A stretch of 64,000 nt of DNA from NCBI RefSeq assembly GCF_902167145.1, contig NC_050098.1, positions 84,856,207-84,920,206 on the forward strand. Direction: 5' to 3'. The DNA is from Zea mays. Lineage: Eukaryota; Streptophyta; Magnoliopsida; Poales; Poaceae. This document shows, in pieces, positions 1 through 64,000 of the stretch. Under the pieces are notes generated by a model, which was given only the letters and a program-made list of their open reading frames with translations, was not told where the DNA came from and ran no database searches. The position numbers were made by a program, and so were the translations under genes. Numbering within the stretch: position 1 is the first letter of the stretch; each line of letters begins with the position of its first letter.

Positions 1-1175
1 TTATGTGTTAATCTATGCCAATTGATGGACAAAGTGCAAGACAAGAGTAAAGGTATGTTTCTAAGACTTAGTACATTGTTTTGGAGACTAATGTATTGTG
101 TCTAAGTGCTAGAAACAGGAAAAGACCAATTTGGAAAAGACTTGGCTAAGCAGCCAAGACTCTGCGCAGTCTGGGTGCACCGGACTGTCCGGTGGTGCAC
201 CGGACAGTGTTCGGTGCGCCAGGCTGGCGACTGTCAACTGGCTGCTCTCGGGAAGCGATCAAGGGCGTACGGCTATAAATCACCGGACTGTCCGATGAGC
301 CAACGGTCGGCCGGGCCAACGGTCGGCTGCGTAATCCGCGCGCGACACATGGCCGAGCCAACGGTCAGAAGGGTGCACCGGACTATCCAGTGTGCACCGG
401 ACAGTGTCCGGTGCGCCAACGGCTCTGGATCTTCAACGGTCGGCTACACCACAGAAGGAAAGAAATCAGCACCGGACAGTGTCCGGTGGTGCACCAGAAT
501 GTCCGGTGCGCCAGGCGACAGAAGGCAAGAATTGCCTTCCTGGAATGCTCTGAACGGCTCCTAGCTGCCTTGGGACTATAAAAGGGACCCTGAGGCGAAT
601 GGAGGAGGACACCAAGCATTCTCTAAGCATTCCTAAGCACCAAGACTCCAATTCCGCGCATTCGATTCTTTGTATAGCAACTAGAGCTCCATTTGAGTAG
701 AGAACTCTTTGAGTTGTGTTGAGAGCTCGTGTTGTGACTTGTGTGCGTGTTGTTGCTCTGATTTTTGTCTTGTGTGCGTTGCTCATCCCATCCTTACTTC
801 TGTGCTTCTTTGTGATAATCAAAGTTTAAGGGCGAGAGGCTCCAAGTTGTGGAGATTCCTCGCAAGCGGGATATAGTAAAGTGAAAGCAAAACACCGTGG
901 TATTCAAGTGGGTCTTTGGACCGCTTGAAAGGGGTTGAGTGCAACCCTCGTTCGTTGGGACGCTACAACGTGGAGTAGGCAAGTGTTGGACTTGGCCGAA
1001 CCACGGGATAAACCACTGTGCCATCTCTGTGTTGATCTCTTTGTGGTTATTGTGTTTTGCAAGAACTCATCTCTAGCCACTTGGCTTTATTGTGCTAACG
1101 CCTAATCAAGTTTTGTGGGATTAAGTTTCAAGTGTTTACAGGATCACCTATTCACCCCCCCTCTAGGTGCTCTCA
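1..1175 (+). repeat. 5' LTR of element A (start off-window)
   Basis: This stretch aligns with 7668-8842 almost base for base and ends in TCTCA at 1175, directly before the primer site. About 65 bp of U3 are missing to the left of the window. It carries the palindrome CACCGGACTGTCCGGTG (178-194) and several imperfect copies. Compared with the 3' LTR it lacks about 24 bp of one palindrome cluster near 290 and carries about 20 extra bp near 480, so the palindrome clusters are the unstable part. Confidence 0.95.
577..583 (+). promoter_or_regulatory. TATA box of element A 5' LTR
   Basis: TATAAAA lies in the context GACTATAAAAGGGACC and is conserved at 8244-8250 in the 3' LTR. It follows the palindrome-rich U3 and precedes a GC-poor R/U5, so it is the likely core promoter for the genomic transcript. 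An earlier TATAAAT at 272-278 is a weaker candidate. Confidence 0.65.
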
Positions 1176-1177
1176 AT

Positions 1178-1190
1178 TGGTATCGGAGTC
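1178..1190 (+). other. Primer binding site of element A (tRNA-iMet type)
   Basis: TGGTATCGGAGTC starts two bases after the LTR end. It matches the usual plant iMet primer site TGGTATCAGAGC apart from the central G and the end, and primes minus-strand synthesis. Confidence 0.8.
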
Positions 1191-1224
1191 GTTCTCTTCA
1201 CGAAGGGACTAATCGCCCGAAGAG

Positions 1225-2382
1225 ATGGATCCTAAGGGAAAGGGAATAGTGATCAACGACAAGAAGAAGGAGTCCTTCGTCAATGAGCCGAAAGATGACA
1301 AGCCTACTGACTCGGGCTCGGGCCACAAAATAAAAGACGAGAAGAAGAAGAAAACAAGGCGCATCAAGGAGATAGTCTACTACGACAGCGATGAATCTTC
1401 CTCTTCCCAAAAGGACGACAACGACTATGAGAAAAAGAAGACAGTTAATTCAAACTTCTCTTTTGATTATTCTCGTATTCCGCATAGTTCAAATACACAT
1501 TTGCTTTCCATTCCTCTTGGCAAACCTCCACACTTTGATGGGGAGGACTACGGATTTTGGACTCACAAAATGCGTAGTCACCTGTTCTCTCTCCATCCAA
1601 GTATATGGGAGATAGTAGAAAATGGAATGCAATTTGATAGCACGGATAGTCCTTTGTTTATCAATGAACAGATTCATAAAAATGCACAAGCTACTACTGT
1701 GTTGTTAGCCTCATTGTGCAGGGATGAGTACCATAAGGTGAGCGGCTTGGATAACGCCAAGCAGATATGGGACACCCTCAGGATCTCTCATGAGGGAAAT
1801 GACGTCACCATGCTCACCAAGATGGAGTTGGTGGAAGGCGAACTTGGGAGATTCGCAATGATCAGGGGGGAGGAGCCAACACAAACATACAACAGGCTCA
1901 AGACCCTCGTCAACAAAATAAGGAGCTATGGAAGCACGCGATGGACGGACCACGACGTCATCCGCCTAATGCTAAGGTCTTTTACTGTCCTTGATCCACA
2001 TCTTGTAAACAATATTCGTGAGAATCCTAGGTACACCAAGATGTCACCCGAAGAAATACTTGGAAAGTTCGTAAGCGGGCGGATGATGATCAAGGAGGCA
2101 AGATACGTCGATGAGGCGTTGAATGGTCCAATTCATGAGCCTCAAGCCATTGCTCTCAAGGCAACAAGTAGCAAGGAGGCGCTACCTAGCAAGGTGGCGC
2201 AAGTTGAGGCGGCAGGGCTAAATGAGGAAGAGATGGCCCTCATCATCAAGCGCTTCAAGACGGCGCTAAAGGGCCGCAAGGAGCATCCCAAAAGGAACAA
2301 GACAAAGGGAAAGCGCTCCTGCTTCAAGTGCGGTAAGATTGGTCATTTTATCGCTAATTGTCCCGATAATGATAGTGACTAG
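1225..2382 (+). CDS. gag: Element A gag, capsid and nucleocapsid part
   Basis: This 385-codon frame starts at the first ATG after the primer site (MDPKGKGI). Residues 1-70 are a charged Lys/Ser/Asp tail. Residues 100-290 form the copia gag (UBN2-type) region, with the stretch LGKPPHFDGEDYGFW at its start. Residues 366-379 are a zinc knuckle, CFKCGKIGHFIANC (CX2CX4HX4C), which binds the genomic RNA. The product would build the cytoplasmic virus-like particle. The frame ends at TAG 2380-2382. At the matching place element B has CAG (11253-11255), so this stop is a secondary C-to-T change and the original gag ran on into the coiled-coil extension that follows in the same frame. Confidence 0.9.
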   Translation: MDPKGKGIVINDKKKESFVNEPKDDKPTDSGSGHKIKDEKKKKTRRIKEIVYYDSDESSSSQKDDNDYEKKKTVNSNFSFDYSRIPHSSNTHLLSIPLGKPPHFDGEDYGFWTHKMRSHLFSLHPSIWEIVENGMQFDSTDSPLFINEQIHKNAQATTVLLASLCRDEYHKVSGLDNAKQIWDTLRISHEGNDVTMLTKMELVEGELGRFAMIRGEEPTQTYNRLKTLVNKIRSYGSTRWTDHDVIRLMLRSFTVLDPHLVNNIRENPRYTKMSPEEILGKFVSGRMMIKEARYVDEALNGPIHEPQAIALKATSSKEALPSKVAQVEAAGLNEEEMALIIKRFKTALKGRKEHPKRNKTKGKRSCFKCGKIGHFIANCPDNDSD

Positions 2383-3600
2383 GAACAAGATAAGTTGAGG
2401 GAAAAGAAGAAGGCTTACAAGAAGGCTAAGGGCGAGGCACACCTTGGCAAGGAGTGGGACTCGGATTGCTCGTCGTTCGACTCCGACAACGAAGGACTCA
2501 CCGCATCAGCCTTCAACAAATCATCCCTCTTCCCCAACGAGCGTCACACATGCCTCATGGCGAAGGAGAAGAAGGTATGTACTCGAAAATCTACTTATGC
2601 TTCTTCTAGTGATGATGAATCTAGTGATGATGAAATAGATTACTCTAGTTTGTTCAAGGGCTTAGATAGAACTAAAATTGATAAGATCAATGAATTGATT
2701 GATGCTTTGAATGATAAGAATAGATTGTTAGAAAAGCAAGAAGATCTTTTGTATGAAGAACATGATAAATTTGTAGAGGCACAAAAATCTCATGCTTTAG
2801 AGGTTAAAAGGAATGAAATGCTTTCTTGTGAACTATCTACTTGCCATGAGACAATTTCTAGTTTAAAAAGTGTTAATGATGATTTAAATGCTAAACTAGA
2901 AGTAGCAAATAGATCTAACTCTTGTGTAGAACATGTTGTGATTTGCAATAGGTGTAAAGATTTTAATGTTGATGCTTGTAGTGAACACCAAGTTTCTATT
3001 GCAAAGTTAAATGATGAAGTGGCTAGTCTTAATGCCCAACTTAAGACTAGCAAGAGTGAATTTGACAAACTAAAATTTGCAAGGGATGCCTACACTATTG
3101 GTAGACACCCCTCAATTAAGGATGGGCTTGGCTTTAAGAAGGAAGCCAAGAAATTAACAAGTCATAAGGCTCCCATCTCCACCAAGGAGAAAGGGAAGGC
3201 CCCTATGGCTAATAGTGCTCAAAAGAATCATGCATTTATTTATGATAGGAAATTTTCTAGAAATGTTCATCATGATAGGAGTTGTAATGCTTATGATTCA
3301 AATGCAATGTTTGCTTCAAGTTCTTCCTATGTGCATGGTAGAGATATGCCTAGGAGAAATGTCATTCATCATATGCCTAGGAGAAATGTTGCTCATGTTC
3401 CTAGGAAAATTAATGGACCTTCTACAATTTATCATGCTTGCAATGCTTCTTTTGAAATTTGTAGAAAGGATAAGAAGGTGATTGCTAGGAAATTAGGGGC
3501 AAAATGCAAGGGAGATAAAACTTGCATTTGGGTCCCTAAGGATATTGTCACTAACCTTGTAGGACCCAACAAGAGTTGGGTACCTAAGACCCAAGCCTAA
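2383..3600 (+). CDS. Element A gag C-terminal coiled-coil extension
   Basis: The stretch is open in the gag frame after the TAG at 2380-2382. It begins with a Lys-rich segment (REKKKAYKKAKGEAHLGKEW), then an Asp/Ser-rich block (residues about 20-85), then about 150 residues of heptad-like Leu/Asn/Glu/Lys sequence that should form a coiled coil, then a basic His/Arg/Asn-rich region. Sireviruses are known for such an extended gag, and in some members this region has been linked to host protein interaction. Nothing here shows its role directly. It ends at TAA 3598-3600, and the protease continues eight bases later in the +1 frame. In element B the homologous junction is a single open frame because one base is absent. 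Confidence 0.8.
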   Translation, partial: EQDKLREKKKAYKKAKGEAHLGKEWDSDCSSFDSDNEGLTASAFNKSSLFPNERHTCLMAKEKKVCTRKSTYASSSDDESSDDEIDYSSLFKGLDRTKIDKINELIDALNDKNRLLEKQEDLLYEEHDKFVEAQKSHALEVKRNEMLSCELSTCHETISSLKSVNDDLNAKLEVANRSNSCVEHVVICNRCKDFNVDACSEHQVSIAKLNDEVASLNAQLKTSKSEFDKLKFARDAYTIGRHPSIKDGLGFKKEAKKLTSHKAPISTKEKGKAPMANSAQKNHAFIYDRKFSRNVHHDRSCNAYDSNAMFASSSSYVHGRDMPRRNVIHHMPRRNVAHVPRKINGPSTIYHACNASFEICRKDKKVIARKLGAKCKGDKTCIWVPKDIVTNLVGPNKSWVPKTQA

Positions 3601-3607
3601 ATTTGCC

Positions 3608-4723
3608 TTGCAGGTTTATGCATCCAGGGGATCAAGCTGGATTATTGACAGCGGATGCACAAACCACATGACGGGGGAGAAGAAGATGTTCACCTCCTAC
3701 GTCAAGAACAAAGATTCCCAAGACTCAATCATATTCGGTGACGGGAATCAAGGCAAGGTCAAAGGACTAGGGAAGATTGTTATTTCATCCAAGCACTCTA
3801 TTTCTAATGTGTTCTTAGTTGAGTCGCTTGGATATAACTTGTTGTCTGTGAGTCAGCTTTGTAATATGGGATATAATTGCTTATTCACAAATGTAGATGT
3901 GTCTGTCTTTAGAAGAAGTGATGGTTCATTAGCTTTTAAGGGTGTACTAGACGGCAAACTTTATTTAGTTGATTTTGCAAAAGAGGAGGCCGGTCTAGAT
4001 GCATGCTTAATTGCTAAGACTAGCATGGGCTGGCTGTGGCATCGCCGTTTAGCACATGTTGGGATGAAGAACCTTCACAAACTTCTAAAGGGAGAACATG
4101 TGTTAGGACTAACAAATGTGCATTTCGAAAAAGATAGACCTTGTGCAGCTTGTCAAGCAGGTAAACAAGTGGGAAGTGCTCATCACATCAAGAACGTGAT
4201 GACTACGTCAAGACCAATGGAGCTATTGCATATGGACCTCTTCGGACCCGTTGCCTACCTAAGCATAGGAGGAAGTAAGTATGGTCTTGTTATAGTTGAT
4301 GATTTTTCCCGCTTCACTTGGGTATTCTTTTTGCAGGATAAATCTGAAACCCAAGGGACCCTCAAGCGCTTCCTAAGGAGAGCTCAAAATGAGTTTGAGC
4401 TCAAGGTGAAGAAGATAAGGAGCGACAATGGGTCCGAGTTCAAGAACCTTCAAGTGGAGGAGTACCTTGAGGAGGAAGGAATCAAGCACGAGTTCTCCGC
4501 TCCCTACACACCACAGCAAAATGGTGTGGTAGAGAGGAAGAACAGGACGCTTCTAGACATGGCGAGGACAATGCTTGAAGAGTTCAAGACGCCCGAGCGG
4601 TTTTGGTCGGAAGCCGTGAATACGGCTTGCCACGCCATCAACCGGGTCTACCTTCATCGCCTCCTCAAGAAGACGTCATACGAGCTACTAACCGGTAACA
4701 AACCCAATGTTTCGTATTTCTGA
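3608..4723 (+). CDS. pol: Element A protease and integrase
   Basis: The frame encodes the copia aspartic protease motif IIDSGCTNHMTG at residues about 12-23, a GAG-pre-integrase zinc region (His-His-Cys-Cys, with WHRRLAHVG and CAACQAGK, residues about 135-190) and the integrase core. All three catalytic acids are visible: Asp in HMDLFGPV, Asp in IRSDNGSEF and Glu in QQNGVVERKNRTL. Protease would cleave the polyprotein and integrase would join cDNA to the chromosome. A TGA at 4721-4723 interrupts the stretch NVSYF/VFGSKCY; element B has a sense codon there. The start at 3608 is only the first codon of the open stretch, not a real initiation site. Confidence 0.9.
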   Translation: MQVYASRGSSWIIDSGCTNHMTGEKKMFTSYVKNKDSQDSIIFGDGNQGKVKGLGKIVISSKHSISNVFLVESLGYNLLSVSQLCNMGYNCLFTNVDVSVFRRSDGSLAFKGVLDGKLYLVDFAKEEAGLDACLIAKTSMGWLWHRRLAHVGMKNLHKLLKGEHVLGLTNVHFEKDRPCAACQAGKQVGSAHHIKNVMTTSRPMELLHMDLFGPVAYLSIGGSKYGLVIVDDFSRFTWVFFLQDKSETQGTLKRFLRRAQNEFELKVKKIRSDNGSEFKNLQVEEYLEEEGIKHEFSAPYTPQQNGVVERKNRTLLDMARTMLEEFKTPERFWSEAVNTACHAINRVYLHRLLKKTSYELLTGNKPNVSYF

Positions 4724-5337
4724 GTTTTTGGGAGTAAATGCTACATTCTAGTGAAGAAGGGTAGGGATTCCAAATTTGCTCCCAAAGTGGTAGAAGGGTT
4801 TTTGTTAGGTTATGACTCAAAACAAAGGCATATAGAGTCTTCAACAAATCATCGGGTTTGGTTGAAGTCTCTAGCGATGTTGTATTTGATGAGACTAATG
4901 GCTCTCCAAGAGAGCAAGTTGTTGATCTTGATGATGTAGATGAAGAAGACGTTCCAACGACTGCAATACGCACCATGGCGATTGGCGATGTGCGACCACA
5001 GGAACACGAGGAGCAAGATCAACCTTCTTCCTCAACAATGGTGCATCCCCCAACTCAAGACGATGAACAGGTTCATCAAGAGGAGGCATGTGATCAAGGG
5101 GGAGCACAGGATGTCCAAGTTGAAGAGGAAGAAGCACCACAGGCCCCTGCAACTCAAGTTCGAGCGATGATTCAAAGGAACCATCCCATCGACCAGATTT
5201 TGGGTGACATTAGCAAGGGAGTAACCACTCGCTCTAGATTAGCTAATTTATGTGAGCATTACTCTTTTGTCTCTTCTATTGAGCCTTTCAGGGTAGAAGA
5301 GGCCTTGCTAGATCCGGACTGGGTGTTGGCCATGTAG
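4724..5337 (+). pseudogene. Element A integrase C-terminus and acidic linker, broken
   Basis: After the stop at 4721 the frame reads VFGSKCYILVKKGRDSKF and LLGYDSK, the usual end of copia integrase. A frameshift near 4830 moves it into another frame, open from 4858 to 5337. That part is Glu/Gln/Pro-rich (about 90 acidic, low-complexity residues), followed by the conserved RNHPIDQILGDISKGVTTRS lead-in to reverse transcriptase. The stretch ends at TAG 5335-5337 directly before [12 protein letters not shown], where the family normally has a sense codon (probably CAG). Confidence 0.8.
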
Positions 5338-6813
5338 GAAGAGCTCAATAACTTCAAAAGAAATGAAGTTTGGACGCTGGTGCCTCGTCCCAAGCAAAAT
5401 GTTGTGGGAACCAAGTGGGTGTTTCGCAACAAACAAGACGAGCACGGAGTGGTGACAAGGAACAAGGCTCGACTTGTGGCAAAAGGTTATGCCCAAGTCG
5501 CAGGTTTGGACTTTGAGGAGACTTTTGCTCCTGTGGCTAGGCTAGAGTCCATTCGTATTTTGCTAGCATATGCCGCTCACCATTCCTTCAGGTTGTTCCA
5601 AATGGATGTGAAGAGCGCTTTCCTCAACGGGCCAATAAAGGAGGAGGTGTACGTGGAGCAACCCCCTGGCTTTGAGGATGAACGGTTCCCCGACCACGTG
5701 TGTATGCTCTCTAAGGCGCTCTATGGACTTAAGCAAGCCCCAAGAGCATGGTATGAATGCCTTAGAGACTTTTTAATTGCGAATGCTTTCAAGGTTGGGA
5801 AAGCCGATCCAACGTTATTCACTAAGACTTGTGATGGTGACTTATTTGTGTGCCAAATTTATGTCAATGACATAATATTTGGTTCTACTAACCAAAAGTC
5901 TTGTGAAGAGTTTAGCAGGGTGATGACTCAGAAATTCGAGATGTCGATGATGGGCGAGTTGAACTACTTCCTTGGGTTCCAAGTGAAGCAACTCAAGGAT
6001 GGCACTTTCATCTCACAAACTAAGTATACACAAGACTTGCTCAAGAGGTTTGGGATGAAGGACGCCAAGCCTGCAAAGACTCCAATGGGAACCGACGGAC
6101 ACGTCGACCTCAACAAAGGAGGTAAGTCCGTTGATCAAAAGGCATACCGGTCTATGATAGGGTCTTTACTTTATTTATGTGCTAGTAGACCGGATATTAT
6201 GCTTAGTGTATGCATGTGTGCTAGATTTCAATCCGATCCAAAGGAGTGTCACTTAGTGGCTGTGAAGCGAATTCTTAGATATTTAGTCGCTACGCCTTGC
6301 TTCGGGATCTGGTATCCAAAGGGGTCTACCTTTGACTTGATTGGATATTCAAACTCTGACTATGCTGGATGTAAGGTCGATAGGAAGAGTACATCGGGGA
6401 CGTGCCAATTCTTAGGAAGGTCCCTGGTGTCATGGAGTTCTAAGAAACAAACTTCCGTTGCCCTATCCACAGCTCAGGCCGAGTACGTTGCCACAGGACA
6501 GTGTTGCGCGCAACTACTTTGGATGAGGCAAACCCTCCGGGACTTTGGCTACAATCTGAGCAAAGTCCCACTCCTATGTGATAATGAGAGTGCGATCCGG
6601 ATGGCGGATAATCCTGTTGAACACAGCCGCACAAAACACATAGACATCCGGCATCACTTTTTGAAAGACCACCAGCAAAAGGGAGATATCGAAGTGTTTT
6701 ATATTAGCACCGAGAACCAGCTTGCCGATATCTTTACCAAGCCTTTAGATGAGAAGACCTTTTGCAGGCTGCGTAGTGAGCTAAATGTCTTAGATTCGCA
6801 GAACTTGGATTGA
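5338..6813 (+). CDS. pol: Element A reverse transcriptase and RNase H
   Basis: The sequence is open from the TAG at 5335-5337 to TGA 6811-6813. The copia RT (RVT_2 type) begins with the W-T-L-V-P and GTKWVFRNK region and includes [11 protein letters not shown] and [12 protein letters not shown]. The catalytic box, normally YVDD, reads YVND (5860-5871): a GAC/GAT to AAT change removes one of the two metal-binding aspartates. The C-terminal RNase H contains [31 protein letters not shown] and [25 protein letters not shown]. The tail [17 protein letters not shown] is the usual copia end. The enzyme would copy the RNA into cDNA in the particle, but the YVND change should abolish polymerisation. 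Confidence 0.92.
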
Positions 6814-7588
6814 TTTATAGCATACATGTGTTCATGCCTTTGATCATGTTCCTTATGTATTTTGTTGTTTATTTATGGTGCTCAAGTTGTACAAACACTC
6901 CCCGGACCTCAAAAGTCCATGTGTGAGTGATGCACATATTTAGGGGGAGATGTGCTACAACTTGACCCTTTGAGACTAACCGTGTGCTTGAGTTTGCTTG
7001 ATTTAGTCTCAAAGGTGGATTGGAAGGGAAAAGGTGGACTTGGACCATGCAAGACTTCCACTGCACTCCGATGAGAGGGTAACTTACTCCAAGTTCATCT
7101 CTATATCCTTATTGCCTTTGTACTCTTATTTGAAGATTTTGGTGAGGCAATGGGGTTTAAGGGCCAAGATTGATCCCGTTTTGGTGCTTGATGCCAAAGG
7201 GGGAGAAAATAAGGCCAAAGCAAGAAATGGATCAGCTACCACTTGAGAATTTTGAAAATAGTAGAGTTAGAGCCTTTGTTTTGTCAAAATACTCTTGTTA
7301 TCTCTTATTGTCAAAAGTTGGTCTCTTGTGGGGAGAATGTTTGATTATGGGAAAAAGGGGGAGTTTTTGAAATCTTTGATCAATTTCTCTTGGAACAACT
7401 CTCTTTATGTCTCAACAAGTATGTTTGACTTAAAGATAGGAAATTGAGGTTGATCTGCAAAAACAAAACCAAGTGGTGGCAAAGAATGATCCAAATATGC
7501 CAAATTTGAATCAAAACAAATTTGTGTTCTCACTTGCATTGATGTTGCACTTCTTTAGTTGCTTTTTGTTGTGTTGACATAAATCACC
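6814..7588 (+). other. Element A 3' untranslated spacer with repeated polypurine tracts
   Basis: No supported gene lies between pol and the 3' LTR. The stretch holds GGGGGAGA-type purine runs at 6939-6950, 7196-7210, 7327-7337 and 7352-7363, besides the true tract at 7589-7602. Multiple polypurine tracts upstream of the 3' LTR are a known Sirevirus trait. The short ORFs here are chance. Confidence 0.75.
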
Positions 7589-7602
7589 AAAAAGGGGGAG
7601 AT
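7589..7602 (+). other. Polypurine tract of element A
   Basis: AAAAAGGGGGAGAT abuts the TG that begins the 3' LTR, as required for priming plus-strand DNA. Confidence 0.85.
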
Positions 7603-8842
7603 TGAAAGAGAAATGTGCCCTTGGGCCATTTCTAAGTATTTTGGTGATTGAGTACCAACACAAGTGCTTAAGTGTTAATCTATGTCAATTGATGGACAAA
7701 GTGCAACACAAGAGTAAAGGTATGTTTCTAAGACTTAGTACATTGTTTTGGAGACTAATGTATTGTGTCTAAGTGCTAGAAACAGGAAAAGACCAATTTG
7801 GAAAAGACTTGGCTAAGCAGCCAAGACTCTGCGCAGTCTGGGTGCACCGGACTGTCCGGTGGTGCACCGGGCAGTGTCCGGTGCGCCAGGCTGGCGACTG
7901 TCAACTGACTGCTCTCGGGAAGCGATCAACGGCGTACGGCTATAAATCACCAGACTGTCCGGTGGTGCACCGGACTATCCGGTGAGCCAACGGTCGGCCG
8001 GGCCAACGGTCGGCTGCGTAATCCGCGCGCGGCGTGTGGCCGAGCCAACGGTCAGAAGGGGGCACCGGACTGTCCGGTGTGAACCGGACAGTGTCCGGTG
8101 CGCCAACGACTCTGGATCTTCAACGGTCGGCTGCGCCACAGAAGGAAAGAAATCCGCACCGAACAGTGTCCGGTGCGCCAGGCGACAGAAGGCAAGAATT
8201 GCCTTCCTGGAATGCTCTCAACGGCTCCTAGCTGCCTTGGGACTATAAAAGGGACCCTAGGCGCATGGAGGAGGACACCAAACATTCTCTAAGCATTCCT
8301 AAGCACCAAGACTCCAATTCCGCGCATTCGATTCTTTGTGATAGCAACTAGAGCTCCATTTGAGTAGAGAACTCTTTGAGTTGTGTTGAGAGCTCGTGTT
8401 GTGACTTGTGTGCGTGTTGTTGCTCTGATTTTTGTCTTGTGTGCGTTGCTCATCCCATCCTTACTTTTGTGCTTCTTTGTGATAATCAAAGTGTAAGGGC
8501 GAGAGGCTCCAAGTTGTGGAGATTCCTCGCAAGAGGGATATAGTAAAGTGAAAGCAAAACACCATGGTATTCAAGTGGGTCTTTGGACCGCTTGAAAGGG
8601 GTTGAGTGCAGCCCTCGTCCGTTGGGACGCCACAACGTGGAGTAGGCAAGTGTTGGACTTGGCCGAACCACGGGATAAACCACTGTGCCATCTCTGTGTT
8701 GATCTCTTTGTGGTTATTGTGTTTTGCAAGAACTCCTCTCTAGCCACTTGGCTTTATTGTGCTAACGCCTAATCAAGTTTTGTGGGATTAAGTTTCAAGT
8801 GTTTATAGGATCACCTATTCACCCCCCCTCTAGGTGCTCTCA
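7603..8842 (+). repeat. 3' LTR of element A (1240 bp)
   Basis: It starts TGAAAGAGAAATG and ends GGTGCTCTCA. It has a TATA box at 8244-8250, and the palindrome CACCGGACTGTCCGGTG at 7845-7861 is followed by further half-palindromes to about 8180. It matches 1-1175 with about 33 substitutions. Confidence 0.95.
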
Positions 8843-9947
8843 CTACTGCCTTGGGAGCAAATTTAGAATGTCTACCTTTCTTCACCAGAATGTAGCATTT
8901 GCTCCCAAATACATGAAAGTAAGAGACATTGGGTTTGTTACCGGTAAGTAGTTCGTAGGAGGTCTTCTTGAGGAGGCGATGCAGATAGAGCCAGTTTATG
9001 GTGTGGCAGGCTATGTTCACATCTTCCGACCAAAACCGCTCAAGCGTCCTGAACTCTCCTAGCATCATTCTCGCCATGTTGATAAGCGTCATGTTCTTCC
9101 TCTCTACCACACCATTTTGCTGTGGTGTGTAGGGAGCGGAGAACTCATGCTTGATGCCTTCCTCCTCAAGAAACTCTTCAACTTGTAGATTCTTGAACTC
9201 AGACCCATTGTCGCTCCTTATCTTTTTCACTTTAAGCTCAAACTCATTTTGAGCTCTCCTTAAGAAGTGCTTTAGGGTCCCTTGGGTTTCTAACTTATCC
9301 TGTAGAAAGAACACCCAAGTGAAGCGGGAAAAATCATCAACAATTACAAGACCATAGTTACTTCCCCCGATGCTTAGATAGGCAACGGGTCCGAAAAGAT
9401 CCATGTGAAGGAGCTCCAGTGGTCTTGATGTTGTCATCACATTCTTGCTGTGATGTGTGCTTCCCACTTATTTCCCTGCCTGACATGCTGCATAGGGTCT
9501 GTCTTTCTCAAAATAGACATCGGTTAGTTCTAACACATGATCTCCCTTTAGAAGCTTATGAAGGTTCTTAATCCCAACATGTGCTAGACAGCGATGCCAC
9601 AACCCGCCCATGTTAGTCTTAGCTATTAAGCATGCATCTAGATCGGCATTCTCTTTCGAAAAGTCAACTAAATAGAGTTTGCCGTCTAATACACCCTTAA
9701 AAGCTAATGAACCATCACTCCTTCTAAAGACAGATACATCAATATTTGTAAACAGACAATTGTAACCCATGTGACACAATTGACACACAGACTGAAGGTT
9801 GTACCTAAGCGACTCTACTAGAAGTACATTCGATATCGAGTGCTCGTTAGTGATGGCAATCTTGCCCAAGCCTTTGACCTTGCCTTAGTTCCCATCTCCA
9901 AAGAAGATCGTATCCTGGGAATCCTTATTCTTGACGCAGGAGGTGAA
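8843..9947 (-). pseudogene. pol: Element B protease end and integrase, truncated by element A
   Basis: On the minus strand from about 9990 the protease motif IIDSGCTNHMTG ends the upstream frame. After a break near 9880 follow the GAG-pre-integrase region (WHRCLAHVGIKN, 9869-9468) and, after a TAA near 9468, the integrase core (9467 to 8843). The three catalytic acids are present (HMDLFGPV, IRSDNGSEF, NGVVERKNM). The product stops at FAPKAVV, where A's 3' LTR begins, so the integrase C-terminus is cut off. The homologous part of A is 3780-4790. Confidence 0.88.
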
Positions 9948-11132
9948 CATCTTCTTCTCCCCCGTCATGTGGTTTGTGCATCCGCTGTCGATTATCCAGC
10001 TAGAGCCCCCAGATGCATAAACCTGCAAGGCAATTTTAAGTTTGGGTTTTAGGTACCCAACTCTTGTTGGGTCCTCAAGGTTAGTCACAATAATTTTTGG
10101 AACACAAATACAAGTCTTGTCTCCCTTGAATTTGGATTCTAGGTTCCTAGCAACTACTTTTTCATTCTTACATGAAAGTACAAAAGAAGTGTTGCAAGCA
10201 TGAAATACAGTAGTGGGTTCATTGCACATTTTTCTAGGCACATGAGGCACAACATGATTTCTCCTAGGCCTACTTCTACCATGAACAAGAGTAGAGCTAG
10301 AGGCAAACATAGCATGTGAATCATTATAAGCAGTATGAACATAATTCTTATTATAATGAGAACGACTAGCAATTTTCCTATCATAAATAAAGGCATGGTT
10401 CCTTTGAGGACTACTCGCCATAGGGGCCTTCCCTTTCTCCTTGTTGAGAACGGGAATCCTTTGGCTTGTTAAGTTCTTGGTTTCCTTTCGAAAACCATGT
10501 CCATCCTTAATTGAGAGGTGTCTACCAATAGTGTAGGCATCCCTAGCAAATATTAATTTATCAAAATCAATTTTGCAAGTCTTAAGTTGAGCATTAAGAC
10601 ATGCCACCTCATCATTTAATTTAATAATAGAAATAAGATGTTCATCACAGGCATCAACATCAAAGTCCTTACATCTATTACAAATATCAAGATGCTCTAC
10701 ACATGAACTTGTTTTACTAACTTCCTCTAGCTTAGCATTTAATTCATCATTTAAATTCTTTAAACTAGAGATAGATTCATGGCAAGCAGATAACTCAGAA
10801 GATAGCATTTCATTTCTCTTAGTTTCTAAAGCGAGAGATTTTTGTACTCTAACAAATTTGTCATGTTCCTCATACAAAATGTCCTCTTGCTTTTCTAGTA
10901 GTCTATCTTTTTCATTTAGAGCATCAATTAATTTATTAATTTTCTCTACCTTGGCTCTATCTAAACCTTTAAATAAACCAGAGTAATCTACTTCATCATC
11001 GGAGGATTCCTCATCACTAGAAGAAGAGTACTTAGGGGAATCTCGAATACGTACCTTTTTCTCCTTGGCCATGAGGCAAGTGTGGTGTTCGTTGGGGAAG
11101 AGCAAAGACTTGTCAAAGGCTGAGGCAGCCAA
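9885..11132 (-). pseudogene. Element B gag coiled-coil extension fused to protease start
   Basis: The 415-codon open stretch starts in the Ser/Asp-rich block, continues through a Leu/Glu/Lys/Asn-rich coiled coil (residues about 60-190) and a basic region, and runs without interruption into YASGGSSWIIDSGCTNHMTG, the aspartic protease. In element A the same junction is out of frame by one base, after a TAA. The M at 11132 is the first Met in the open stretch, not a real start, since the frame belongs to gag. Confidence 0.82.
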
Positions 11133-12413
11133 TCCTTCATCATCGGAGTCAGATGAGGAGCAGTCAGAATCCCACTCCTTTCCAAGGTGTGCCTTGCCTT
11201 TCGCCTTCCTGTAGTTCTTCTTCCTTTCCCTCTTCCCGCTCTTTTCTTGTCCCTGGTCATTATCATTATCTGGGCATTATGCAATGAAATGACCAGTCTT
11301 ACCACATTTGAAACAGGAGCGCTTTCCCCTTGTTTTGTTCTTGTTGGAGTACTCCTTGCGTCATTTAAGCGCGGTCTTGAAGCGCTTGATGATAAGCGCC
11401 ATTTCATTTTTATTGACCCTGGCAGCCTCCACTTGTGCCACCTTGCTTGGTAGCGCCTCCCTGCTGCTGGTTGCTTTGAGAGCAACGAGCTATGGCTCGT
11501 AGACGAGTAGTGGACGGTTTAGTGCATCATCCACGTATCAAGCCTCCTTCACCATCATGCACCCGCTCACGAACTTTCCGAGGATCTCCTCGGGCGTCAT
11601 TTTGGTGTACCTGGGGTTTTCACGAAAGAGATTCACAAGATGGGGGTCAATTATAGTAAATGACCTTAGCATGAGTCGGATGACATCATGATCCATCCAT
11701 CTTGTGCTTCCGTAGCTTCGGATCTTGTTGACCAGGGTCTTGAGCCTGTTGTAGGTCTGAGTTGGCTCCTCTCCCCTGATCATCGCGAACCTTCCCAGCT
11801 CTCCCTCCACTAGTTCCATCTTGGTAATAATGGTGGCATCATTTTCCTCATGTGATATTTTGAGGGTATCCCGGATCTATTTGGCATTGTCCAAGCCACT
11901 TACTTTGTTATACTCATCCCTGCAAAGTGAAGCTAGCAAGACAGTAGTAGCTTGGGCATTTTTATGAATTTGTTCATTAATCATCACAGGGTTATCCATA
12001 CTATCGAAATGCATCCCATTTTCCACAATTTCCCAAATGCTAGGATGGAGAGAAAATAGATGACTACACATTTTATGGCTCCAAAATGAGTAATCTTCTC
12101 CATCAAAGTGTGGAGGTTTTCCAAGAGGAATAGAAAGTAGACGTGCATTTGAATTGTACGGAATACGGGAATAATCAAAAGAATAATTTTGATTGACCAT
12201 CCTTTTCTTTGACGAGGATTCGTCGTCGTCCCTTGGTGAAGAAGATGAGGCATCGCTGTCGTAGTAGATGATCTTCTTGATGCGCCTCTTCTTCTTCCTA
12301 TCTCTCTTCTTGTGACTTGAACCAGAGTCGGTAGGCTTGTCGTCTCTTGTCTCGTTGAAGAGGGACTCCTTCTCCTTGTTGTTGACCACCATCCCCTTTC
12401 CCATAGGATCCAT
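11133..12413 (-). pseudogene. gag: Element B gag, broken by several stops
   Basis: It starts at MDPMGKGMVV on the minus strand (12413) and aligns with element A gag throughout, including LGKPPHFDGEDYSFW and the zinc knuckle CFKCGKTGHFIA near 11300. TAG at 11877-11879 replaces the CAG that A still has at 1762-1764. Further breaks lie near 11534, 11490, 11367 and in the knuckle near 11280. The protein cannot be made whole. Confidence 0.88.
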
Positions 12414-12449
12414 CTCTTCGGGCGGTTAGTCCCTTAGATGAAGAGTACG

Positions 12450-12463
12450 GCTCTGATACTAAT
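12450..12463 (-). other. Primer binding site of element B
   Basis: On the minus strand, directly after the LTR end, the sequence reads TAGTATCAGAGCC. This is an iMet-type primer site with one change from TGGTATCAGAGC. Confidence 0.75.
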
Positions 12464-13496
12464 TGAGAGCACCTAGAGGGGGGTGAATAGGTGATCCTGT
12501 AAAATCAAACACTAAATAGCCACAAGACTGAGTTTATTAGAGATATAGTGCGACTAAGTAGCTTTGAAGCGAGTTCTTGTGAACACAACAATCACAGAGA
12601 AAGCAACACAAGAGACACGCGATTTTTATCCCGTGGTTCGGCCAAGTAACACTTGCCTACTTCCACGTTGTGGCATCCCAATGGACGAGGGTTGCACTCA
12701 ACCCCTTTCAAGCGATCTGATGATCAACTTGAATACCATGGTCTCTTCCTTTAGAGTCTTTTCCCGTGTGCGAGGAATCTCCACAGTTTGGAGTCTCTCG
12801 CCCTTACAATAAAGATCACAAAGAAAGCACAGAGTAAGGTTGGGGAGAGCAACACACGCAAGACTCAAATCCGCAGCACAACCACGCACATTAGTCACGA
12901 CTTGAGCTCAAAACACAACACATAGAGTTCGCAACTCAAATGGAGATCAAATCAGTAACACAGAGAATCAAATGCGTGGAGTTGGAGTCTAGGAGTCTTA
13001 GAATGTTTCTTGAAAGCTTGGTATTCTCCTCCATGCGCCTAGGGGTCCCTTTTGTAGCCCCAAGGCAGCTAGGAGCCATTGGAGGCCAACTTGGAAGGCC
13101 AATGTTGCCTTCTGTCGAGTGGTGCACCGGACAGTCCCTGTAGCAGTCCGGTGCGCGATCTCCTTCCACATCTGGCGCATCCGACCATTGGTCCTCGGGA
13201 TCGGTTGGCGCACCGGACACTGTTGGGTGCACAACAGACAGTCCGGTGTGCCCAACCGACCATTGGCACGGGCCATGTGCCACGCGATGATCGCGCGGCC
13301 GACCGTTGGCCACAAGTGCCTTTGGCTCACCGGACAGTCTGGTGCACCACTGGACATTCCAGTTAATTATAGCCGTACGCCTCTGTTATTTTCCCGAGAG
13401 CAGCCGGTTCACCGTCGGCCACCCTGGCGCACCGGACACTGTCCGGTGCACCACCGGACAGTCCGGTGTGCCAGGCTCGAGCAGATACTTGGCTGG
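12464..13496 (-). repeat. 5' LTR of element B, larger part
   Basis: On the minus strand this is the 3' portion of the LTR, ending GGTGCTCTCA at 12464. It carries the same palindromes as A (for example CACCGGACAGTCCGGTG at 13452-13468) and a corrupted TATA region (CTACAAAAGGG). It is cut at 13496 by element C, and the remaining 222 bp are at 40218-40439. The reassembled length (about 1255 bp) agrees with A's 1240 bp. Confidence 0.9.
13492..13496. other. Target site duplication of element C, left copy
   Basis: GCTGG directly precedes the LTR start TGTGGGGGAC. The same five bases follow the right LTR at 40213-40217. Confidence 0.9.
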
Positions 13497-14129
13497 TGTG
13501 GGGGACAGATATCCCCCGGGTCCACTAGAAGGATAAAAGACCTCACGAAAGGCCCAAGGGCCCCATAATTCGCAAGGTCATCCCCTCGTGGGCCTGGGAG
13601 GAGTGACCAGTGGAACGGATTAGCACAAGGCCAGGTCGGCGCAAGCCCGGATGACCCAACAAATTCGAGCAGTGATCACAACAGTAACCCGACCTTCCCG
13701 CGCAGGGGCCCCGTACATCGGAACTGAGCGAGGATGAGTCGGCTGAACTATAGGAAGATAGACTCAGTTAGTTCGCTATTACTTTGGCACACGCTGTTAT
13801 CATATCCACATGTAATGCCCCACGGTCGAGTATATAAGGCCGAGGGAGCACCCCTTCAAGACGGGAGACATCATTCATCACTTAGCCATCCACCCCGCTC
13901 TCTACCTTTTCCAGCACTAGAGAGCTCCCTTGTAACTCATCGCATAAAGCATTCCAGCTAGGACGTAGGGTGTTACGCATCTCAAAGCGGCCCGAACTTG
14001 TACATCGTTGTCTACTATTTCTCGTGCGCCCAGCACGAACCATCGAGCTACAGTCGGTAACACCGTCCTACTCCTAAAAGCACCTTGGGGGGTAACCCTG
14101 GGTGCGCGGTCGGTCCCGAAACACCGACA
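13497..14129 (+). repeat. 5' LTR of element C
   Basis: It begins TGTGGGGGACAGATATCCCC and ends CGAAACACCGACA. A TATA box (TATATAAGG) is at 13831-13839. It matches 39580-40212 over its full 633 bp with about 25 substitutions and no indel that I can see. Confidence 0.95.
13831..13839 (+). promoter_or_regulatory. TATA box of element C LTR
   Basis: GAGTATATAAGGCC is conserved in the 3' LTR at 39914-39922. It stands about 290 bp from the LTR end, a fitting place for the core promoter of the genomic RNA. Confidence 0.65.
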
Positions 14130-14131
14130 GC

Positions 14132-14150
14132 TGGTGCGCCAGGTAGGGGG
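14132..14150 (+). other. Primer binding site of element C
   Basis: TGGTGCGCCAGGTAGGGGG starts two bases after the LTR end, where the primer site must lie. I cannot name the tRNA with confidence. Confidence 0.6.
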
Positions 14151-14175
14151 TGTGTCATCGATCCAAGCTAGCTCA

Positions 14176-16280
14176 ATGGCCATCACCTTCCAGCACAAGA
14201 TCATCCTCCGCCCCGGATCCATATTCTGCTTCAATACTATCTCATCTATAGCGGATGAGGAGGGAACTCTGCATCGCCTCGCCGATCCGCCAGAGAGAAA
14301 GCCTTTCTCAGAAATCTCCGAGAAAATCGGGGCGAGGCAGGAAAAAGCGCAACCTCCAGCGCTCCTAAAAAAGATCACCTCCAGCAAGATAGGAGCTGAG
14401 GGTCCTTCAGCTCGGAGAACTCCGCTGTCCACCTCTCCGACGAGAGAATGGACACGGATCACAAGGAAAAAAGAAGCAAAGGATCATCAAGCTGATCTTT
14501 CTGTGCCTCCACCCTCAAAGGAGAACAGAAAGAAGATCGTCGTAACAGCTACTCCATTCTACCCTGACGTCCTCTTCATCGGGAGAGTGGAGTCGCCCCC
14601 CATCTCCGACGACGAGCCGACTGCACCCGGAGAGGAACCTCCTCAGCGGGAATCCCGACGACGAAGGAACTGACACCGAAATATCCGGCGACATCACGAG
14701 ACCGGAGAGCGGGACCCAGCGCAACCTGTATCGCGAGATGAGGTCTCAGAGATAGGAGAAACTCTGGAGGAACGTGTCTTTAGGGAACGAAGGAATTCCC
14801 GACGGCGTGATCGTCGACGGGCTCAAGAACAGGCCAAGCAGGAGACACGGCAACGTCGAGAAAATCCACTCTTCGGGCGCAACCTGAACCCCGACTTCGC
14901 CCAAGCCATGAACACGCCGAGTGAAGTCGGAGGGGTGTTGGCTCGGATAGCTGATGGCCTCCGTCGGACCCCCGACGCCGAGGGCTATCGGCGGCTGTTC
15001 ACTCAAGCAGCCAATCACCTTCTACCCCTCGCTCACCCGCCGAACGATCTACAACACGCCATCAACAGTCGCCGGGACGCGCGAAGCTCCATCAATGCTT
15101 CACGTGAACGACGACACGAGAACGACATCCATCGCTGGGAAGAGTACGACCGAGACCATGGCGTCCCAGCACGGAGTCAGGCTACCAGGACCGAGTCGGC
15201 CATGGCTTCAACTGGTGGCACCACCCGGGGACGGTCGAGGCACCACGACGACCACTCCCCTCCCCGGGACAGACAACATCATCGACGATAGGAGGACACA
15301 GGTGGAGTATCGGCACTTACTCCGTGCCTCAGGGCCATTCAATGGCCCCCTAACTTCAAGGTATCCAACATCGACAAATATGAAACTAAGCAGGATCCGG
15401 GAGGCTGGCTGGCCGTCTACACCACCGCTGCTCGAGCTGCTAGGGCAACCGAGGACGTAATGACCGCGTACTTACCTATCGTCCTTGGGCAAGACATGCT
15501 GCAATGGCTGCGACACCAACCCGACACTGCATCGACGACTGGAGCGACTTCAGTCGGCGCTTCACCGCCAACTTTCAGTCTCTCTCCGACAAACCGGTGC
15601 AACCATGGGACCTCAAATCCATCAAGCGCCGGAGGGACGAAACTCTCCAGTCATACCTCAAAAGGTTCCAGACCATGAGAAATCGTATCCCCGAGGTCGC
15701 GGAGGCGGCAGTGATCGAGGACTTCTACAGGGGATCCAATGACTCGATCTTCGTCCGAACCATATTACAGAAGGCGCCGACTACCTCCGAGCAACTGTTC
15801 CGGGAAGCCAACCTCTACATCACCACCGACGAGCGAGCTCAGGACCTCATCGGAGGAGCGAAGCCAGCACCAGTGGCACCGCGAGGCGACACGAACCAAC
15901 AGCCCGACAAGCGTTGGGAGAAGAGGCCTCGCGAAGAAGTTCACGCCGCCGGACCACCTGCCTTTCGCGCCCGAGGAGGACCTCGTGGAGGCGAACGCAC
16001 GCTGGACGACATCCTCGACGCCCAGTGCCCGTACCACAAGGACATGCGCCACACCCTTCGGAACTGCAGAGACTTCAAGCACTCCATCGGGCACGGCCGA
16101 CCCTTCCAACCTCTACCTCCTCCCCCGCCGCGAGGAGGACCAAGAGAACCACGACAACCCCAGCCGCAGGACGAGGGAGGAGGTGGAGCCTTCCCGCGTG
16201 TCGACAGAGAAGTCAATGTCATCTTCGGCGGACACGGATCGCAGGAGAACAAGAGACAACAAAAGCTCAATGATCGCTAG
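14176..16280 (+). pseudogene. gag: Element C gag, frameshifted
   Basis: The first ATG after the primer site gives MAITFQHKII, open to 14673. After breaks the frame resumes at about 14908-15291 (IADGLRR and a basic Arg/His/Asp-rich segment), and the capsid core runs from about 15330 to 16280. It contains VLGQDMLQWLRH, WSDFSRRFTANFQS, LQSYLKRFQTMRNRIPE and DFYRGSNDSIFVRTI, a typical gypsy retrotransposon gag domain. A cysteine-histidine motif, CPYHKDMRHTLRNC, lies near 16022-16064 and could act as the nucleocapsid knuckle. At least two frameshifts (near 14670-14900 and 15500) break it. Confidence 0.85.
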
Positions 16281-16984
16281 ATACTTGTGGCAACTACCGG
16301 TCCTCCCACCCCATACCGATGGTCGGAGCACCCGATCACCTTCACTCGGGCGGATCAGTGGCTCAACTTCGACCACCTAGGCAAATACTCGCTCCTCGTC
16401 GATCCGGTGATCTGAGAGAGCAGGGTGAAGAAGGTATTAGTGGACGGGGGGAGCAGCATTAATGTCACCTTCCCCCGGACACTCCAAGGCTTGGGAGTTC
16501 ACCTCAAAGAGCTCCACGAGTCAGACACTCCTTTCTTCGGCATCGTGACGACTGAAGGAGAATACCCGCTGGGCCACATCTACATGTCGGTCACCTTCAG
16601 AACTCCAAAGAACTACAGAACCGAGTTCCTAAGGTTCGAAGTGGCGAACTTCGACTGCGGGTACAACGCCATCATCGGGAGGCCTGGATTAGCAAAGTTC
16701 ATGGCCATTTCGCATTATACCTACATGATATTGAAGATGCCAGGACTGCAAGGGATCATAACTGTGCGCGCTGACTTCCAAGGCGCCGCAGAGTGTTTCC
16801 GAGTGGCCATTCAGGCGGCCCTCACCACCAAACCATCGGCGACTTCTTCTGCGCAGGTGAACTTAAAGCCTGAAGAAGACCTCGCGGTACCCACGAACGA
16901 GGCTCAAGCCGCGACCTCTATGCGGCCGATTGAAGAAACCAAAAGAATCAACCTTGGGTTCACTGATGAACGCAATACCGCCAT
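16281..16984 (+). pseudogene. pol: Element C aspartic protease, cut by element D
   Basis: The segment before the protease (ITFTRADQWLNFDH) is typical of Tat polyproteins. A TGA at 16413-16415 interrupts it twelve bases before the open stretch beginning at 16425. The protease motif is VDGGSSINVTF, followed by the second conserved block YNAIIGRPGLAKF. It would process the gag-pol polyprotein. The sequence is cut at 16984 by element D and does not continue directly on the far side. I estimate about 50 codons of the region between protease and RT are lost. Confidence 0.85.
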
Positions 16985-19900
16985 TGTGACACCCTAGTGT
17001 CACCTAGGGTTCTTCCCTAAGCTTATCCAACCTATTATCACATGTAAATTCAGTAAAAGGGTGAAGATCAAAAGAGAATTCAGAACAAAGGTTTATAATG
17101 AATCTTCTTAAAACTCTCCTTAATCTTGTTATGAATTTTGAGAGAGAAAGATTCTCAAACCCTAATAAATCCTAAGTAAGCCAAGTTAAGCATAAAGGGT
17201 AATTGGGAGAAGTCATGGGGAAAATGCAAAATTTTAGAAATAATCAAATTACAACATTTTAGTTCATCAAATAACTAACAAATCATAGTAAGAGAGTTTG
17301 ACCATTTGGTCTTTTTAAAATTCCCAAATCAGCCCTTGAACCATGAACCCTTGGAGAAATTCAGATTTCTGAATTTCTGAAATTCAGACCTCTTTTCAAA
17401 GATCAACTGCATTCTCTATTTTTCGAAACTCAAAACCAGGAGATCCAAATATAAAAGTTGTGCCAAATTCTCTTGAACACGCCCTGGAAAAGTTTGAACT
17501 CAAACCAAATTCGTTTGACACGGTTTTGGCGCAGATTGACCTCGGGACCAGACATTCTGACACTGGCACCTTGGTGACGCTACAACTCCCTGTCCCTAGC
17601 CTAAAACCACACGACATCCATACACAAAAGACAAAGCAAGGTCAGGTGAACAAATCCTTCACAGCGATCTTGCCCAAATTCGTGAAGATTTGCACCCAAT
17701 CAGCGCTAGAACTTGGGCAGAGGCAACGGGCACACGTGTTCTACCGTGGCTGACACCTCCGGTTCACGCCCGTTCGCGCACCCGCGCCTCCCAGTGCACG
17801 CCCGCGTGCGCTCGCCAGTCCACGGCCGCCCGTGCACCGCAACGTGCCTATAAAGCCGCCCCAAGCCTCGGCCATTCATCCCCACGCGCTCTCAAGACTT
17901 GCCCAAGTCAGAGATCACCGGAAATCGCCCCGAGCACGCCGCGCCACCGCCCGCCAAGCTTTCAGAGCCTCGGTCGTCGTGGCCAGCCCACTCCAGTCAC
18001 CCCAAGTCGCGCCAGCGCTTCGGTTAGCTTTGCCAGTGGCCCGTGAAGCTTTCCAAGCCCTCGGACCCGACAGAACTTCACCGGAAGCCCGAGATCACCC
18101 TCGCCGGACTTCGGTCGCGCGCCCCCGCGCGTGGACCGAGCTCTCCGGTAAGCCATTGTCAAATTCCTTGCACCCATGTCTTCCCTAGCACCCAGTGAAG
18201 CTCTCTGACCCGTTTGATTGATCAATTTCGCCCTGGATAGGCCGGACTCCTCGCCGCCGACGAGCTCCCCCGCCTGCGCACGCAGACCGGCCGACTTCGA
18301 CCATCCCCGACGGCGACCCGCACATCGCCGTGACCCTCAGGACCCCCCCTACACCCTCGGCCACCTCACCGGAGCAATCTCGCCGCCGGTAAGCCCCTCC
18401 GCCCTTTCTTCCGCTGTGGGTACTGTTTAATTTGGGGAAAGGACCTCGGGTTAGGATTAGAAGAATCCAGGGGGTTTTCCAAAATGTCAGTGACTCATTT
18501 GAATAGTAGCCCAGGGACTAGTCTGTAAGGAAAACTTAAAACACCCGCCAGGGACCCCGTTCCAAAGTAGTTTTCCATTTAATCATTTCTGTTTAATCTT
18601 TTTTAAATAGAGAACTTAGAAAATTCATAACTTAGGAAAATCAATTTTGCTTTCTGTTATGAACTTAGAAAGTTGTTTAATCTTTTCCATTTAACCAAAA
18701 GTTGTCAAATCAATTTTGCTAAATTCTAAATATTATGAACTACCAATTAAAAATACTGAACCCTATGCTTTCTGTTCTAATTTTTAGAGTGTAAAATTAA
18801 AAACAGAAACTGACCAAACCTTGTTCAATTAAGAAAAAATTGTTATGCTTCTGTACTATTACTGAGAAAATTTGTAGATGTTCAAACCCCATTTAAGCAC
18901 TGTTTAAAAATAGTGAGAACCCCAGTATTGAAAAATTTAGTGTAGATATCCATTAAAAGCCATTTCTGCCCAAACCTTAGGAAAATCAGAAAGGCCTTAG
19001 AACTTAATGACCTGTGGATGAAATTATTTTTCCTAGTTTGCTTAAGTAACAGAGAATCTAGGAAAAATAAAGGGACCTCTGGTTCAGATAAGTTTTAAAG
19101 TGAAATGTTTTATTTAGCATTATTCCAACTAGAAATAAATTATTAGAATTACAAAACAAGACCCAAAATTGATAATAAAAATCCACTGGACTTGTAACCA
19201 CCAAAACCCCACTGCAAAAATAATAAACACCCCAGCCCATCATTTTATGTAGGGTAAATAAATATAATATGATAATGAGTCATATTCCAAATAAATCATG
19301 AATAACCCATAATAATGCAATAATGGGCAAATAAAATTTTGCTAGGTCAATAATGAGATAGGTCACCAGAGAAAAATGCAAATCCATTAGAAATATACAA
19401 AATAATACATATTGCTAATATTTTATAAGAAAGGCCATTTAATCCAATTAATGCATACCACCCCTTCCCTTAAGCAAAAAGATGCCAAACTTCAGAATGA
19501 TTGCTCTTGCGCAAAATAGAAGCTAGGAAAAACCAGAAATCTATTGTTTGATATTTTTCAAATATAGTGGTAGTAGAAAGCACCCCTTTGGCTAGAAACT
19601 TTAGAAAACCCTAGTAAAATAACTAATAAGAGTTAATGGCTAGAATTTTGTGCCAAGTCATGTTATAGCATCTAAATGCCAGCAAAAATAAGTCTTAGAG
19701 AATCACCTACTATTAAATGATAGTTGTAGTTCAAATCACCCCTTCTGCCCTAAAATTTGGTAATTTTGTCCAGAGAAAACTATTCACTTTTTGAACCCCA
19801 AGTTTTGAGACAGAGAATTATACACCAGTAATAAGCCACTGTAATTTTTACAGAATTTTTTGAAATTTATTAAGGTAACTTGTAGTTCAAACCCACTCCA

Positions 19901-21644
19901 AAAACATAAAGAGAATAAAGAAAAGGAAGGAAGAAATAAACCTCACTCCAATAAGTCCAACTTGAATTCTTGGCAACTCTCACTAAAGACCTTAAAAAGG
20001 AATTCAGTGGAACCCCAAAAATAAACCTACCACTTAACTTAGCTAAGGTTGATCCAATTTACCAAGTTTACCACCCAAAAGTCTCACATAAGTAAGGTTT
20101 AACTCTATCTAACTCAAGTAGATCATACACCATCAAAAGTTGAAATTACTAAAGCACATATAACATCATGCATATATCTTACGCATTGCATTCATTAGAT
20201 TGTAATCTCACCGACGGAGAGTACGTGCTCATCCCCGAGCAAGGAAGTGTCCAAGAGGAGGACCAGGAGCAAGCTCCCGAGGCTGCTATCTAGGATCTCC
20301 ATGCAGCCCCAACTATTGAAGGCAAGCCCCGGTTTATATGCATAACCGTATTATTATATGCTACTTTACTACACTTAATGCTTGTAGGATTGTAATGTGC
20401 ACTTAAGTGTAGGAGTTGCTTGAAACCTCTAGTTGCATGAACTTAGGATTCCTTTTTGAGATGAATACTAGTATGCTAGGTCGAGTAGCTGCTTGCTAAT
20501 CAGGATCTCGGTACAAGTCGAGTGGTTTTTCTAGCACTCGCGCGAGGTCAGGAATTGATTGTATTCATCTTGATAACGGGATCTATGTTAGTCTATGGAC
20601 TTGGATCCAGGGAGGATGCCTTGACCATGAGACGGGAAAAAGGAATTAAGGATTAATGTGTGGATACCTGAGTCGAGCGTTTGAACGTACTAAGCACATG
20701 TCGGGAGAAATGGTAACCGATAAATCAAGTACCTGAGTGAAGCCGGGCGCGGACTTTATCCCTCATGCGACCTGAGACTGGGTCTCCCATGCTAGCTATG
20801 GTGGGTACAAGTGCGGTCACTGCACGGCGGCAGCCGAGGTCAGTGGAGCATTGTATGCCAAGGCGGTGAGGCCTGGACGCGAACGGGGAATCGATGGGGA
20901 CGGTTGACGTGTGTTGGGACGGAGTACCCTGACATGTCGTGTGTTTAGGTTTACCTTGCAAGGATAAAACTCGATTCGAATCGTCTGCTTCTCGCAGCTA
21001 ATGAGACTGCTTGACCCCTTGTACTGCATCGAGTAAGAAGTGAAATGAGGTTACATGAGACAATTTGTTGATTGAACTAAATGCTTGTTACCATGTATGC
21101 TTAGAAGGAGCAAACCTAGCTAAAATAATGATACTAGAATCTGAAAGGCTAAGAATTGATTTTAGAAACAGCTAGTGCTTTTGGCAAACCAAACCCCTCA
21201 GCCAAACAGCTGCATAGTCTAGAGGTAGAGGAGTAGACTCCTCACACCGGGTAAGTCTAGCTGAGTATTAGTATACTTAGCCTTGCTTGTGGCATAATTT
21301 TTGCAGGTGCGCTTCAGGATATGGTTGATGGTGTGACTTGGCCTACCACCCTGCCACCGGGTTGGACAGTCGAGTGGGATGTTGCTCCGGCAGGAGTGGA
21401 GCACGAGGAGTAGTGGGCTAGGCCTTGCCCAATTCCTCAATACCGACGACATCGATTATCCGCTGCATTTTATTTTGTGAACTCTTATTTGCTACTCAAA
21501 AACTCCGATTTATGTAATAATTCAGCACTTAATTTGAGGTTTCCTGTTTTATTGTATTTCTTCTGTGACTCACCTTCGAGTGAGATTGTGGAATTTGATC
21601 CTGGTTAAGTGGCTCTATCAGACTAGATCTGAGGGACTGACGGG
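16985..21644 (+). repeat. Element D: Tekay/Del-type LTR, 3'-truncated, inside element C
   Basis: It starts TGTGACACCCTAG and is related along its whole length to the minus-strand 3' LTR of element G (59319 down to 44616). A TATA box (TATAAAG) is at 17849-17855. It ends at about 21644 after GAGGGACTGACGGG, whereas the G LTR continues about 80 bp to its true end. No 5-bp duplication of the bases before 16985 follows it. I therefore read it as a long (about 4.7 kb) LTR, solo or from a lost element, whose 3' end was removed together with adjacent element C sequence. It holds no gene that I can support; the short ORFs inside are chance. Confidence 0.82.
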
Positions 21645-22990
21645 GAGAACTGGCCGAGCACAAATTGAAGGTCTACCCCCAGGCGAGGCCAATTCGGCAA
21701 AAATTGTGTCGTTTCACGCCCGACAAGAGAGAGGCCATCTGCGCTGAGCTGGCTCGCTTAGTAGCGGCTGGATTTATTAGAGAGGTGTTACATCCCGAGT
21801 GGTTAGCCAACCCTGTTCTTGTACTCAAAAAGAATAAAGTGGATTGGCACATGTGCGTCGACTATACGGATCTCAACAAACACTGTCCAAAGGATCCCTT
21901 CGGGCTTCCTAGGATAGATTAGGTGGTAGATTCCACCACTGGATGTTCTGTGTTGTCTTTTTTGGATTGCTACTCTGGGTATCATCAGATCAGTCTGGCA
22001 AAAGAAGACGAGGAAAAAACAGCATTCATCACTCCTTTCGGAGCTTTCTGCTATACCTCCATGCCGTTCGGCCTCAAAAACGCTGGAGCGACTTACCAGA
22101 GAGCTATTCAAACATGCTTAGCCGATCACTAGGGCAAGCGTGTGGAAGCTTATGTTGATGATGTGGTAATCAAAACAGAAAATTCAGAAAATTTCATTGA
22201 AGATTTACAGCTGGTTTTCAACAGTCTACGGCGATATCGATGGAAGCTTAATCCCGAAAAATGTGTTTTCGGAGTACCAGTAGGAAAGTTACTCGGGTTT
22301 ATTGTCAGCCACCGGGGGATTGAAGCTAATCCAGAAAAGATCGAGGCTATCATGAGAATGGAAGCACCACGATCATAGAAGAAAGTTCAAAGACTTACCA
22401 GATGTATGGCAGCTCTGAGCAGATTTATATCCAGGCTGGGAGAAAAAGGCTTACCATTTTATAAGTTACTCAAGAAGGTGGACAAATTTCAGTAGACTTT
22501 AGAAGCACAGGAAGCCCTAGATGCATTGAAAAAATTCTTGACGACACCACCAGTGCTGAAACCACCGCGTCGAGTCACGCCGACTCAACCAGCTGAAGAT
22601 CTGCTGCTATATATCTCTTGCACGACTCACGTGGTGAGCACCGCGTTGGTAGTCGAGCGAGCAGAAGAAGGACATGCATACCCAGTACAACATCCTGTTT
22701 ATTTCATCAGTGAAGTTCTGGGTCCCTCGAACAAGAAATATTCTCAAGTTCAGAAGCTATTATATGCAGTACTTCTAACTGCACGCAAGCTCCGTCACTA
22801 CTTCGACGACCACAAAGTCATAGTAGTCACTGTATTTCCAATAGGAGATATTCTTCACAACAAAGAAGCCATCGGGAGAATAGCCAAGTGGGCCTGCGAG
22901 CTGGGATCTCATGACATTGAATTTCGACCTCGCACTGCCATTACAACTCAAGCACTGGTTGACTTCGTATCAGAGTGGACCGAATAACAA
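21645..22990 (+). pseudogene. pol: Element C reverse transcriptase and first RNase H
   Basis: The sequence resumes with the lead-in AEHKLKVYPQARPI and then FIREVLHPEWLANPVLV, the start of gypsy RT. The catalytic box YVDD is intact (about 22150-22161, in EAYVDDVVIKTE). A degenerate native RNase H follows (YSQVQKLLYAVLLTARKLRHYF near 22740-22805). Stops interrupt it at 21920-21922, 22130-22132, 22376-22378, 22493-22495 and 22985-22987. Most stand where Tat relatives have Gln or Trp. The enzyme would be inactive without readthrough. Confidence 0.9.
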
Positions 22991-23500
22991 GTACCGGATA
23001 ACCCGAAAACCGCAGAAGTATGGCGAATGTATTTCGATGGCTCGTTAAAGCTGTAGGGAGCAGGCGCAGGGATCCTCTTTACTGCACCTGGAGGCGAACA
23101 CCTCAGATATGCCCTTCAGTTGTTATTTCCAGCCTCTAACAATGCAGCAGAATATGAAGCTCTGATTCATGGACTGAACATTTCTATATCACTAGGCATC
23201 AAGAGACTGATGGTATATGGAGATTCTCTGGTAGTCATAAGTCAGATAAACAAAGAATGGGATTGTTCGAGCGATTCCATGGGAAAATACTGCACTGCCG
23301 TCTGGAAACTAGAAGACAAATTTGAAGGTCTGGAATTTCACCATGTAGAGAGAGATCGAAACACGGCAGCTGATGTATTGTCCAAGCTAGGATCCAGTCG
23401 AACTCAGGTCCCACCTGGAGTTTTTGTTCAAGAAATATCACACCCAAGCATCTCACTAGATCGGGCAGAAGAATGTAATACTTTGAGCCAACCAGAGTCA
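22991..23500 (+). pseudogene. Element C second (archaeal-type) RNase H
   Basis: Downstream of the native RNase H lies a second one with the motifs MYFDGSLKL (Asp), NNAAEYEALIHGL (Glu) and MVYGDSLVVISQINKEW (Asp). This is the additional archaeal-type RNase H domain known from Tat/Ogre-lineage gypsy elements, where it probably restores template degradation. A TAG at 23054-23056 stands within the first motif (LKL/GAGAG). The lineage assignment of C rests mainly on this domain. Confidence 0.87.
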
Positions 23501-24750
23501 GATTCTAATGACTGGATGGGGTCGATCATCAAATATATAAAAAATGAGGAGGAGCCAGATGACAAGAATACAGCCGAGCGCATCGCAAGACAATCGGCTC
23601 ACTATACACTCATTGGGGGAAACACTATACAGAAGGGGCGCATCAGGAGTCCTCATGAAATGCATCCTCTCAGCTATTGGAAAGCAACTTCTAAATGAGG
23701 TCCATGCTGGGCAATGTGGAGTACATGCAGCATCCAGGACCCTGGTTGGTAAGGTCTTCAGGTCAGGTTTTTACTGGCCAACAACAAAGAGTGATGGGCC
23801 GAGTTAGTCCAGAGGTACGAAGCCTGCCAGTACTTGTCAAAACAGCAGCATCTACCAGCACAGCAGCTGCAGACTATACCCATAACCTGGCCGTTCACAT
23901 GCTGGGATTGGATATGATTGGACCTTTCAAGAAAGCTCAAGGAGGATACACTCATGTACTGGTGGCTATCGACAAATTCACTAAATGGATAGAGTTCAAA
24001 CCCATTGCTTCTCTAACTTCAGCTAAGGCAGTGGAATTCATACAAGATATAATATTCAGGTTCGGGATACAGAATAGCATCATAACTGACCTAGGATCCA
24101 ACTTCACCAGTTCAGAATTCTTCGATTTCTGCGAGCAAAAGAGCATTCAGATCAAATATGCCTCGGTGGCGCACCCAAGAGCCAACAGGCAAGTAGAAAG
24201 AGCCAACGGGATGATATTAGAAGCACTCAGAAAGAAAGTCTTCGACTAGAATGAGAAGTTCGTAGGAAAGTGGATCAGAGAGCTGCCGTATGTGGTTTGG
24301 AGCCTGAGAACTCAACCTAGCAGAGCTCTGCATGGAAATACCCCCTTCTTTATGGTTTATGGTTCGGAAGCAGTGCTACCTGCTGATCTCAAGTTCGAGG
24401 CACCGAGGTTGATCTTTGAAAACATAGCAGAAGCTGAAGCTACTAGGCTGGAAGACGTTGATGTACTCGAAGAAGAGTGACTGAATACGGTGATTCAATT
24501 AGCACGATATCAGCAAACTCTGAGGCGCTACCATGATAAGGCCATACGGCATCGATCCTTCGCAGTGGGAGATCTCGTCCTCTGCCGAATTCTAACGGGG
24601 GAGGTGCGGCATAAATTATCACCTCTATGGGAAGGACCGTTCCTAGTAGCAGAAGTCACTTGGCCGGGATCATATCGCCTCACTCAGATGGACGGCACGG
24701 AAATTGGGAACTCATGGAATATAGAACACCTCAGGAAGTTTTACCCCTAG
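23501..24750 (+). pseudogene. pol: Element C integrase
   Basis: The N-terminal zinc region is HAGQCGVHAASRTLVGKVF (near 23703-23760) with YEACQYLSKQQ after it. The core has Asp in GLDMIGPFKKAQGGYTHVL, Asp in IITDLGSNF and Glu in NRQVERANGM. The C-terminal part includes AVGDLVLCRIL and LWEGPFLVAEVTWPGSYRL. Frameshifts lie near 23640-23690, 23790 and 23900, and stops at 24247-24249 and 24478-24480. The coding region ends at TAG 24748-24750. Confidence 0.88.
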
Positions 24751-24849
24751 CTACATCCTAGAAGCTCTCGGAACGACGATGTATTCTGTAAATCGAGAAA
24801 ATATCATCAATTAAAAGGTTTCAAAGGCACTCAGATTGTTCACTGTCAA
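24751..24849 (+). other. Short spacer after element C integrase
   Basis: This leads from the integrase stop into the tandem array. I see no feature in it. Confidence 0.5.
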
Positions 24850-25400
24850 TTGGCACGCTTACTTAACCCGGGGTGACCACTATGCCCTACTAACGGAGCA
24901 ATCGGCTTAAGTTGGCAATGACTTAAGGCGGTGCGACATGCTCACGCTTACCAAACTCAGGGTGACCACTATGCCCTACTAACAGAGCAATCGGCTTAAG
25001 TCGGCAATTACTTAAGGCGGTGCGACATGCTCACTCTTACCTAACTCAGGGTGACCACTATGCCCTACTAACGAAGCAATCGGCTTAAGTCGGCAATGAC
25101 TTAAGGCGGTGCGACATGCTCACGCTTGCTAAACTCGGGGTGACTACTATTCCCTTCTAACGGAGCAATCGACTTAAGTCGGTAATGACTTAAGGCGGTG
25201 CGACATGCTCACGCTTACCTAACTCAGGGTGACCACTACGCCCTAGTAACGGAGCAATCGGCTTAAGTCGGCAATGACTTAAGGCGGTGCGACATGCTCA
25301 CGCTTACTAAACTCGGGGTGACCACTAGGCCCTACTAGCGGAGCAGTCGGTTTAAGTTGGCGCTGATATAAATTGGCACGACATGCTTGGCACGTTTGCA
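24850..25400 (+). repeat. 89-bp tandem repeat array in element C (six units)
   Basis: The marker GGGTGACC (GGGTGACT in unit 4) recurs at 24871, 24960, 25049, 25138, 25227 and 25316, exactly 89 bp apart. Each unit also holds ATCGGCTTAAGT and CTTAAGGCGGTGCGACATGC, with small differences between units; the last is the most decayed. Tandem repeats just 3' of integrase are known in Tat-lineage elements such as Grande. Confidence 0.95.
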
Positions 25401-25593
25401 ATCACCCATCTTAGGGCAACTTCTGTGGCCCATGATGAAATTTCAAAACCATCACACTGCATTCACTTCCACAAATGTAGACACTGTTGAATTCTAAACA
25501 ATGGGGAAACAATAGTAGCATTCAGTACTAAAAGGTGTCCTCTAACAAAACATCCGAGCACATTAACCACACATTCAAAGCATTCAGTGTTTT
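25401..25593. other. Spacer between tandem array and antisense gene
   Basis: No gene is visible. On the minus strand this is immediately downstream of the antisense gene's stop codon and should hold its 3' untranslated region. I see no clear poly(A) signal that I would defend. Confidence 0.4.
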
Positions 25594-28328
25594 CTATTTA
25601 GTAATGTTCTTATCAGGAGCAACTGACGAAGAAGGACGGCTCGAGGAATCAGGAGCGGCATTCACGTCAGCCACTATGTCGTCAGGAACAACCACGCCGG
25701 GTCTCCTCATCAAGATCCGCCCCGCGCGAATAGCTTTATCCATAGCTTTATCGCGCTGGGCCCTCAAGGTAGCAGAAGTCTCGTCAGCAGCCTTGACAGC
25801 CAGACGAGCAGTTTCTAGTTCCTGGGCGATGGATTTCTTGGAAGCGCGCATATCCTTGATGACAGCATCTTTGGTCGACACCAACTGCCTGAGGCAAATC
25901 ACATCATCCAAGGACTCTTGCAGCTTATAACGATGATTATCTAACTCCTCTCTGGTGAAGCGATGACTTCTCTCCAAGATGGTCAATGAATTGCTGGCGT
26001 CGCGGTATAGCTTGTCAAGGTTGTCACGAGAAGTGGCGAGGGCACGTTTTTCCTCCTGTAGACAAGAATCAGTTTCTCCAAACGTCGAGCAAGCAATAAG
26101 AAGACAACAAACAAAGCCAAGATTCACAGGTCACCTTTTCAGAGTCGAGCTGAGCATGGAGAGTAGAGTTCAGCGTGTAGCATCATTCAGAGAAGCAGAA
26201 ACCCGGGCCAGTTCAGTCTGACCTTGAGAATACTTTTCTTCAAGATCAGAGCACCACCGGGCCAGTTCAGTTTGACCTTGAGAATGTTTTCCTTCAAGAT
26301 CAGAGTACTGCCGAGCCATATCTGTCAAGAAACAGTCAAGCAAAGGTGTTAAAATAAAAAGCAGTTTAATCAGGTAGCCAAAAAAGAAACAAAAGAGCAC
26401 CGACCGGCATTTGCCGCCTCCAAATCAGATACACACCGCTGAAGCAGCACTGGATTCCAACGCGCCAGAGACAAAGCTCCTTCTGGGACAGAGGCACCCT
26501 GCAACTTCAGCCAACTAGACATCTCATCGAGCAACGCCTAGCATTAAAAACAGACAAGCATGAGAACAATTATCTGCCTGGGTAAAGTCAGACCAGAAGA
26601 AACCAAAATACCTGGAGGTTGGAGAAGAATGAGGGGACCCCCAATTCGTGAGAGATCAACTGATGGCTCGGCGAAGGATCACCAACTAGAACAACTCGCA
26701 ACGAATTAGCAAGAACCAATTCAGTGTCATCAGCAGAACCTAGAACTCTGTCGTCGGGTGCGCTGGCCTCTAAAGCGACTCCTTGACCGAAGGCTTGGGC
26801 TATCACCATGCAACCAGAGTGTGGAGGAGAAGACCCTACGTGAACATCCATGGAAGTGTGGGATGGAGAACCCACTCGGACACCCTCGGGGGCTGGGTCA
26901 CAGCTCTCGTTACCCATCCGAGCCGGATCATCTCCGGTAACACCCTCGGGGGCTGGGTAAGCGCCAGCACCATCCTTGAGGGCCGAGTTCTCTGCAGCAG
27001 CCACCTCTAAGGCTGAAGGTCCCTCAGTCACTTCCATGGGAGCAGTGCAATCCAGACCAGCCTCCTGACCCTCAAGACCGCGCTCCAAGGTCGATGAGGC
27101 GCGGGACGCTGCCCGGGATGACCCCAACCCGACATCGGGCACATCAGCACAAACATCCATTGCGCCACCATCTGCCGGCTCTGACAACAGATCTTCTAGA
27201 ACCATGTCTTCAAGAGTTTGATCAAAGTTTGCCAGAGATAATTCTTGCAGACCAATGAGTTCAGACAAGGCAGGAGAAGGAACACCACTACTTTCCCCAC
27301 TAGCTATGTAACGCCGGCTGTTCTTCCAAATCAGAGGGATTTCATCCTCTTCTTCATCATCTTCATCAACAACACGGACAGTACACCCATTGGGGTCAGC
27401 ATCAGACGGGTCACACCCATTGGGGTCAGCTTCAGCAAAATCAGGCAGTGGCACTTCCTCAGCAACAGGAACAGAAGGACCGGCACCCTGATCCAAGCTA
27501 GACACTCGACGAAGACGTCTCGTCTTCTTTTTCTGCCCCTCAGCAGGAAAAGTGGGATGATCGGCTCGACGAGAACGTTTCGGGCGAACATTGTCAGACA
27601 TCTGAGCGTCCAAAGCTTTGCCGACCTCAGGGATGGGCGCCACCACCAGTGTTTCAGTAGGAGCGGCGTCAGAAGAATCCTCAGCTAACATATCTAGCAT
27701 GGCATTTATCTCCGCGTCACTTGGATTCAAAGGCACCTCAAAATGAACCTGCCTCTCGTCGTCAAGAATTTCTCCGAGCGAGGCAACCAAAGCACTAACT
27801 TCTTCGGGAGAGGGTCGCACTCTAAGGCGCAAACCGCTATCACCAGCAGGATGATTTGACACGAAACTGGTAAAGGCCTGAGAAGGAGGCAAATTCCAGG
27901 CCGAGTATGCAACAAGAGCACCGACGTTCGACACCTTGCCTCTGAGTATCATCTCGAGCCGGCTCACCAAGTCCACAGCAGGAATTCTTCTGTTGGTTAC
28001 CCGGGTTGAATCAGCCAAGCCTCGGTACAGATTGGCCGGATATGCTCTGTCTTTCAGTGGCCGAATGTTCTTGAAAACAAAGTTAGCGACCACATCTTCT
28101 GCAGTTAGACCCCTTTCTTTCAACAATCCAACTTCTGCTAACAGAGCCCCTGTCTCAGCCACCTCCTGGTCTGTGGGGGATTCGGTCCAGCTCGGAGTGC
28201 GAACATCCGGCTGTCTCCTCGACCGTGGGTGGAGGGAATTCCCATGATTCTGCACGATGAACCATTCCAGGCGCCATCCCTTGATGCTGTCCTTGAGTGG
28301 GACGTCGAGGTAGTTGGTCTTCCTCCCA
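25594..28328 (-). pseudogene. Element C antisense gene, 3' part: exon 1 remainder and exons 2-4
   Basis: On the minus strand a spliced gene can be read. Exon 1 continues from the J insertion site at 28328 to 26612, exon 2 is 26537-26405, exon 3 is 26321-26135 and exon 4 is 26055-25594 (stop). All three introns (74, 83 and 79 bp) have GT-AG ends, and the reading phase fits across introns 1 and 2. Exon 1 holds a conserved helical region (EDVVANFVFKNIRPLKDRAY) and a long acidic, low-complexity region. Exon 3 has a 17-residue duplication with the core SQGQTELAR. Exon 4 is a predicted coiled coil (KLYRDASNSLTILERSHRF). One frameshift lies in exon 3 near 26170-26185. The function is unknown. Genes of this type, antisense and 3' of integrase, have been noted in Tat-lineage elements. 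The 5' part is at 36509-36897. Confidence 0.8.
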
Positions 28329-28333
28329 CGGCG
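28329..28333. other. Target site duplication of element J, left copy
   Basis: CGGCG precedes the LTR start TGTTGGGGAC and is repeated at 36509-36513 after the right LTR. Confidence 0.9.
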
Positions 28334-28973
28334 TGTTGGGGACTTGTTCTGAAATACTAAAAGTTAAGAACAAGGCAACATAAAAAGTGTTAAATGTTAA
28401 AGTCCTTCGTCCTTATAAACATTATATCCCTTCGGATATAATGAACTCTAGACGAAGGTTACAAGGAAAAGACCTTCGTAAATTCGACAGATGACGAAGA
28501 AGAACACCATTAATTTCTTTCTATTATCAAATTCATAGAAACAAATTATAAATGTACCTTTGAATTGATGAAAAGTAAAGGTACAGGCGTGATACAAAAA
28601 GCGAATGCCAAGTCAGCGTGAACAGTACGGGAGTACTGTTCATCTATTTATAGGCACGGGACGCGGCCCGTGTAAAATTACATTAATGCCCTTTACATTT
28701 ATCAATAACTCTATAGTAACTCTTCGAGGTCTAATTTGGCTTTTCATCTTTAAGTCGGTTCCCCTTTTCTGCCGTCATGCCGAAGCTTTTCTGCACATAG
28801 CTTCGTGATCGTCTTATCCTTCGTCATGATCGCCTTCCATCCCAGTCAAGCTTCGTCTTGACCATGCTCTTGTATACCCGTAACCTGATTCCGAAGATGC
28901 CTGCTCGCATACTTGGAAAACATTGTCAAATCATATTTTTGAGGACCTTCGGAAGCCGAAGGCCCCCCCAACA
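28334..28973 (-). repeat. 3' LTR of element J (640 bp)
   Basis: The LTR is bounded by TGTTGGGG and CCCCAACA and is rich in the motif CTTCG/CGAAG. On the minus strand a TATA box, TATAAATAG (28652-28644), is directly followed by a perfect 9-bp inverted repeat with a 4-base loop (28640-28619). Confidence 0.93.
28644..28652 (-). promoter_or_regulatory. LTR TATA box of element J, beside a hairpin
   Basis: TATAAATAG on the minus strand is conserved at 35267-35259 and 36189-36181 in the other LTR copies. GAACAGTAC, GGGA, GTACTGTTC (28619-28640) begins three bases downstream and would place a stem-loop between the TATA box and the expected transcription start. Confidence 0.6.
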
Positions 28974-28985
28974 GTAGCCCCTCGC
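28974..28985 (-). other. Polypurine tract of element J
   Basis: On the minus strand GCGAGGGGCTAC abuts the TG of the 3' LTR. Confidence 0.65.
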
Positions 28986-29128
28986 AATATTAATTTGCTA
29001 TAATGATAAATTCATATTGCGACATGGACGAAGGCCTTAAGCCGAAGGTCCGAAAAAACACCTTCTCTTTGCTAGAATAGCAACAGTCTTTGACAAGCAG
29101 GACCCTCCAGTTTTCAACGCACTAGGTG

Positions 29129-29136
29129 TATAAATA
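29129..29136 (+). promoter_or_regulatory. TATA box of the antisense gene in element J
   Basis: TATAAATA on the plus strand, in TGTATAAATAAGGGC, lies about 150 bp upstream of the first in-frame ATG (29281) of the antisense gene and outside the LTR. This points to a promoter separate from that of the retrotransposon. Confidence 0.55.
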
Positions 29137-29280
29137 AGGGCTCATCACGAGTTTATTTGGCACACTCTCTTGTCAACTGCTTTTACTCACCCAACTTTTA
29201 GCCTGCGCGCAACAACACCTGCTTGGCTTTTTAGATTTTTAAGCTTCGGTTTCGAGAGCACCCTCTCAGCGTTTGCAAGG

Positions 29281-32200
29281 ATGTCTGAAGATAAAAAAGT
29301 TGTCGGTGATTCGAAGCTAAGTCTTTCTGAGGAGATGCATCTGGGCTTTCTTCAATCAATGTCAAAGACTAATATAGAGAAGATTACTAAAGAAATTTTG
29401 GAGGGTTTATCTGAAGATACTGGTGACAGTGACAGTTATGATGTGGATAGTGGTGGTGAAGACTCCGAAGAACGACATTGGCGACCAAGCCATGCGGTTT
29501 TTGGTAAATCAAGTATTAAAGAAAATCATCTTGTCAATATGAGGGGCAGATATTTTTGGGACTTGTCCGATGTGAGGGCTGACGAAGGAGAGAAGACTTG
29601 TTCGACTCCTAAGGAAAATGAAGTCGTGGTATTCCGAAGCTTCTTGAAAGCTGGACTACGATTTCCCTTAAGCAGTTTGTTGTGGAAATACTGAAGATAT
29701 TTGAAATCTACCTTCACCAACTTACACCCGAAGCAATCATAAGGATGAGCATCTTTGTGTGGGCCGTGAGAAGCCAAGGTTTGGAACCTAATGCGAAAAG
29801 TTTCTGCAACATACATGAGTTATTGTACGAGACAAAACCCTGGGGTAAAGAACAGTATCACAACAATTTTGGCTGCTACAGCTTCGGCTCCCGGTCTGGG
29901 TCAAGTTGCCCCGTGCCAACCTTTCGAAAGAGGTGGCCCGGCGACTGGATGACGGAATGGTTTTACGTGAATAATGACTTGAAATCACGGGAAGATATAA
30001 AAAGTATCATTATGCGTCCCATTTGGCAACGCTTCGGCCTGTGAAGGCCGAAGGTGGAAATGAATGAAGCAGCCGAAGAATGCCAGAGAGCCTTCGGTGT
30101 TGTTTGCTCTTTTATTGGGACAAGGGATATGGTCCAAGAACACATTGCCATCAGAGTATGGCCACTTGTGGAAAAATGGGAAATACCGAAGGAGACCATT
30201 AAAGAAACTGATGAAGGTGGACTAGTCAGGCTGAAATACACATTTAAATATGGAGATAAATTTGTTGAGCCAGATGACGACTGGTTGAAAAGTATTGAGG
30301 CCATCAGTGATGAATTGCTTGGTGTATACTCAAAGGCCGAAGATACTGCATTATCAGCGGCCTTCGGAGGCCGAAAGAGGAAGAGGCTCAACCGAGTATT
30401 TGATGCAATTGGGTTTGTCTACCCCGACTACCGCTATCCAGCGCGGGGTCAAAAAAAGGAAGAATCCATCTTCTGCGAAGGAAACTGCTTCAGTCGCTCC
30501 TAGTGAGCCGGCGCCGAAGAGGAAAAGGGTAAAGGTTCTCACACACCGGCCATGTTATATTGAACCGGCCACAGTGCCTGAATTTGCTAGTGAGACCTCT
30601 TCGACCACCGAAGCTAAAGAGCCAACTCCCCTGCCAAATATTGAAGTGCTGGCCGAAGTGCCAGCGACTGAAAAAATAGAAGAACCTAGAGCTGAAGAAA
30701 TAAAGACATCAGAAGTCTTGAGTCCTTCGGCAGAAACTGAGACAACAAAAAGCCATAAGGGTCTAGCAGTGACCCCTAAAAGAAAAAGGATGGTTAATGT
30801 GCTAGATGTTTTAGAGACAATCAAATCTTCAAGCACACATCCAAAGAAAATTGCTAAAACTTCCGAGGTACACACTGAAGCCTTTGTCGCCGAAGCTTCA
30901 AAGCAACAGTCTGAAATTGAAGCCGGGCCTTCAGAGCCCGCCAAGGTGAAATCCTTGGAAGCCGAAAAAACAGAAATAGCAGAACAAACTTTGGCTGAAG
31001 AAACTGGCACTGCTGCCCCCGAAGCATCTTCCAAAGTGCTTGATTATATTGTACGACATGCTTCGGGGAAGAAATTATCTGAAGAAGAGATTTTTGAAAC
31101 TAATCACTATGCCCGAGAGCTGAAGTATCCGAAAGGGGCCTTAGTATTCAACGACACAGATGAAGATGACTTCTTATACTGCCTCCCAGACAACAAAGAA
31201 TTATCTGTCTGCCGGGAGATGGCTAGAAGTATGGGGTTTCCGAAGCTTGAAGCTGGGCTCTGCGCTATGACGAAGGACGATCTTGCGGATAGCCTTGCAT
31301 ATAATAGTCTGAAGGTATGAGAATTGTATATTTGGTAATTTATAATTTTTGAATCATTCTTTTATTCTTATAGTAATTCTTTTTTCATATAGGGTTTAAT
31401 ACTGAGCAACGCTTTGAGAGCGCAAAAGAATGCCGAAGACGAGAGCTATAATATTTCTTTCAACAACCTACGAACAGAGGTTATTAAGCTGAGGAACGAA
31501 GCTTTGGAAAAAGATAAAATTCTGCTTACATTGGTGGATAAAATAAAGGAAGACGAAGCTACATCTAAGGCTCAAGCTGAAGCCCAAAAACGCGAAATTC
31601 AGGATCTTCAAAAACAGCTAGCTAGAGCTAAAGAAGAACGCATACTTGAAGAGACAAAACGAGAACTTAGTGATCAATGGGCAAATCATTTGGAAATAAA
31701 TGTTGAAGAGCTTCGTGCATCCAAGAAACGGTGCTATGACAAATCCATAGAGGGTGTTAAGAAAATAAAATCTAGCTTCGCCAGCGTTGGCGCATTCTCT
31801 AGCGAAGAAAATTTCACAAGAGATAATCCAGAAGGCCCGATTGAATGGATCAGTCACGAAGCTGAGGCCTTCGAGGAAATCTTGAATAGCCGCGGAGACA
31901 TATGTGCTTTTTGGGGCGCCAGGGGGATTGCTACTGTTTTGGAAAGAAAAGGCTGTGAGCATGTGAAATCTTTAGCGCAATCCGAAACTGCCTTGTCTTC
32001 CGAAGATATAAAAGACCCCTCGGCCGAAGCAAGCCTGCTCGGTGGAAAATTTTTCACCGACATCTGGGACAATGGCGGCCGAGGAATGGCACAAGAAATC
32101 ATTCAAAAAAGCGAAAAAGGCATCCATGATGCTAGGAAGGTAGCAGAGGTTGCTGAGAAAAGCGCAGAACCCGAAGGGCAAATAGGTATTAATTAGTGAT

Positions 32201-32418
32201 AACTGGCTCTTCGTTGTAACTTTTTGATTTCGAACTTGTTCATGTTTTGTAATGGTAATATATCGATATCTCCTCTTCCCTCAGAACCTGCTGAGCTATC
32301 TCCAGGCCCCCACACGAAGGGGGATGACGAAATTAGGCAAATGGTCGAAGCCATCATGGATAGAGTTGTTGATCAGCTTCTAAACGAAGCTGCAGAAGTA
32401 GTCTTTAAGGAAGATTAA
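29281..32418 (+). pseudogene. Element J antisense gene, three exons, related to the antisense gene of element C
   Basis: It starts at MSEDKKVVGD. Exon 1 is 29281-31314, intron 1 is 31315-31392 (GTATGA to ATATAG), exon 2 is 31393-32185, intron 2 is 32186-32284 (GTATTA to CCTCAG) and exon 3 is 32285-32418. Both junctions keep phase, giving about 987 codons. The N-terminal third has LTPEAIIRMSIFVWAVRSQG and related stretches that I recognise as the 'putative gypsy type transposon' domain family. The middle is Glu/Ser/Pro/Lys-rich with basic KRKR clusters that could be nuclear signals. Exon 2 is a coiled coil followed by a conserved acidic region. The gene is broken by a one-base frameshift near 29675, a TGA at 30042-30044 and a frameshift near 30445. 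The function is unknown. Confidence 0.78.
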
Positions 32419-32840
32419 ATGCTGCTGTAAAAACATTTAGATTGTAAAACTTGCTTAGAATCATGTGTAACATTGTGTAACTTTGGATATAGCATATTAG
32501 ATGTTTATAATTCTATTTTTGACGATGCATGAAACATCATATACATACCATTTTTGAGCCTTCGGAGAAAAAACACCTTCCCTTCTTTTCATGCTTCGTA
32601 AAAATCAATAATCAATCCTTGTAAAATCAATAATCAATAGATCCTTCCATTTCAGGGTTTGACGATGGTATAACTTTTCAACGGCTATTTTTTGTGCCTT
32701 GTCACTATTTCTTCAAAACAATCTTCGAATATCAATATCGAGACCCCCCTTCTTGCGTTTTTGATGCACTATGATGTATGATGTTATGCTATGCAAATGA
32801 TGTAATGATGTAATGTTGTGCAAAATGATATCTGCCGAAG
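32419..32840. other. Spacer in element J after the antisense gene
   Basis: This AT-rich stretch has no coding signal. It probably contains the 3' end of the plus-strand antisense transcript. I see nothing else in it. Confidence 0.4.
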
Positions 32841-33060
32841 GTTGACATTAATTTTTCTCTGTAAGCCTCCCTTAGGAGCTTCTTCGCCTTTTACTTCAGC
32901 GGAAGCAGCGTTTATTTTTCGCTGCAAGCCTCCCTTAGGAGCTTCTTCGCCTTTTACTTTCAGCGGAATCAGCGTTTATTTTTCTCTGTAAGCCTCCCTT
33001 AGGAGCTTCTTCGTCTTTTACTTTCAGCGAAATCAGCGCTTATTTTTCGCTGTAGGCTCA
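32841..33060. repeat. 63-64-bp tandem repeats in element J (about three and a half units)
   Basis: AAGCCTCCCTTAGGAGCTTC recurs at 32863, 32926 and 32990. The repeats also share CTTTTACTTTCAGCGGAATC-like text and end with a decayed copy near 33050. They lie between the convergent gag gene and antisense gene. Confidence 0.88.
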
Positions 33061-33561
33061 GAAAACTTACACTGCGCTCCCTTAGGAACGACTTTTTGCT
33101 GCTTCGAAAAAATTGCACTGCGTTCCTTAGAATAAATTTTTGATAATTCGAAGGTCCTCCTCGCCATCATAAATTCTCATGCTTCGGCAACTTAGGTCTA
33201 TGGAGAAGATATATTTTCATTATGGTAAAAAGCGAAACTATTACAAGAAATTGAAAGACGATAAAAGACATTTAGACTTCCCATAATTGTTCCTTATTAA
33301 AAAGAAAGTAATACTGAATGTGAAAATGCGAAAAGCTGCTGTCGAGGTAGGATATTTGTTAGTAAATGTGCTTTGACTCTGGCACAGTGCTATTGACTGT
33401 GCGAGCTTCGGACTCCTCTCTGAAGTCCCGCTGAAGGTGAGTGTGCTGACTCCCTTTTGGCTGCTGACCTCGTTGTGTTGGTGGTGGCGGTGGAGGCTGT
33501 TGCCAAGATGCTTGGGTTGGCTTGCCGAAGCAACAGAAGCTGCAGGGTGATTGCCTACATA
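33061..33561. other. Non-coding spacer 3' of element J gag
   Basis: Read on the minus strand downstream of gag, no protease, RT or integrase motif is present. The sequence keeps the CTTCG-rich composition of the element. Only short chance ORFs occur. Confidence 0.5.
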
Positions 33562-34875
33562 TTATGGAATGTAAGGCGAATGGTACGAAGCAGTATGCAT
33601 GACCTGCTTCGGCTGACTCTGTTGTGCTGCAGCTTCTGCTATCTCCTTTTGCTTCTGGATGGTAACATGGCACATCCTGGTGGTATGGCCCTTGTCTTCA
33701 CCACAAAATAGGCAGTAAATTTTTCTTGGCTGATCCCCAAATCTTCCCCCGAAGCCCCTGGCGCCTCTGCCCCTTGGCGCTAGCGGCCGAAAAGAGCTTT
33801 GTTGCTGCCCCGAAGCTTGCGAAGAGTATTGTGGCCTTTGCTGTTGGCTCCCTCTATCATCACTTTGAGTAGAGTTATGAATTGACCTGACGTGCCTCGG
33901 ATGAAATCTTCCTCCGAAGCCCCTGGTCATTTCAGAGAACCTGAATGCTTCCTCTCTTCTTTGGCGAAAGTCATTGTCAGCTCGAATATACTCATCCGTC
34001 TTCTGGAGCAGCTTCTCCAAAGTTTGTGGTGGCTTCCTGGCAAAGTATTGCGCTGAAGGTTCCGGCCAAAGTCCCTTAATCATGGCCTCAATGACAATTT
34101 CATTGGGCACTGTTGGCGCCTGTGCCCTCAGACGCAGAAACCTTCGGACATATGCCTGAATGTATTCTTCGTGGTCCTGGGTACACTGGAATAAAGCTTG
34201 AGCGGTAACTGGCTTCGTCTGAAACCCTTGGAAGTTGGTTATCAACATATCCTTCAGCTTCTGCCATGAGGTGATTGTCCCTGGCCGAAGAGAGGAGTAC
34301 CAGGTTTGAGCGACACTCTTGACGACCATGACAAAAGACTTTGCCATGACTGCAGTATTGCCACCATACGAAGATATGGTTGCTTCATAGCTCATCAAGA
34401 ATTGCTTCGGGTCTGAATGACTGTCGTACATGGGGAGCTGGGGTGGCTTGTAAGACTGGGGCCATGGTGTAGCCTGCAATTCTGTTGATAGAGGAGAAGC
34501 ATCATCAAAAGCAAAATTTCCATGATGGAAATCTTCATAACAGTCATCCTCATTGTAGAAGCCCTCCTGATGAAGCTCTCTGCGCAGAGGCCTTCGATTC
34601 TGGTCATCTTGAGCAAGATGACGAACCTCTTCCGAAGCTTCATCTATCTGCCTCTGAAAGTCAGCTAGGCGAGCCATCTTCTCCTTCTTTCGCTGCACCT
34701 GTTGATGGAGCATCTCCAGGTTTTGGATTTCCTGGTCCAAGTCGTCCTCCGGAGGCGTTGGACTGGTGGCCTTCCTCTTCTGGCTTCGGGCCTCCCTAAG
34801 AGAAAGGACGTCCTGATTGGGGTCCAGCGGCTGTAGAGTGGCAGCCCCTGTCGCTGAAGCTTTTTTCGGCGGCAT
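33562..34875 (-). CDS. gag: Element J gag, intact
   Basis: The 437-codon frame starts at MPPKKASATG, 73 bases after the truncated LTR and its primer site. Residues 50-100 are charged and helical (QEIQNLEMLHQQVQRKKEKM). Residues 150-290 hold the gypsy gag domain with WYSSLRPGTITSWQKLK and YVRRFLRLRAQAP. Residues 350-395 are Arg/Gly/Gln-rich. A zinc knuckle, CLFCGEDKGHTTRMC (CX2CX4-type), lies at about residues 398-412. It ends at TAG 33562-33564 without a fused protease. An intact gag in an element without pol suggests it could still supply or join particles, but whether it is expressed is unknown. Confidence 0.88.
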   Translation of the reverse strand: MPPKKASATGAATLQPLDPNQDVLSLREARSQKRKATSPTPPEDDLDQEIQNLEMLHQQVQRKKEKMARLADFQRQIDEASEEVRHLAQDDQNRRPLRRELHQEGFYNEDDCYEDFHHGNFAFDDASPLSTELQATPWPQSYKPPQLPMYDSHSDPKQFLMSYEATISSYGGNTAVMAKSFVMVVKSVAQTWYSSLRPGTITSWQKLKDMLITNFQGFQTKPVTAQALFQCTQDHEEYIQAYVRRFLRLRAQAPTVPNEIVIEAMIKGLWPEPSAQYFARKPPQTLEKLLQKTDEYIRADNDFRQRREEAFRFSEMTRGFGGRFHPRHVRSIHNSTQSDDRGSQQQRPQYSSQASGQQQSSFRPLAPRGRGARGFGGRFGDQPRKIYCLFCGEDKGHTTRMCHVTIQKQKEIAEAAAQQSQPKQVMHTASYHSPYIP

Positions 34876-34931
34876 GACGAAGGTGATGCTTGCCGAAGAT
34901 GTTCAAAGCTCAAGAAATGGAAGTGAGTTCA

Positions 34932-34948
34932 CCCACGGTGGGCGCCAA
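34932..34948 (-). other. Primer binding site of element J, inner copy
   Basis: On the minus strand TTGGCGCCCACCGTGGG follows the truncated LTR directly. This is a common primer site of Tat-type gypsy elements. The outer copy at 35854-35870 has two changes. Confidence 0.75.
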
Positions 34949-35445
34949 TGTTGGGGACTTGTTCTCAAATACTAAAAGTTAAGAACAAGGCAACATAAAA
35001 AGTGTTAAATGTTAAAGTCCTTCGTCCTTATAAACATTATATCCCTTCGGATATAATGAACTTTGGACGAAGGTTACAAGGAAAAGACCTTCGTAAATTC
35101 GACAGATGACGAAGAAGAACACAATTAACTTCTTTCTATTATCAAATTCATAGAAACAAATTATAAATGTACCTTTGAATTGATGAAAAGTAAAGGTACA
35201 GGCGTGATGCAAAAAGCGAATGCCAAGTCAGCGTGAACAGTACGGGAGTACTGTTCATCTATTTATAGGCACGGGACGCGGCCCGTGTAAAATTACATTA
35301 ATGCCCTTTACATTTATCAATAACTCTATAGTAATTCTTCGAGGTCTAATTTGGCTTTTCATATTTAAGTCGGTTCCCCTTTTCTGCCGTCATGCCGAAG
35401 CTTTTTTGCACATAGCTTCGTGATCGTCTTATCCTTCGTCATGAT
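34949..35445 (-). repeat. Truncated internal LTR of element J
   Basis: The 497 bp match the corresponding part of both outer LTRs, including the TATA box (35267-35259) and hairpin, but the first 141 bp of the LTR (minus-strand sense) are missing. At 35440-35445 the LTR text ...CATGAT is joined, through four extra bases, to gag text. Confidence 0.9.
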
Positions 35446-35870
35446 AATTGAAATCTTCATACCAGTCGTCCTCATTGTAGAAGCCCTCCTGATGAAGCTC
35501 TCTGCGCGGAGGCCTTCGATTCTGGTCATCTTGAGCAAGATGACGAACCTCTTCCGAAGCTTCATCTATCTGCCTCTGAAGGTCAGCTAGGCGAGCCATC
35601 TTCTCCTTCTTTCGCTGCACCTGTTGATGGAGCATCTCCAGGTTTTGGATTTCCTGGTCCAAGTCGTCCTCCGGAGGCGTTGGACTGGTGGCCTTCCTCT
35701 TCTGGCTTCGGGCCTCCCTAAGAGAAAGGACGTCCTGATTGGGGTCCAGCGGCTGCAGAGTGGCAGCCCTTGTCGCTGAAGATTTTTTCGGCGGCATGAC
35801 GAAGGTGATGCTTGCCGAAGATGTTCAAAGCTCAAGAAATGGAAGTGAGTTCACCCATGGTGGTCGCCAA
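35446..35870 (-). pseudogene. Duplicated 5' end of element J gag
   Basis: On the minus strand this repeats the outer primer site and the first 117 or so gag codons (MPPKKSSATRAATLQ to DDWYEDF), about 97% like the inner copy. It then runs into the truncated LTR and stops at 35429. It cannot yield a full gag. Confidence 0.88.
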
Positions 35871-36508
35871 TGTTGGGGACTTGTTCTCAAATACTAAAAT
35901 TTAAGAACAAGGCAACATAAAAAGTGTTAAATGTTAAAGTCCTTCGCCCTTATAAACATTATATCCCTTCGGATATAATGAACTCTGGACGAAGGTTACA
36001 AGGAAAAGACCTTCGTAAATTCGACAGATGACGAAGAAGAACACAATTAACTTCTTTCTATTATCAAATTCATAGAAACAAATTATAAATGTACCTTTGA
36101 ATTGATGAAAAGTAAAGGTACAGGCGTGATGCAAAAAGCGAATGCCAAGTCAGCGTGAACAGTACGGGAGTACTGTTCATCTATTTATAGGCACGGGACG
36201 CGGCCCGTGTAAAATTACATTAATGCCCTTTACATTTATCAATAACTCTATAGTAATTCTTCGAGGTCTAATTTGGCTTTTCATCTTTAAGTCGGTTCCC
36301 CTTTTCTGCCGTCATGCCGAAGCTTTTCTGCACATAGCTTCATGATCGTCTTATCCTTCGTCATGATCGCCTTCCATCCCAGTCAAGCTTCGTCTTGACC
36401 ATGCTCTTGTATACCCGTAACCTGATTCCGAAGATGCCTGCTCGCATACTTGGAAAACATTGTCAAATCATATTTTTGAGGACCTTCGGAAGCCGAAGGC
36501 CCCCAACA
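35871..36508 (-). repeat. 5' LTR of element J (638 bp)
   Basis: It matches 28334-28973 with about ten substitutions plus small indels. The TATA box on the minus strand is at 36189-36181. It is followed by the target duplication CGGCG (36509-36513). Confidence 0.93.
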
Positions 36509-36897
36509 CGGCGCATCTCCAAGCTCGCGCCCCCCACCAGCTGGTGCTGCCCTCTAGCCATCCTAGGCCGACAGTGGTACAAATACTTCCAAAGGCCAAA
36601 GTGGGGCAAAACACCAAGAAAGGCTTCGCATAAATGAACAAAAACAGAAACTTGCAGAATAGAATTGGGGTTCAGATGGGTCAGATTCAAGCGATAGAAA
36701 TCAAGGAGACCGCGGAAGAAAGGAGAAATGGGAAGATCAAGTCGGCGGATAAGAAAAGGAACGTAAATGACGGATTCGTGGGTGTCTTCTGTCGGAACAG
36801 TGACCCCATGGCAGATCCACCATGAACAGAGCTCCTTCGGAGGAAGAACTCCGATGGAAACGAGATGAAGAAGGTCGGATTCAGAGACAACAGACAT
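36509..36897 (-). pseudogene. Element C antisense gene, 5' part of exon 1
   Basis: On the minus strand the frame starts at MSVVSESDLL (36897) or at an upstream in-frame Met (37050). It includes VPTEDTHESVIYVPFLIRRL and FVHLCEAFLGVLPHFGLWKY, which I recognise as the 'putative gypsy type transposon' domain (Pfam family of that name). It reaches SLEMRR at the J insertion site. Counting the 5-bp duplication once, the frame continues without a shift at 28328 (GRKTNYLDVPLKD). Exon 1 is then 702 codons, and the whole spliced frame is about 960 codons. Function and localisation are unknown. Confidence 0.82.
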
Positions 36898-37050
36898 ATG
36901 GTTACCTACGAAAGGCAACTGACTATTGGGATCGATGGGGAATGATTGCGACGGACGAACTCGAAGCTTTCCGCTTGGGCGCCATCTCAACCTCGCTAAC
37001 GAGCGGAGCGGAAGCGATATTGCAGGAGAGCAGAGAAAGCCTGGATGCAA

Positions 37051-37139
37051 AAAAGCAAAAACTAGGGCACAGAGCGTGGAGGCGTGCGACAGTGCAGTAC
37101 ATATGGGATTTTCTCGGGCCAGATGTCATTCCTAAAAAG
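37051..37139. other. Region upstream of the antisense gene in element C
   Basis: No gene is visible. On the minus strand this is presumed 5' untranslated sequence of the antisense gene. A candidate TATA element (TTTATAAATAA, near 37465-37450, minus strand) lies further upstream inside the following repeat array. Confidence 0.35.
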
Positions 37140-37560
37140 TGCCCAGTCATCACCCAGTCGTTATTTCTAAAACGCTGGCGTGCCATGTCATCACTCAGCC
37201 GTTATTTCCAAAATGGCCGACGCGGCCCAAATTGACTCAGCTGTTGTTTCTAAAAACGCTGACGTTATCTGATTTCACTCGGCCACTACTTTCAAAGCGG
37301 CCGACGTGGTCCGTTATCACTCGGCTGTTACTTCTAAAACACCGACGTCGCCAGTAATCACTCGACTGTTATTCCTAGAACAGTGACGTGACTCCAGAAG
37401 ATTCGGCTGTTACCTCTAAAACATCGATGTCGCTAGTAACCGCTCGGTCGTTATTTATAAAAACACCAACGCGGCCCGCTATCGCTCGGCTATCACCTCT
37501 AAAAGCGCCAACATCGCTGACAATCACTCGGCCACCACTACTAAAGCGCTGGCATCGTGA
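37140..37560. repeat. Degenerate short tandem repeats (about 45-50 bp, eight or nine units) in element C
   Basis: Units share CACTCGGCCGTTATTTCTAAAA-like text followed by CGCCGACGTCG-like text, for example near 37155, 37190, 37245, 37280, 37320, 37360, 37405, 37445 and 37490. They are diverged from each other and lie just upstream of the antisense gene, where they could serve as its promoter region. Confidence 0.7.
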
Positions 37561-37872
37561 AGAAGGCAGTCTAAAGCACGACTCAATGATTCTAAGTTGC
37601 TACTCAAGCATTACGTTCAGAAACAGCCTCTCCAGTAGGCATTAACACATTCGATGATCAGCAAGAAGGTAGAATGATACACACTAGAGGGATCGAAATC
37701 ATTCTTCATTATATGGGAAGTACTACCGAACTTACAAATCAACTCATTATGAGCTGATGCTTTCCCTTCTACTACATTACATTTAACTAACTATACTACT
37801 AGCTACTACTACATTATTCTGCTAATACTATTTCTACTACTAATCTACACTAACATCTAAAACCAGTGGCAT
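37561..37872. other. Spacer between two antisense genes of element C
   Basis: I see no gene here. At its edge, 37863-37883, a perfect 8-bp inverted repeat (CCAGTGGC, five-base loop, GCCACTGG) overlaps the stop codon of the acidic antisense ORF. Confidence 0.45.
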
Positions 37873-38342
37873 CTAGCCACTGGCCTTGTTGCTGCCCTTG
37901 CTGCTGCCCTTGCTGCCGTCGCCGCCGTCGCCGCTGCCACCCTTGCCGCTGTCATCACCGCCCTTGACGCTGTCGCCGCCGCCGTCACCGTCGCCTTCGT
38001 CGTCGTCGCCGTAACCGCCATCGTCGCCGCTGCCCTCCTCGGACGAGTCGGAGGGATTCTCCTCGTCCGAGGAGTACTCCGACTCATCTGAGCCCTCGAG
38101 CCCGACGCACTCGATGGCCCGGATGTAGGTCCATACCTCCGCGGCGATCCCCTGGGAGTCGTCTGAATCATCAGACGACGCCGGGGGAGAGGCAGGAGCC
38201 GGAGAGCCCTCGGACTCGGAGGAGAACTCCTCCTCCGAGTATTCCGAGTCGCCGAAGTCCTCCGATGGAGGAGTCGGCTCACGCTTGCGCTTGTCGCCCG
38301 AGTGATGCGAAGAGCCGCCACCATTCTTGCTCTTGCCCATGG
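37873..38342 (-). CDS. Element C second antisense ORF: acidic Ser/Gly-rich protein
   Basis: An intact minus-strand frame of about 155 codons runs from MGKSKNGGGSSHHSG to NKASG and a TAG. A short basic N-terminus (HSGDKRKREP) is followed by Ser/Glu/Asp clusters (residues about 30-60), one less repetitive segment (GIAAEVWTYIRAIECVGLEG, about 78-97), more acidic Ser/Glu sequence and a Gly/Asp/Ser tail. The frame is open further upstream, but this ATG is chosen because a TATA box lies about 75 bp before it. I do not recognise the family. The low-complexity ends look like an intrinsically disordered nuclear protein, but that is inference. Confidence 0.55.
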
Positions 38343-38413
38343 TGGAAGTGAAAGGAAGGAGAGGAGATGAAACAGCAAGAAGTAGCAAGAAATGTGAAAA
38401 TGTCGAAGAAGCA

Positions 38414-38422
38414 AGAGCACTA
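38414..38422 (-). promoter_or_regulatory. TATA box of the acidic antisense ORF
   Basis: On the minus strand TTCTATAAATAGTGC lies about 75 bp upstream of the ATG at 38342, a usual plant distance with a short leader. It is far from either LTR, so it would drive antisense transcription independently. Confidence 0.5.
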
Positions 38423-38550
38423 TTTATAGAATAAGAAGGCAACCGCTCACCTCCTACCACGGCCACCGAACAGTCACAAAAATTCAATATGCAATTCAAA
38501 TCGTCTGAAGACACGTCAGGCGGCTGACGCCGTTTCACGTAACACGACAC

Positions 38551-39565
38551 CCATTGGGACTCTAGTCAACTGCATGGGCGATATGATTACACCCACGGTC
38601 ACATCAAGTTACTACTCAGAAGCAGTCTGCTAAACGCACAGCGTACCAAGCCGTCCCTTGCCTACACCCATTGGGGGGACGCCTAGAAATTATCAGTATA
38701 TTTTCCAAAACTGTCACATCCGTACAATATATGTAATGAATACTCCAAGACAGAAGAGATACCAGCAAGGATCAAAGGAAAGCCAAATATAGCCGAGAAG
38801 GTACAAGTCCAATCGACTGAAGCATCAAAGCACGAAGTGACATGAAGACTAGTCAAGGGCCATCTATCGAACACCCAATCAGTCGCAGATCAAATAAATT
38901 GCTAGACCTAGCAAGATATGGGCAGATCGTGTACTCGGCTTCAAAAACAAAAATGTATGCTGACTTCTGAAGCATAACGTTGATGACATAAAGCTGACCT
39001 CTAAGGCATTTGACAAAATAAAAGGATGATTCCAAGAAAAAGCACGAAATGAAGACCTTCGAGTGGATTATTTTCAAAAATCCATTCGAAGCTCGGGGGC
39101 TACACCCATTAGGTGCACCTTTGGTGCACCCAATGAATCATCATCCCTGAAGAAGCAAAATGCTGACCTCTAAAGCACAAGGCAAAGTTAAGACAAGGCT
39201 GACCTCTTAAAAAGCACGAGTGGAAGATGAAAGTGGTTTCTGATAATACCTAAAGTGAAGACCTTCGAGTCGATTGTTTGCAAAAATCCACTCGAAGCTC
39301 GGGGGCTACACCCATTGGGTGCACCTTCAGTGCACCCAATGAAACCCAAAGTCCAATAGTGCAAAATGCTGACCTCCGAAGCATGAACCTGAGACAGAAC
39401 GCCAAACTTTGAGGAATAATAGCAGAAGAAGACAGTAAAAAGAAAACGTGTTAACCGGATCACTCAGAATTCAGAAGCAGTGGCCCGGCAGACTTATTCC
39501 CTGTTAAAATCAAATACTGCAAGCTGGACCTAGGATCTTTGGGTCATTTATTCCAAAATCAGCCC
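38551..39565. other. 3' spacer of element C with dispersed short repeats
   Basis: No gene is supported. Two copies of an approximately 90-bp block (39051-39140 and 39245-39335; CTCGGGGGCTACACCC is common to both) are about 200 bp apart. The 12-mer ACACCCATTGGG occurs at 38547, 38664 and 39308, with a one-base variant at 39102. Phrases such as AATGCTGACCTC recur between them. Confidence 0.6.
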
Positions 39566-39579
39566 AAAGATCAGGGGCT
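39566..39579 (+). other. Polypurine tract of element C
   Basis: AAAGATCAGGGGCT directly precedes the 3' LTR start. It is purine-rich with two pyrimidine breaks. Confidence 0.65.
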
Positions 39580-40212
39580 TGTGGGGGACAGATATCCCCC
39601 GGGTCCACTAGAAGGATAAAAGACCTCACGAAAGGCCCAAGGGCCCCATAATTCGTAAGGTCATCCCCTCGTGGGCCTGGGAGGAGTGACCAGTGGAACC
39701 GATTAGCACAAGGCCAGGTCGGCGCAAGCCCGGACGACCCAACAAATTTGGGCAGTGATCGCAACATTAACCTGACCTTCCCGCGCAGGGGCCCTGTACA
39801 TCGGAACTAAGCGAGGATGAGTCGGCTGAACTATAGGAAGATAGACTCAGTTAGTTCGCTATTACTTTTGCACACACTGTTATCATATCCACATGTAATG
39901 CCCCACGGTCGAGTATATAAGGCCTAGGGAGCACCCCTTCAAGACGGGAGACATCATTCATCACTTAGCCATCCACCCCGCTCTCTACGTTTTCCAGCAC
40001 TAGAGAGCTCCCTTGTAACTCATCGCATAAAGCATTCCAGCCAGGACGTAGGGTGTTACGCATCTCAACGTGGCCTGAACCTGTACATCATTTTCTACTA
40101 TTTCTCGTGCGCCCAGCATGAACCATCGAGCTACAGTCGATAACACCGTCCTACTCCTAAAAGCACCTTGGGGGGTAACCCTGGGTGCGCGGTCGGGCCC
40201 GAAACACTGACA
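39580..40212 (+). repeat. 3' LTR of element C
   Basis: The 633 bp match 13497-14129 with about 25 substitutions. The TATA box is at 39914-39922. The GCTGG duplication follows at 40213-40217. Confidence 0.95.
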
Positions 40213-40217
40213 GCTGG

Positions 40218-40439
40218 TCACATCTAAGTATTTTCCAATGCATTCCTTCTTTTGTTGGCCATGTTTCTAGCACTTAGGCAAACACATTAGTGTACAAAGC
40301 AATATATTAAGTCTAGAAACATACCTTGTACCTTGGTTTGCACTTTTCACCCATTTAGCACATAAGTGCTCAATTAGTCTGTTGGGCATCTAATCACCAA
40401 AATACTATAGAAATGGCTCAAGGGCACATTTCCCTTTCA
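40218..40439 (-). repeat. 5' LTR of element B, first 222 bp
   Basis: On the minus strand it begins TGAAAGGGAAATGTGCCCTT at 40439, the same start as element A's LTR (TGAAAGAGAAATGTGCCCTT), and is cut at the C insertion site. The target duplication of B should be ACAGT (40440-40444), with its partner off-window to the left. Confidence 0.9.
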
Positions 40440-43400
40440 ACAGTAGCAAAAGATCTTCAGGTGCAGAGGATATCGCCGTCGATGACCTTACGCCGCGATT
40501 AACGTCGGTGATGCGATTCGTGCCCACTGGTGCCTAGATAATGCCTCGGGGTGAAAAGATCTTCACCGCGGATGAGCTTGAAGCACTGTTCTGTCCTATG
40601 CCGTGCCCACTTGCACTAGCGACGTGGCCAAGCAGCCGTCACCGGAGTTTGCGCCCTTCACCGCGGTTGCGCCATGCCTTAGGCCATTTACCATGTCGCA
40701 CTAAGCCGCTTTAGATAGCTGGGTCGTCGCCGGTAAGCTTGCCACGGTGAACGCCACGAATCCCTTGCACCAGTGCTCTTTCCTCTCTCCGGCCGCCGCG
40801 CATCTTCTCCAAATTAGCCACCACCATTCATGAATCCTATAAATTAAGCGTGCCATCAGCTCCGCTAGGTAGTTGTGCATCCAGTGAACCAGCTCTCACC
40901 TCCAATCATCCCCTACAGCTCCCCAATTTGAGACTTCCCCCAAATCGGTCAAGAACACCATGTTGTGTGAGCTCGCTGCGGTCAGCTTTTCATAGGTCCA
41001 ATCATGCCCTCCTAGCTTCTATTTTAGCATCCATGTGTGCTCTTGATACTGCTCGACCCATCCAATTGAGTTAGAACCCGTAGGATCACCGAGAACGTCT
41101 CGGTTAATCCATTGCTCGCGTTGTCACCGTGGGCAGTGTGATTAAGAGCTCGAACCTTGCAATTAAGTGGGGGGGATGGTCATTCAGGGTTGAATTTGGT
41201 GTCAAGTAAAGGGAAGGACTAGTTGTTGCCTATTCTGGCCAGTACGAGCTTGCCGGAGCTCGGCCTGTCGCCGTCCTCCGTTGGGGATCGCGGGTTGTAA
41301 AGAATAGAAAGGGGAAGGGTCTAATTGCAATTGTCAGTGGCATAGAGAAACAGTACTGCAGACTCTTTAAGGGTTTTTCAAATCACCAGGGTCCTCTGTG
41401 CAAATCTGACGCCGCGGGCGCGTGCTACCAGTATTGTGCTGGCTCGGGCTGAATTGAGCCCAGTACTGTTGACCTTTTCTCTATTTATTTTTCTACCAGA
41501 CTTTGGAAATCCATAGAAAATTCTAGAAAAAATCTAAAAATGTGAGACCAATTTTGTTAGATTCCTAAATTTCCATAGTATTTAATAAAAATGGTTCCAA
41601 GATTTTTAGTCCAAACCAGGAATTATGAAGTATTTAAAATAGCCAAAACCTAGTCTCTTGGAATTTTAGGAATTATTTAAAGACTCCGAAAATCACCAAA
41701 CATTTAGGATAAGCCTAATTTAGTAATTAGATCCGATGAGTGAAGTTTGACTTGTTTTGGACATTGTTTGGTTCCTAAACTTAAAACCCTAGTCTTCTAG
41801 GTAGGGTCTACCCTCTGAATTGAAGAACTGACTCCAAAAACCTTAGTTCCCTGGAGTATCGTGAAGGAAAGTTGTATTCAAGATACAACTTGATAAAACT
41901 TTTCTATTACTGCATTTTCATAAGCATTACATGAGCATTTATGGTTATATATGGTTATATATAGAGAACGAGGAAGAAGTAGTGGTTGAAGAAGAAGGAG
42001 CTACACCACCACCACCTGAAGACCCACATGCCGGGAACTGCTTTTATTTTGATATTTGTGGAGCAGAACTCGACTCTCCTACAACACAAGGCAAGTCCCG
42101 GTGCATTTGCCACCTCCTTGCTATTTTAAAATCTTTCTCACTTGCTTAATGCATTAGGTGATAGGAGTTGTGTGCTAAACAATAGATGCATTTCCTTCCT
42201 TGGAAGATTGATTACCTTTCCTTGATCACTTGTTTTATGAAAAGGTTTTTTTGATGCTTAGTCTTGCTCTAGGAAAACAAAATGTTTTGTTTTGACAAAA
42301 GACGATGCCTCAAGTGGGATGGGATGTTTTAAAAAATAAAACTTGATGGTGAATCCATCAGGGCCTTGATGGGTTCAACATCGGAAAAGATGTACATCTG
42401 TCAGGTACCAAACTTTGGGTTTGAAATAATAAAGCTGAGACCGGGTGGGTGACTTGCACAAGAAGAGAGTCTCGGTGTAGTGTCTCCGTCTAAGTCGATT
42501 AAGGACCGTGTCGATGTAGGCCTGCTGACCGAGGACCCTTTAACTGGTCACATGCCTCATCATGGGTAAGCTTTGCCTCGGGCAGACTAATACCAGAATA
42601 GGACAACACGCAATGGGAGTGGAGAGATGGCAAGAGTAGAGTGTACCCTCCGTGGCAAGAGGTTGAACGGTGGTGTATCTGTGATCTCAGTTGGCGTGAA
42701 CCCGATCTGGTCTTAAGAACCCCAGTGGCGAGTTGACATATGCAAGGGTTAAGTGCTACATATGTCGTGTGATTGGAGATCCTCAGCTGAGTATTAATCG
42801 ATTCGGATCGCCGTTACTACTCGGACATGAAGACTTGGTCACTGACTTACACGTAGCATTCCACTAAACTTAAAGGGATGATAAAAGATGGCTAGTATAG
42901 GCCTAGTGCTTGAACTAGGGTAGAAAGAACTCTAGATTCAGGTAATGACTTAACTTGCTATTAAAACTGGATTTTTAAGGATCCACTATTAGTAATCATT
43001 TTTGCAAACAGAGTCTTGATTCTTGATTAAGCCTTACATTAACTCCCTCAAGCCAGCATATCCTTGAGAGTCTTACATTTTGACGGGTAAGACTTGCGAA
43101 AGTACACTTCGTACTCAGGGTTTTCGAACCCATGTTGTTGTAGGTGAGGAAACAGCAAACTTTTGCTGCTTTTTCTCTAAGTGGTGCCAAAAGAAGAATC
43201 TCAAGAGTGAAGCCTCGGGAGGATGTTGTCCTCCTTTTAAAAACATTGTACTTTTATGAGGGAGGGGTTTTTGCCTCCTGAGTTTGTAATAATAATACTT
43301 CTACACTCATATACCTCTAGTCTGTAATAATAACACTTTTCTATATTAAGTTACTGTAATTGCTTCCGCTTATTCGTTCCTCCGATGTGTTGTAATATCT

Positions 43401-43544
43401 GCGTGACGAGTGAAACACTCTGGGCGAGAAAAGGATACAAATACTGATCTTGTCGAGTAATTATGTGCACCTACATGGTTGTCTAAAGTCTGTTGGACAA
43501 GGACAACTGTAGGTGGGCCTAATAACATGGGAGGTTCCGTCACA
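40440..43544 (+). repeat. 5' LTR of element I (start lost beyond element B)
   Basis: The long AT-rich LTR text has a TATA candidate TATAAAT at 40838-40844 and ends CCGTCACA. It shows no supported gene; short ORFs such as 41931-42149 are chance. The part before the B insertion lies left of the window. Confidence 0.75.
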
Positions 43545-43546
43545 GC

Positions 43547-43558
43547 TGGTATCGGAGC
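43547..43558 (+). other. Primer binding site of element I
   Basis: TGGTATCGGAGC lies two bases after the LTR end and is complementary to initiator Met tRNA apart from one base. Confidence 0.85.
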
Positions 43559-43916
43559 GAAGCCCATCTCTTCAGATATTATGAAGCATTTCAAAAAGAA
43601 TTTTCAAAAGCTTATCTAAGAAAATTTCTTTCATTCTTATCTTACTACTTTTGAAGTGCTCATCTTTTAAGACCAGGTAATAGAGTGCAACGTATAGGAG
43701 GTTGAGAATCAACGAAGGTTGATTCCGTAATTATGCATGCATCATGTTTTAAAACTATACTAATAAATCCCCCCCTTATGGAGATATGCCGCCACGTACG
43801 AGGAAAACCGCGTGTAAGTCCACTGGACCTATTGGCGTACCTCGACATCAGTTGGCTCCAAGACATGAAGGGAGCAGCAGCGGCAGCATGATCCGATCGA
43901 AGACCTAGAAGCCCAA

Positions 43917-44363
43917 GTGGAGCAGCTTCGGACGGAGCTACGACACCGAAACAGGGTGTGGGCAGAAGATAGTCAGCGTATAAATGAGTTGACAGCTGAC
44001 GTTAGGCGTCTGCAAGACGAGCTTGCTAAGCGGGATTTGGCGGTCGATTGGGCCGTCAACTCACGTTCGATTGCTTGGGACAGGGAAGCCAAGGCTCGTG
44101 CTCATGTGGCCGAGCTCAGTACGGCCCTTGACAACTTGCAGGTGTATTGCAATACTCTACATGAGAAAGTCCATGTACTGTATTCGCGACTGCACCCGGA
44201 TGTGCCTGCTGACCCTAGTGCAATGGGAGTCGGACCTTCAGGAACATCAGGTGAAGGAACTGATGGGGAGTTGGACCTTTTCAGGCCTCCTCCTTCCATG
44301 AACCTAGCTGATGATCGATCTCCCACCGCAGGAAATAAAGAAAACAAGGACGATGAAGACTAG
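43917..44363 (+). CDS. Element I leader ORF: coiled-coil protein upstream of gag
   Basis: An open frame of 148 codons, which could begin further 5' after a short ORF at 43787 (MPPRTRKTACKS) broken by a stop. It has a heptad-like coiled coil (RINELTADVRRLQDELAKRD, residues about 20-40), a Trp/Ala region and the end LDLFRPPPSMNLADD followed by an acidic tail. A short coiled-coil ORF before gag is found in Tekay-like grass elements as I recall. Its role is unknown. The frame is intact from 43917 to TAG 44361-44363. Confidence 0.6.
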   Translation: MEQLRTELRHRNRVWAEDSQRINELTADVRRLQDELAKRDLAVDWAVNSRSIAWDREAKARAHVAELSTALDNLQVYCNTLHEKVHVLYSRLHPDVPADPSAMGVGPSGTSGEGTDGELDLFRPPPSMNLADDRSPTAGNKENKDDED

Positions 44364-44509
44364 ACTAGTACAGTGTAGGAACTATACCTATGTAAAATAC
44401 ATAATGAAGTCATGTTGTACATTTGAGTCTGTATCATTACATCTTGGTAATGTAGAATGATGGTATGTATCAGCATGTTATATTTTTCCCAAATGTTTCT
44501 TTGCCTCAG

Positions 44510-44615
44510 ATGCCATCAAGGACTCGTGCGCATGACAGCACGGGTACTTCCCGAGGTCGGGAAGACACGCCCAATCCACCGCCTGTACCGCCAACATTGG
44601 CCAAGACTATCGCTA
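44510..44615 (+). pseudogene. gag: Element I gag, N-terminal 35 codons
   Basis: MPSRTRAHDSTGTSRGRE and PPPVPPTLAKTIA match the start of Tekay-type gag proteins. At 44616 the 3' LTR end of element G begins, so the rest lies beyond G, off-window. The five bases CGCTA (44611-44615) are the expected left half of G's target duplication. Confidence 0.75.
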
Positions 44616-46160
44616 TGGCAGAACCGCCCGAATTATTCCAGCTTAAGTGCCCAAGTCACGCCTTAAAGGCCGCAATGCACTTAAATCGGAATAACCCGTC
44701 AGTCCCTCAGATCTAGTCTGATAAAGCCACTTATCCACGATCAAATACCACAAGCTCACTCGATGGTGAGTCACAGAAGAAATACAATAAAATAGGAAAA
44801 CCTCAAATTAAAGTACTGGAGTTATTACATAAATCAGAGTCTTTCAAGTAGCTGATATAAGTTCACAAAATGAACTGCAGCGGATAATCGATATCGTCAA
44901 AAGCGAGGAATAGGGCAAGGCCTAGCCCACTACTCCTCCTGCTCCTCTCCTGCTGGAGCAGCATCCCACTCGACCGTCCAACCCGGTGGTAGGGTGGTAG
45001 GCCAAGTCACACCGTCAACCATGTCCTGAAGCGTACATGCAAAAATTATGCCACAAGCAAGGTTGAGTATACTAATACTCAACTAGACTCACCCGGTGTG
45101 AGGAATCTACTCCTCTACCTCTTGACCATTCAGCTGTTTGGCTGAGGGGTTTGGTTTGCCAAAAGCACTAGCTGTATCTAAGGTCAACTTTTAGCTTTTC
45201 CATTTCTAGTATCATTATTTTAGCTAAGTTTGCTCTTTCTAAGCATACATGGTAACAATCATTTAATACAATCAACAAGTTATGTCATGTAAAACCTCAT
45301 TTCACTTCTTACTCAATGTAGTACAAGGGGTCAAGCAGTCTCATTAGCTGTGAGAAGCAGATGATTCGAATCGAGTTTTTAAACCTTGCAAGGTAAACCT
45401 AAACACACGACATGTAGGGGTACTCCATCCCCACACACGTCAACCGTCCCCATCGATTCCCCGTTCGCGGCCAAGCCTCACCGCCTTGGCATACAATGCT
45501 CCACTGGCCCCGGCTGCCACCGTGCAGTGACCGCACTTGTACCCACCATAGCTAGCATGGGAGACCCAGTCTCATGTCGCGTGAGGGGTAAATTCCGCGC
45601 CCGGCTTCACTTAGGTACTAGGTTTACCAGTTACCATATTTCCCGACATGTGTTTAGTGCGTTCAAACGCTTGACTTAGGTATCCACACTTTAATCCTTA
45701 ATTCCTTTTCCCATCTCAGGGACAAGGCATCCTCCCTAGATCCAAGTGCATAGACCACCATAGATCCCGTTATCAAGATGATTACAATCAATTCCAGATC
45801 TCGCGCGAGTGCTAGAAAAATCACTCGACTTCTACCGAGATCCTAATTAGCAAAGCAACTACTCGACCTAGCATACTAGTATCCATCTCAAAAAGGAATC
45901 CTGAGTTCATGCAACTAAAGTTTTCAAGCAACTCCTACACTTAAGTTCACATTCCAAGCCTACAAATATTAAGTGTAGTAAAGTAGCATATAATAACGGT
46001 TATGCATAAAACCGGGGCTTGCCTTCAATTGCTGGGGCTGCGGGGAGATCCTCGATGGCAGTCTCGGGAGCTTGCTCTTGGTTTTCCTCATGGACAACTC
46101 CTTGCTCAGGGATGAGCACGTACTCTCCGTCAGCGAGATTGCAATCAAATGAATGCAATG
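44616..46160 (-). repeat. 3' LTR of element G, 3' portion
   Basis: On the minus strand this runs from CATTGCATTC (46160) to the LTR end TTCTGCCA (44616). It is related to 20188-21644 of element D throughout and extends about 80 bp beyond D's truncated end. Together with 56306-59319 it makes one LTR, split by F. No gene is visible; the ORF at 45386-45679 is chance and has a counterpart in D. Confidence 0.82.
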
Positions 46161-47466
46161 TGTAACACCCTAGGTGTTACCAATGCCCTACTTGTACCCC
46201 TGACATGTTATCACATATGTTAAGTAGAGGAGAGGGAGCCCCAGAACCTTGGAAACCCTTGGATTAACTAAGAATGTTAATGACAAAGGCATTACCCAAG
46301 CATTATGCACTTATCACCTTGGGCAAGAGAAGATTAAACCCTAGACCCTTCTTGAGCCCTTAACTCCCAAAAAACCCTGGTTTAAGGGAAAGGTTAAGCA
46401 AATGTGCAAATCATAAGCTAACGCTTAACCAAAGTTTAAGTAACATTATAATCTACAAAAATGCAGAGGGGAAACATTGCAAAAAGGCCCCTCAAAGACC
46501 CCAAATCCACCCCTTAAGTAGAGAGCACACTAGAGCTCTCTAATCTTCTCTATGTCAAAATTTAACCCTAACCTAAAGATCAGACGTGTTCACTTTGTAA
46601 ATGGCACCAAAACCACTTGGTCTGAATACCAAAAAGGTGCCAAACTACCTAAGGAAACCACTGGAAAAATTTGAACCCGAGCCAAAACCATTTCACATGA
46701 TTTGACATCACTTTTGTCTCGGGGTTGTCAGTGAGACAACCCAGATTTGGCGTCCACAAATCTTCTGACCCAGGGCTTATCTCCCCTTGGAACTCACATA
46801 CAAGAGATAGCCATAGGTGCCAGGAAGAGATCTGCGCCAGATTTTTGCCAAGATTCGCACGTTTGCAATCTCGGCAAGCTTTTGAACATGGGTAGAAGAA
46901 CACCTCCACGTGTTTGACGCACCCTGAACGTGCCAGAGCACGCCCAGCGCCCGAACCCGCGCGCCCCGCGCCAAGCCACGCTCGTGTCCCCTGCCCGCGC
47001 CTATAAAGCCAGCCAAGGCTTCAATCGTACACCACCGCGCGCTCTCGACCTCACTGGAGCACGAGATCGCCGGAGTTTGCCCTACACACGACGTGCCAGC
47101 GGCCGCCCGAGCACCCGCCACCATAGACCGGCCAACCGAGCCATCCCTCGCCCAGTCCAACCCTCGAGGTAGACTCTACGTGCCTCGGTGAAGCTCCCAG
47201 AGCGAGGAATCGAGCTCTGCCTCGCCGGAGACGCCAGATCAAGGTCACCGGACTTCACCCGACCACCGGCGAACGTAGACCGAGCTCCATGGTGAGTTAT
47301 TCTTTGATTCCTTGCACGGGTCGACTCATTAGCACCCCGTGAAGCTCCCCATGCCCTTGGATTGACCTATATCGCCATGGATAGGCCGGAGCACTCGCCG
47401 CCGACGAGCTCGCCCGCCTGCGCACGTGGACCGGCCAATTCAGGCCATCATCGTCGTCGAGCCATA
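46161..47466 (+). repeat. Element F: plus-strand Tekay-type LTR fragment, left part
   Basis: It begins TGTAACACCCTAGG and is related to the first 1.3 kb of element D, with the TATA box TATAAAG at 47002-47008. It is interrupted at 47466 by element E (duplication CCATA, 47462-47466) and continues at 55858. No gene is present. Confidence 0.8.
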
Positions 47467-50400
47467 TGTAACACCCGGGTTTTAGGGGTCCAAAGCCCGG
47501 GCGTAAACATAATCACCAGGTGTGCTGGGACCAAGTCTCACACATATGATGAATCATGGCACAGGATCGAATGTCACATCTTTACTATATAACAGGAGTT
47601 CTATACAAAATAAATAGATAATTACATTATAAGGAGACAACGGTCCAGCAACCCAAAGTTGACTGGGAGACGACGACCTAGACCACTCACGAACTCATCA
47701 CAGCATCCTCCACGCGCCTCATCCTGTGGTACCTGCTCTTGACCTGTGGGGGGGGGTGTGAGACAGCAAGAGTGAGCTCACATACGTTCATCGCTCAACA
47801 AGTTGTGGGGAATAATGTGTATGAACTCGCCAAAGGTGGGAGCTCATGGGAAGTGTCAGGCTTACCAAAGAGGATGGCTGAAGCTGAGCATTGCTTTTAA
47901 AGTTGGTCAAAATTTTATTAGCCATTACTAAGTATAAGTAAATACCAACCCAATTAAATAGTAGAACAGAAGTAACAACATCACCTGCGATGCAATGCAT
48001 ATGACAAATTGAATTTAAGTTCCATAGATTAATCATGTGAGTGTCCGAGCTGCTCATGACCGTGAGCACGGCTAGTATACCAGTTTTACACTCTGCAGAG
48101 GTTGCGCATCTTTACCCACAAGTCATGTTACCCATCTGCCAAGGGATCGCGACTTCCCATACACCTCTACCGAGGAGGCGAGGCAGGGTAACACTACGAG
48201 GCCTTTACAAAGTTCCACTAGCTTCAGAAAACCCGCTACAGTTTATAGGAAGCTCCAATGCAGGAATCCCTTGCAGGACCGCCATCGCAGCAAAATCCTC
48301 CCGAGGGCCTCCCTACACTGACCACTCCCCTACTGCCCTTGCCCCTTTCGGGTAAGGTAGTCCTCCACTAGCTTTCCTAATTAATCAGCCAAGGGCGTCC
48401 CATTAAACCCTTGTGGTAGCACTGTTTTCCCGGGTGGTTCTCCATGTTCCAATTAACATAATGATCTTATCATGAACAGTGATAATAAACAGATAATAAA
48501 AGCGTGATCATGAATATTGTATCTTCATACCCAAAACCACATAAAGCACTAGCAAGTACTACCCAAAAAGTTCAGTGGTAAACAAGGTATAAAGATAGAC
48601 AAACTAGGGTAACCTATTGGGTCCCATCAAAATTAACTTATGCAGATCATTATGATTAATCAGAACATGAGTAGGTAAAAAGAAGTGATCAAGGGCACAA
48701 CTTGCCTGGGACTTGAGATTTCCAGGTACCAGGATGATCTTCAGATGACACGTGTCCTCACTGCTAAACGTAGCAATACATACATACATGGTATAGGCAA
48801 AATTAACACCAAACATAAGTATGAACTGAATAATAATATTCTACGCGAAACTACGAGATCGCGGGATCGAGAACTAATAAGATCGGAGTTACGATTAAGG
48901 AGTTATGACTTTATAGAAGATCTGCGTGATTAAAATATTAAACTATATTATAAATTAGTTAATATAACTCATATGAGAGGTTATTCCATAAATAATTATC
49001 TCAACTTTAACTTAAGCCATTATTTGATTAAAGATTATCTAGTTAAATTATAACCACAAGATGAGAAGTTAATCCAATTAATGTAGGTTAAATAATTATC
49101 TAATTATAAAAGTATGAGACCTGGTATAACACAAGTTGTTACTGTGTAGTAAATATTCATACGAGACTAACGCAACTTGAACAGATCAAATCGGATTTAA
49201 AATGGAGGAGTTATGAATTTCCTAAGGTTTTATGTATTTGATATAAGATTAGTTAGGGTATAAATTTTAATGTGACATTCATGTCAAAACAGTGGCACTA
49301 ACTGATAAACAATAATATTATAAAATTATAGAAATTGACATGGATTGATTTGGACTTAATATGAATTTTCCATGAATTAAATGGGTTTCTGCAATTATTT
49401 TTACACCCAAAATCAATTTCTAAACTCCTTTTCCCTAATTTCTTTATTCCCTGGACTGCGCCACCATTTCTATAAAAGACAGGGGCAAAACTATAAAACT
49501 TTAGTAGACTCAGATTCCTACCAGAGAGTACCGCGGGTTGATTCCCAAATTCTTTGAGGTCTCTTATGCAAAACTACGTAGCCGAAGGGGTATTGGGAGA
49601 TTCGTGCCGTTGGATCATGCATCCACGGATCAGATTAGATCCGAACCGGTACGTATTCTTACCCGTTGGATCATAGATCCACGGATCAAAACCCCACACG
49701 CCCACATCTAATCCCAACCGCTTACTAGAGGATCGACGGTCCGGATCGGATCTCCGAGCCGCCATCTACCGCATCTATCTTTGGCCCACGATCGAGATCC
49801 CACGGTCAAGATCGCCCCCACCCTTCGTCATGGATCCGATGGCTCACGAGCTTCTTCTCCACGCGAATACCAGGTCTGGCAGCACCGTTCCCCCCCCTAC
49901 GGCGGACGCCATAGCCAGACCACCCATTCACCGCTCCCGGGCACGAAATTCTAATCTGAGGTACGCTACGCGCAGATAAGATGTAGGAGAATAGGATGAA
50001 GGCTCCATACCGGGGTTCGCAGGCAACGGAGGAGGCGGTCCACGACAGCGTGCGGATCCAGGCCGAGCACCACACCGGTGAGGAATCGCCAAGCGTCGGA
50101 GACCCCATCACACCCCTGATTCCATGGAAGGCTCAACCCTGCACCGGAACCCCCCCCCCCCCCCCCCCCCCGCGGTGCCACAGGTACTGGAGAAGCTCAC
50201 TGTGCCATGAGCACATCCATGGCGTCGGCCAGCAGAGGGTGCTGCGCCATGGGGGAGATGAGTGCGGTGGCTGGCAGTGGGGAGACGAAGGGAGGGAGGC
50301 AAGCGCGGTGCTTATATCCACAGCAAGGTGGAGCCACAACCGCATGGCGAGGGTCTTTGGTCGTTTACCAGAATTCCGATCCCGGCGCGTACGGAGCAGA

Positions 50401-51076
50401 GCGGTGGAGATGTCGCGGGTTTGTTATGAAGGAGAAGAATGAGCTGACAACGTGGGACCCACATGTTAGTGATGGAGCGCGACTGACGCAGGGAGTCCAC
50501 CAATCAGCCGGTCATACGTTAGCGCGTGACGTGGGGTGGAGATTTTGGGCCGGCAGGAGAGATAAGTGGAGAAAATGGGCTGCTGGGTAATGTGTCGGCC
50601 CAAGACCAGGTTTGTTTTTCTTTTCTTTTCCTTCCCTTTCTAATTTCTTTTATAATTTCTGGTTTGTTTTCCAATTCAAGGATTCAAGCTACATTTGCAT
50701 TACTGTTCTGAAATCAAGATTTCCAAATATACACAAGACTCCCAATGTGAATTTAACACTCATGGTTTGCCTTAACATTATTTATTCATCTTTCTACTTA
50801 ATTATGGCAAAAATAAATGCTTTTATTAAGATTCCTTTGATGTTTTATTTATAATTTGAGATCAAATTTAAGTTACGATTTCTTTATTTCAACAAAATGC
50901 CTCACAACAAAATCATTAGCATGAGATGCACATTTCCTAGCTTTTATTCTCTTAATTAATTATGATAGTGGAAGGAAATTAAAAATCTCTAAAGGTTTCA
51001 AACATTCTCAAAACCCCTTATAACTTTATTATTATATTTATTTTTTTTCTACCAATTTTTTTTTTTGGGCATTACA
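47467..51076 (-). repeat. 3' LTR of element E (3610 bp)
   Basis: The ends are TGTAACACCC and GGGCATTACA on the plus strand. It contains G9 (47748-47756), C8 (49890-49897), C22 (50150-50171) and T11 (51056-51066) runs that differ in length from the other LTR. The short ORFs within it are identical or nearly so in both LTRs only because the LTRs are recent copies. Confidence 0.95.
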
Positions 51077-52245
51077 AATCCTACCCCCTTATCGGAAATC
51101 TCGTCCTCGAGATTTGCAAGAAAAAGGAATACAGAAGGATTGACTTATAATTCGGCTTTTAGTCTATAGTTGGTTCAAAAATCAGAGTCTCATTTTTTAG
51201 TTAATAGTGGGTGATTAGGAGAGCATAGGTATTCAGCCACATTTTATGTAGGTTATAAGCTGGATAGGTTGATGTAAGAAAGATTGTGGCAAGGAAAAGA
51301 CTTCATCCGAAAGGTTTAAATCTTGATTCATCTCGAGATTCGCTTTGACTGTTATATCCTTTCTTGTCGAGGTTGATTTCCTCCTTTCTTTCGGTCTTGG
51401 TGTCTCCATCCGAGCTAGGGAGATATAGTTAAGATAGCTGGGATATATGGGTAGGACAAAATCTTGTTTATCAATAGGTTAGCATAGATGGATTATATAA
51501 CCTATTGGGAGTGTATGGCTGTGTTGATCTAAGGCACAAACTTAGGCCAAAAACATGTTTATAGGGTCTAATCTATTTCACTAGTATTAACTAACCTATT
51601 TATGTAACTCACTTTAGATTAGATCATATTAGGTTAGATATGATCTAGATTAGTTTGGTATGATTAGTTTGACTAAATAAGATCTAATTAATTTGCATTA
51701 GATCATGGTTGCTAAGCTAGGTGGATAAGTATGCTTTATTAGGATAAGATGTATCCATAAGGATAAGGTAAAATCTTTTGATGTAAGATGGATCTATGAG
51801 TGTAGGATAGAATCTTTTAAGATGAGATAGATATTATTTTAATCTAGTTTGTCTAGTTAGTTTTATAAGCATTATATGTATGCAGACGTAATTGTGGACA
51901 TTACTCCACAACCCATCACACTCAATCAAAGATCCAAATCAGACAAGTATCATAAGAACAAACATTCAAGCACACAGATACTTATAAAAATAGTTTTTTT
52001 TTATTTTTGCTCCTAAGAGTAGGTCTCCTATTCCTAAAGTCACTTTAGGCACATGATTTCAAAGTGTGAAATCCACTTTTGTATTTAGAAGAAAAAGGTA
52101 AGAGTAATCAGAGTAAAGCGGAAATAGATGAGAGTAGATTAAGATAAATTTAGAAAAGAATCAGAGTAGCAAAGGTAAGTAGATAATGGTTGTCCAGTTC
52201 TATCTAGGTTTCGTCCTACAGTCAACATTCCTCTGATACCACTTC
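51077..52245 (-). other. Interior of element E, non-coding
   Basis: The 1169 bp contain no ORF of note and no gag or pol motif. On the minus strand the primer site TGGTATCAGAGG (52241-52230) follows the 5' LTR after GAAG. The polypurine tract with AAGGGGGTAGG (near 51092-51080) precedes the 3' LTR and is itself preceded by CTCGAGGACGAGATTTCC. Confidence 0.85.
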
Positions 52246-55200
52246 TGTAACACCCGGGTTTTAGGGGTCCAAAGCCCGGGCGTAAACATAATCACCAGGT
52301 GTGCTGGGACCAAGTCTCACACATATGATGAATCATGGCACAGGATCGAATGTCACATCTTTACTATATAACAGGAGTTCTATACAAAATAAATAGATAA
52401 TTACATTATAAGGAGACAACGGTCCAGCAACCCAAAGTTGACTGGGAGACGACGACCTAGACCACTCACGAACTCATCACAGCATCCTCCACGCGCCTCA
52501 TCCTGTGGTACCTGCTCTTGACCTGTGGGGGGGGGGGGGTGTGAGATAGCAAGAGTGAGCTCACATACGTTCATCGCTCAACAAGTTGTGGGGAATAATG
52601 TGTATGAACTCGCCAAAGGTGGGAGCTCATGGGAAGTGTCAGGCTTACCAAAGAGGATGGCTGAAGCTGAGCATTGCTTTTAAAGTTGGTCAAAATTTTA
52701 TTAGCCATTACTAAGTATAAGTAAATACCAACCCAATTAAATAGTAGAACAGAAGTAACAACATCACCTGCGATGCAATGCATATGACAAATTGAATTTA
52801 AGTTCCATAGATTAATCATGTGAGTGTCCGAGCTGCTCATGACCGTGAGCACGGCTAGTATACCAGTTTTACACTCTGCAGAGGTTGCGCATCTTTACCC
52901 ACAAGTCATGTTACCCATCTGCCAAGGGATCGCGACTTCCCATACACCTCTACCGAGGAGGCGAGGCAGGGTAACACTACGAGGCCTTTACAAAGTTCCA
53001 CTAGCTTCAGAAAACCCGCTACAGTTTATAGGAAGCTCCAATGCAGGAATCCCTTGCAGGACCGCCATCGCAGCAAAATCCTCCCGAGGGCCTCCCTACA
53101 CTGACCACTCCCCTACTGCCCTTGCCCCTTTCGGGTAAGGTAGTCCTCCACTAGCTTTCCTAATTAATCAGCCAAGGGCGTCCCATTAAACCCTTGTGGT
53201 AGCACTGTTTTCCCGGGTGGTTCTCCATGTTCCAATTAACATAATGATCTTATCATGAACAGTGATAATAAACAGATAATAAAAGCGTGATCATGAATAT
53301 TGTATCTTCATACCCAAAACCACATAAAGCACTAGCAAGTACTACCCAAAAAGTTCAGTGGTAAACAAGGTATAAAGATAGACAAACTAGGGTAACCTAT
53401 TGGGTCCCATCAAAATTAACTTATGCAGATCATTATGATTAATCAGAACATGAGTAGGTAAAAAGAAGTGATCAAGGGCACAACTTGCCTGGGACTTGAG
53501 ATTTCCAGGTACCAGGATGATCTTCAGATGACACGTGTCCTCACTGCTAAACGTAGCAATACATACATACATGGTATAGGCAAAATTAACACCAAACATA
53601 AGTATGAACTGAATAATAATATTCTACGCGAAACTACGAGATCGCGGGATCGAGAACTAATAAGATCGGAGTTACGATTAAGGAGTTATGACTTTATAGA
53701 AGATCTGCGTGATTAAAATATTAAACTATATTATAAATTAGTTAATATAACTCATATGAGAGGTTATTCCATAAATAATTATCTCAACTTTAACTTAAGC
53801 CATTATTTGATTAAAGATTATCTAGTTAAATTATAACCATAAGATGAGAAGTTAATCCAATTAATGTAGGTTAAATAATTATCTAATTATAAAAGTATGA
53901 GACCTGGTATAACACAAGTTGTTACTGTGTAGTAAATATTCATACGAGACTAACGCAACTTGAACAGATCAAATCGGATTTAAAATGGAGGAGTTATGAA
54001 TTTCCTAAGGTTTTATGTATTTGATATAAGATTAGTTAGGGTATAAATTTTAATGTGACATTCATGTCAAAACAGTGGCACTAACTGATAAACAATAATA
54101 TTATAAAATTATAGAAATTGACATGGATTGATTTGGACTTAATATGAATTTTCCATGAATTAAATGGGTTTCTGCAATTATTTTTACACCCAAAATCAAT
54201 TTCTAAACTCCTTTTCCCTAATTTCTTTATTCCCTGGACTGCGCCACCATTTCTATAAAAGACAGGGGCAAAACTATAAAACTTTAGTAGACTCAGATTC
54301 CTACCAGAGAGTACCGCGGGTTGATTCCCAAATTCTTTGAGGTCTCTTATGCAAAACTACATAGCCGAAGGGGTATTGGGAGATTCGTGCCGTTGGATCA
54401 TGCATCCACGGATCAGATTAGATCCGAACCGGTACGTATTCTTACCCGTTGGATCATAGATCCACGGATCAAAACCCCACACGCCCACATCTAATCCCAA
54501 CCGCTTACTAGAGGATCGACGGTCCGGATCGGATCTCCGAGCCGCCATCTACCGCATCTATCTTTGGCCCACAATCGAGATCCCACGGTCAAGATCGCCC
54601 CCACCCTTCGTCATGGATCCGATGGCTCACGAGCTTCTTCTCCACGCGAATACCAGGTCTGGCAGCACCGTTCCCCCCCCCTACGGCGGACGCCATAGCC
54701 AGACCACCCATTCACCGCTCCCGGGCACGAAATTCTAATCTGAGGTACGCTACGCGCAGATAAGATGTAGGAGAATAGGATGAAGGCTCCATACCGGGGT
54801 TCGCAGGCAACGGAGGAGGCGGTCCACGACAGCGTGCGGATCCAGGCCGAGCACCACACCGGTGAGGAATCGCCAAGCGTCGGAGACCCCATCACACCCC
54901 TGATTCCATGGAAGGCTCAACCCTGCACCGGAACCCCCCCCCCCCCCCGCGGTGCCACAGGTACTGGAGAAGCTCACTGTGCCATGAGCACATCCATGGC
55001 GTCGGCCAGCAGAGGGTGCTGCGCCATGGGGGAGATGAGTGCGGTGGCTGGCAGTGGGGAGACGAAGGGAGGGAGGCAAGCGCGGTGCTTATATCCACAG
55101 CAAGGTGGAGCCACAACCGCATGGCGAGGGTCTTTGGTCGTTTACCAGAATTCCGATCCCGGCGCGTACGGAGCAGAGCGGTGGAGATGTCGCGGGTTTG

Positions 55201-55852
55201 TTATGAAGGAGAAGAATGAGCTGACAACGTGGGACCCACATGTTAGTGATGGAGCGCGACTGACGCAGGGAGTCCACCAATCAGCCGGTCATACGTTAGC
55301 GCGTGACGTGGGGTGGAGATTTTGGGCCGGCAGGAGAGATAAGTGGAGAAAATGGGCTGCTGGGTAATGTGTCGGCCCAAGACCAGGTTTGTTTTTCTTT
55401 TCTTTTCCTTCCCTTTCTAATTTCTTTTATAATTTCTAGTTTGTTTTCCAATTCAAGGATTCAAGCTACATTTGCATTACTGTTCTGAAATCAAGATTTC
55501 CAAATATACACAAGACTCCCAATGTGAATTTAACACTCATGGTTTGCCTTAACATTATTTATTCATCTTTCTACTTAATTATGGCAAAAATAAATGCTTT
55601 TATTAAGATTCCTTTGATGTTTTATTTATAATTTGAGATCAAATTTAAGTTACGATTTCTTTATTTCAACAAAATGCCTCACAACAAAATCATTAGCATG
55701 AGATGCACATTTCCTAGCTTTTATTCTCTTAATTAATTATGATAGTGGAAGGAAATTAAAAATCTCTAAAGGTTTCAAACATTCTCAAAACCCCTTATAA
55801 CTTTATTATTATATTTATTTTTTTTCTACCAATTTTTTTTTTGGGCATTACA
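52246..55852 (-). repeat. 5' LTR of element E (3607 bp)
   Basis: This is the same sequence as 47467-51076. Homopolymers here are G13, C9, C15 and T10 in place of G9, C8, C22 and T11, and these account for the whole 3-bp length difference. Confidence 0.95.
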
Positions 55853-55857
55853 CCATA

Positions 55858-56305
55858 CCTCGTCGTGATCGCAAGGACCTCTCGAAGCCAACCCCACCTT
55901 TCACCGGACCTCCCTCGCCGCCGGTAAGCCGCGCCGCCCTATTTTCCTTCCACGGGTACTGTTCAAAAGGGGGGAGGGACCTAGGGGAAAAAGGAATAGA
56001 AGTCAGGGGTTTTTTGAATTGTCAGCGACTCAGATGAAGAGTTGCGCAGGGGTATAAGTTAAAGAACTGGTTTAGGAAAAGCCCAGGGTCCTCGGTGTAA
56101 ACTGGTTTTTCCAGAAAACCTTTTAAACATTTCTAAATTTAATACAAACAGAGCTTGTAAAATTCATAACTTCAGTTTTATTCAACCAATTTGAGTCAAA
56201 CCAATTTTGCTAGGTTCTCAGTAATGTAAACTACTTAGGAAAAATACAAAACCCCTAAGTGTTGCAGAAGAATTTAAAGTTTGGAATTAAATAGTGTTCT
56301 GGCCA
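55858..56305 (+). repeat. Element F, right part, truncated
   Basis: It continues the F LTR text (related to 18330-18800 of D) and breaks off at about 56305, some 1.75 kb into the LTR. There the sequence switches to the G LTR in the opposite orientation. No duplication of the bases before 46161 is seen, so the 3' end of F has been deleted. Confidence 0.75.
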
Positions 56306-59300
56306 AAAACTTCTAGTGTTCCACTGATTTCCTTTTAATGTCTTAGTGAAAGTTTTATTAAGATTCCTAGCTGAATTAATTGGGGTGAGTTTCATTTATT
56401 CCTTCTAATTTATCTCTTCTTTTTCTTTTTCTTTTATGCCTTTAAGGTGGGTTTAAACTACAAGATAGTTTTAAAATTTTCTAAAACTTCTGTAAAAATT
56501 ACAGTGGCTTCTCACTGGTGTATAATTCTCTGTCTCAAAAATTGGGGCTTAAAAAGTGAGGGGTTCTTTCTGTACAAAATTATCAAGTGTTAGGGCAAAG
56601 GGGGTGTTTTGAACTACAACTTTCTTTTAACAGTGGGTTATTCTCTAAGACTTATTTTTGCTGGCATTTAGATGTTATAACATGACTTTGTACAAATTCT
56701 CAGCCACTAATACTTATTAGTTATTTTACTATGATTTTCTAAATTTTCTAGCCAAAGGGCTCTTTTCTGCTACCACTATGCTTGAAAAATATCAAACAAC
56801 AAATTTCTAATTTTTCCTATCTTCTTCTTTTCGCAAGAGCAATCATTCTAGAGTTTGGTGACTTTTTGCTTAAGGGAAGGGTGGTAAGAATTTCTTGAAT
56901 TAAATGGACTTTTTCATGAAGTAGGGGCAATGGTTATTATTTTGTAGTTTTGAATAAGTTTTGCATTTTTCTCTGGTGGCCTACTTCATCAATAATCTGG
57001 TGAAAATTTATTTGCCCACTGTTGCACACTATTTGGCTTGCTCATGATTTAATTGGAATATGGCTCAATACCAAGTTCTATTTGTTCAACCCACATAAAA
57101 TGATGGGCTGGGGTGTTTATCATTTTTGTAGTGGTGTCCTAGTAGTTAGAAGTCTACTGAATTTTTCTTACCAATTTTGAAATTGTTCTTATATTTTTAA
57201 TAATGGTCTTTCTAGTTTTATTAGTGCCTAATAAAACATTTCACCTTGAATTTGTTCTGGACTACGGTTCCTTTTATTTTTCCTAGGTTCTTCATTATTT
57301 ATTTGGACTAGGAAAAATATTTGCATCCACTGTTCATTATTTTCTAGTTCCTTTCTCATTTTCCTAAGTTTTGAGCAATTATGGCTTTTAATAGATAACC
57401 CTGTTTAAATTTTCAATACTCGGGTGCTTAATATTTTTAAACAGTGTCTAAGTTGGGTTCGGACTTCTACAAATTTTCTTAAGTCCAGCACAGAATCATA
57501 ACTATTTTTCTTTATTTTAATAAGGTTTGGGCAGTTTCCTTATTTAATTCCAAACTCTAAAATTTAAAACAGAAAGAATAAGGTTCAGTATTTTTAATTG
57601 ATAGTTCATAACATTTTGAATCTAGTAAAATTGGTTTGACTAAATTTGGTTGAATATTTCTCAAGATACAAATTTCCTAAGTTCTCTGCTTAATTAAAAA
57701 GAATAAACAGAAATGATTTAAAGGAAAATGGTTTTGCATCTGGGTCCCTGGCGAAAGGTTCTAAGTGTATTACAAAGAGGACCTCGGTTTACTATTCATC
57801 TGAGTCTATGACTCTGCAGAAAACCCCCTAGGGTTTTGCTAAATCGAACCCGCGATCCTTCCCGTAATGGAACAGTGACCGCGGCGGAAGAAAAGGGCGA
57901 AGGGGCTTACCGGCTGCGAGGTTGCTCCAGTGAAGGGTCGGGCGAGGTCCGGGGGTCTCTGGAATCACGTCGAGGTGCGGATCGTCGGCGGTGGTGGTTG
58001 GAGTAGGTCTGTCCACGCGCAGGCGGGCGAGCTCGTCGGCGGCGAGGAATCCGGCCTGCTCATGGCGCGATAGTCCAATTGAACGGGTCAGAGAGCTTCA
58101 CTGGATGCTAGGGAATACGTGGGTGCGAGGAATTGAAAAATGGCTTACTAGTTAGCTCGGTTCACACGCGGCGGTGGGTGACCGAAGTCCTGCGAGGGCG
58201 ATCCTGGGTCTCCGGTGAGGCTTTGTCGGGTCCGAGGACTTGGAAAGCTTCACCGGCTTCTAGCGAAGCTAACCGAGCAACTGGCGTAGCCCGGGGGTGG
58301 CTGGAGTGAGCTAGCCGCGGTGGGCGAGGCTCGGGTGGCTTGGCGGGCGGTGGTGCGGCATGCTCGAGGCAAAGTCCTGTGAACTTTGGCTCGGGCAGGA
58401 CTGAGAGCACGCGGGGAGGTACGGCCGAGGCCTTGGGCTTTTTTATAGGTACGACACAGTGCACGAGCGGTCGTGGACCGGCAAGGGTGCGCGGGCGTGC
58501 ACGGCTGGGCGCGGGTGCGCGAACTGGCGTGAACCGGGCGTGTCAGCCGTTGTCGAACACGTGGAGCCGTTGCTTCTATCTGTGTTCTAACGCCGATTAG
58601 GCGCAAATCTTCGCGAATTTGGGCAAGATTTCTATGAAGGATTTGTTCCCCTGACTGTGCTTTGTCGTTTTTGTGTGGATGTTGCGTGGTTTTAGGCTAG
58701 GGACAGTAAGTTGTAACGTCCCCAAGTTGCCAGTGTCACACAACCGAATCTCGAGAACAAACTGTGCCAAAATCATGTCAAATAGTTTTTGTTTGAGATC
58801 AAACTTTACCAGAGCATGTTCAAGGAAATTTGGCGCCACTTTGATATTTGGACTTTTTGGTTTCAAGTTTTGGAAAACAGGGAACACACCTGATATTGGG
58901 AAAGGGTTCTGAAATTAAGAATTCTGATTTCTGAATTTTCCCATAGAGCCTTAGTTCATGGGCTGATTTGGGGATTTTGGAAAATTCAATTGGCCAAACT
59001 TCCTTACTATGTTTTGTAGGTTATTTAGTGCATTAGAACTTTGTTATTCGGTTCATATCAAAGTTTTGTGTTTTTCCCAAGTCTTTTCTCCAATTCCCTT
59101 TATGTGCTGAAATGGCCCACATAGAATTATTTAGGGTTTGTGAGTTCTTCTTACCTTGAGGTGCATGGCATGATTAATGAGAATTTCTTAAGATGAAAAA
59201 GACTTACTCAAACCTTTGTTCTTAATTTCTTTGATGTTCATTCCTCTATTTGGTTCACATGTGATAATGGTTTTGAGTCAGCTCTAAGAAGAAACCCTAG

Positions 59301-59319
59301 GTGACACTGGGGTGTCACA
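56306..59319 (-). repeat. 3' LTR of element G, 5' portion
   Basis: On the minus strand it begins TGTGACACCCCAGTG at 59319 and is related to D 16985-20020. The TATA box TATAAAA is at 58447-58441 (minus). Compared with D about 160 bp are missing between this piece and the continuation at 46160. No gene is present. Confidence 0.82.
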
Positions 59320-59336
59320 ACCTTCCCCCCTTAAAG
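59320..59336 (-). other. Polypurine tract of element G
   Basis: On the minus strand CTTTAAGGGGGGAAGGT abuts the LTR start, preceded by CTCGGGACGAGATTC. This context is characteristic of Tekay/Del elements. Confidence 0.85.
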
Positions 59337-59574
59337 GAATCTCGTCCCGAGATTCGGGTCGGAGTCCTCCTGGGGTGAAGTGAGGGTTAAGGCTTGCTTG
59401 AAGTGGGTGATTTATTCATTAAGGTTCTTCTTGGCAAACTGCTCTTCGAATGTCATCCTCTTTGCAACTTTAGAAGGAAGTTCTTTTAATTTTAGTCTTA
59501 CAATTAACTCTTTCTATATTAAGATCATTTTTCTTATGTTTTGATTCAAAGGGCAGGGGAGGGGTTGGTCATGA

Positions 59575-60410
59575 TTACGTACCAATTTCCTTAGGTAGAC
59601 AATCGGGGAAGTTAGAACGCAGAAATTCCTCACTCTCCCAAGTAGCCTCTTCTTTTGAGTGATTACTCCATTGGATCTTATACATCTTGATCGATTTAGT
59701 CCGAGTTGATCTTTCTTTGCAGTCCAGAACCTTGGAAGGGTACTCTTGGTACGATAGATCTGGCTCTATCTCCAATTCTGGTTCTGCTATGATCTCAGAT
59801 GGTAATCGAACACACTTCTTCAGTTGGGATACATGAAATACATTGTGGATGGTAGACATATTTGGAGTTAACTTCAATTTGTATGCCACGGGTCCACTTG
59901 CTTCTATGATCTCATAAGGTCCAATGTAACGAGGGGCTAACTTGCCTTTGATCCCAAACCTCTGCACTCCCTTGGTGGGTGATACCTTCAAGTATACAAA
60001 ATCTCCCACCTCGAACTGGAGAGGTTTCCTTCTCTTATCATGGTAACTCTTCTGCCTGGCCTGGGCAGCTTCTAGATTCTTCCTGATTAGTTTGACCTTC
60101 TTTTCGACTTCAGTCACTAAGTCAGGTCTGAAAATTCCTCTTTCTCCAGGCTGAGACCAATTGAGGGGTGTTCGACACCTTCTTCCATATAGGGCTTCAA
60201 AAGGTGCCCTCTTTAGGCTGGATTGATAACTGTTGTTATAAGCAAACTCTGCCAAGGAGAGGTGCTTATCCTAGTTCTTTCCACAATCGATCGCACAAGC
60301 CCTCAGCATACCTTCCAGGATTTGATTTACCCTCTCGGTCTGACCATCAGTCTACGGGTGGTCAGCTGAACTCCTGATTAGCTTGGTTCTCAAAGACTCT
60401 TGTAGTTGTT
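59575..60410 (-). pseudogene. pol: Element G integrase C-terminal half and chromodomain
   Basis: On the minus strand TDGQTERVNQILEGMLRAC holds the catalytic Glu. A TAG near 60353 precedes it, and another lies near 60273 (GKN/DKHLSLAEFAY). An open stretch from 60255 to 59575 follows: LYGRRCRTPLNW, the FEVGDFVYLKVSP module, APRYIGPYEIIEASGPVAYKL, VFHVSQLKKC, and a chromodomain at the end (IKMYKIQWSNHSKEEATWES). In this family the chromodomain directs insertion to heterochromatin. The end at TAG 59575-59577 matches the family's usual length. Confidence 0.9.
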
Positions 60411-61170
60411 CCTAGAATATGGCATCAAATTGGGCTCCACGGTCAGAGACAATGGTCCGGGGCAATCCGTGCAAACACACGATTCGGTCGATGTACAGCT
60501 CGGCATACTTTTGAGCCTTATCAGTGGTGTGTACTGGGAGAAAATGTGCCACTTTCGTCAATCGGTCCACAATAACCCAAATTGAATCATGATGACGAGA
60601 GGTGTTGGGCAGACCCACAATAAAATACATGTTGATGTCATCCCATTTCCACGAAGGTATAGATAGGGGTTGCAAAGCTTCAGCTGATTTCAAGTGGCTT
60701 GCCTTTATCCTCTAACATGTGTCCCATTCTGATACATATTGGGCTATCTCCCTTTTCATTCTGGTCCACCAATACAAGGGTTTCATATCATGGTACATTT
60801 TGGTGCTTCCTGGATGCATGGAGAATTTGGAGAGATGGGCCTCATCCAAGATTTTCTACTTGAGATCCTTATTTTTAGGAACCACCAATCTGCTTTCAAA
60901 CCACAATATACCCTTTTCATCTTGTCCGAGACATTTATATTTCTCTGTCTTCTGACGGAGGTTCTCTTTAATAATTTGCACTCACTTGTCACTGAGTTGG
61001 GCCATGATGATCTGGTCTTGCAAAGTTGCCTCAATGGAAATGTGAGACAATGCACCAGAAGGAATCACTTCAATCTTCATTTTGCTCAACGCATCACATA
61101 GGGTGTTGATGCGAGAATCCATCATAACACAGTTGCATTGCGGTTTCCGACTCAAGGCATCTGCTACCAC
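60411..61170 (-). pseudogene. pol: Element G integrase N-terminal half
   Basis: A zinc region with [19 protein letters not shown] and a Cys near 60720 is followed by the core. WDDINMYFIVGLP (60645-60607) has Tyr (codon 60627-60625) where the first catalytic Asp belongs. The second Asp is present in IVSDRGAQF. Stops near 60411, 60717, 60858 and 60984 interrupt the frame. Strand transfer should be impossible. Confidence 0.87.
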
Positions 61171-61560
61171 ATTGGCTTTCCCTAGGTGATAATGTACCTC
61201 CAGGTCATAGTCCTTGATCAGCTCTAGCCATCTTCTCTACCTCATGTTGAGATCAGCCTAAGTAAAGATGTACTTAAGGCTCTTATGATCTGTGAAGATG
61301 TTGCAGTGGGTTCCCATCAAATAGTGTCTCCACATTTTCAATGCATGGACCACGGCTGCTAACTCCAAGTCATGATTTGGATAATTTTGCTCATGAGGCC
61401 TGAGTGCTCTTGATGTGTAAGCAATGACTCCATTGTCTTGCATCAAGACACAACCCAGTCCAGTGCCAGAGGCATCACAGTACACATCAAATGGCTTGCT
61501 ACTATCGGGTTGCGCTAACACCGACACTGTGGTTAGATGTTGCCTCAATGTATGGAAGGC
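61171..61560 (-). pseudogene. pol: Element G RNase H
   Basis: On the minus strand [38 protein letters not shown] and [13 protein letters not shown] are the gypsy RNase H motifs with the catalytic acids. TAG codons at 61258-61260 and near 61237 break the stretch before RRWLELIKDYDLEVHYH. Confidence 0.88.
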
Positions 61561-62256
61561 ATCTTCGCACTTCTGACCCTAAACAAACTTGGCTTCTTTA
61601 TTCAACAATTCAGTTATGGGCTTCGCAATTTGAGAGAAATCCAGAATGAATCTTCGATAATAACCAGCCAATCCCAGAAAACATCGGATCTGACGGACAG
61701 TCGTTGGCGGCTTCCAGTTCATCACCTCTTGCAGCTTATCAGGATCAACAACTATGCCTGCCTGAGAGATAGTGTGACCAAAGAATTTGATTTCCATTAG
61801 CAAAAAATCACATTTTGATAATTTGGCATAAAGACGGTGCTCTCGCAGACGTTGAAGCACTACATGCAAATGACCGGCATGCTCTTCTTCGTTCTTTGAG
61901 TACTCTAAAATATCATCGATGAAAACCACTACAAACTTGTCCAGTTCAGGCATGAAAACAGAATTCATCAGATACATGAAATATGCTGGTGCATTAGTCA
62001 GCCCAAATGACATTACTAAAAATTCATACAACCCATATCTGGTTGAGAAGGCAGTCTTCGGAATATCACTTGCTCGTATCTTGATCTGATGATAGCCGGA
62101 GCGATGGTCTAACTTGTAAAACACTTTAGCTCCAACCAACTGATCAAAAAGAACATCAATACGAGGCAAAGGATACTTGTTCTTGATAGTCACCGCATTA
62201 AGTGGACGGTAATCTATGCACAACCTCAAGCTTTCATCTTTCTTCTTCACAAACAA
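61561..62256 (-). pseudogene. pol: Element G reverse transcriptase
   Basis: The open stretch of 225 codons includes [33 protein letters not shown], the catalytic box [13 protein letters not shown] (intact FIDD), and [12 protein letters not shown] of the connection. It ends at a TAG (61579-61581) in [11 protein letters not shown]. Its upstream end is put out of frame by the 16-bp duplication at 62242-62273. The polymerase site itself is intact, but the protein is cut off from the rest of pol. Confidence 0.9.
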
Positions 62257-62273
62257 GCTTCTTCACAAACAAG
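62242..62273. repeat. 16-bp tandem duplication in element G pol
   Basis: CTTCTTCACAAACAAG occurs twice in direct succession. Sixteen bases shift the frame by one at the start of RT ([10 protein letters not shown] region), so this single event separates protease from RT. Confidence 0.9.
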
Positions 62274-63050
62274 GCTAGACATCCCCAAGGCGAATTACTT
62301 GGGCGGATAAAACCTTTGTCCAGCAATTCTTGCAATTGCTTCTTCAATTCTACCAACTCAGCGGGTGGCATCCGGTAAGGTCTCTTAGAAATAGGTGCCG
62401 TTCCAGGTTGCAACTCGATGGCGAATTCAATATCTCAGTCTGGTGGCATTCCTGGTAATTCATCCGGGAAAACATCCGCATACTCAAAGACCACTGGGAT
62501 CTTCTTCAGGGGTAACTCCGTCATAGCAAAAGCACATGACCGAGTAGAATCTTGGCTGGGCAGAAGTAAGGTGAAACTTCCACAGATTGGGGAATTCATT
62601 TCAACGATGCGGCTGGCTCCATCAAGCACTACTTGGTGTCGGGTCATCCAATTGGATCCCAGAATAATATCCACATTCTCTAATCCTAGAACAAGGAGGG
62701 TGGTTTAGATAATGTGGCTTCCTAGTTGAATAGGCACACTTTGATTTAATTGGTTGGTTGCAATTTTACCCCCAGGTGTGGCTATAATGAATGACCCTTT
62801 TGTATGATAGAAAGGCAATTGACATTTAGCACTGAACTTTTGGCTAATGAAACTATGAGATGCACCAAAATCAAATAGAATTAATGCAGGTTGATTATAA
62901 ACTGAAAAGATACCAGTCATGATGGGGGCTCCCTCAGGTAACTCCTCTAGAGTAGTGAAGTTGAGCTTCCCTTGCCTGACTTGCACCTTCTGCTTTCTTC
63001 CCTTGTCTTGATTTGGTGCTGGCATCTGCCTCTACTGATTTCTTGGACAA
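62274..63050 (-). pseudogene. pol: Element G protease and protease-RT linker
   Basis: On the minus strand the protease region reads YNQPALILFDFGASHSFIS. The family motif is D-S-G or D-T-G, here D-F-G (near 62876-62868), so the catalytic triad is altered. It continues with CQLPFYHTKGSFII, IILGSNWMTRHQVVLD and [20 protein letters not shown] before RT. Stops lie near 62705, in IPGMPPD/DIEFAIE (62435) and near 63023. Confidence 0.87.
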
Positions 63051-64000
63051 TTCTTGGCATAGTGGCCCAAATTGCCACAAGTGAAGCACTTGTTCCCATT
63101 TCCCTGGCGGAACTGCTGCTGCTGCGGAGGTTGATTGTTCCTTGGAGCGGGAGCTGGAAAACGAGTGGGTGCTGGCTGCTGCTGCTGAGGTGGCCTGATC
63201 ACCCATCTGCGTACCTGCTGCTGAAATCCCCTGCTCTAATTGTGGGAAACAGTCCTGAACCTCTAGGTCTGAGCGGACGGTGCTGCCATTGGTGCCTTCC
63301 TCTTCTTTTCTGCCCAATGAGCTACAATACAATCCTCCTGGGAGATGGCCAGGTTGACCAACTCATTGAAGCTATCAGCCCGGACAGTGTTGAGACGCTC
63401 ATGCAACTTGGTGTTGGGACCCCTACGGAAGCGGTCTCTCTTCTTTTCGTCGGAATCAGCATGATAACCTGCATACTTGCACAGATCCTTGAAGGCTTGA
63501 GCATACTACAATACCGTGCGGGTTCCTTGATTGACTGCCAGGAATTCATTCAGCTTGCGATCAAGAATTCCAGCTGGGATGTGGTGCCCTTTGAAAGTAG
63601 TATTGAATTCCTCTCAAGAAACTTCATGACCAGCAGGTAGCATAGCACGGAAATGGTCCCACCAAGTCCGAGCAGGTCCGCAAAGCTGCTGCGCGGCGAA
63701 TCGAGCCTTGGTGTCATCAGAGCAGTTTCCCGTGAGGAGGGAAAACTTGGACTCCATGACACATAACCACACGTCAGCGTCCAACGGATCCTCTACCTTG
63801 GTGAACAAGGGCGGCTGCATACTCAGGAACTCCTGGTAGGTTGCCACGACCTGAGGCGCTGCGGTTGGCCTCCACCATACTGCTGAGGGTGGGGCTAGCG
63901 CTGCAAGAGCTGTCGTAGAATCTCGTTCTACTGAGCCATCAGCTCCTGCACCGTGGGCGCTGGAGGAGGTGGCAGGGGAACTTGCTCGTTTTGCCCGCGA
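63051..64000 (-). pseudogene. gag: Element G gag (5' end off-window)
   Basis: On the minus strand the capsid domain contains DPLDADVWLCVMESKFSLL and QQLCGPARTWWDHFRAML, typical of gypsy retrotransposon gag. FKDLCKYAGYHADSDEKKRD and FNELVNLAISQEDCIVAHW follow. A Gln/Pro-rich segment leads to the zinc knuckle CFTCGNLGHYAKNC (near 63090-63049). Stops near 63949, 63903, 63614, 63510, 63265, 63238 and 63033 break it; most stand where Gln or Trp is expected. The N-terminus lies beyond the right edge. Confidence 0.87.

What the first reader, a model, noticed from the sequence alone, without database searches (positions are those of the whole stretch)
25594..36897. Spliced antisense gene inside element C, open across the nested insertion
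On the strand opposite gag-pol, four exons with GT-AG introns of 74, 83 and 79 bp can be read (36897-36509 plus 28328-26612; 26537-26405; 26321-26135; 26055-25594). Removing element J and one copy of its CGGCG duplication restores a continuous frame, so exon 1 was 702 codons when J inserted. Phases fit across introns 1 and 2. One frameshift in exon 3 is the only break I find, while gag-pol of the same element has more than ten. The N-terminal part resembles the 'putative gypsy type transposon' domain; the rest is acidic linker and coiled coil. A long antisense gene that stays open longer than pol suggests selection on it or recent acquisition.
Basis: partly seen in the sequence, partly recalled or inferred. 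Interest (0 to 1): 0.8.

Follow-up and report, generated by a model that had tools for sequence, protein, structure and literature searches.

The report
Spliced antisense gene in maize retrotransposon
A decayed maize jumping gene carries, on its opposite strand, a spliced accessory gene of a known but poorly understood kind; related copies keep its protein and its three introns, and a second small antisense gene lies beside it.

Summary
The host is maize: contig C5 has the length of the contig of a Zea mays NCBI protein (P0234) that equals exons 2-4 joined at introns 2 and 3. In 20 further copies, chosen for long open frames, exon 1 is uninterrupted. With the window, the three introns keep GT in 20/20, 20/21 and 21/21 rows and AG in 20/20, 21/21 and 21/21. 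Pooled dN/dS is 0.06 in exon 1a, 0.21 in exon 1b, 0.13 in exon 4 and 0.04-0.08 in pol; copies not chosen for openness agree, except two pol pieces (0.18, 0.26). So the family's protein is under selection. This copy is dead, and in unchosen copies the gene does not clearly outlast pol. It is not recently acquired: antisense Transposase_28 genes mark the Retand lineage. Conserved introns in it are not described in the papers I could see. I also found a second antisense gene for a small acidic protein (37873-38340), behind a TATA box; it is open in 4 of 5 copies examined, dN/dS 0.15.

The parts
13497..14129 (+). 5' LTR of element C; GCTGG duplication at 13492-13496 and 40213-40217
   Evidence: 25 differences in 633 aligned bases to the 3' LTR
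39580..40212 (+). 3' LTR of element C
21641..24750 (+). broken pol of C: RT, RNase H, additional RNase H (RVT_3), integrase
   Evidence: Pfam matches in order RVT_1, RT_RNaseH, RVT_3, rve; stops and frame changes
36509..36897 (-). exon 1a, Transposase_28 domain; relatives start upstream, at the equivalent of ATG 36987
28334..36508 (.). nested element J inside exon 1; CGGCG duplication on both sides
26612..28328 (-). exon 1b: rest of the conserved part, acidic linker with a basic cluster
26538..26611 (-). intron 1 (74 bp, GT-AG)
   Evidence: GT 20/20 and AG 20/20 rows; no spliced protein covers it
26405..26537 (-). exon 2
   Evidence: present in spliced maize protein P0234
26322..26404 (-). intron 2 (83 bp, GT-AG)
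   Evidence: removed in P0234; GT 20/21, AG 21/21 rows
26135..26321 (-). exon 3, with one frame break
26056..26134 (-). intron 3 (79 bp, GT-AG)
   Evidence: removed in P0234; GT 21/21, AG 21/21 rows
25594..26055 (-). exon 4, probably coiled coil, with the stop codon
   Evidence: 1672 homologues by E-value, 120 listed; dN/dS 0.131 in 17 copies
37873..38340 (-). second antisense gene: open frame for an acidic protein of 155 residues
   Evidence: open in 4 of 5 copies; dN/dS 0.154
38421..38428 (-). TATAAATA, 88 bp upstream of the acidic gene's ATG
   Evidence: at 81-89 bp in 5 of 5 copies

Best explanation
This is a dead copy of the antisense accessory gene of a Retand-type (Tat clade, Ty3/gypsy) LTR retrotransposon of maize, possibly of the Grande family. 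It has four exons and encodes a protein with a Transposase_28 domain, an acidic linker with a basic cluster, and a helical C-terminus. Proposed working: intact copies transcribe the gene from inside the element, opposite to the genomic RNA, and splice it; the protein probably acts in the nucleus on the element's own expression or integration. The genomic RNA carries these introns as reverse complements, which are not splice sites, so they survive reverse transcription. Shown: gene structure, conservation of splice sites and reading frame among copies, one annotated maize protein lacking introns 2 and 3, decay of this copy. Inferred: splicing of intron 1, transcription in this family, nuclear role, function, and why the introns persist.
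For: PF04195 in exon 1a, E 1e-24. P0234, an NCBI Zea mays protein, equals exons 2-3-4 joined exactly at introns 2 and 3; its contig is as long as C5 of this genome. In 20 copies exon 1 is continuous and exon 4 follows; in the 19 of 20 that hold any of the pol pieces, pol is on the opposite strand. Splice sites kept in 20/20, 20/21 and 21/21 (GT) and 20/20, 21/21 and 21/21 (AG) rows; introns diverge more (0.256, 0.243, 0.224) than exons 2 and 3 (0.178, 0.177), and their lengths are not tied to multiples of three. dN/dS 0.062, 0.208 and 0.131 in exons 1a, 1b and 4, 0.038-0.082 in pol pieces. In eight homologous ORFs picked from the 120 listed, amino-acid identity is 83% in exon 3, 53% in the read-through of intron 3, 87% in exon 4. 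Order RT - RNase H - RVT_3 - integrase, as stated for Ogre and Retand (PMC6317226, passages).
Against: No RNA evidence was available for this family. P0234 is a gene model whose support I did not see, and it starts inside exon 2, so nothing spliced covers intron 1 or links the Transposase_28 part to the C-terminus. The search for long spliced proteins gave only two ORFs with internal deletions. The 20 copies were chosen for long open frames. Identity after the intron 1 donor drops at some positions only (0.27-0.38 at three, but 0.81 and 0.97 at two others). No structure could be predicted (pLDDT 28.9), and no function was tested.
Confidence: 0.82

Rival explanations
1. The antisense transcript, not the protein, is what matters: it pairs with genomic RNA and regulates the element through double-stranded RNA.
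For: PMC7264820 (parts 1-2 of 3 read) names this as a possible role, alone or together with a protein; linker parts of exon 1b are weakly constrained (dN/dS 0.42-0.43).
Against: dN/dS 0.05-0.13 in the conserved parts and frame-specific constraint in the acidic gene (0.154 against 2.0 and 2.9 in the other frames) need translation. It does not exclude an added RNA role.
Confidence: 0.1
2. A host gene captured recently by this element.
For: The gene has introns, as host genes have.
Against: The same gene lies in the same place in 20 of 20 copies examined, 150 of 150 scored genome matches pass the PF04195 cut-off, and PMC11963269 reports the domain in antisense ORFs of 97% of clusters and no similar sequence outside such elements.
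Confidence: 0.03
3. This copy itself is kept by selection, for instance as a host-used gene, which is why it looks less broken than gag-pol.
For: No stop codon in 898 codons counted outside exon 3, against 11 in gag-pol.
Against: A frame change at the start, an 8-kb insertion in exon 1 and a frame break in exon 3. The antisense frame has fewer one-transition routes to a stop (5.7 against 8.7 per 100 codons).
Confidence: 0.02
4. Chance open frames with introns drawn by eye.
For: Short GT-AG gaps are easy to find.
Against: 572 open codons against at most 256 in 1000 shuffles; P0234 and the conserved splice sites and frames.
Confidence: 0.01

Closest known systems
Antisense Transposase_28 (TRP28, PF04195) ORFs of Retand elements (Vicient 2025, PMC11963269; parts 1-3 of 5 and passages seen)
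   Same: Domain, antisense strand, place between pol and 3' LTR, tandem repeats beside it, lineage
   Different: Reported there as unspliced ORFs from ORF Finder; the word intron does not occur in the text held. Here three conserved introns and a C-terminal part beyond them
gene23 of maize Grande (Gomez-Orte 2013; original not seen, known from PMC7264820 and PMC11963269)
   Same: Maize, antisense between pol and 3' LTR, own promoter, nuclear product; C has Grande's size (LTR 633 against 631 bp, about 13.9 against 13.8 kb; table in PMC3091746, passages)
   Different: I could not compare sequences, so I cannot say whether gene23 is this gene, the small acidic gene or part of either, nor whether its introns were described
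Antisense ORF3/ORF4 of Retand-2 of Silene (named in PMC11728184, passages; original not seen)
   Same: More than one antisense ORF in a Retand element
   Different: Sequences not compared
Spliced plant LTR retrotransposons Ogre and EVADE (PMC12786077, passages)
   Same: Introns inside an LTR retrotransposon
   Different: Their introns serve the sense RNA; here they lie on the opposite strand

Membership tests
Retand lineage (Tat clade, Ty3/gypsy) | Additional RNase H between RNase H and integrase | tested here: met
   RVT_1, RT_RNaseH, RVT_3, rve in that order; shared with Ogre (PMC6317226)
Retand lineage (Tat clade, Ty3/gypsy) | Antisense Transposase_28 gene between pol and 3' LTR | tested here: met
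Retand lineage (Tat clade, Ty3/gypsy) | Long pol-3' LTR region (2,933-6,566 bp in PMC11963269) | tested here: inconclusive
   about 6.65 kb by subtracting J's length, just above the published range
Retand lineage (Tat clade, Ty3/gypsy) | Place in a reverse-transcriptase tree | not tested
   no reference RT set was at hand
Grande family | Sequence identity to Grande1 (X97604) | not testable with these tools
   record not held; only sizes agree (PMC3091746 table)
Spliced protein-coding gene | Splice sites conserved while intron bodies diverge | tested here: met
Spliced protein-coding gene | Purifying selection on the protein | tested here: met
Spliced protein-coding gene | RNA reads across the junctions | not testable with these tools
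   no RNA data; P0234 gives indirect support for introns 2 and 3 only

The most novel reading that the evidence does not exclude
Retand elements carry a conserved antisense cassette of two protein genes, a TATA-driven acidic protein and an intron-bearing Transposase_28 protein, and the antisense placement is what lets a retroelement keep introns through its RNA phase. The introns then record which strand was copied, and splicing separates the antisense mRNA from the genomic RNA.
Probability: 0.4. Interest if true: 0.62.

Novelty: new variant of a known kind. Interest (0 to 1): 0.48.

Why it matters
The function of the antisense gene found in nearly all recently active Retand clusters is open. 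Surveys that look for long unspliced ORFs cut the protein at intron 1, lose its C-terminal part, and can miss a 155-residue gene. A gene model with conserved junctions and a conserved TATA box gives exact sites to look for in RNA and a full protein to test. A 2025 review says that plant LTR retrotransposons generally lack introns, with Ogre and EVADE as notable exceptions (PMC12786077, passages).

Tried and rejected
Structure prediction of relative P0006 with 45 rows gave mean pLDDT 28.9 and no residue at 50 or above, so no fold search was made. Scans of viral contigs (two) and of prokaryote genome contigs (one) found no relative. No solved structure related to exon 1a by sequence. Rfam and tRNA scans of the window were empty. 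A search for long proteins holding exons 2-4 scored 7989 candidates and gave two, both ORFs that join exon 1 to exon 4 sequence through internal deletions. The sigma-70 promoter scan is not meant for plants and was not used. No clean target duplication was found for the insertion in pol. In one search two J queries (linker and C-terminal part) had no match in the 41 loci held; the third query was in the wrong frame and says nothing. The idea that the antisense gene outlasts pol was tested and not upheld as a rule. Papers: eight searches listed no paper on introns in this antisense gene; Gomez-Orte 2013 and most subscription papers are not held.
Full report
Where it is. The window is a nest of plant LTR retrotransposons. 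Element C has LTRs at 13497-14129 and 39580-40212, with 25 differences in 633 aligned bases and the duplication GCTGG. J sits inside C at 28334-36508, with 9 differences in 634 aligned LTR bases and the duplication CGGCG. The genome search placed the window on contig C3 of an assembly of 2.18 Gb. Contig C5 is 226,353,449 bases long, the same as the contig of the Zea mays protein P0234, so I take the host to be maize.

The gene. Exon 1a matches PF04195 with E 1e-24. For exon 1b, 1061 of 7995 scored candidates are homologues at E 0.001, and for exon 4 (with some read-through of intron 3) 1672 of 1764; 120 of each were listed, nearly all from metagenome contigs. Of the 120 listed for exon 1b, 80 reach the end of exon 1; 71 read on, and in 68 of these 71 the residue after the conserved glutamine is valine, as a GT donor in this phase gives. 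Beyond it identity is 0.27, 0.33 and 0.38 at three positions but stays 0.81 and 0.97 at two others. P0234 equals exons 2, 3 and 4 joined exactly at introns 2 and 3. In eight homologous ORFs, picked from the 120 listed because they read from exon 3 into exon 4, amino-acid identity is 83% in exon 3, 53% in the read-through of intron 3 and 87% in exon 4.

What is broken. Among the 242 proteins held, 15 carry the N-terminal stretch DPNSQLPF and 12 of these show a start like MAPKRKAS before it; in the window that start and the rest lie in different frames. Exon 3 has a second break, and J is a third. By my reading of the open stretches gag-pol has at least 11 stops and 3 frame changes, and a further insertion of about 4.6 kb near 16995-21640 whose ends are only roughly placed.

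Other copies. PF04195 gave 39000 first-look candidates in the genome, of which 150 were scored and listed, all above the cut-off. I fetched 20 of the 150, all with open frames of 747 codons or more. In 20 of 20, exon 1a is followed 3 or 6 bases on by exon 1b in the same frame, then by exon 4; 2 of the 20 have a stop inside exon 1b, and one match to exon 1b is partial. In 19 of 20 some pol piece is present, on the opposite strand. This shows the uninterrupted exon without touching J. Over these 20 and the window, with rows that have mostly gaps left out per intron: intron 1 GT 20/20 and AG 20/20; intron 2 GT 20/21 and AG 21/21; intron 3 GT 21/21 and AG 21/21. The misfit is L028, where exon 2 and the start of intron 2 are missing. 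Mean distance among copies is 0.256, 0.243 and 0.224 in the introns and 0.178 and 0.177 in exons 2 and 3; intron lengths are not tied to multiples of three. None of these rows shows a precise intron loss.

Selection. Pooled Nei-Gojobori dN/dS among the chosen copies, segments with stops left out: exon 1a 0.062 (20 copies), exon 1b 0.208 (18; 0.052 in its first 120 alignment columns, 0.418 and 0.433 in two later blocks), exon 4 0.131 (17), seven pol pieces 0.038-0.082 (12-17 copies each); an eighth pol piece gave no usable row. In nine copies taken in list order regardless of open frame (one of them, L014, also in the first set): exon 1a 0.065, exon 1b 0.224, exon 4 0.122; five pol pieces 0.045-0.096 and two at 0.182 and 0.259. 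Decay after insertion pushes such values up, so I infer that the constraint while the family was active was stronger.

Does it outlast pol? In the window, two small breaks against gag-pol counts of 10, 12 or 16 give P 0.18, 0.11 or 0.03, and the antisense frame has fewer one-transition routes to a stop, 5.7 against 8.7 per 100 codons. In the seven of nine list-order copies with over 300 codons of both genes: 14 breaks in 5969 antisense codons, 21 in 5000 pol codons, p 0.09, stops alone p 0.66; the pol frame changes are over-counted by up to one per copy, because one pol query itself runs into a frame change of the window. In the 18 usable chosen copies the contrast is strong, p 0.00025, but they were chosen on the antisense frame. 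In J, by eye, the antisense gene has two frame changes and a stop while a gag frame of 437 codons is open. So the contrast belongs to this copy and is not a rule.

A second antisense gene. At 37873-38340 (minus) lies an open frame for an acidic protein of 155 residues, with ATG in the context CACCATGGGC and the octamer TATAAATA 88 bp upstream. In upstream DNA of five of the 20 copies it is open in four (141-151 residues from the equivalent start) and broken in one; the octamer stands 81-89 bp upstream of the start in all five. Over 76 codons of the window and the four open copies dN/dS is 0.154 in this frame and 2.0 and 2.9 in the other two. Surveys with limits of 600 bp (PMC11963269) or 250 codons (PMC6317226) would not list it. 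Whether its promoter also serves the Transposase_28 gene is unknown. A genome-wide search for it did not complete.

J too. J's antisense gene on the plus strand has a PF04195 match below the cut-off (22.0 bits, cut-off 26.2) and a candidate intron of 78 bp, GT-AG, at 31315-31392, after which the same frame resumes in a helical-looking part. This intron has not been tested on other copies.

Known and new. Antisense Transposase_28 ORFs are reported in 97% of recently active Retand clusters (PMC11963269, parts 1-3 of 5 read), and Transposase_28 in 23% of Retand elements in an older survey (PMC6317226, passages). Grande's gene23 is antisense, has its own promoter and a nuclear product (PMC7264820, parts 1-2 of 3; original not seen). 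C fits Grande in size (PMC3091746, passages). What I did not find in print, by the searches, are the conserved introns and the small acidic gene; the 2013 Grande paper could hold either. PMC7264820 asks for a look at antisense and spliced transcripts. Function stays open: PMC11963269 predicts DNA binding, and nothing here tests that; that the basic cluster in the linker may be a nuclear signal is recalled knowledge.

Noticed in passing
window 37873-38428 (-): Second antisense gene: acidic protein of 155 residues behind a TATA box, conserved in family copies.
   Followed up: yes
window 29170-32196 (+), intron 31315-31392: J has its own antisense gene with a weak Transposase_28 match and a candidate 78-bp intron just before a helical-looking C-terminal part.
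   Followed up: partly
window 33562-34875 (-) and J as a whole: J has an open gag frame and an antisense gene; no pol domain was seen in the J frames that were scanned, so it may be non-autonomous. Not all frames were searched.
   Followed up: partly
window 34522-36367: A tandem duplication of about 922 bp in J: part of the LTR and the start of gag are repeated, giving three LTR-like copies.
   Followed up: no
window 16995-21640: An insertion of about 4.6 kb splits gag-protease from RT of element C; parts of it match 56416-59320 and 44695-46165 elsewhere in the window.
   Followed up: partly
window 24854-25361: Array of an 89-bp unit, 5.7 copies, between pol and the end of the antisense gene.
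   Followed up: no
window 47467-55852: Two direct repeats of about 3.6 kb, 99.5% identical (47467-51076 and 52246-55852), perhaps long LTRs of a very young element.
   Followed up: no
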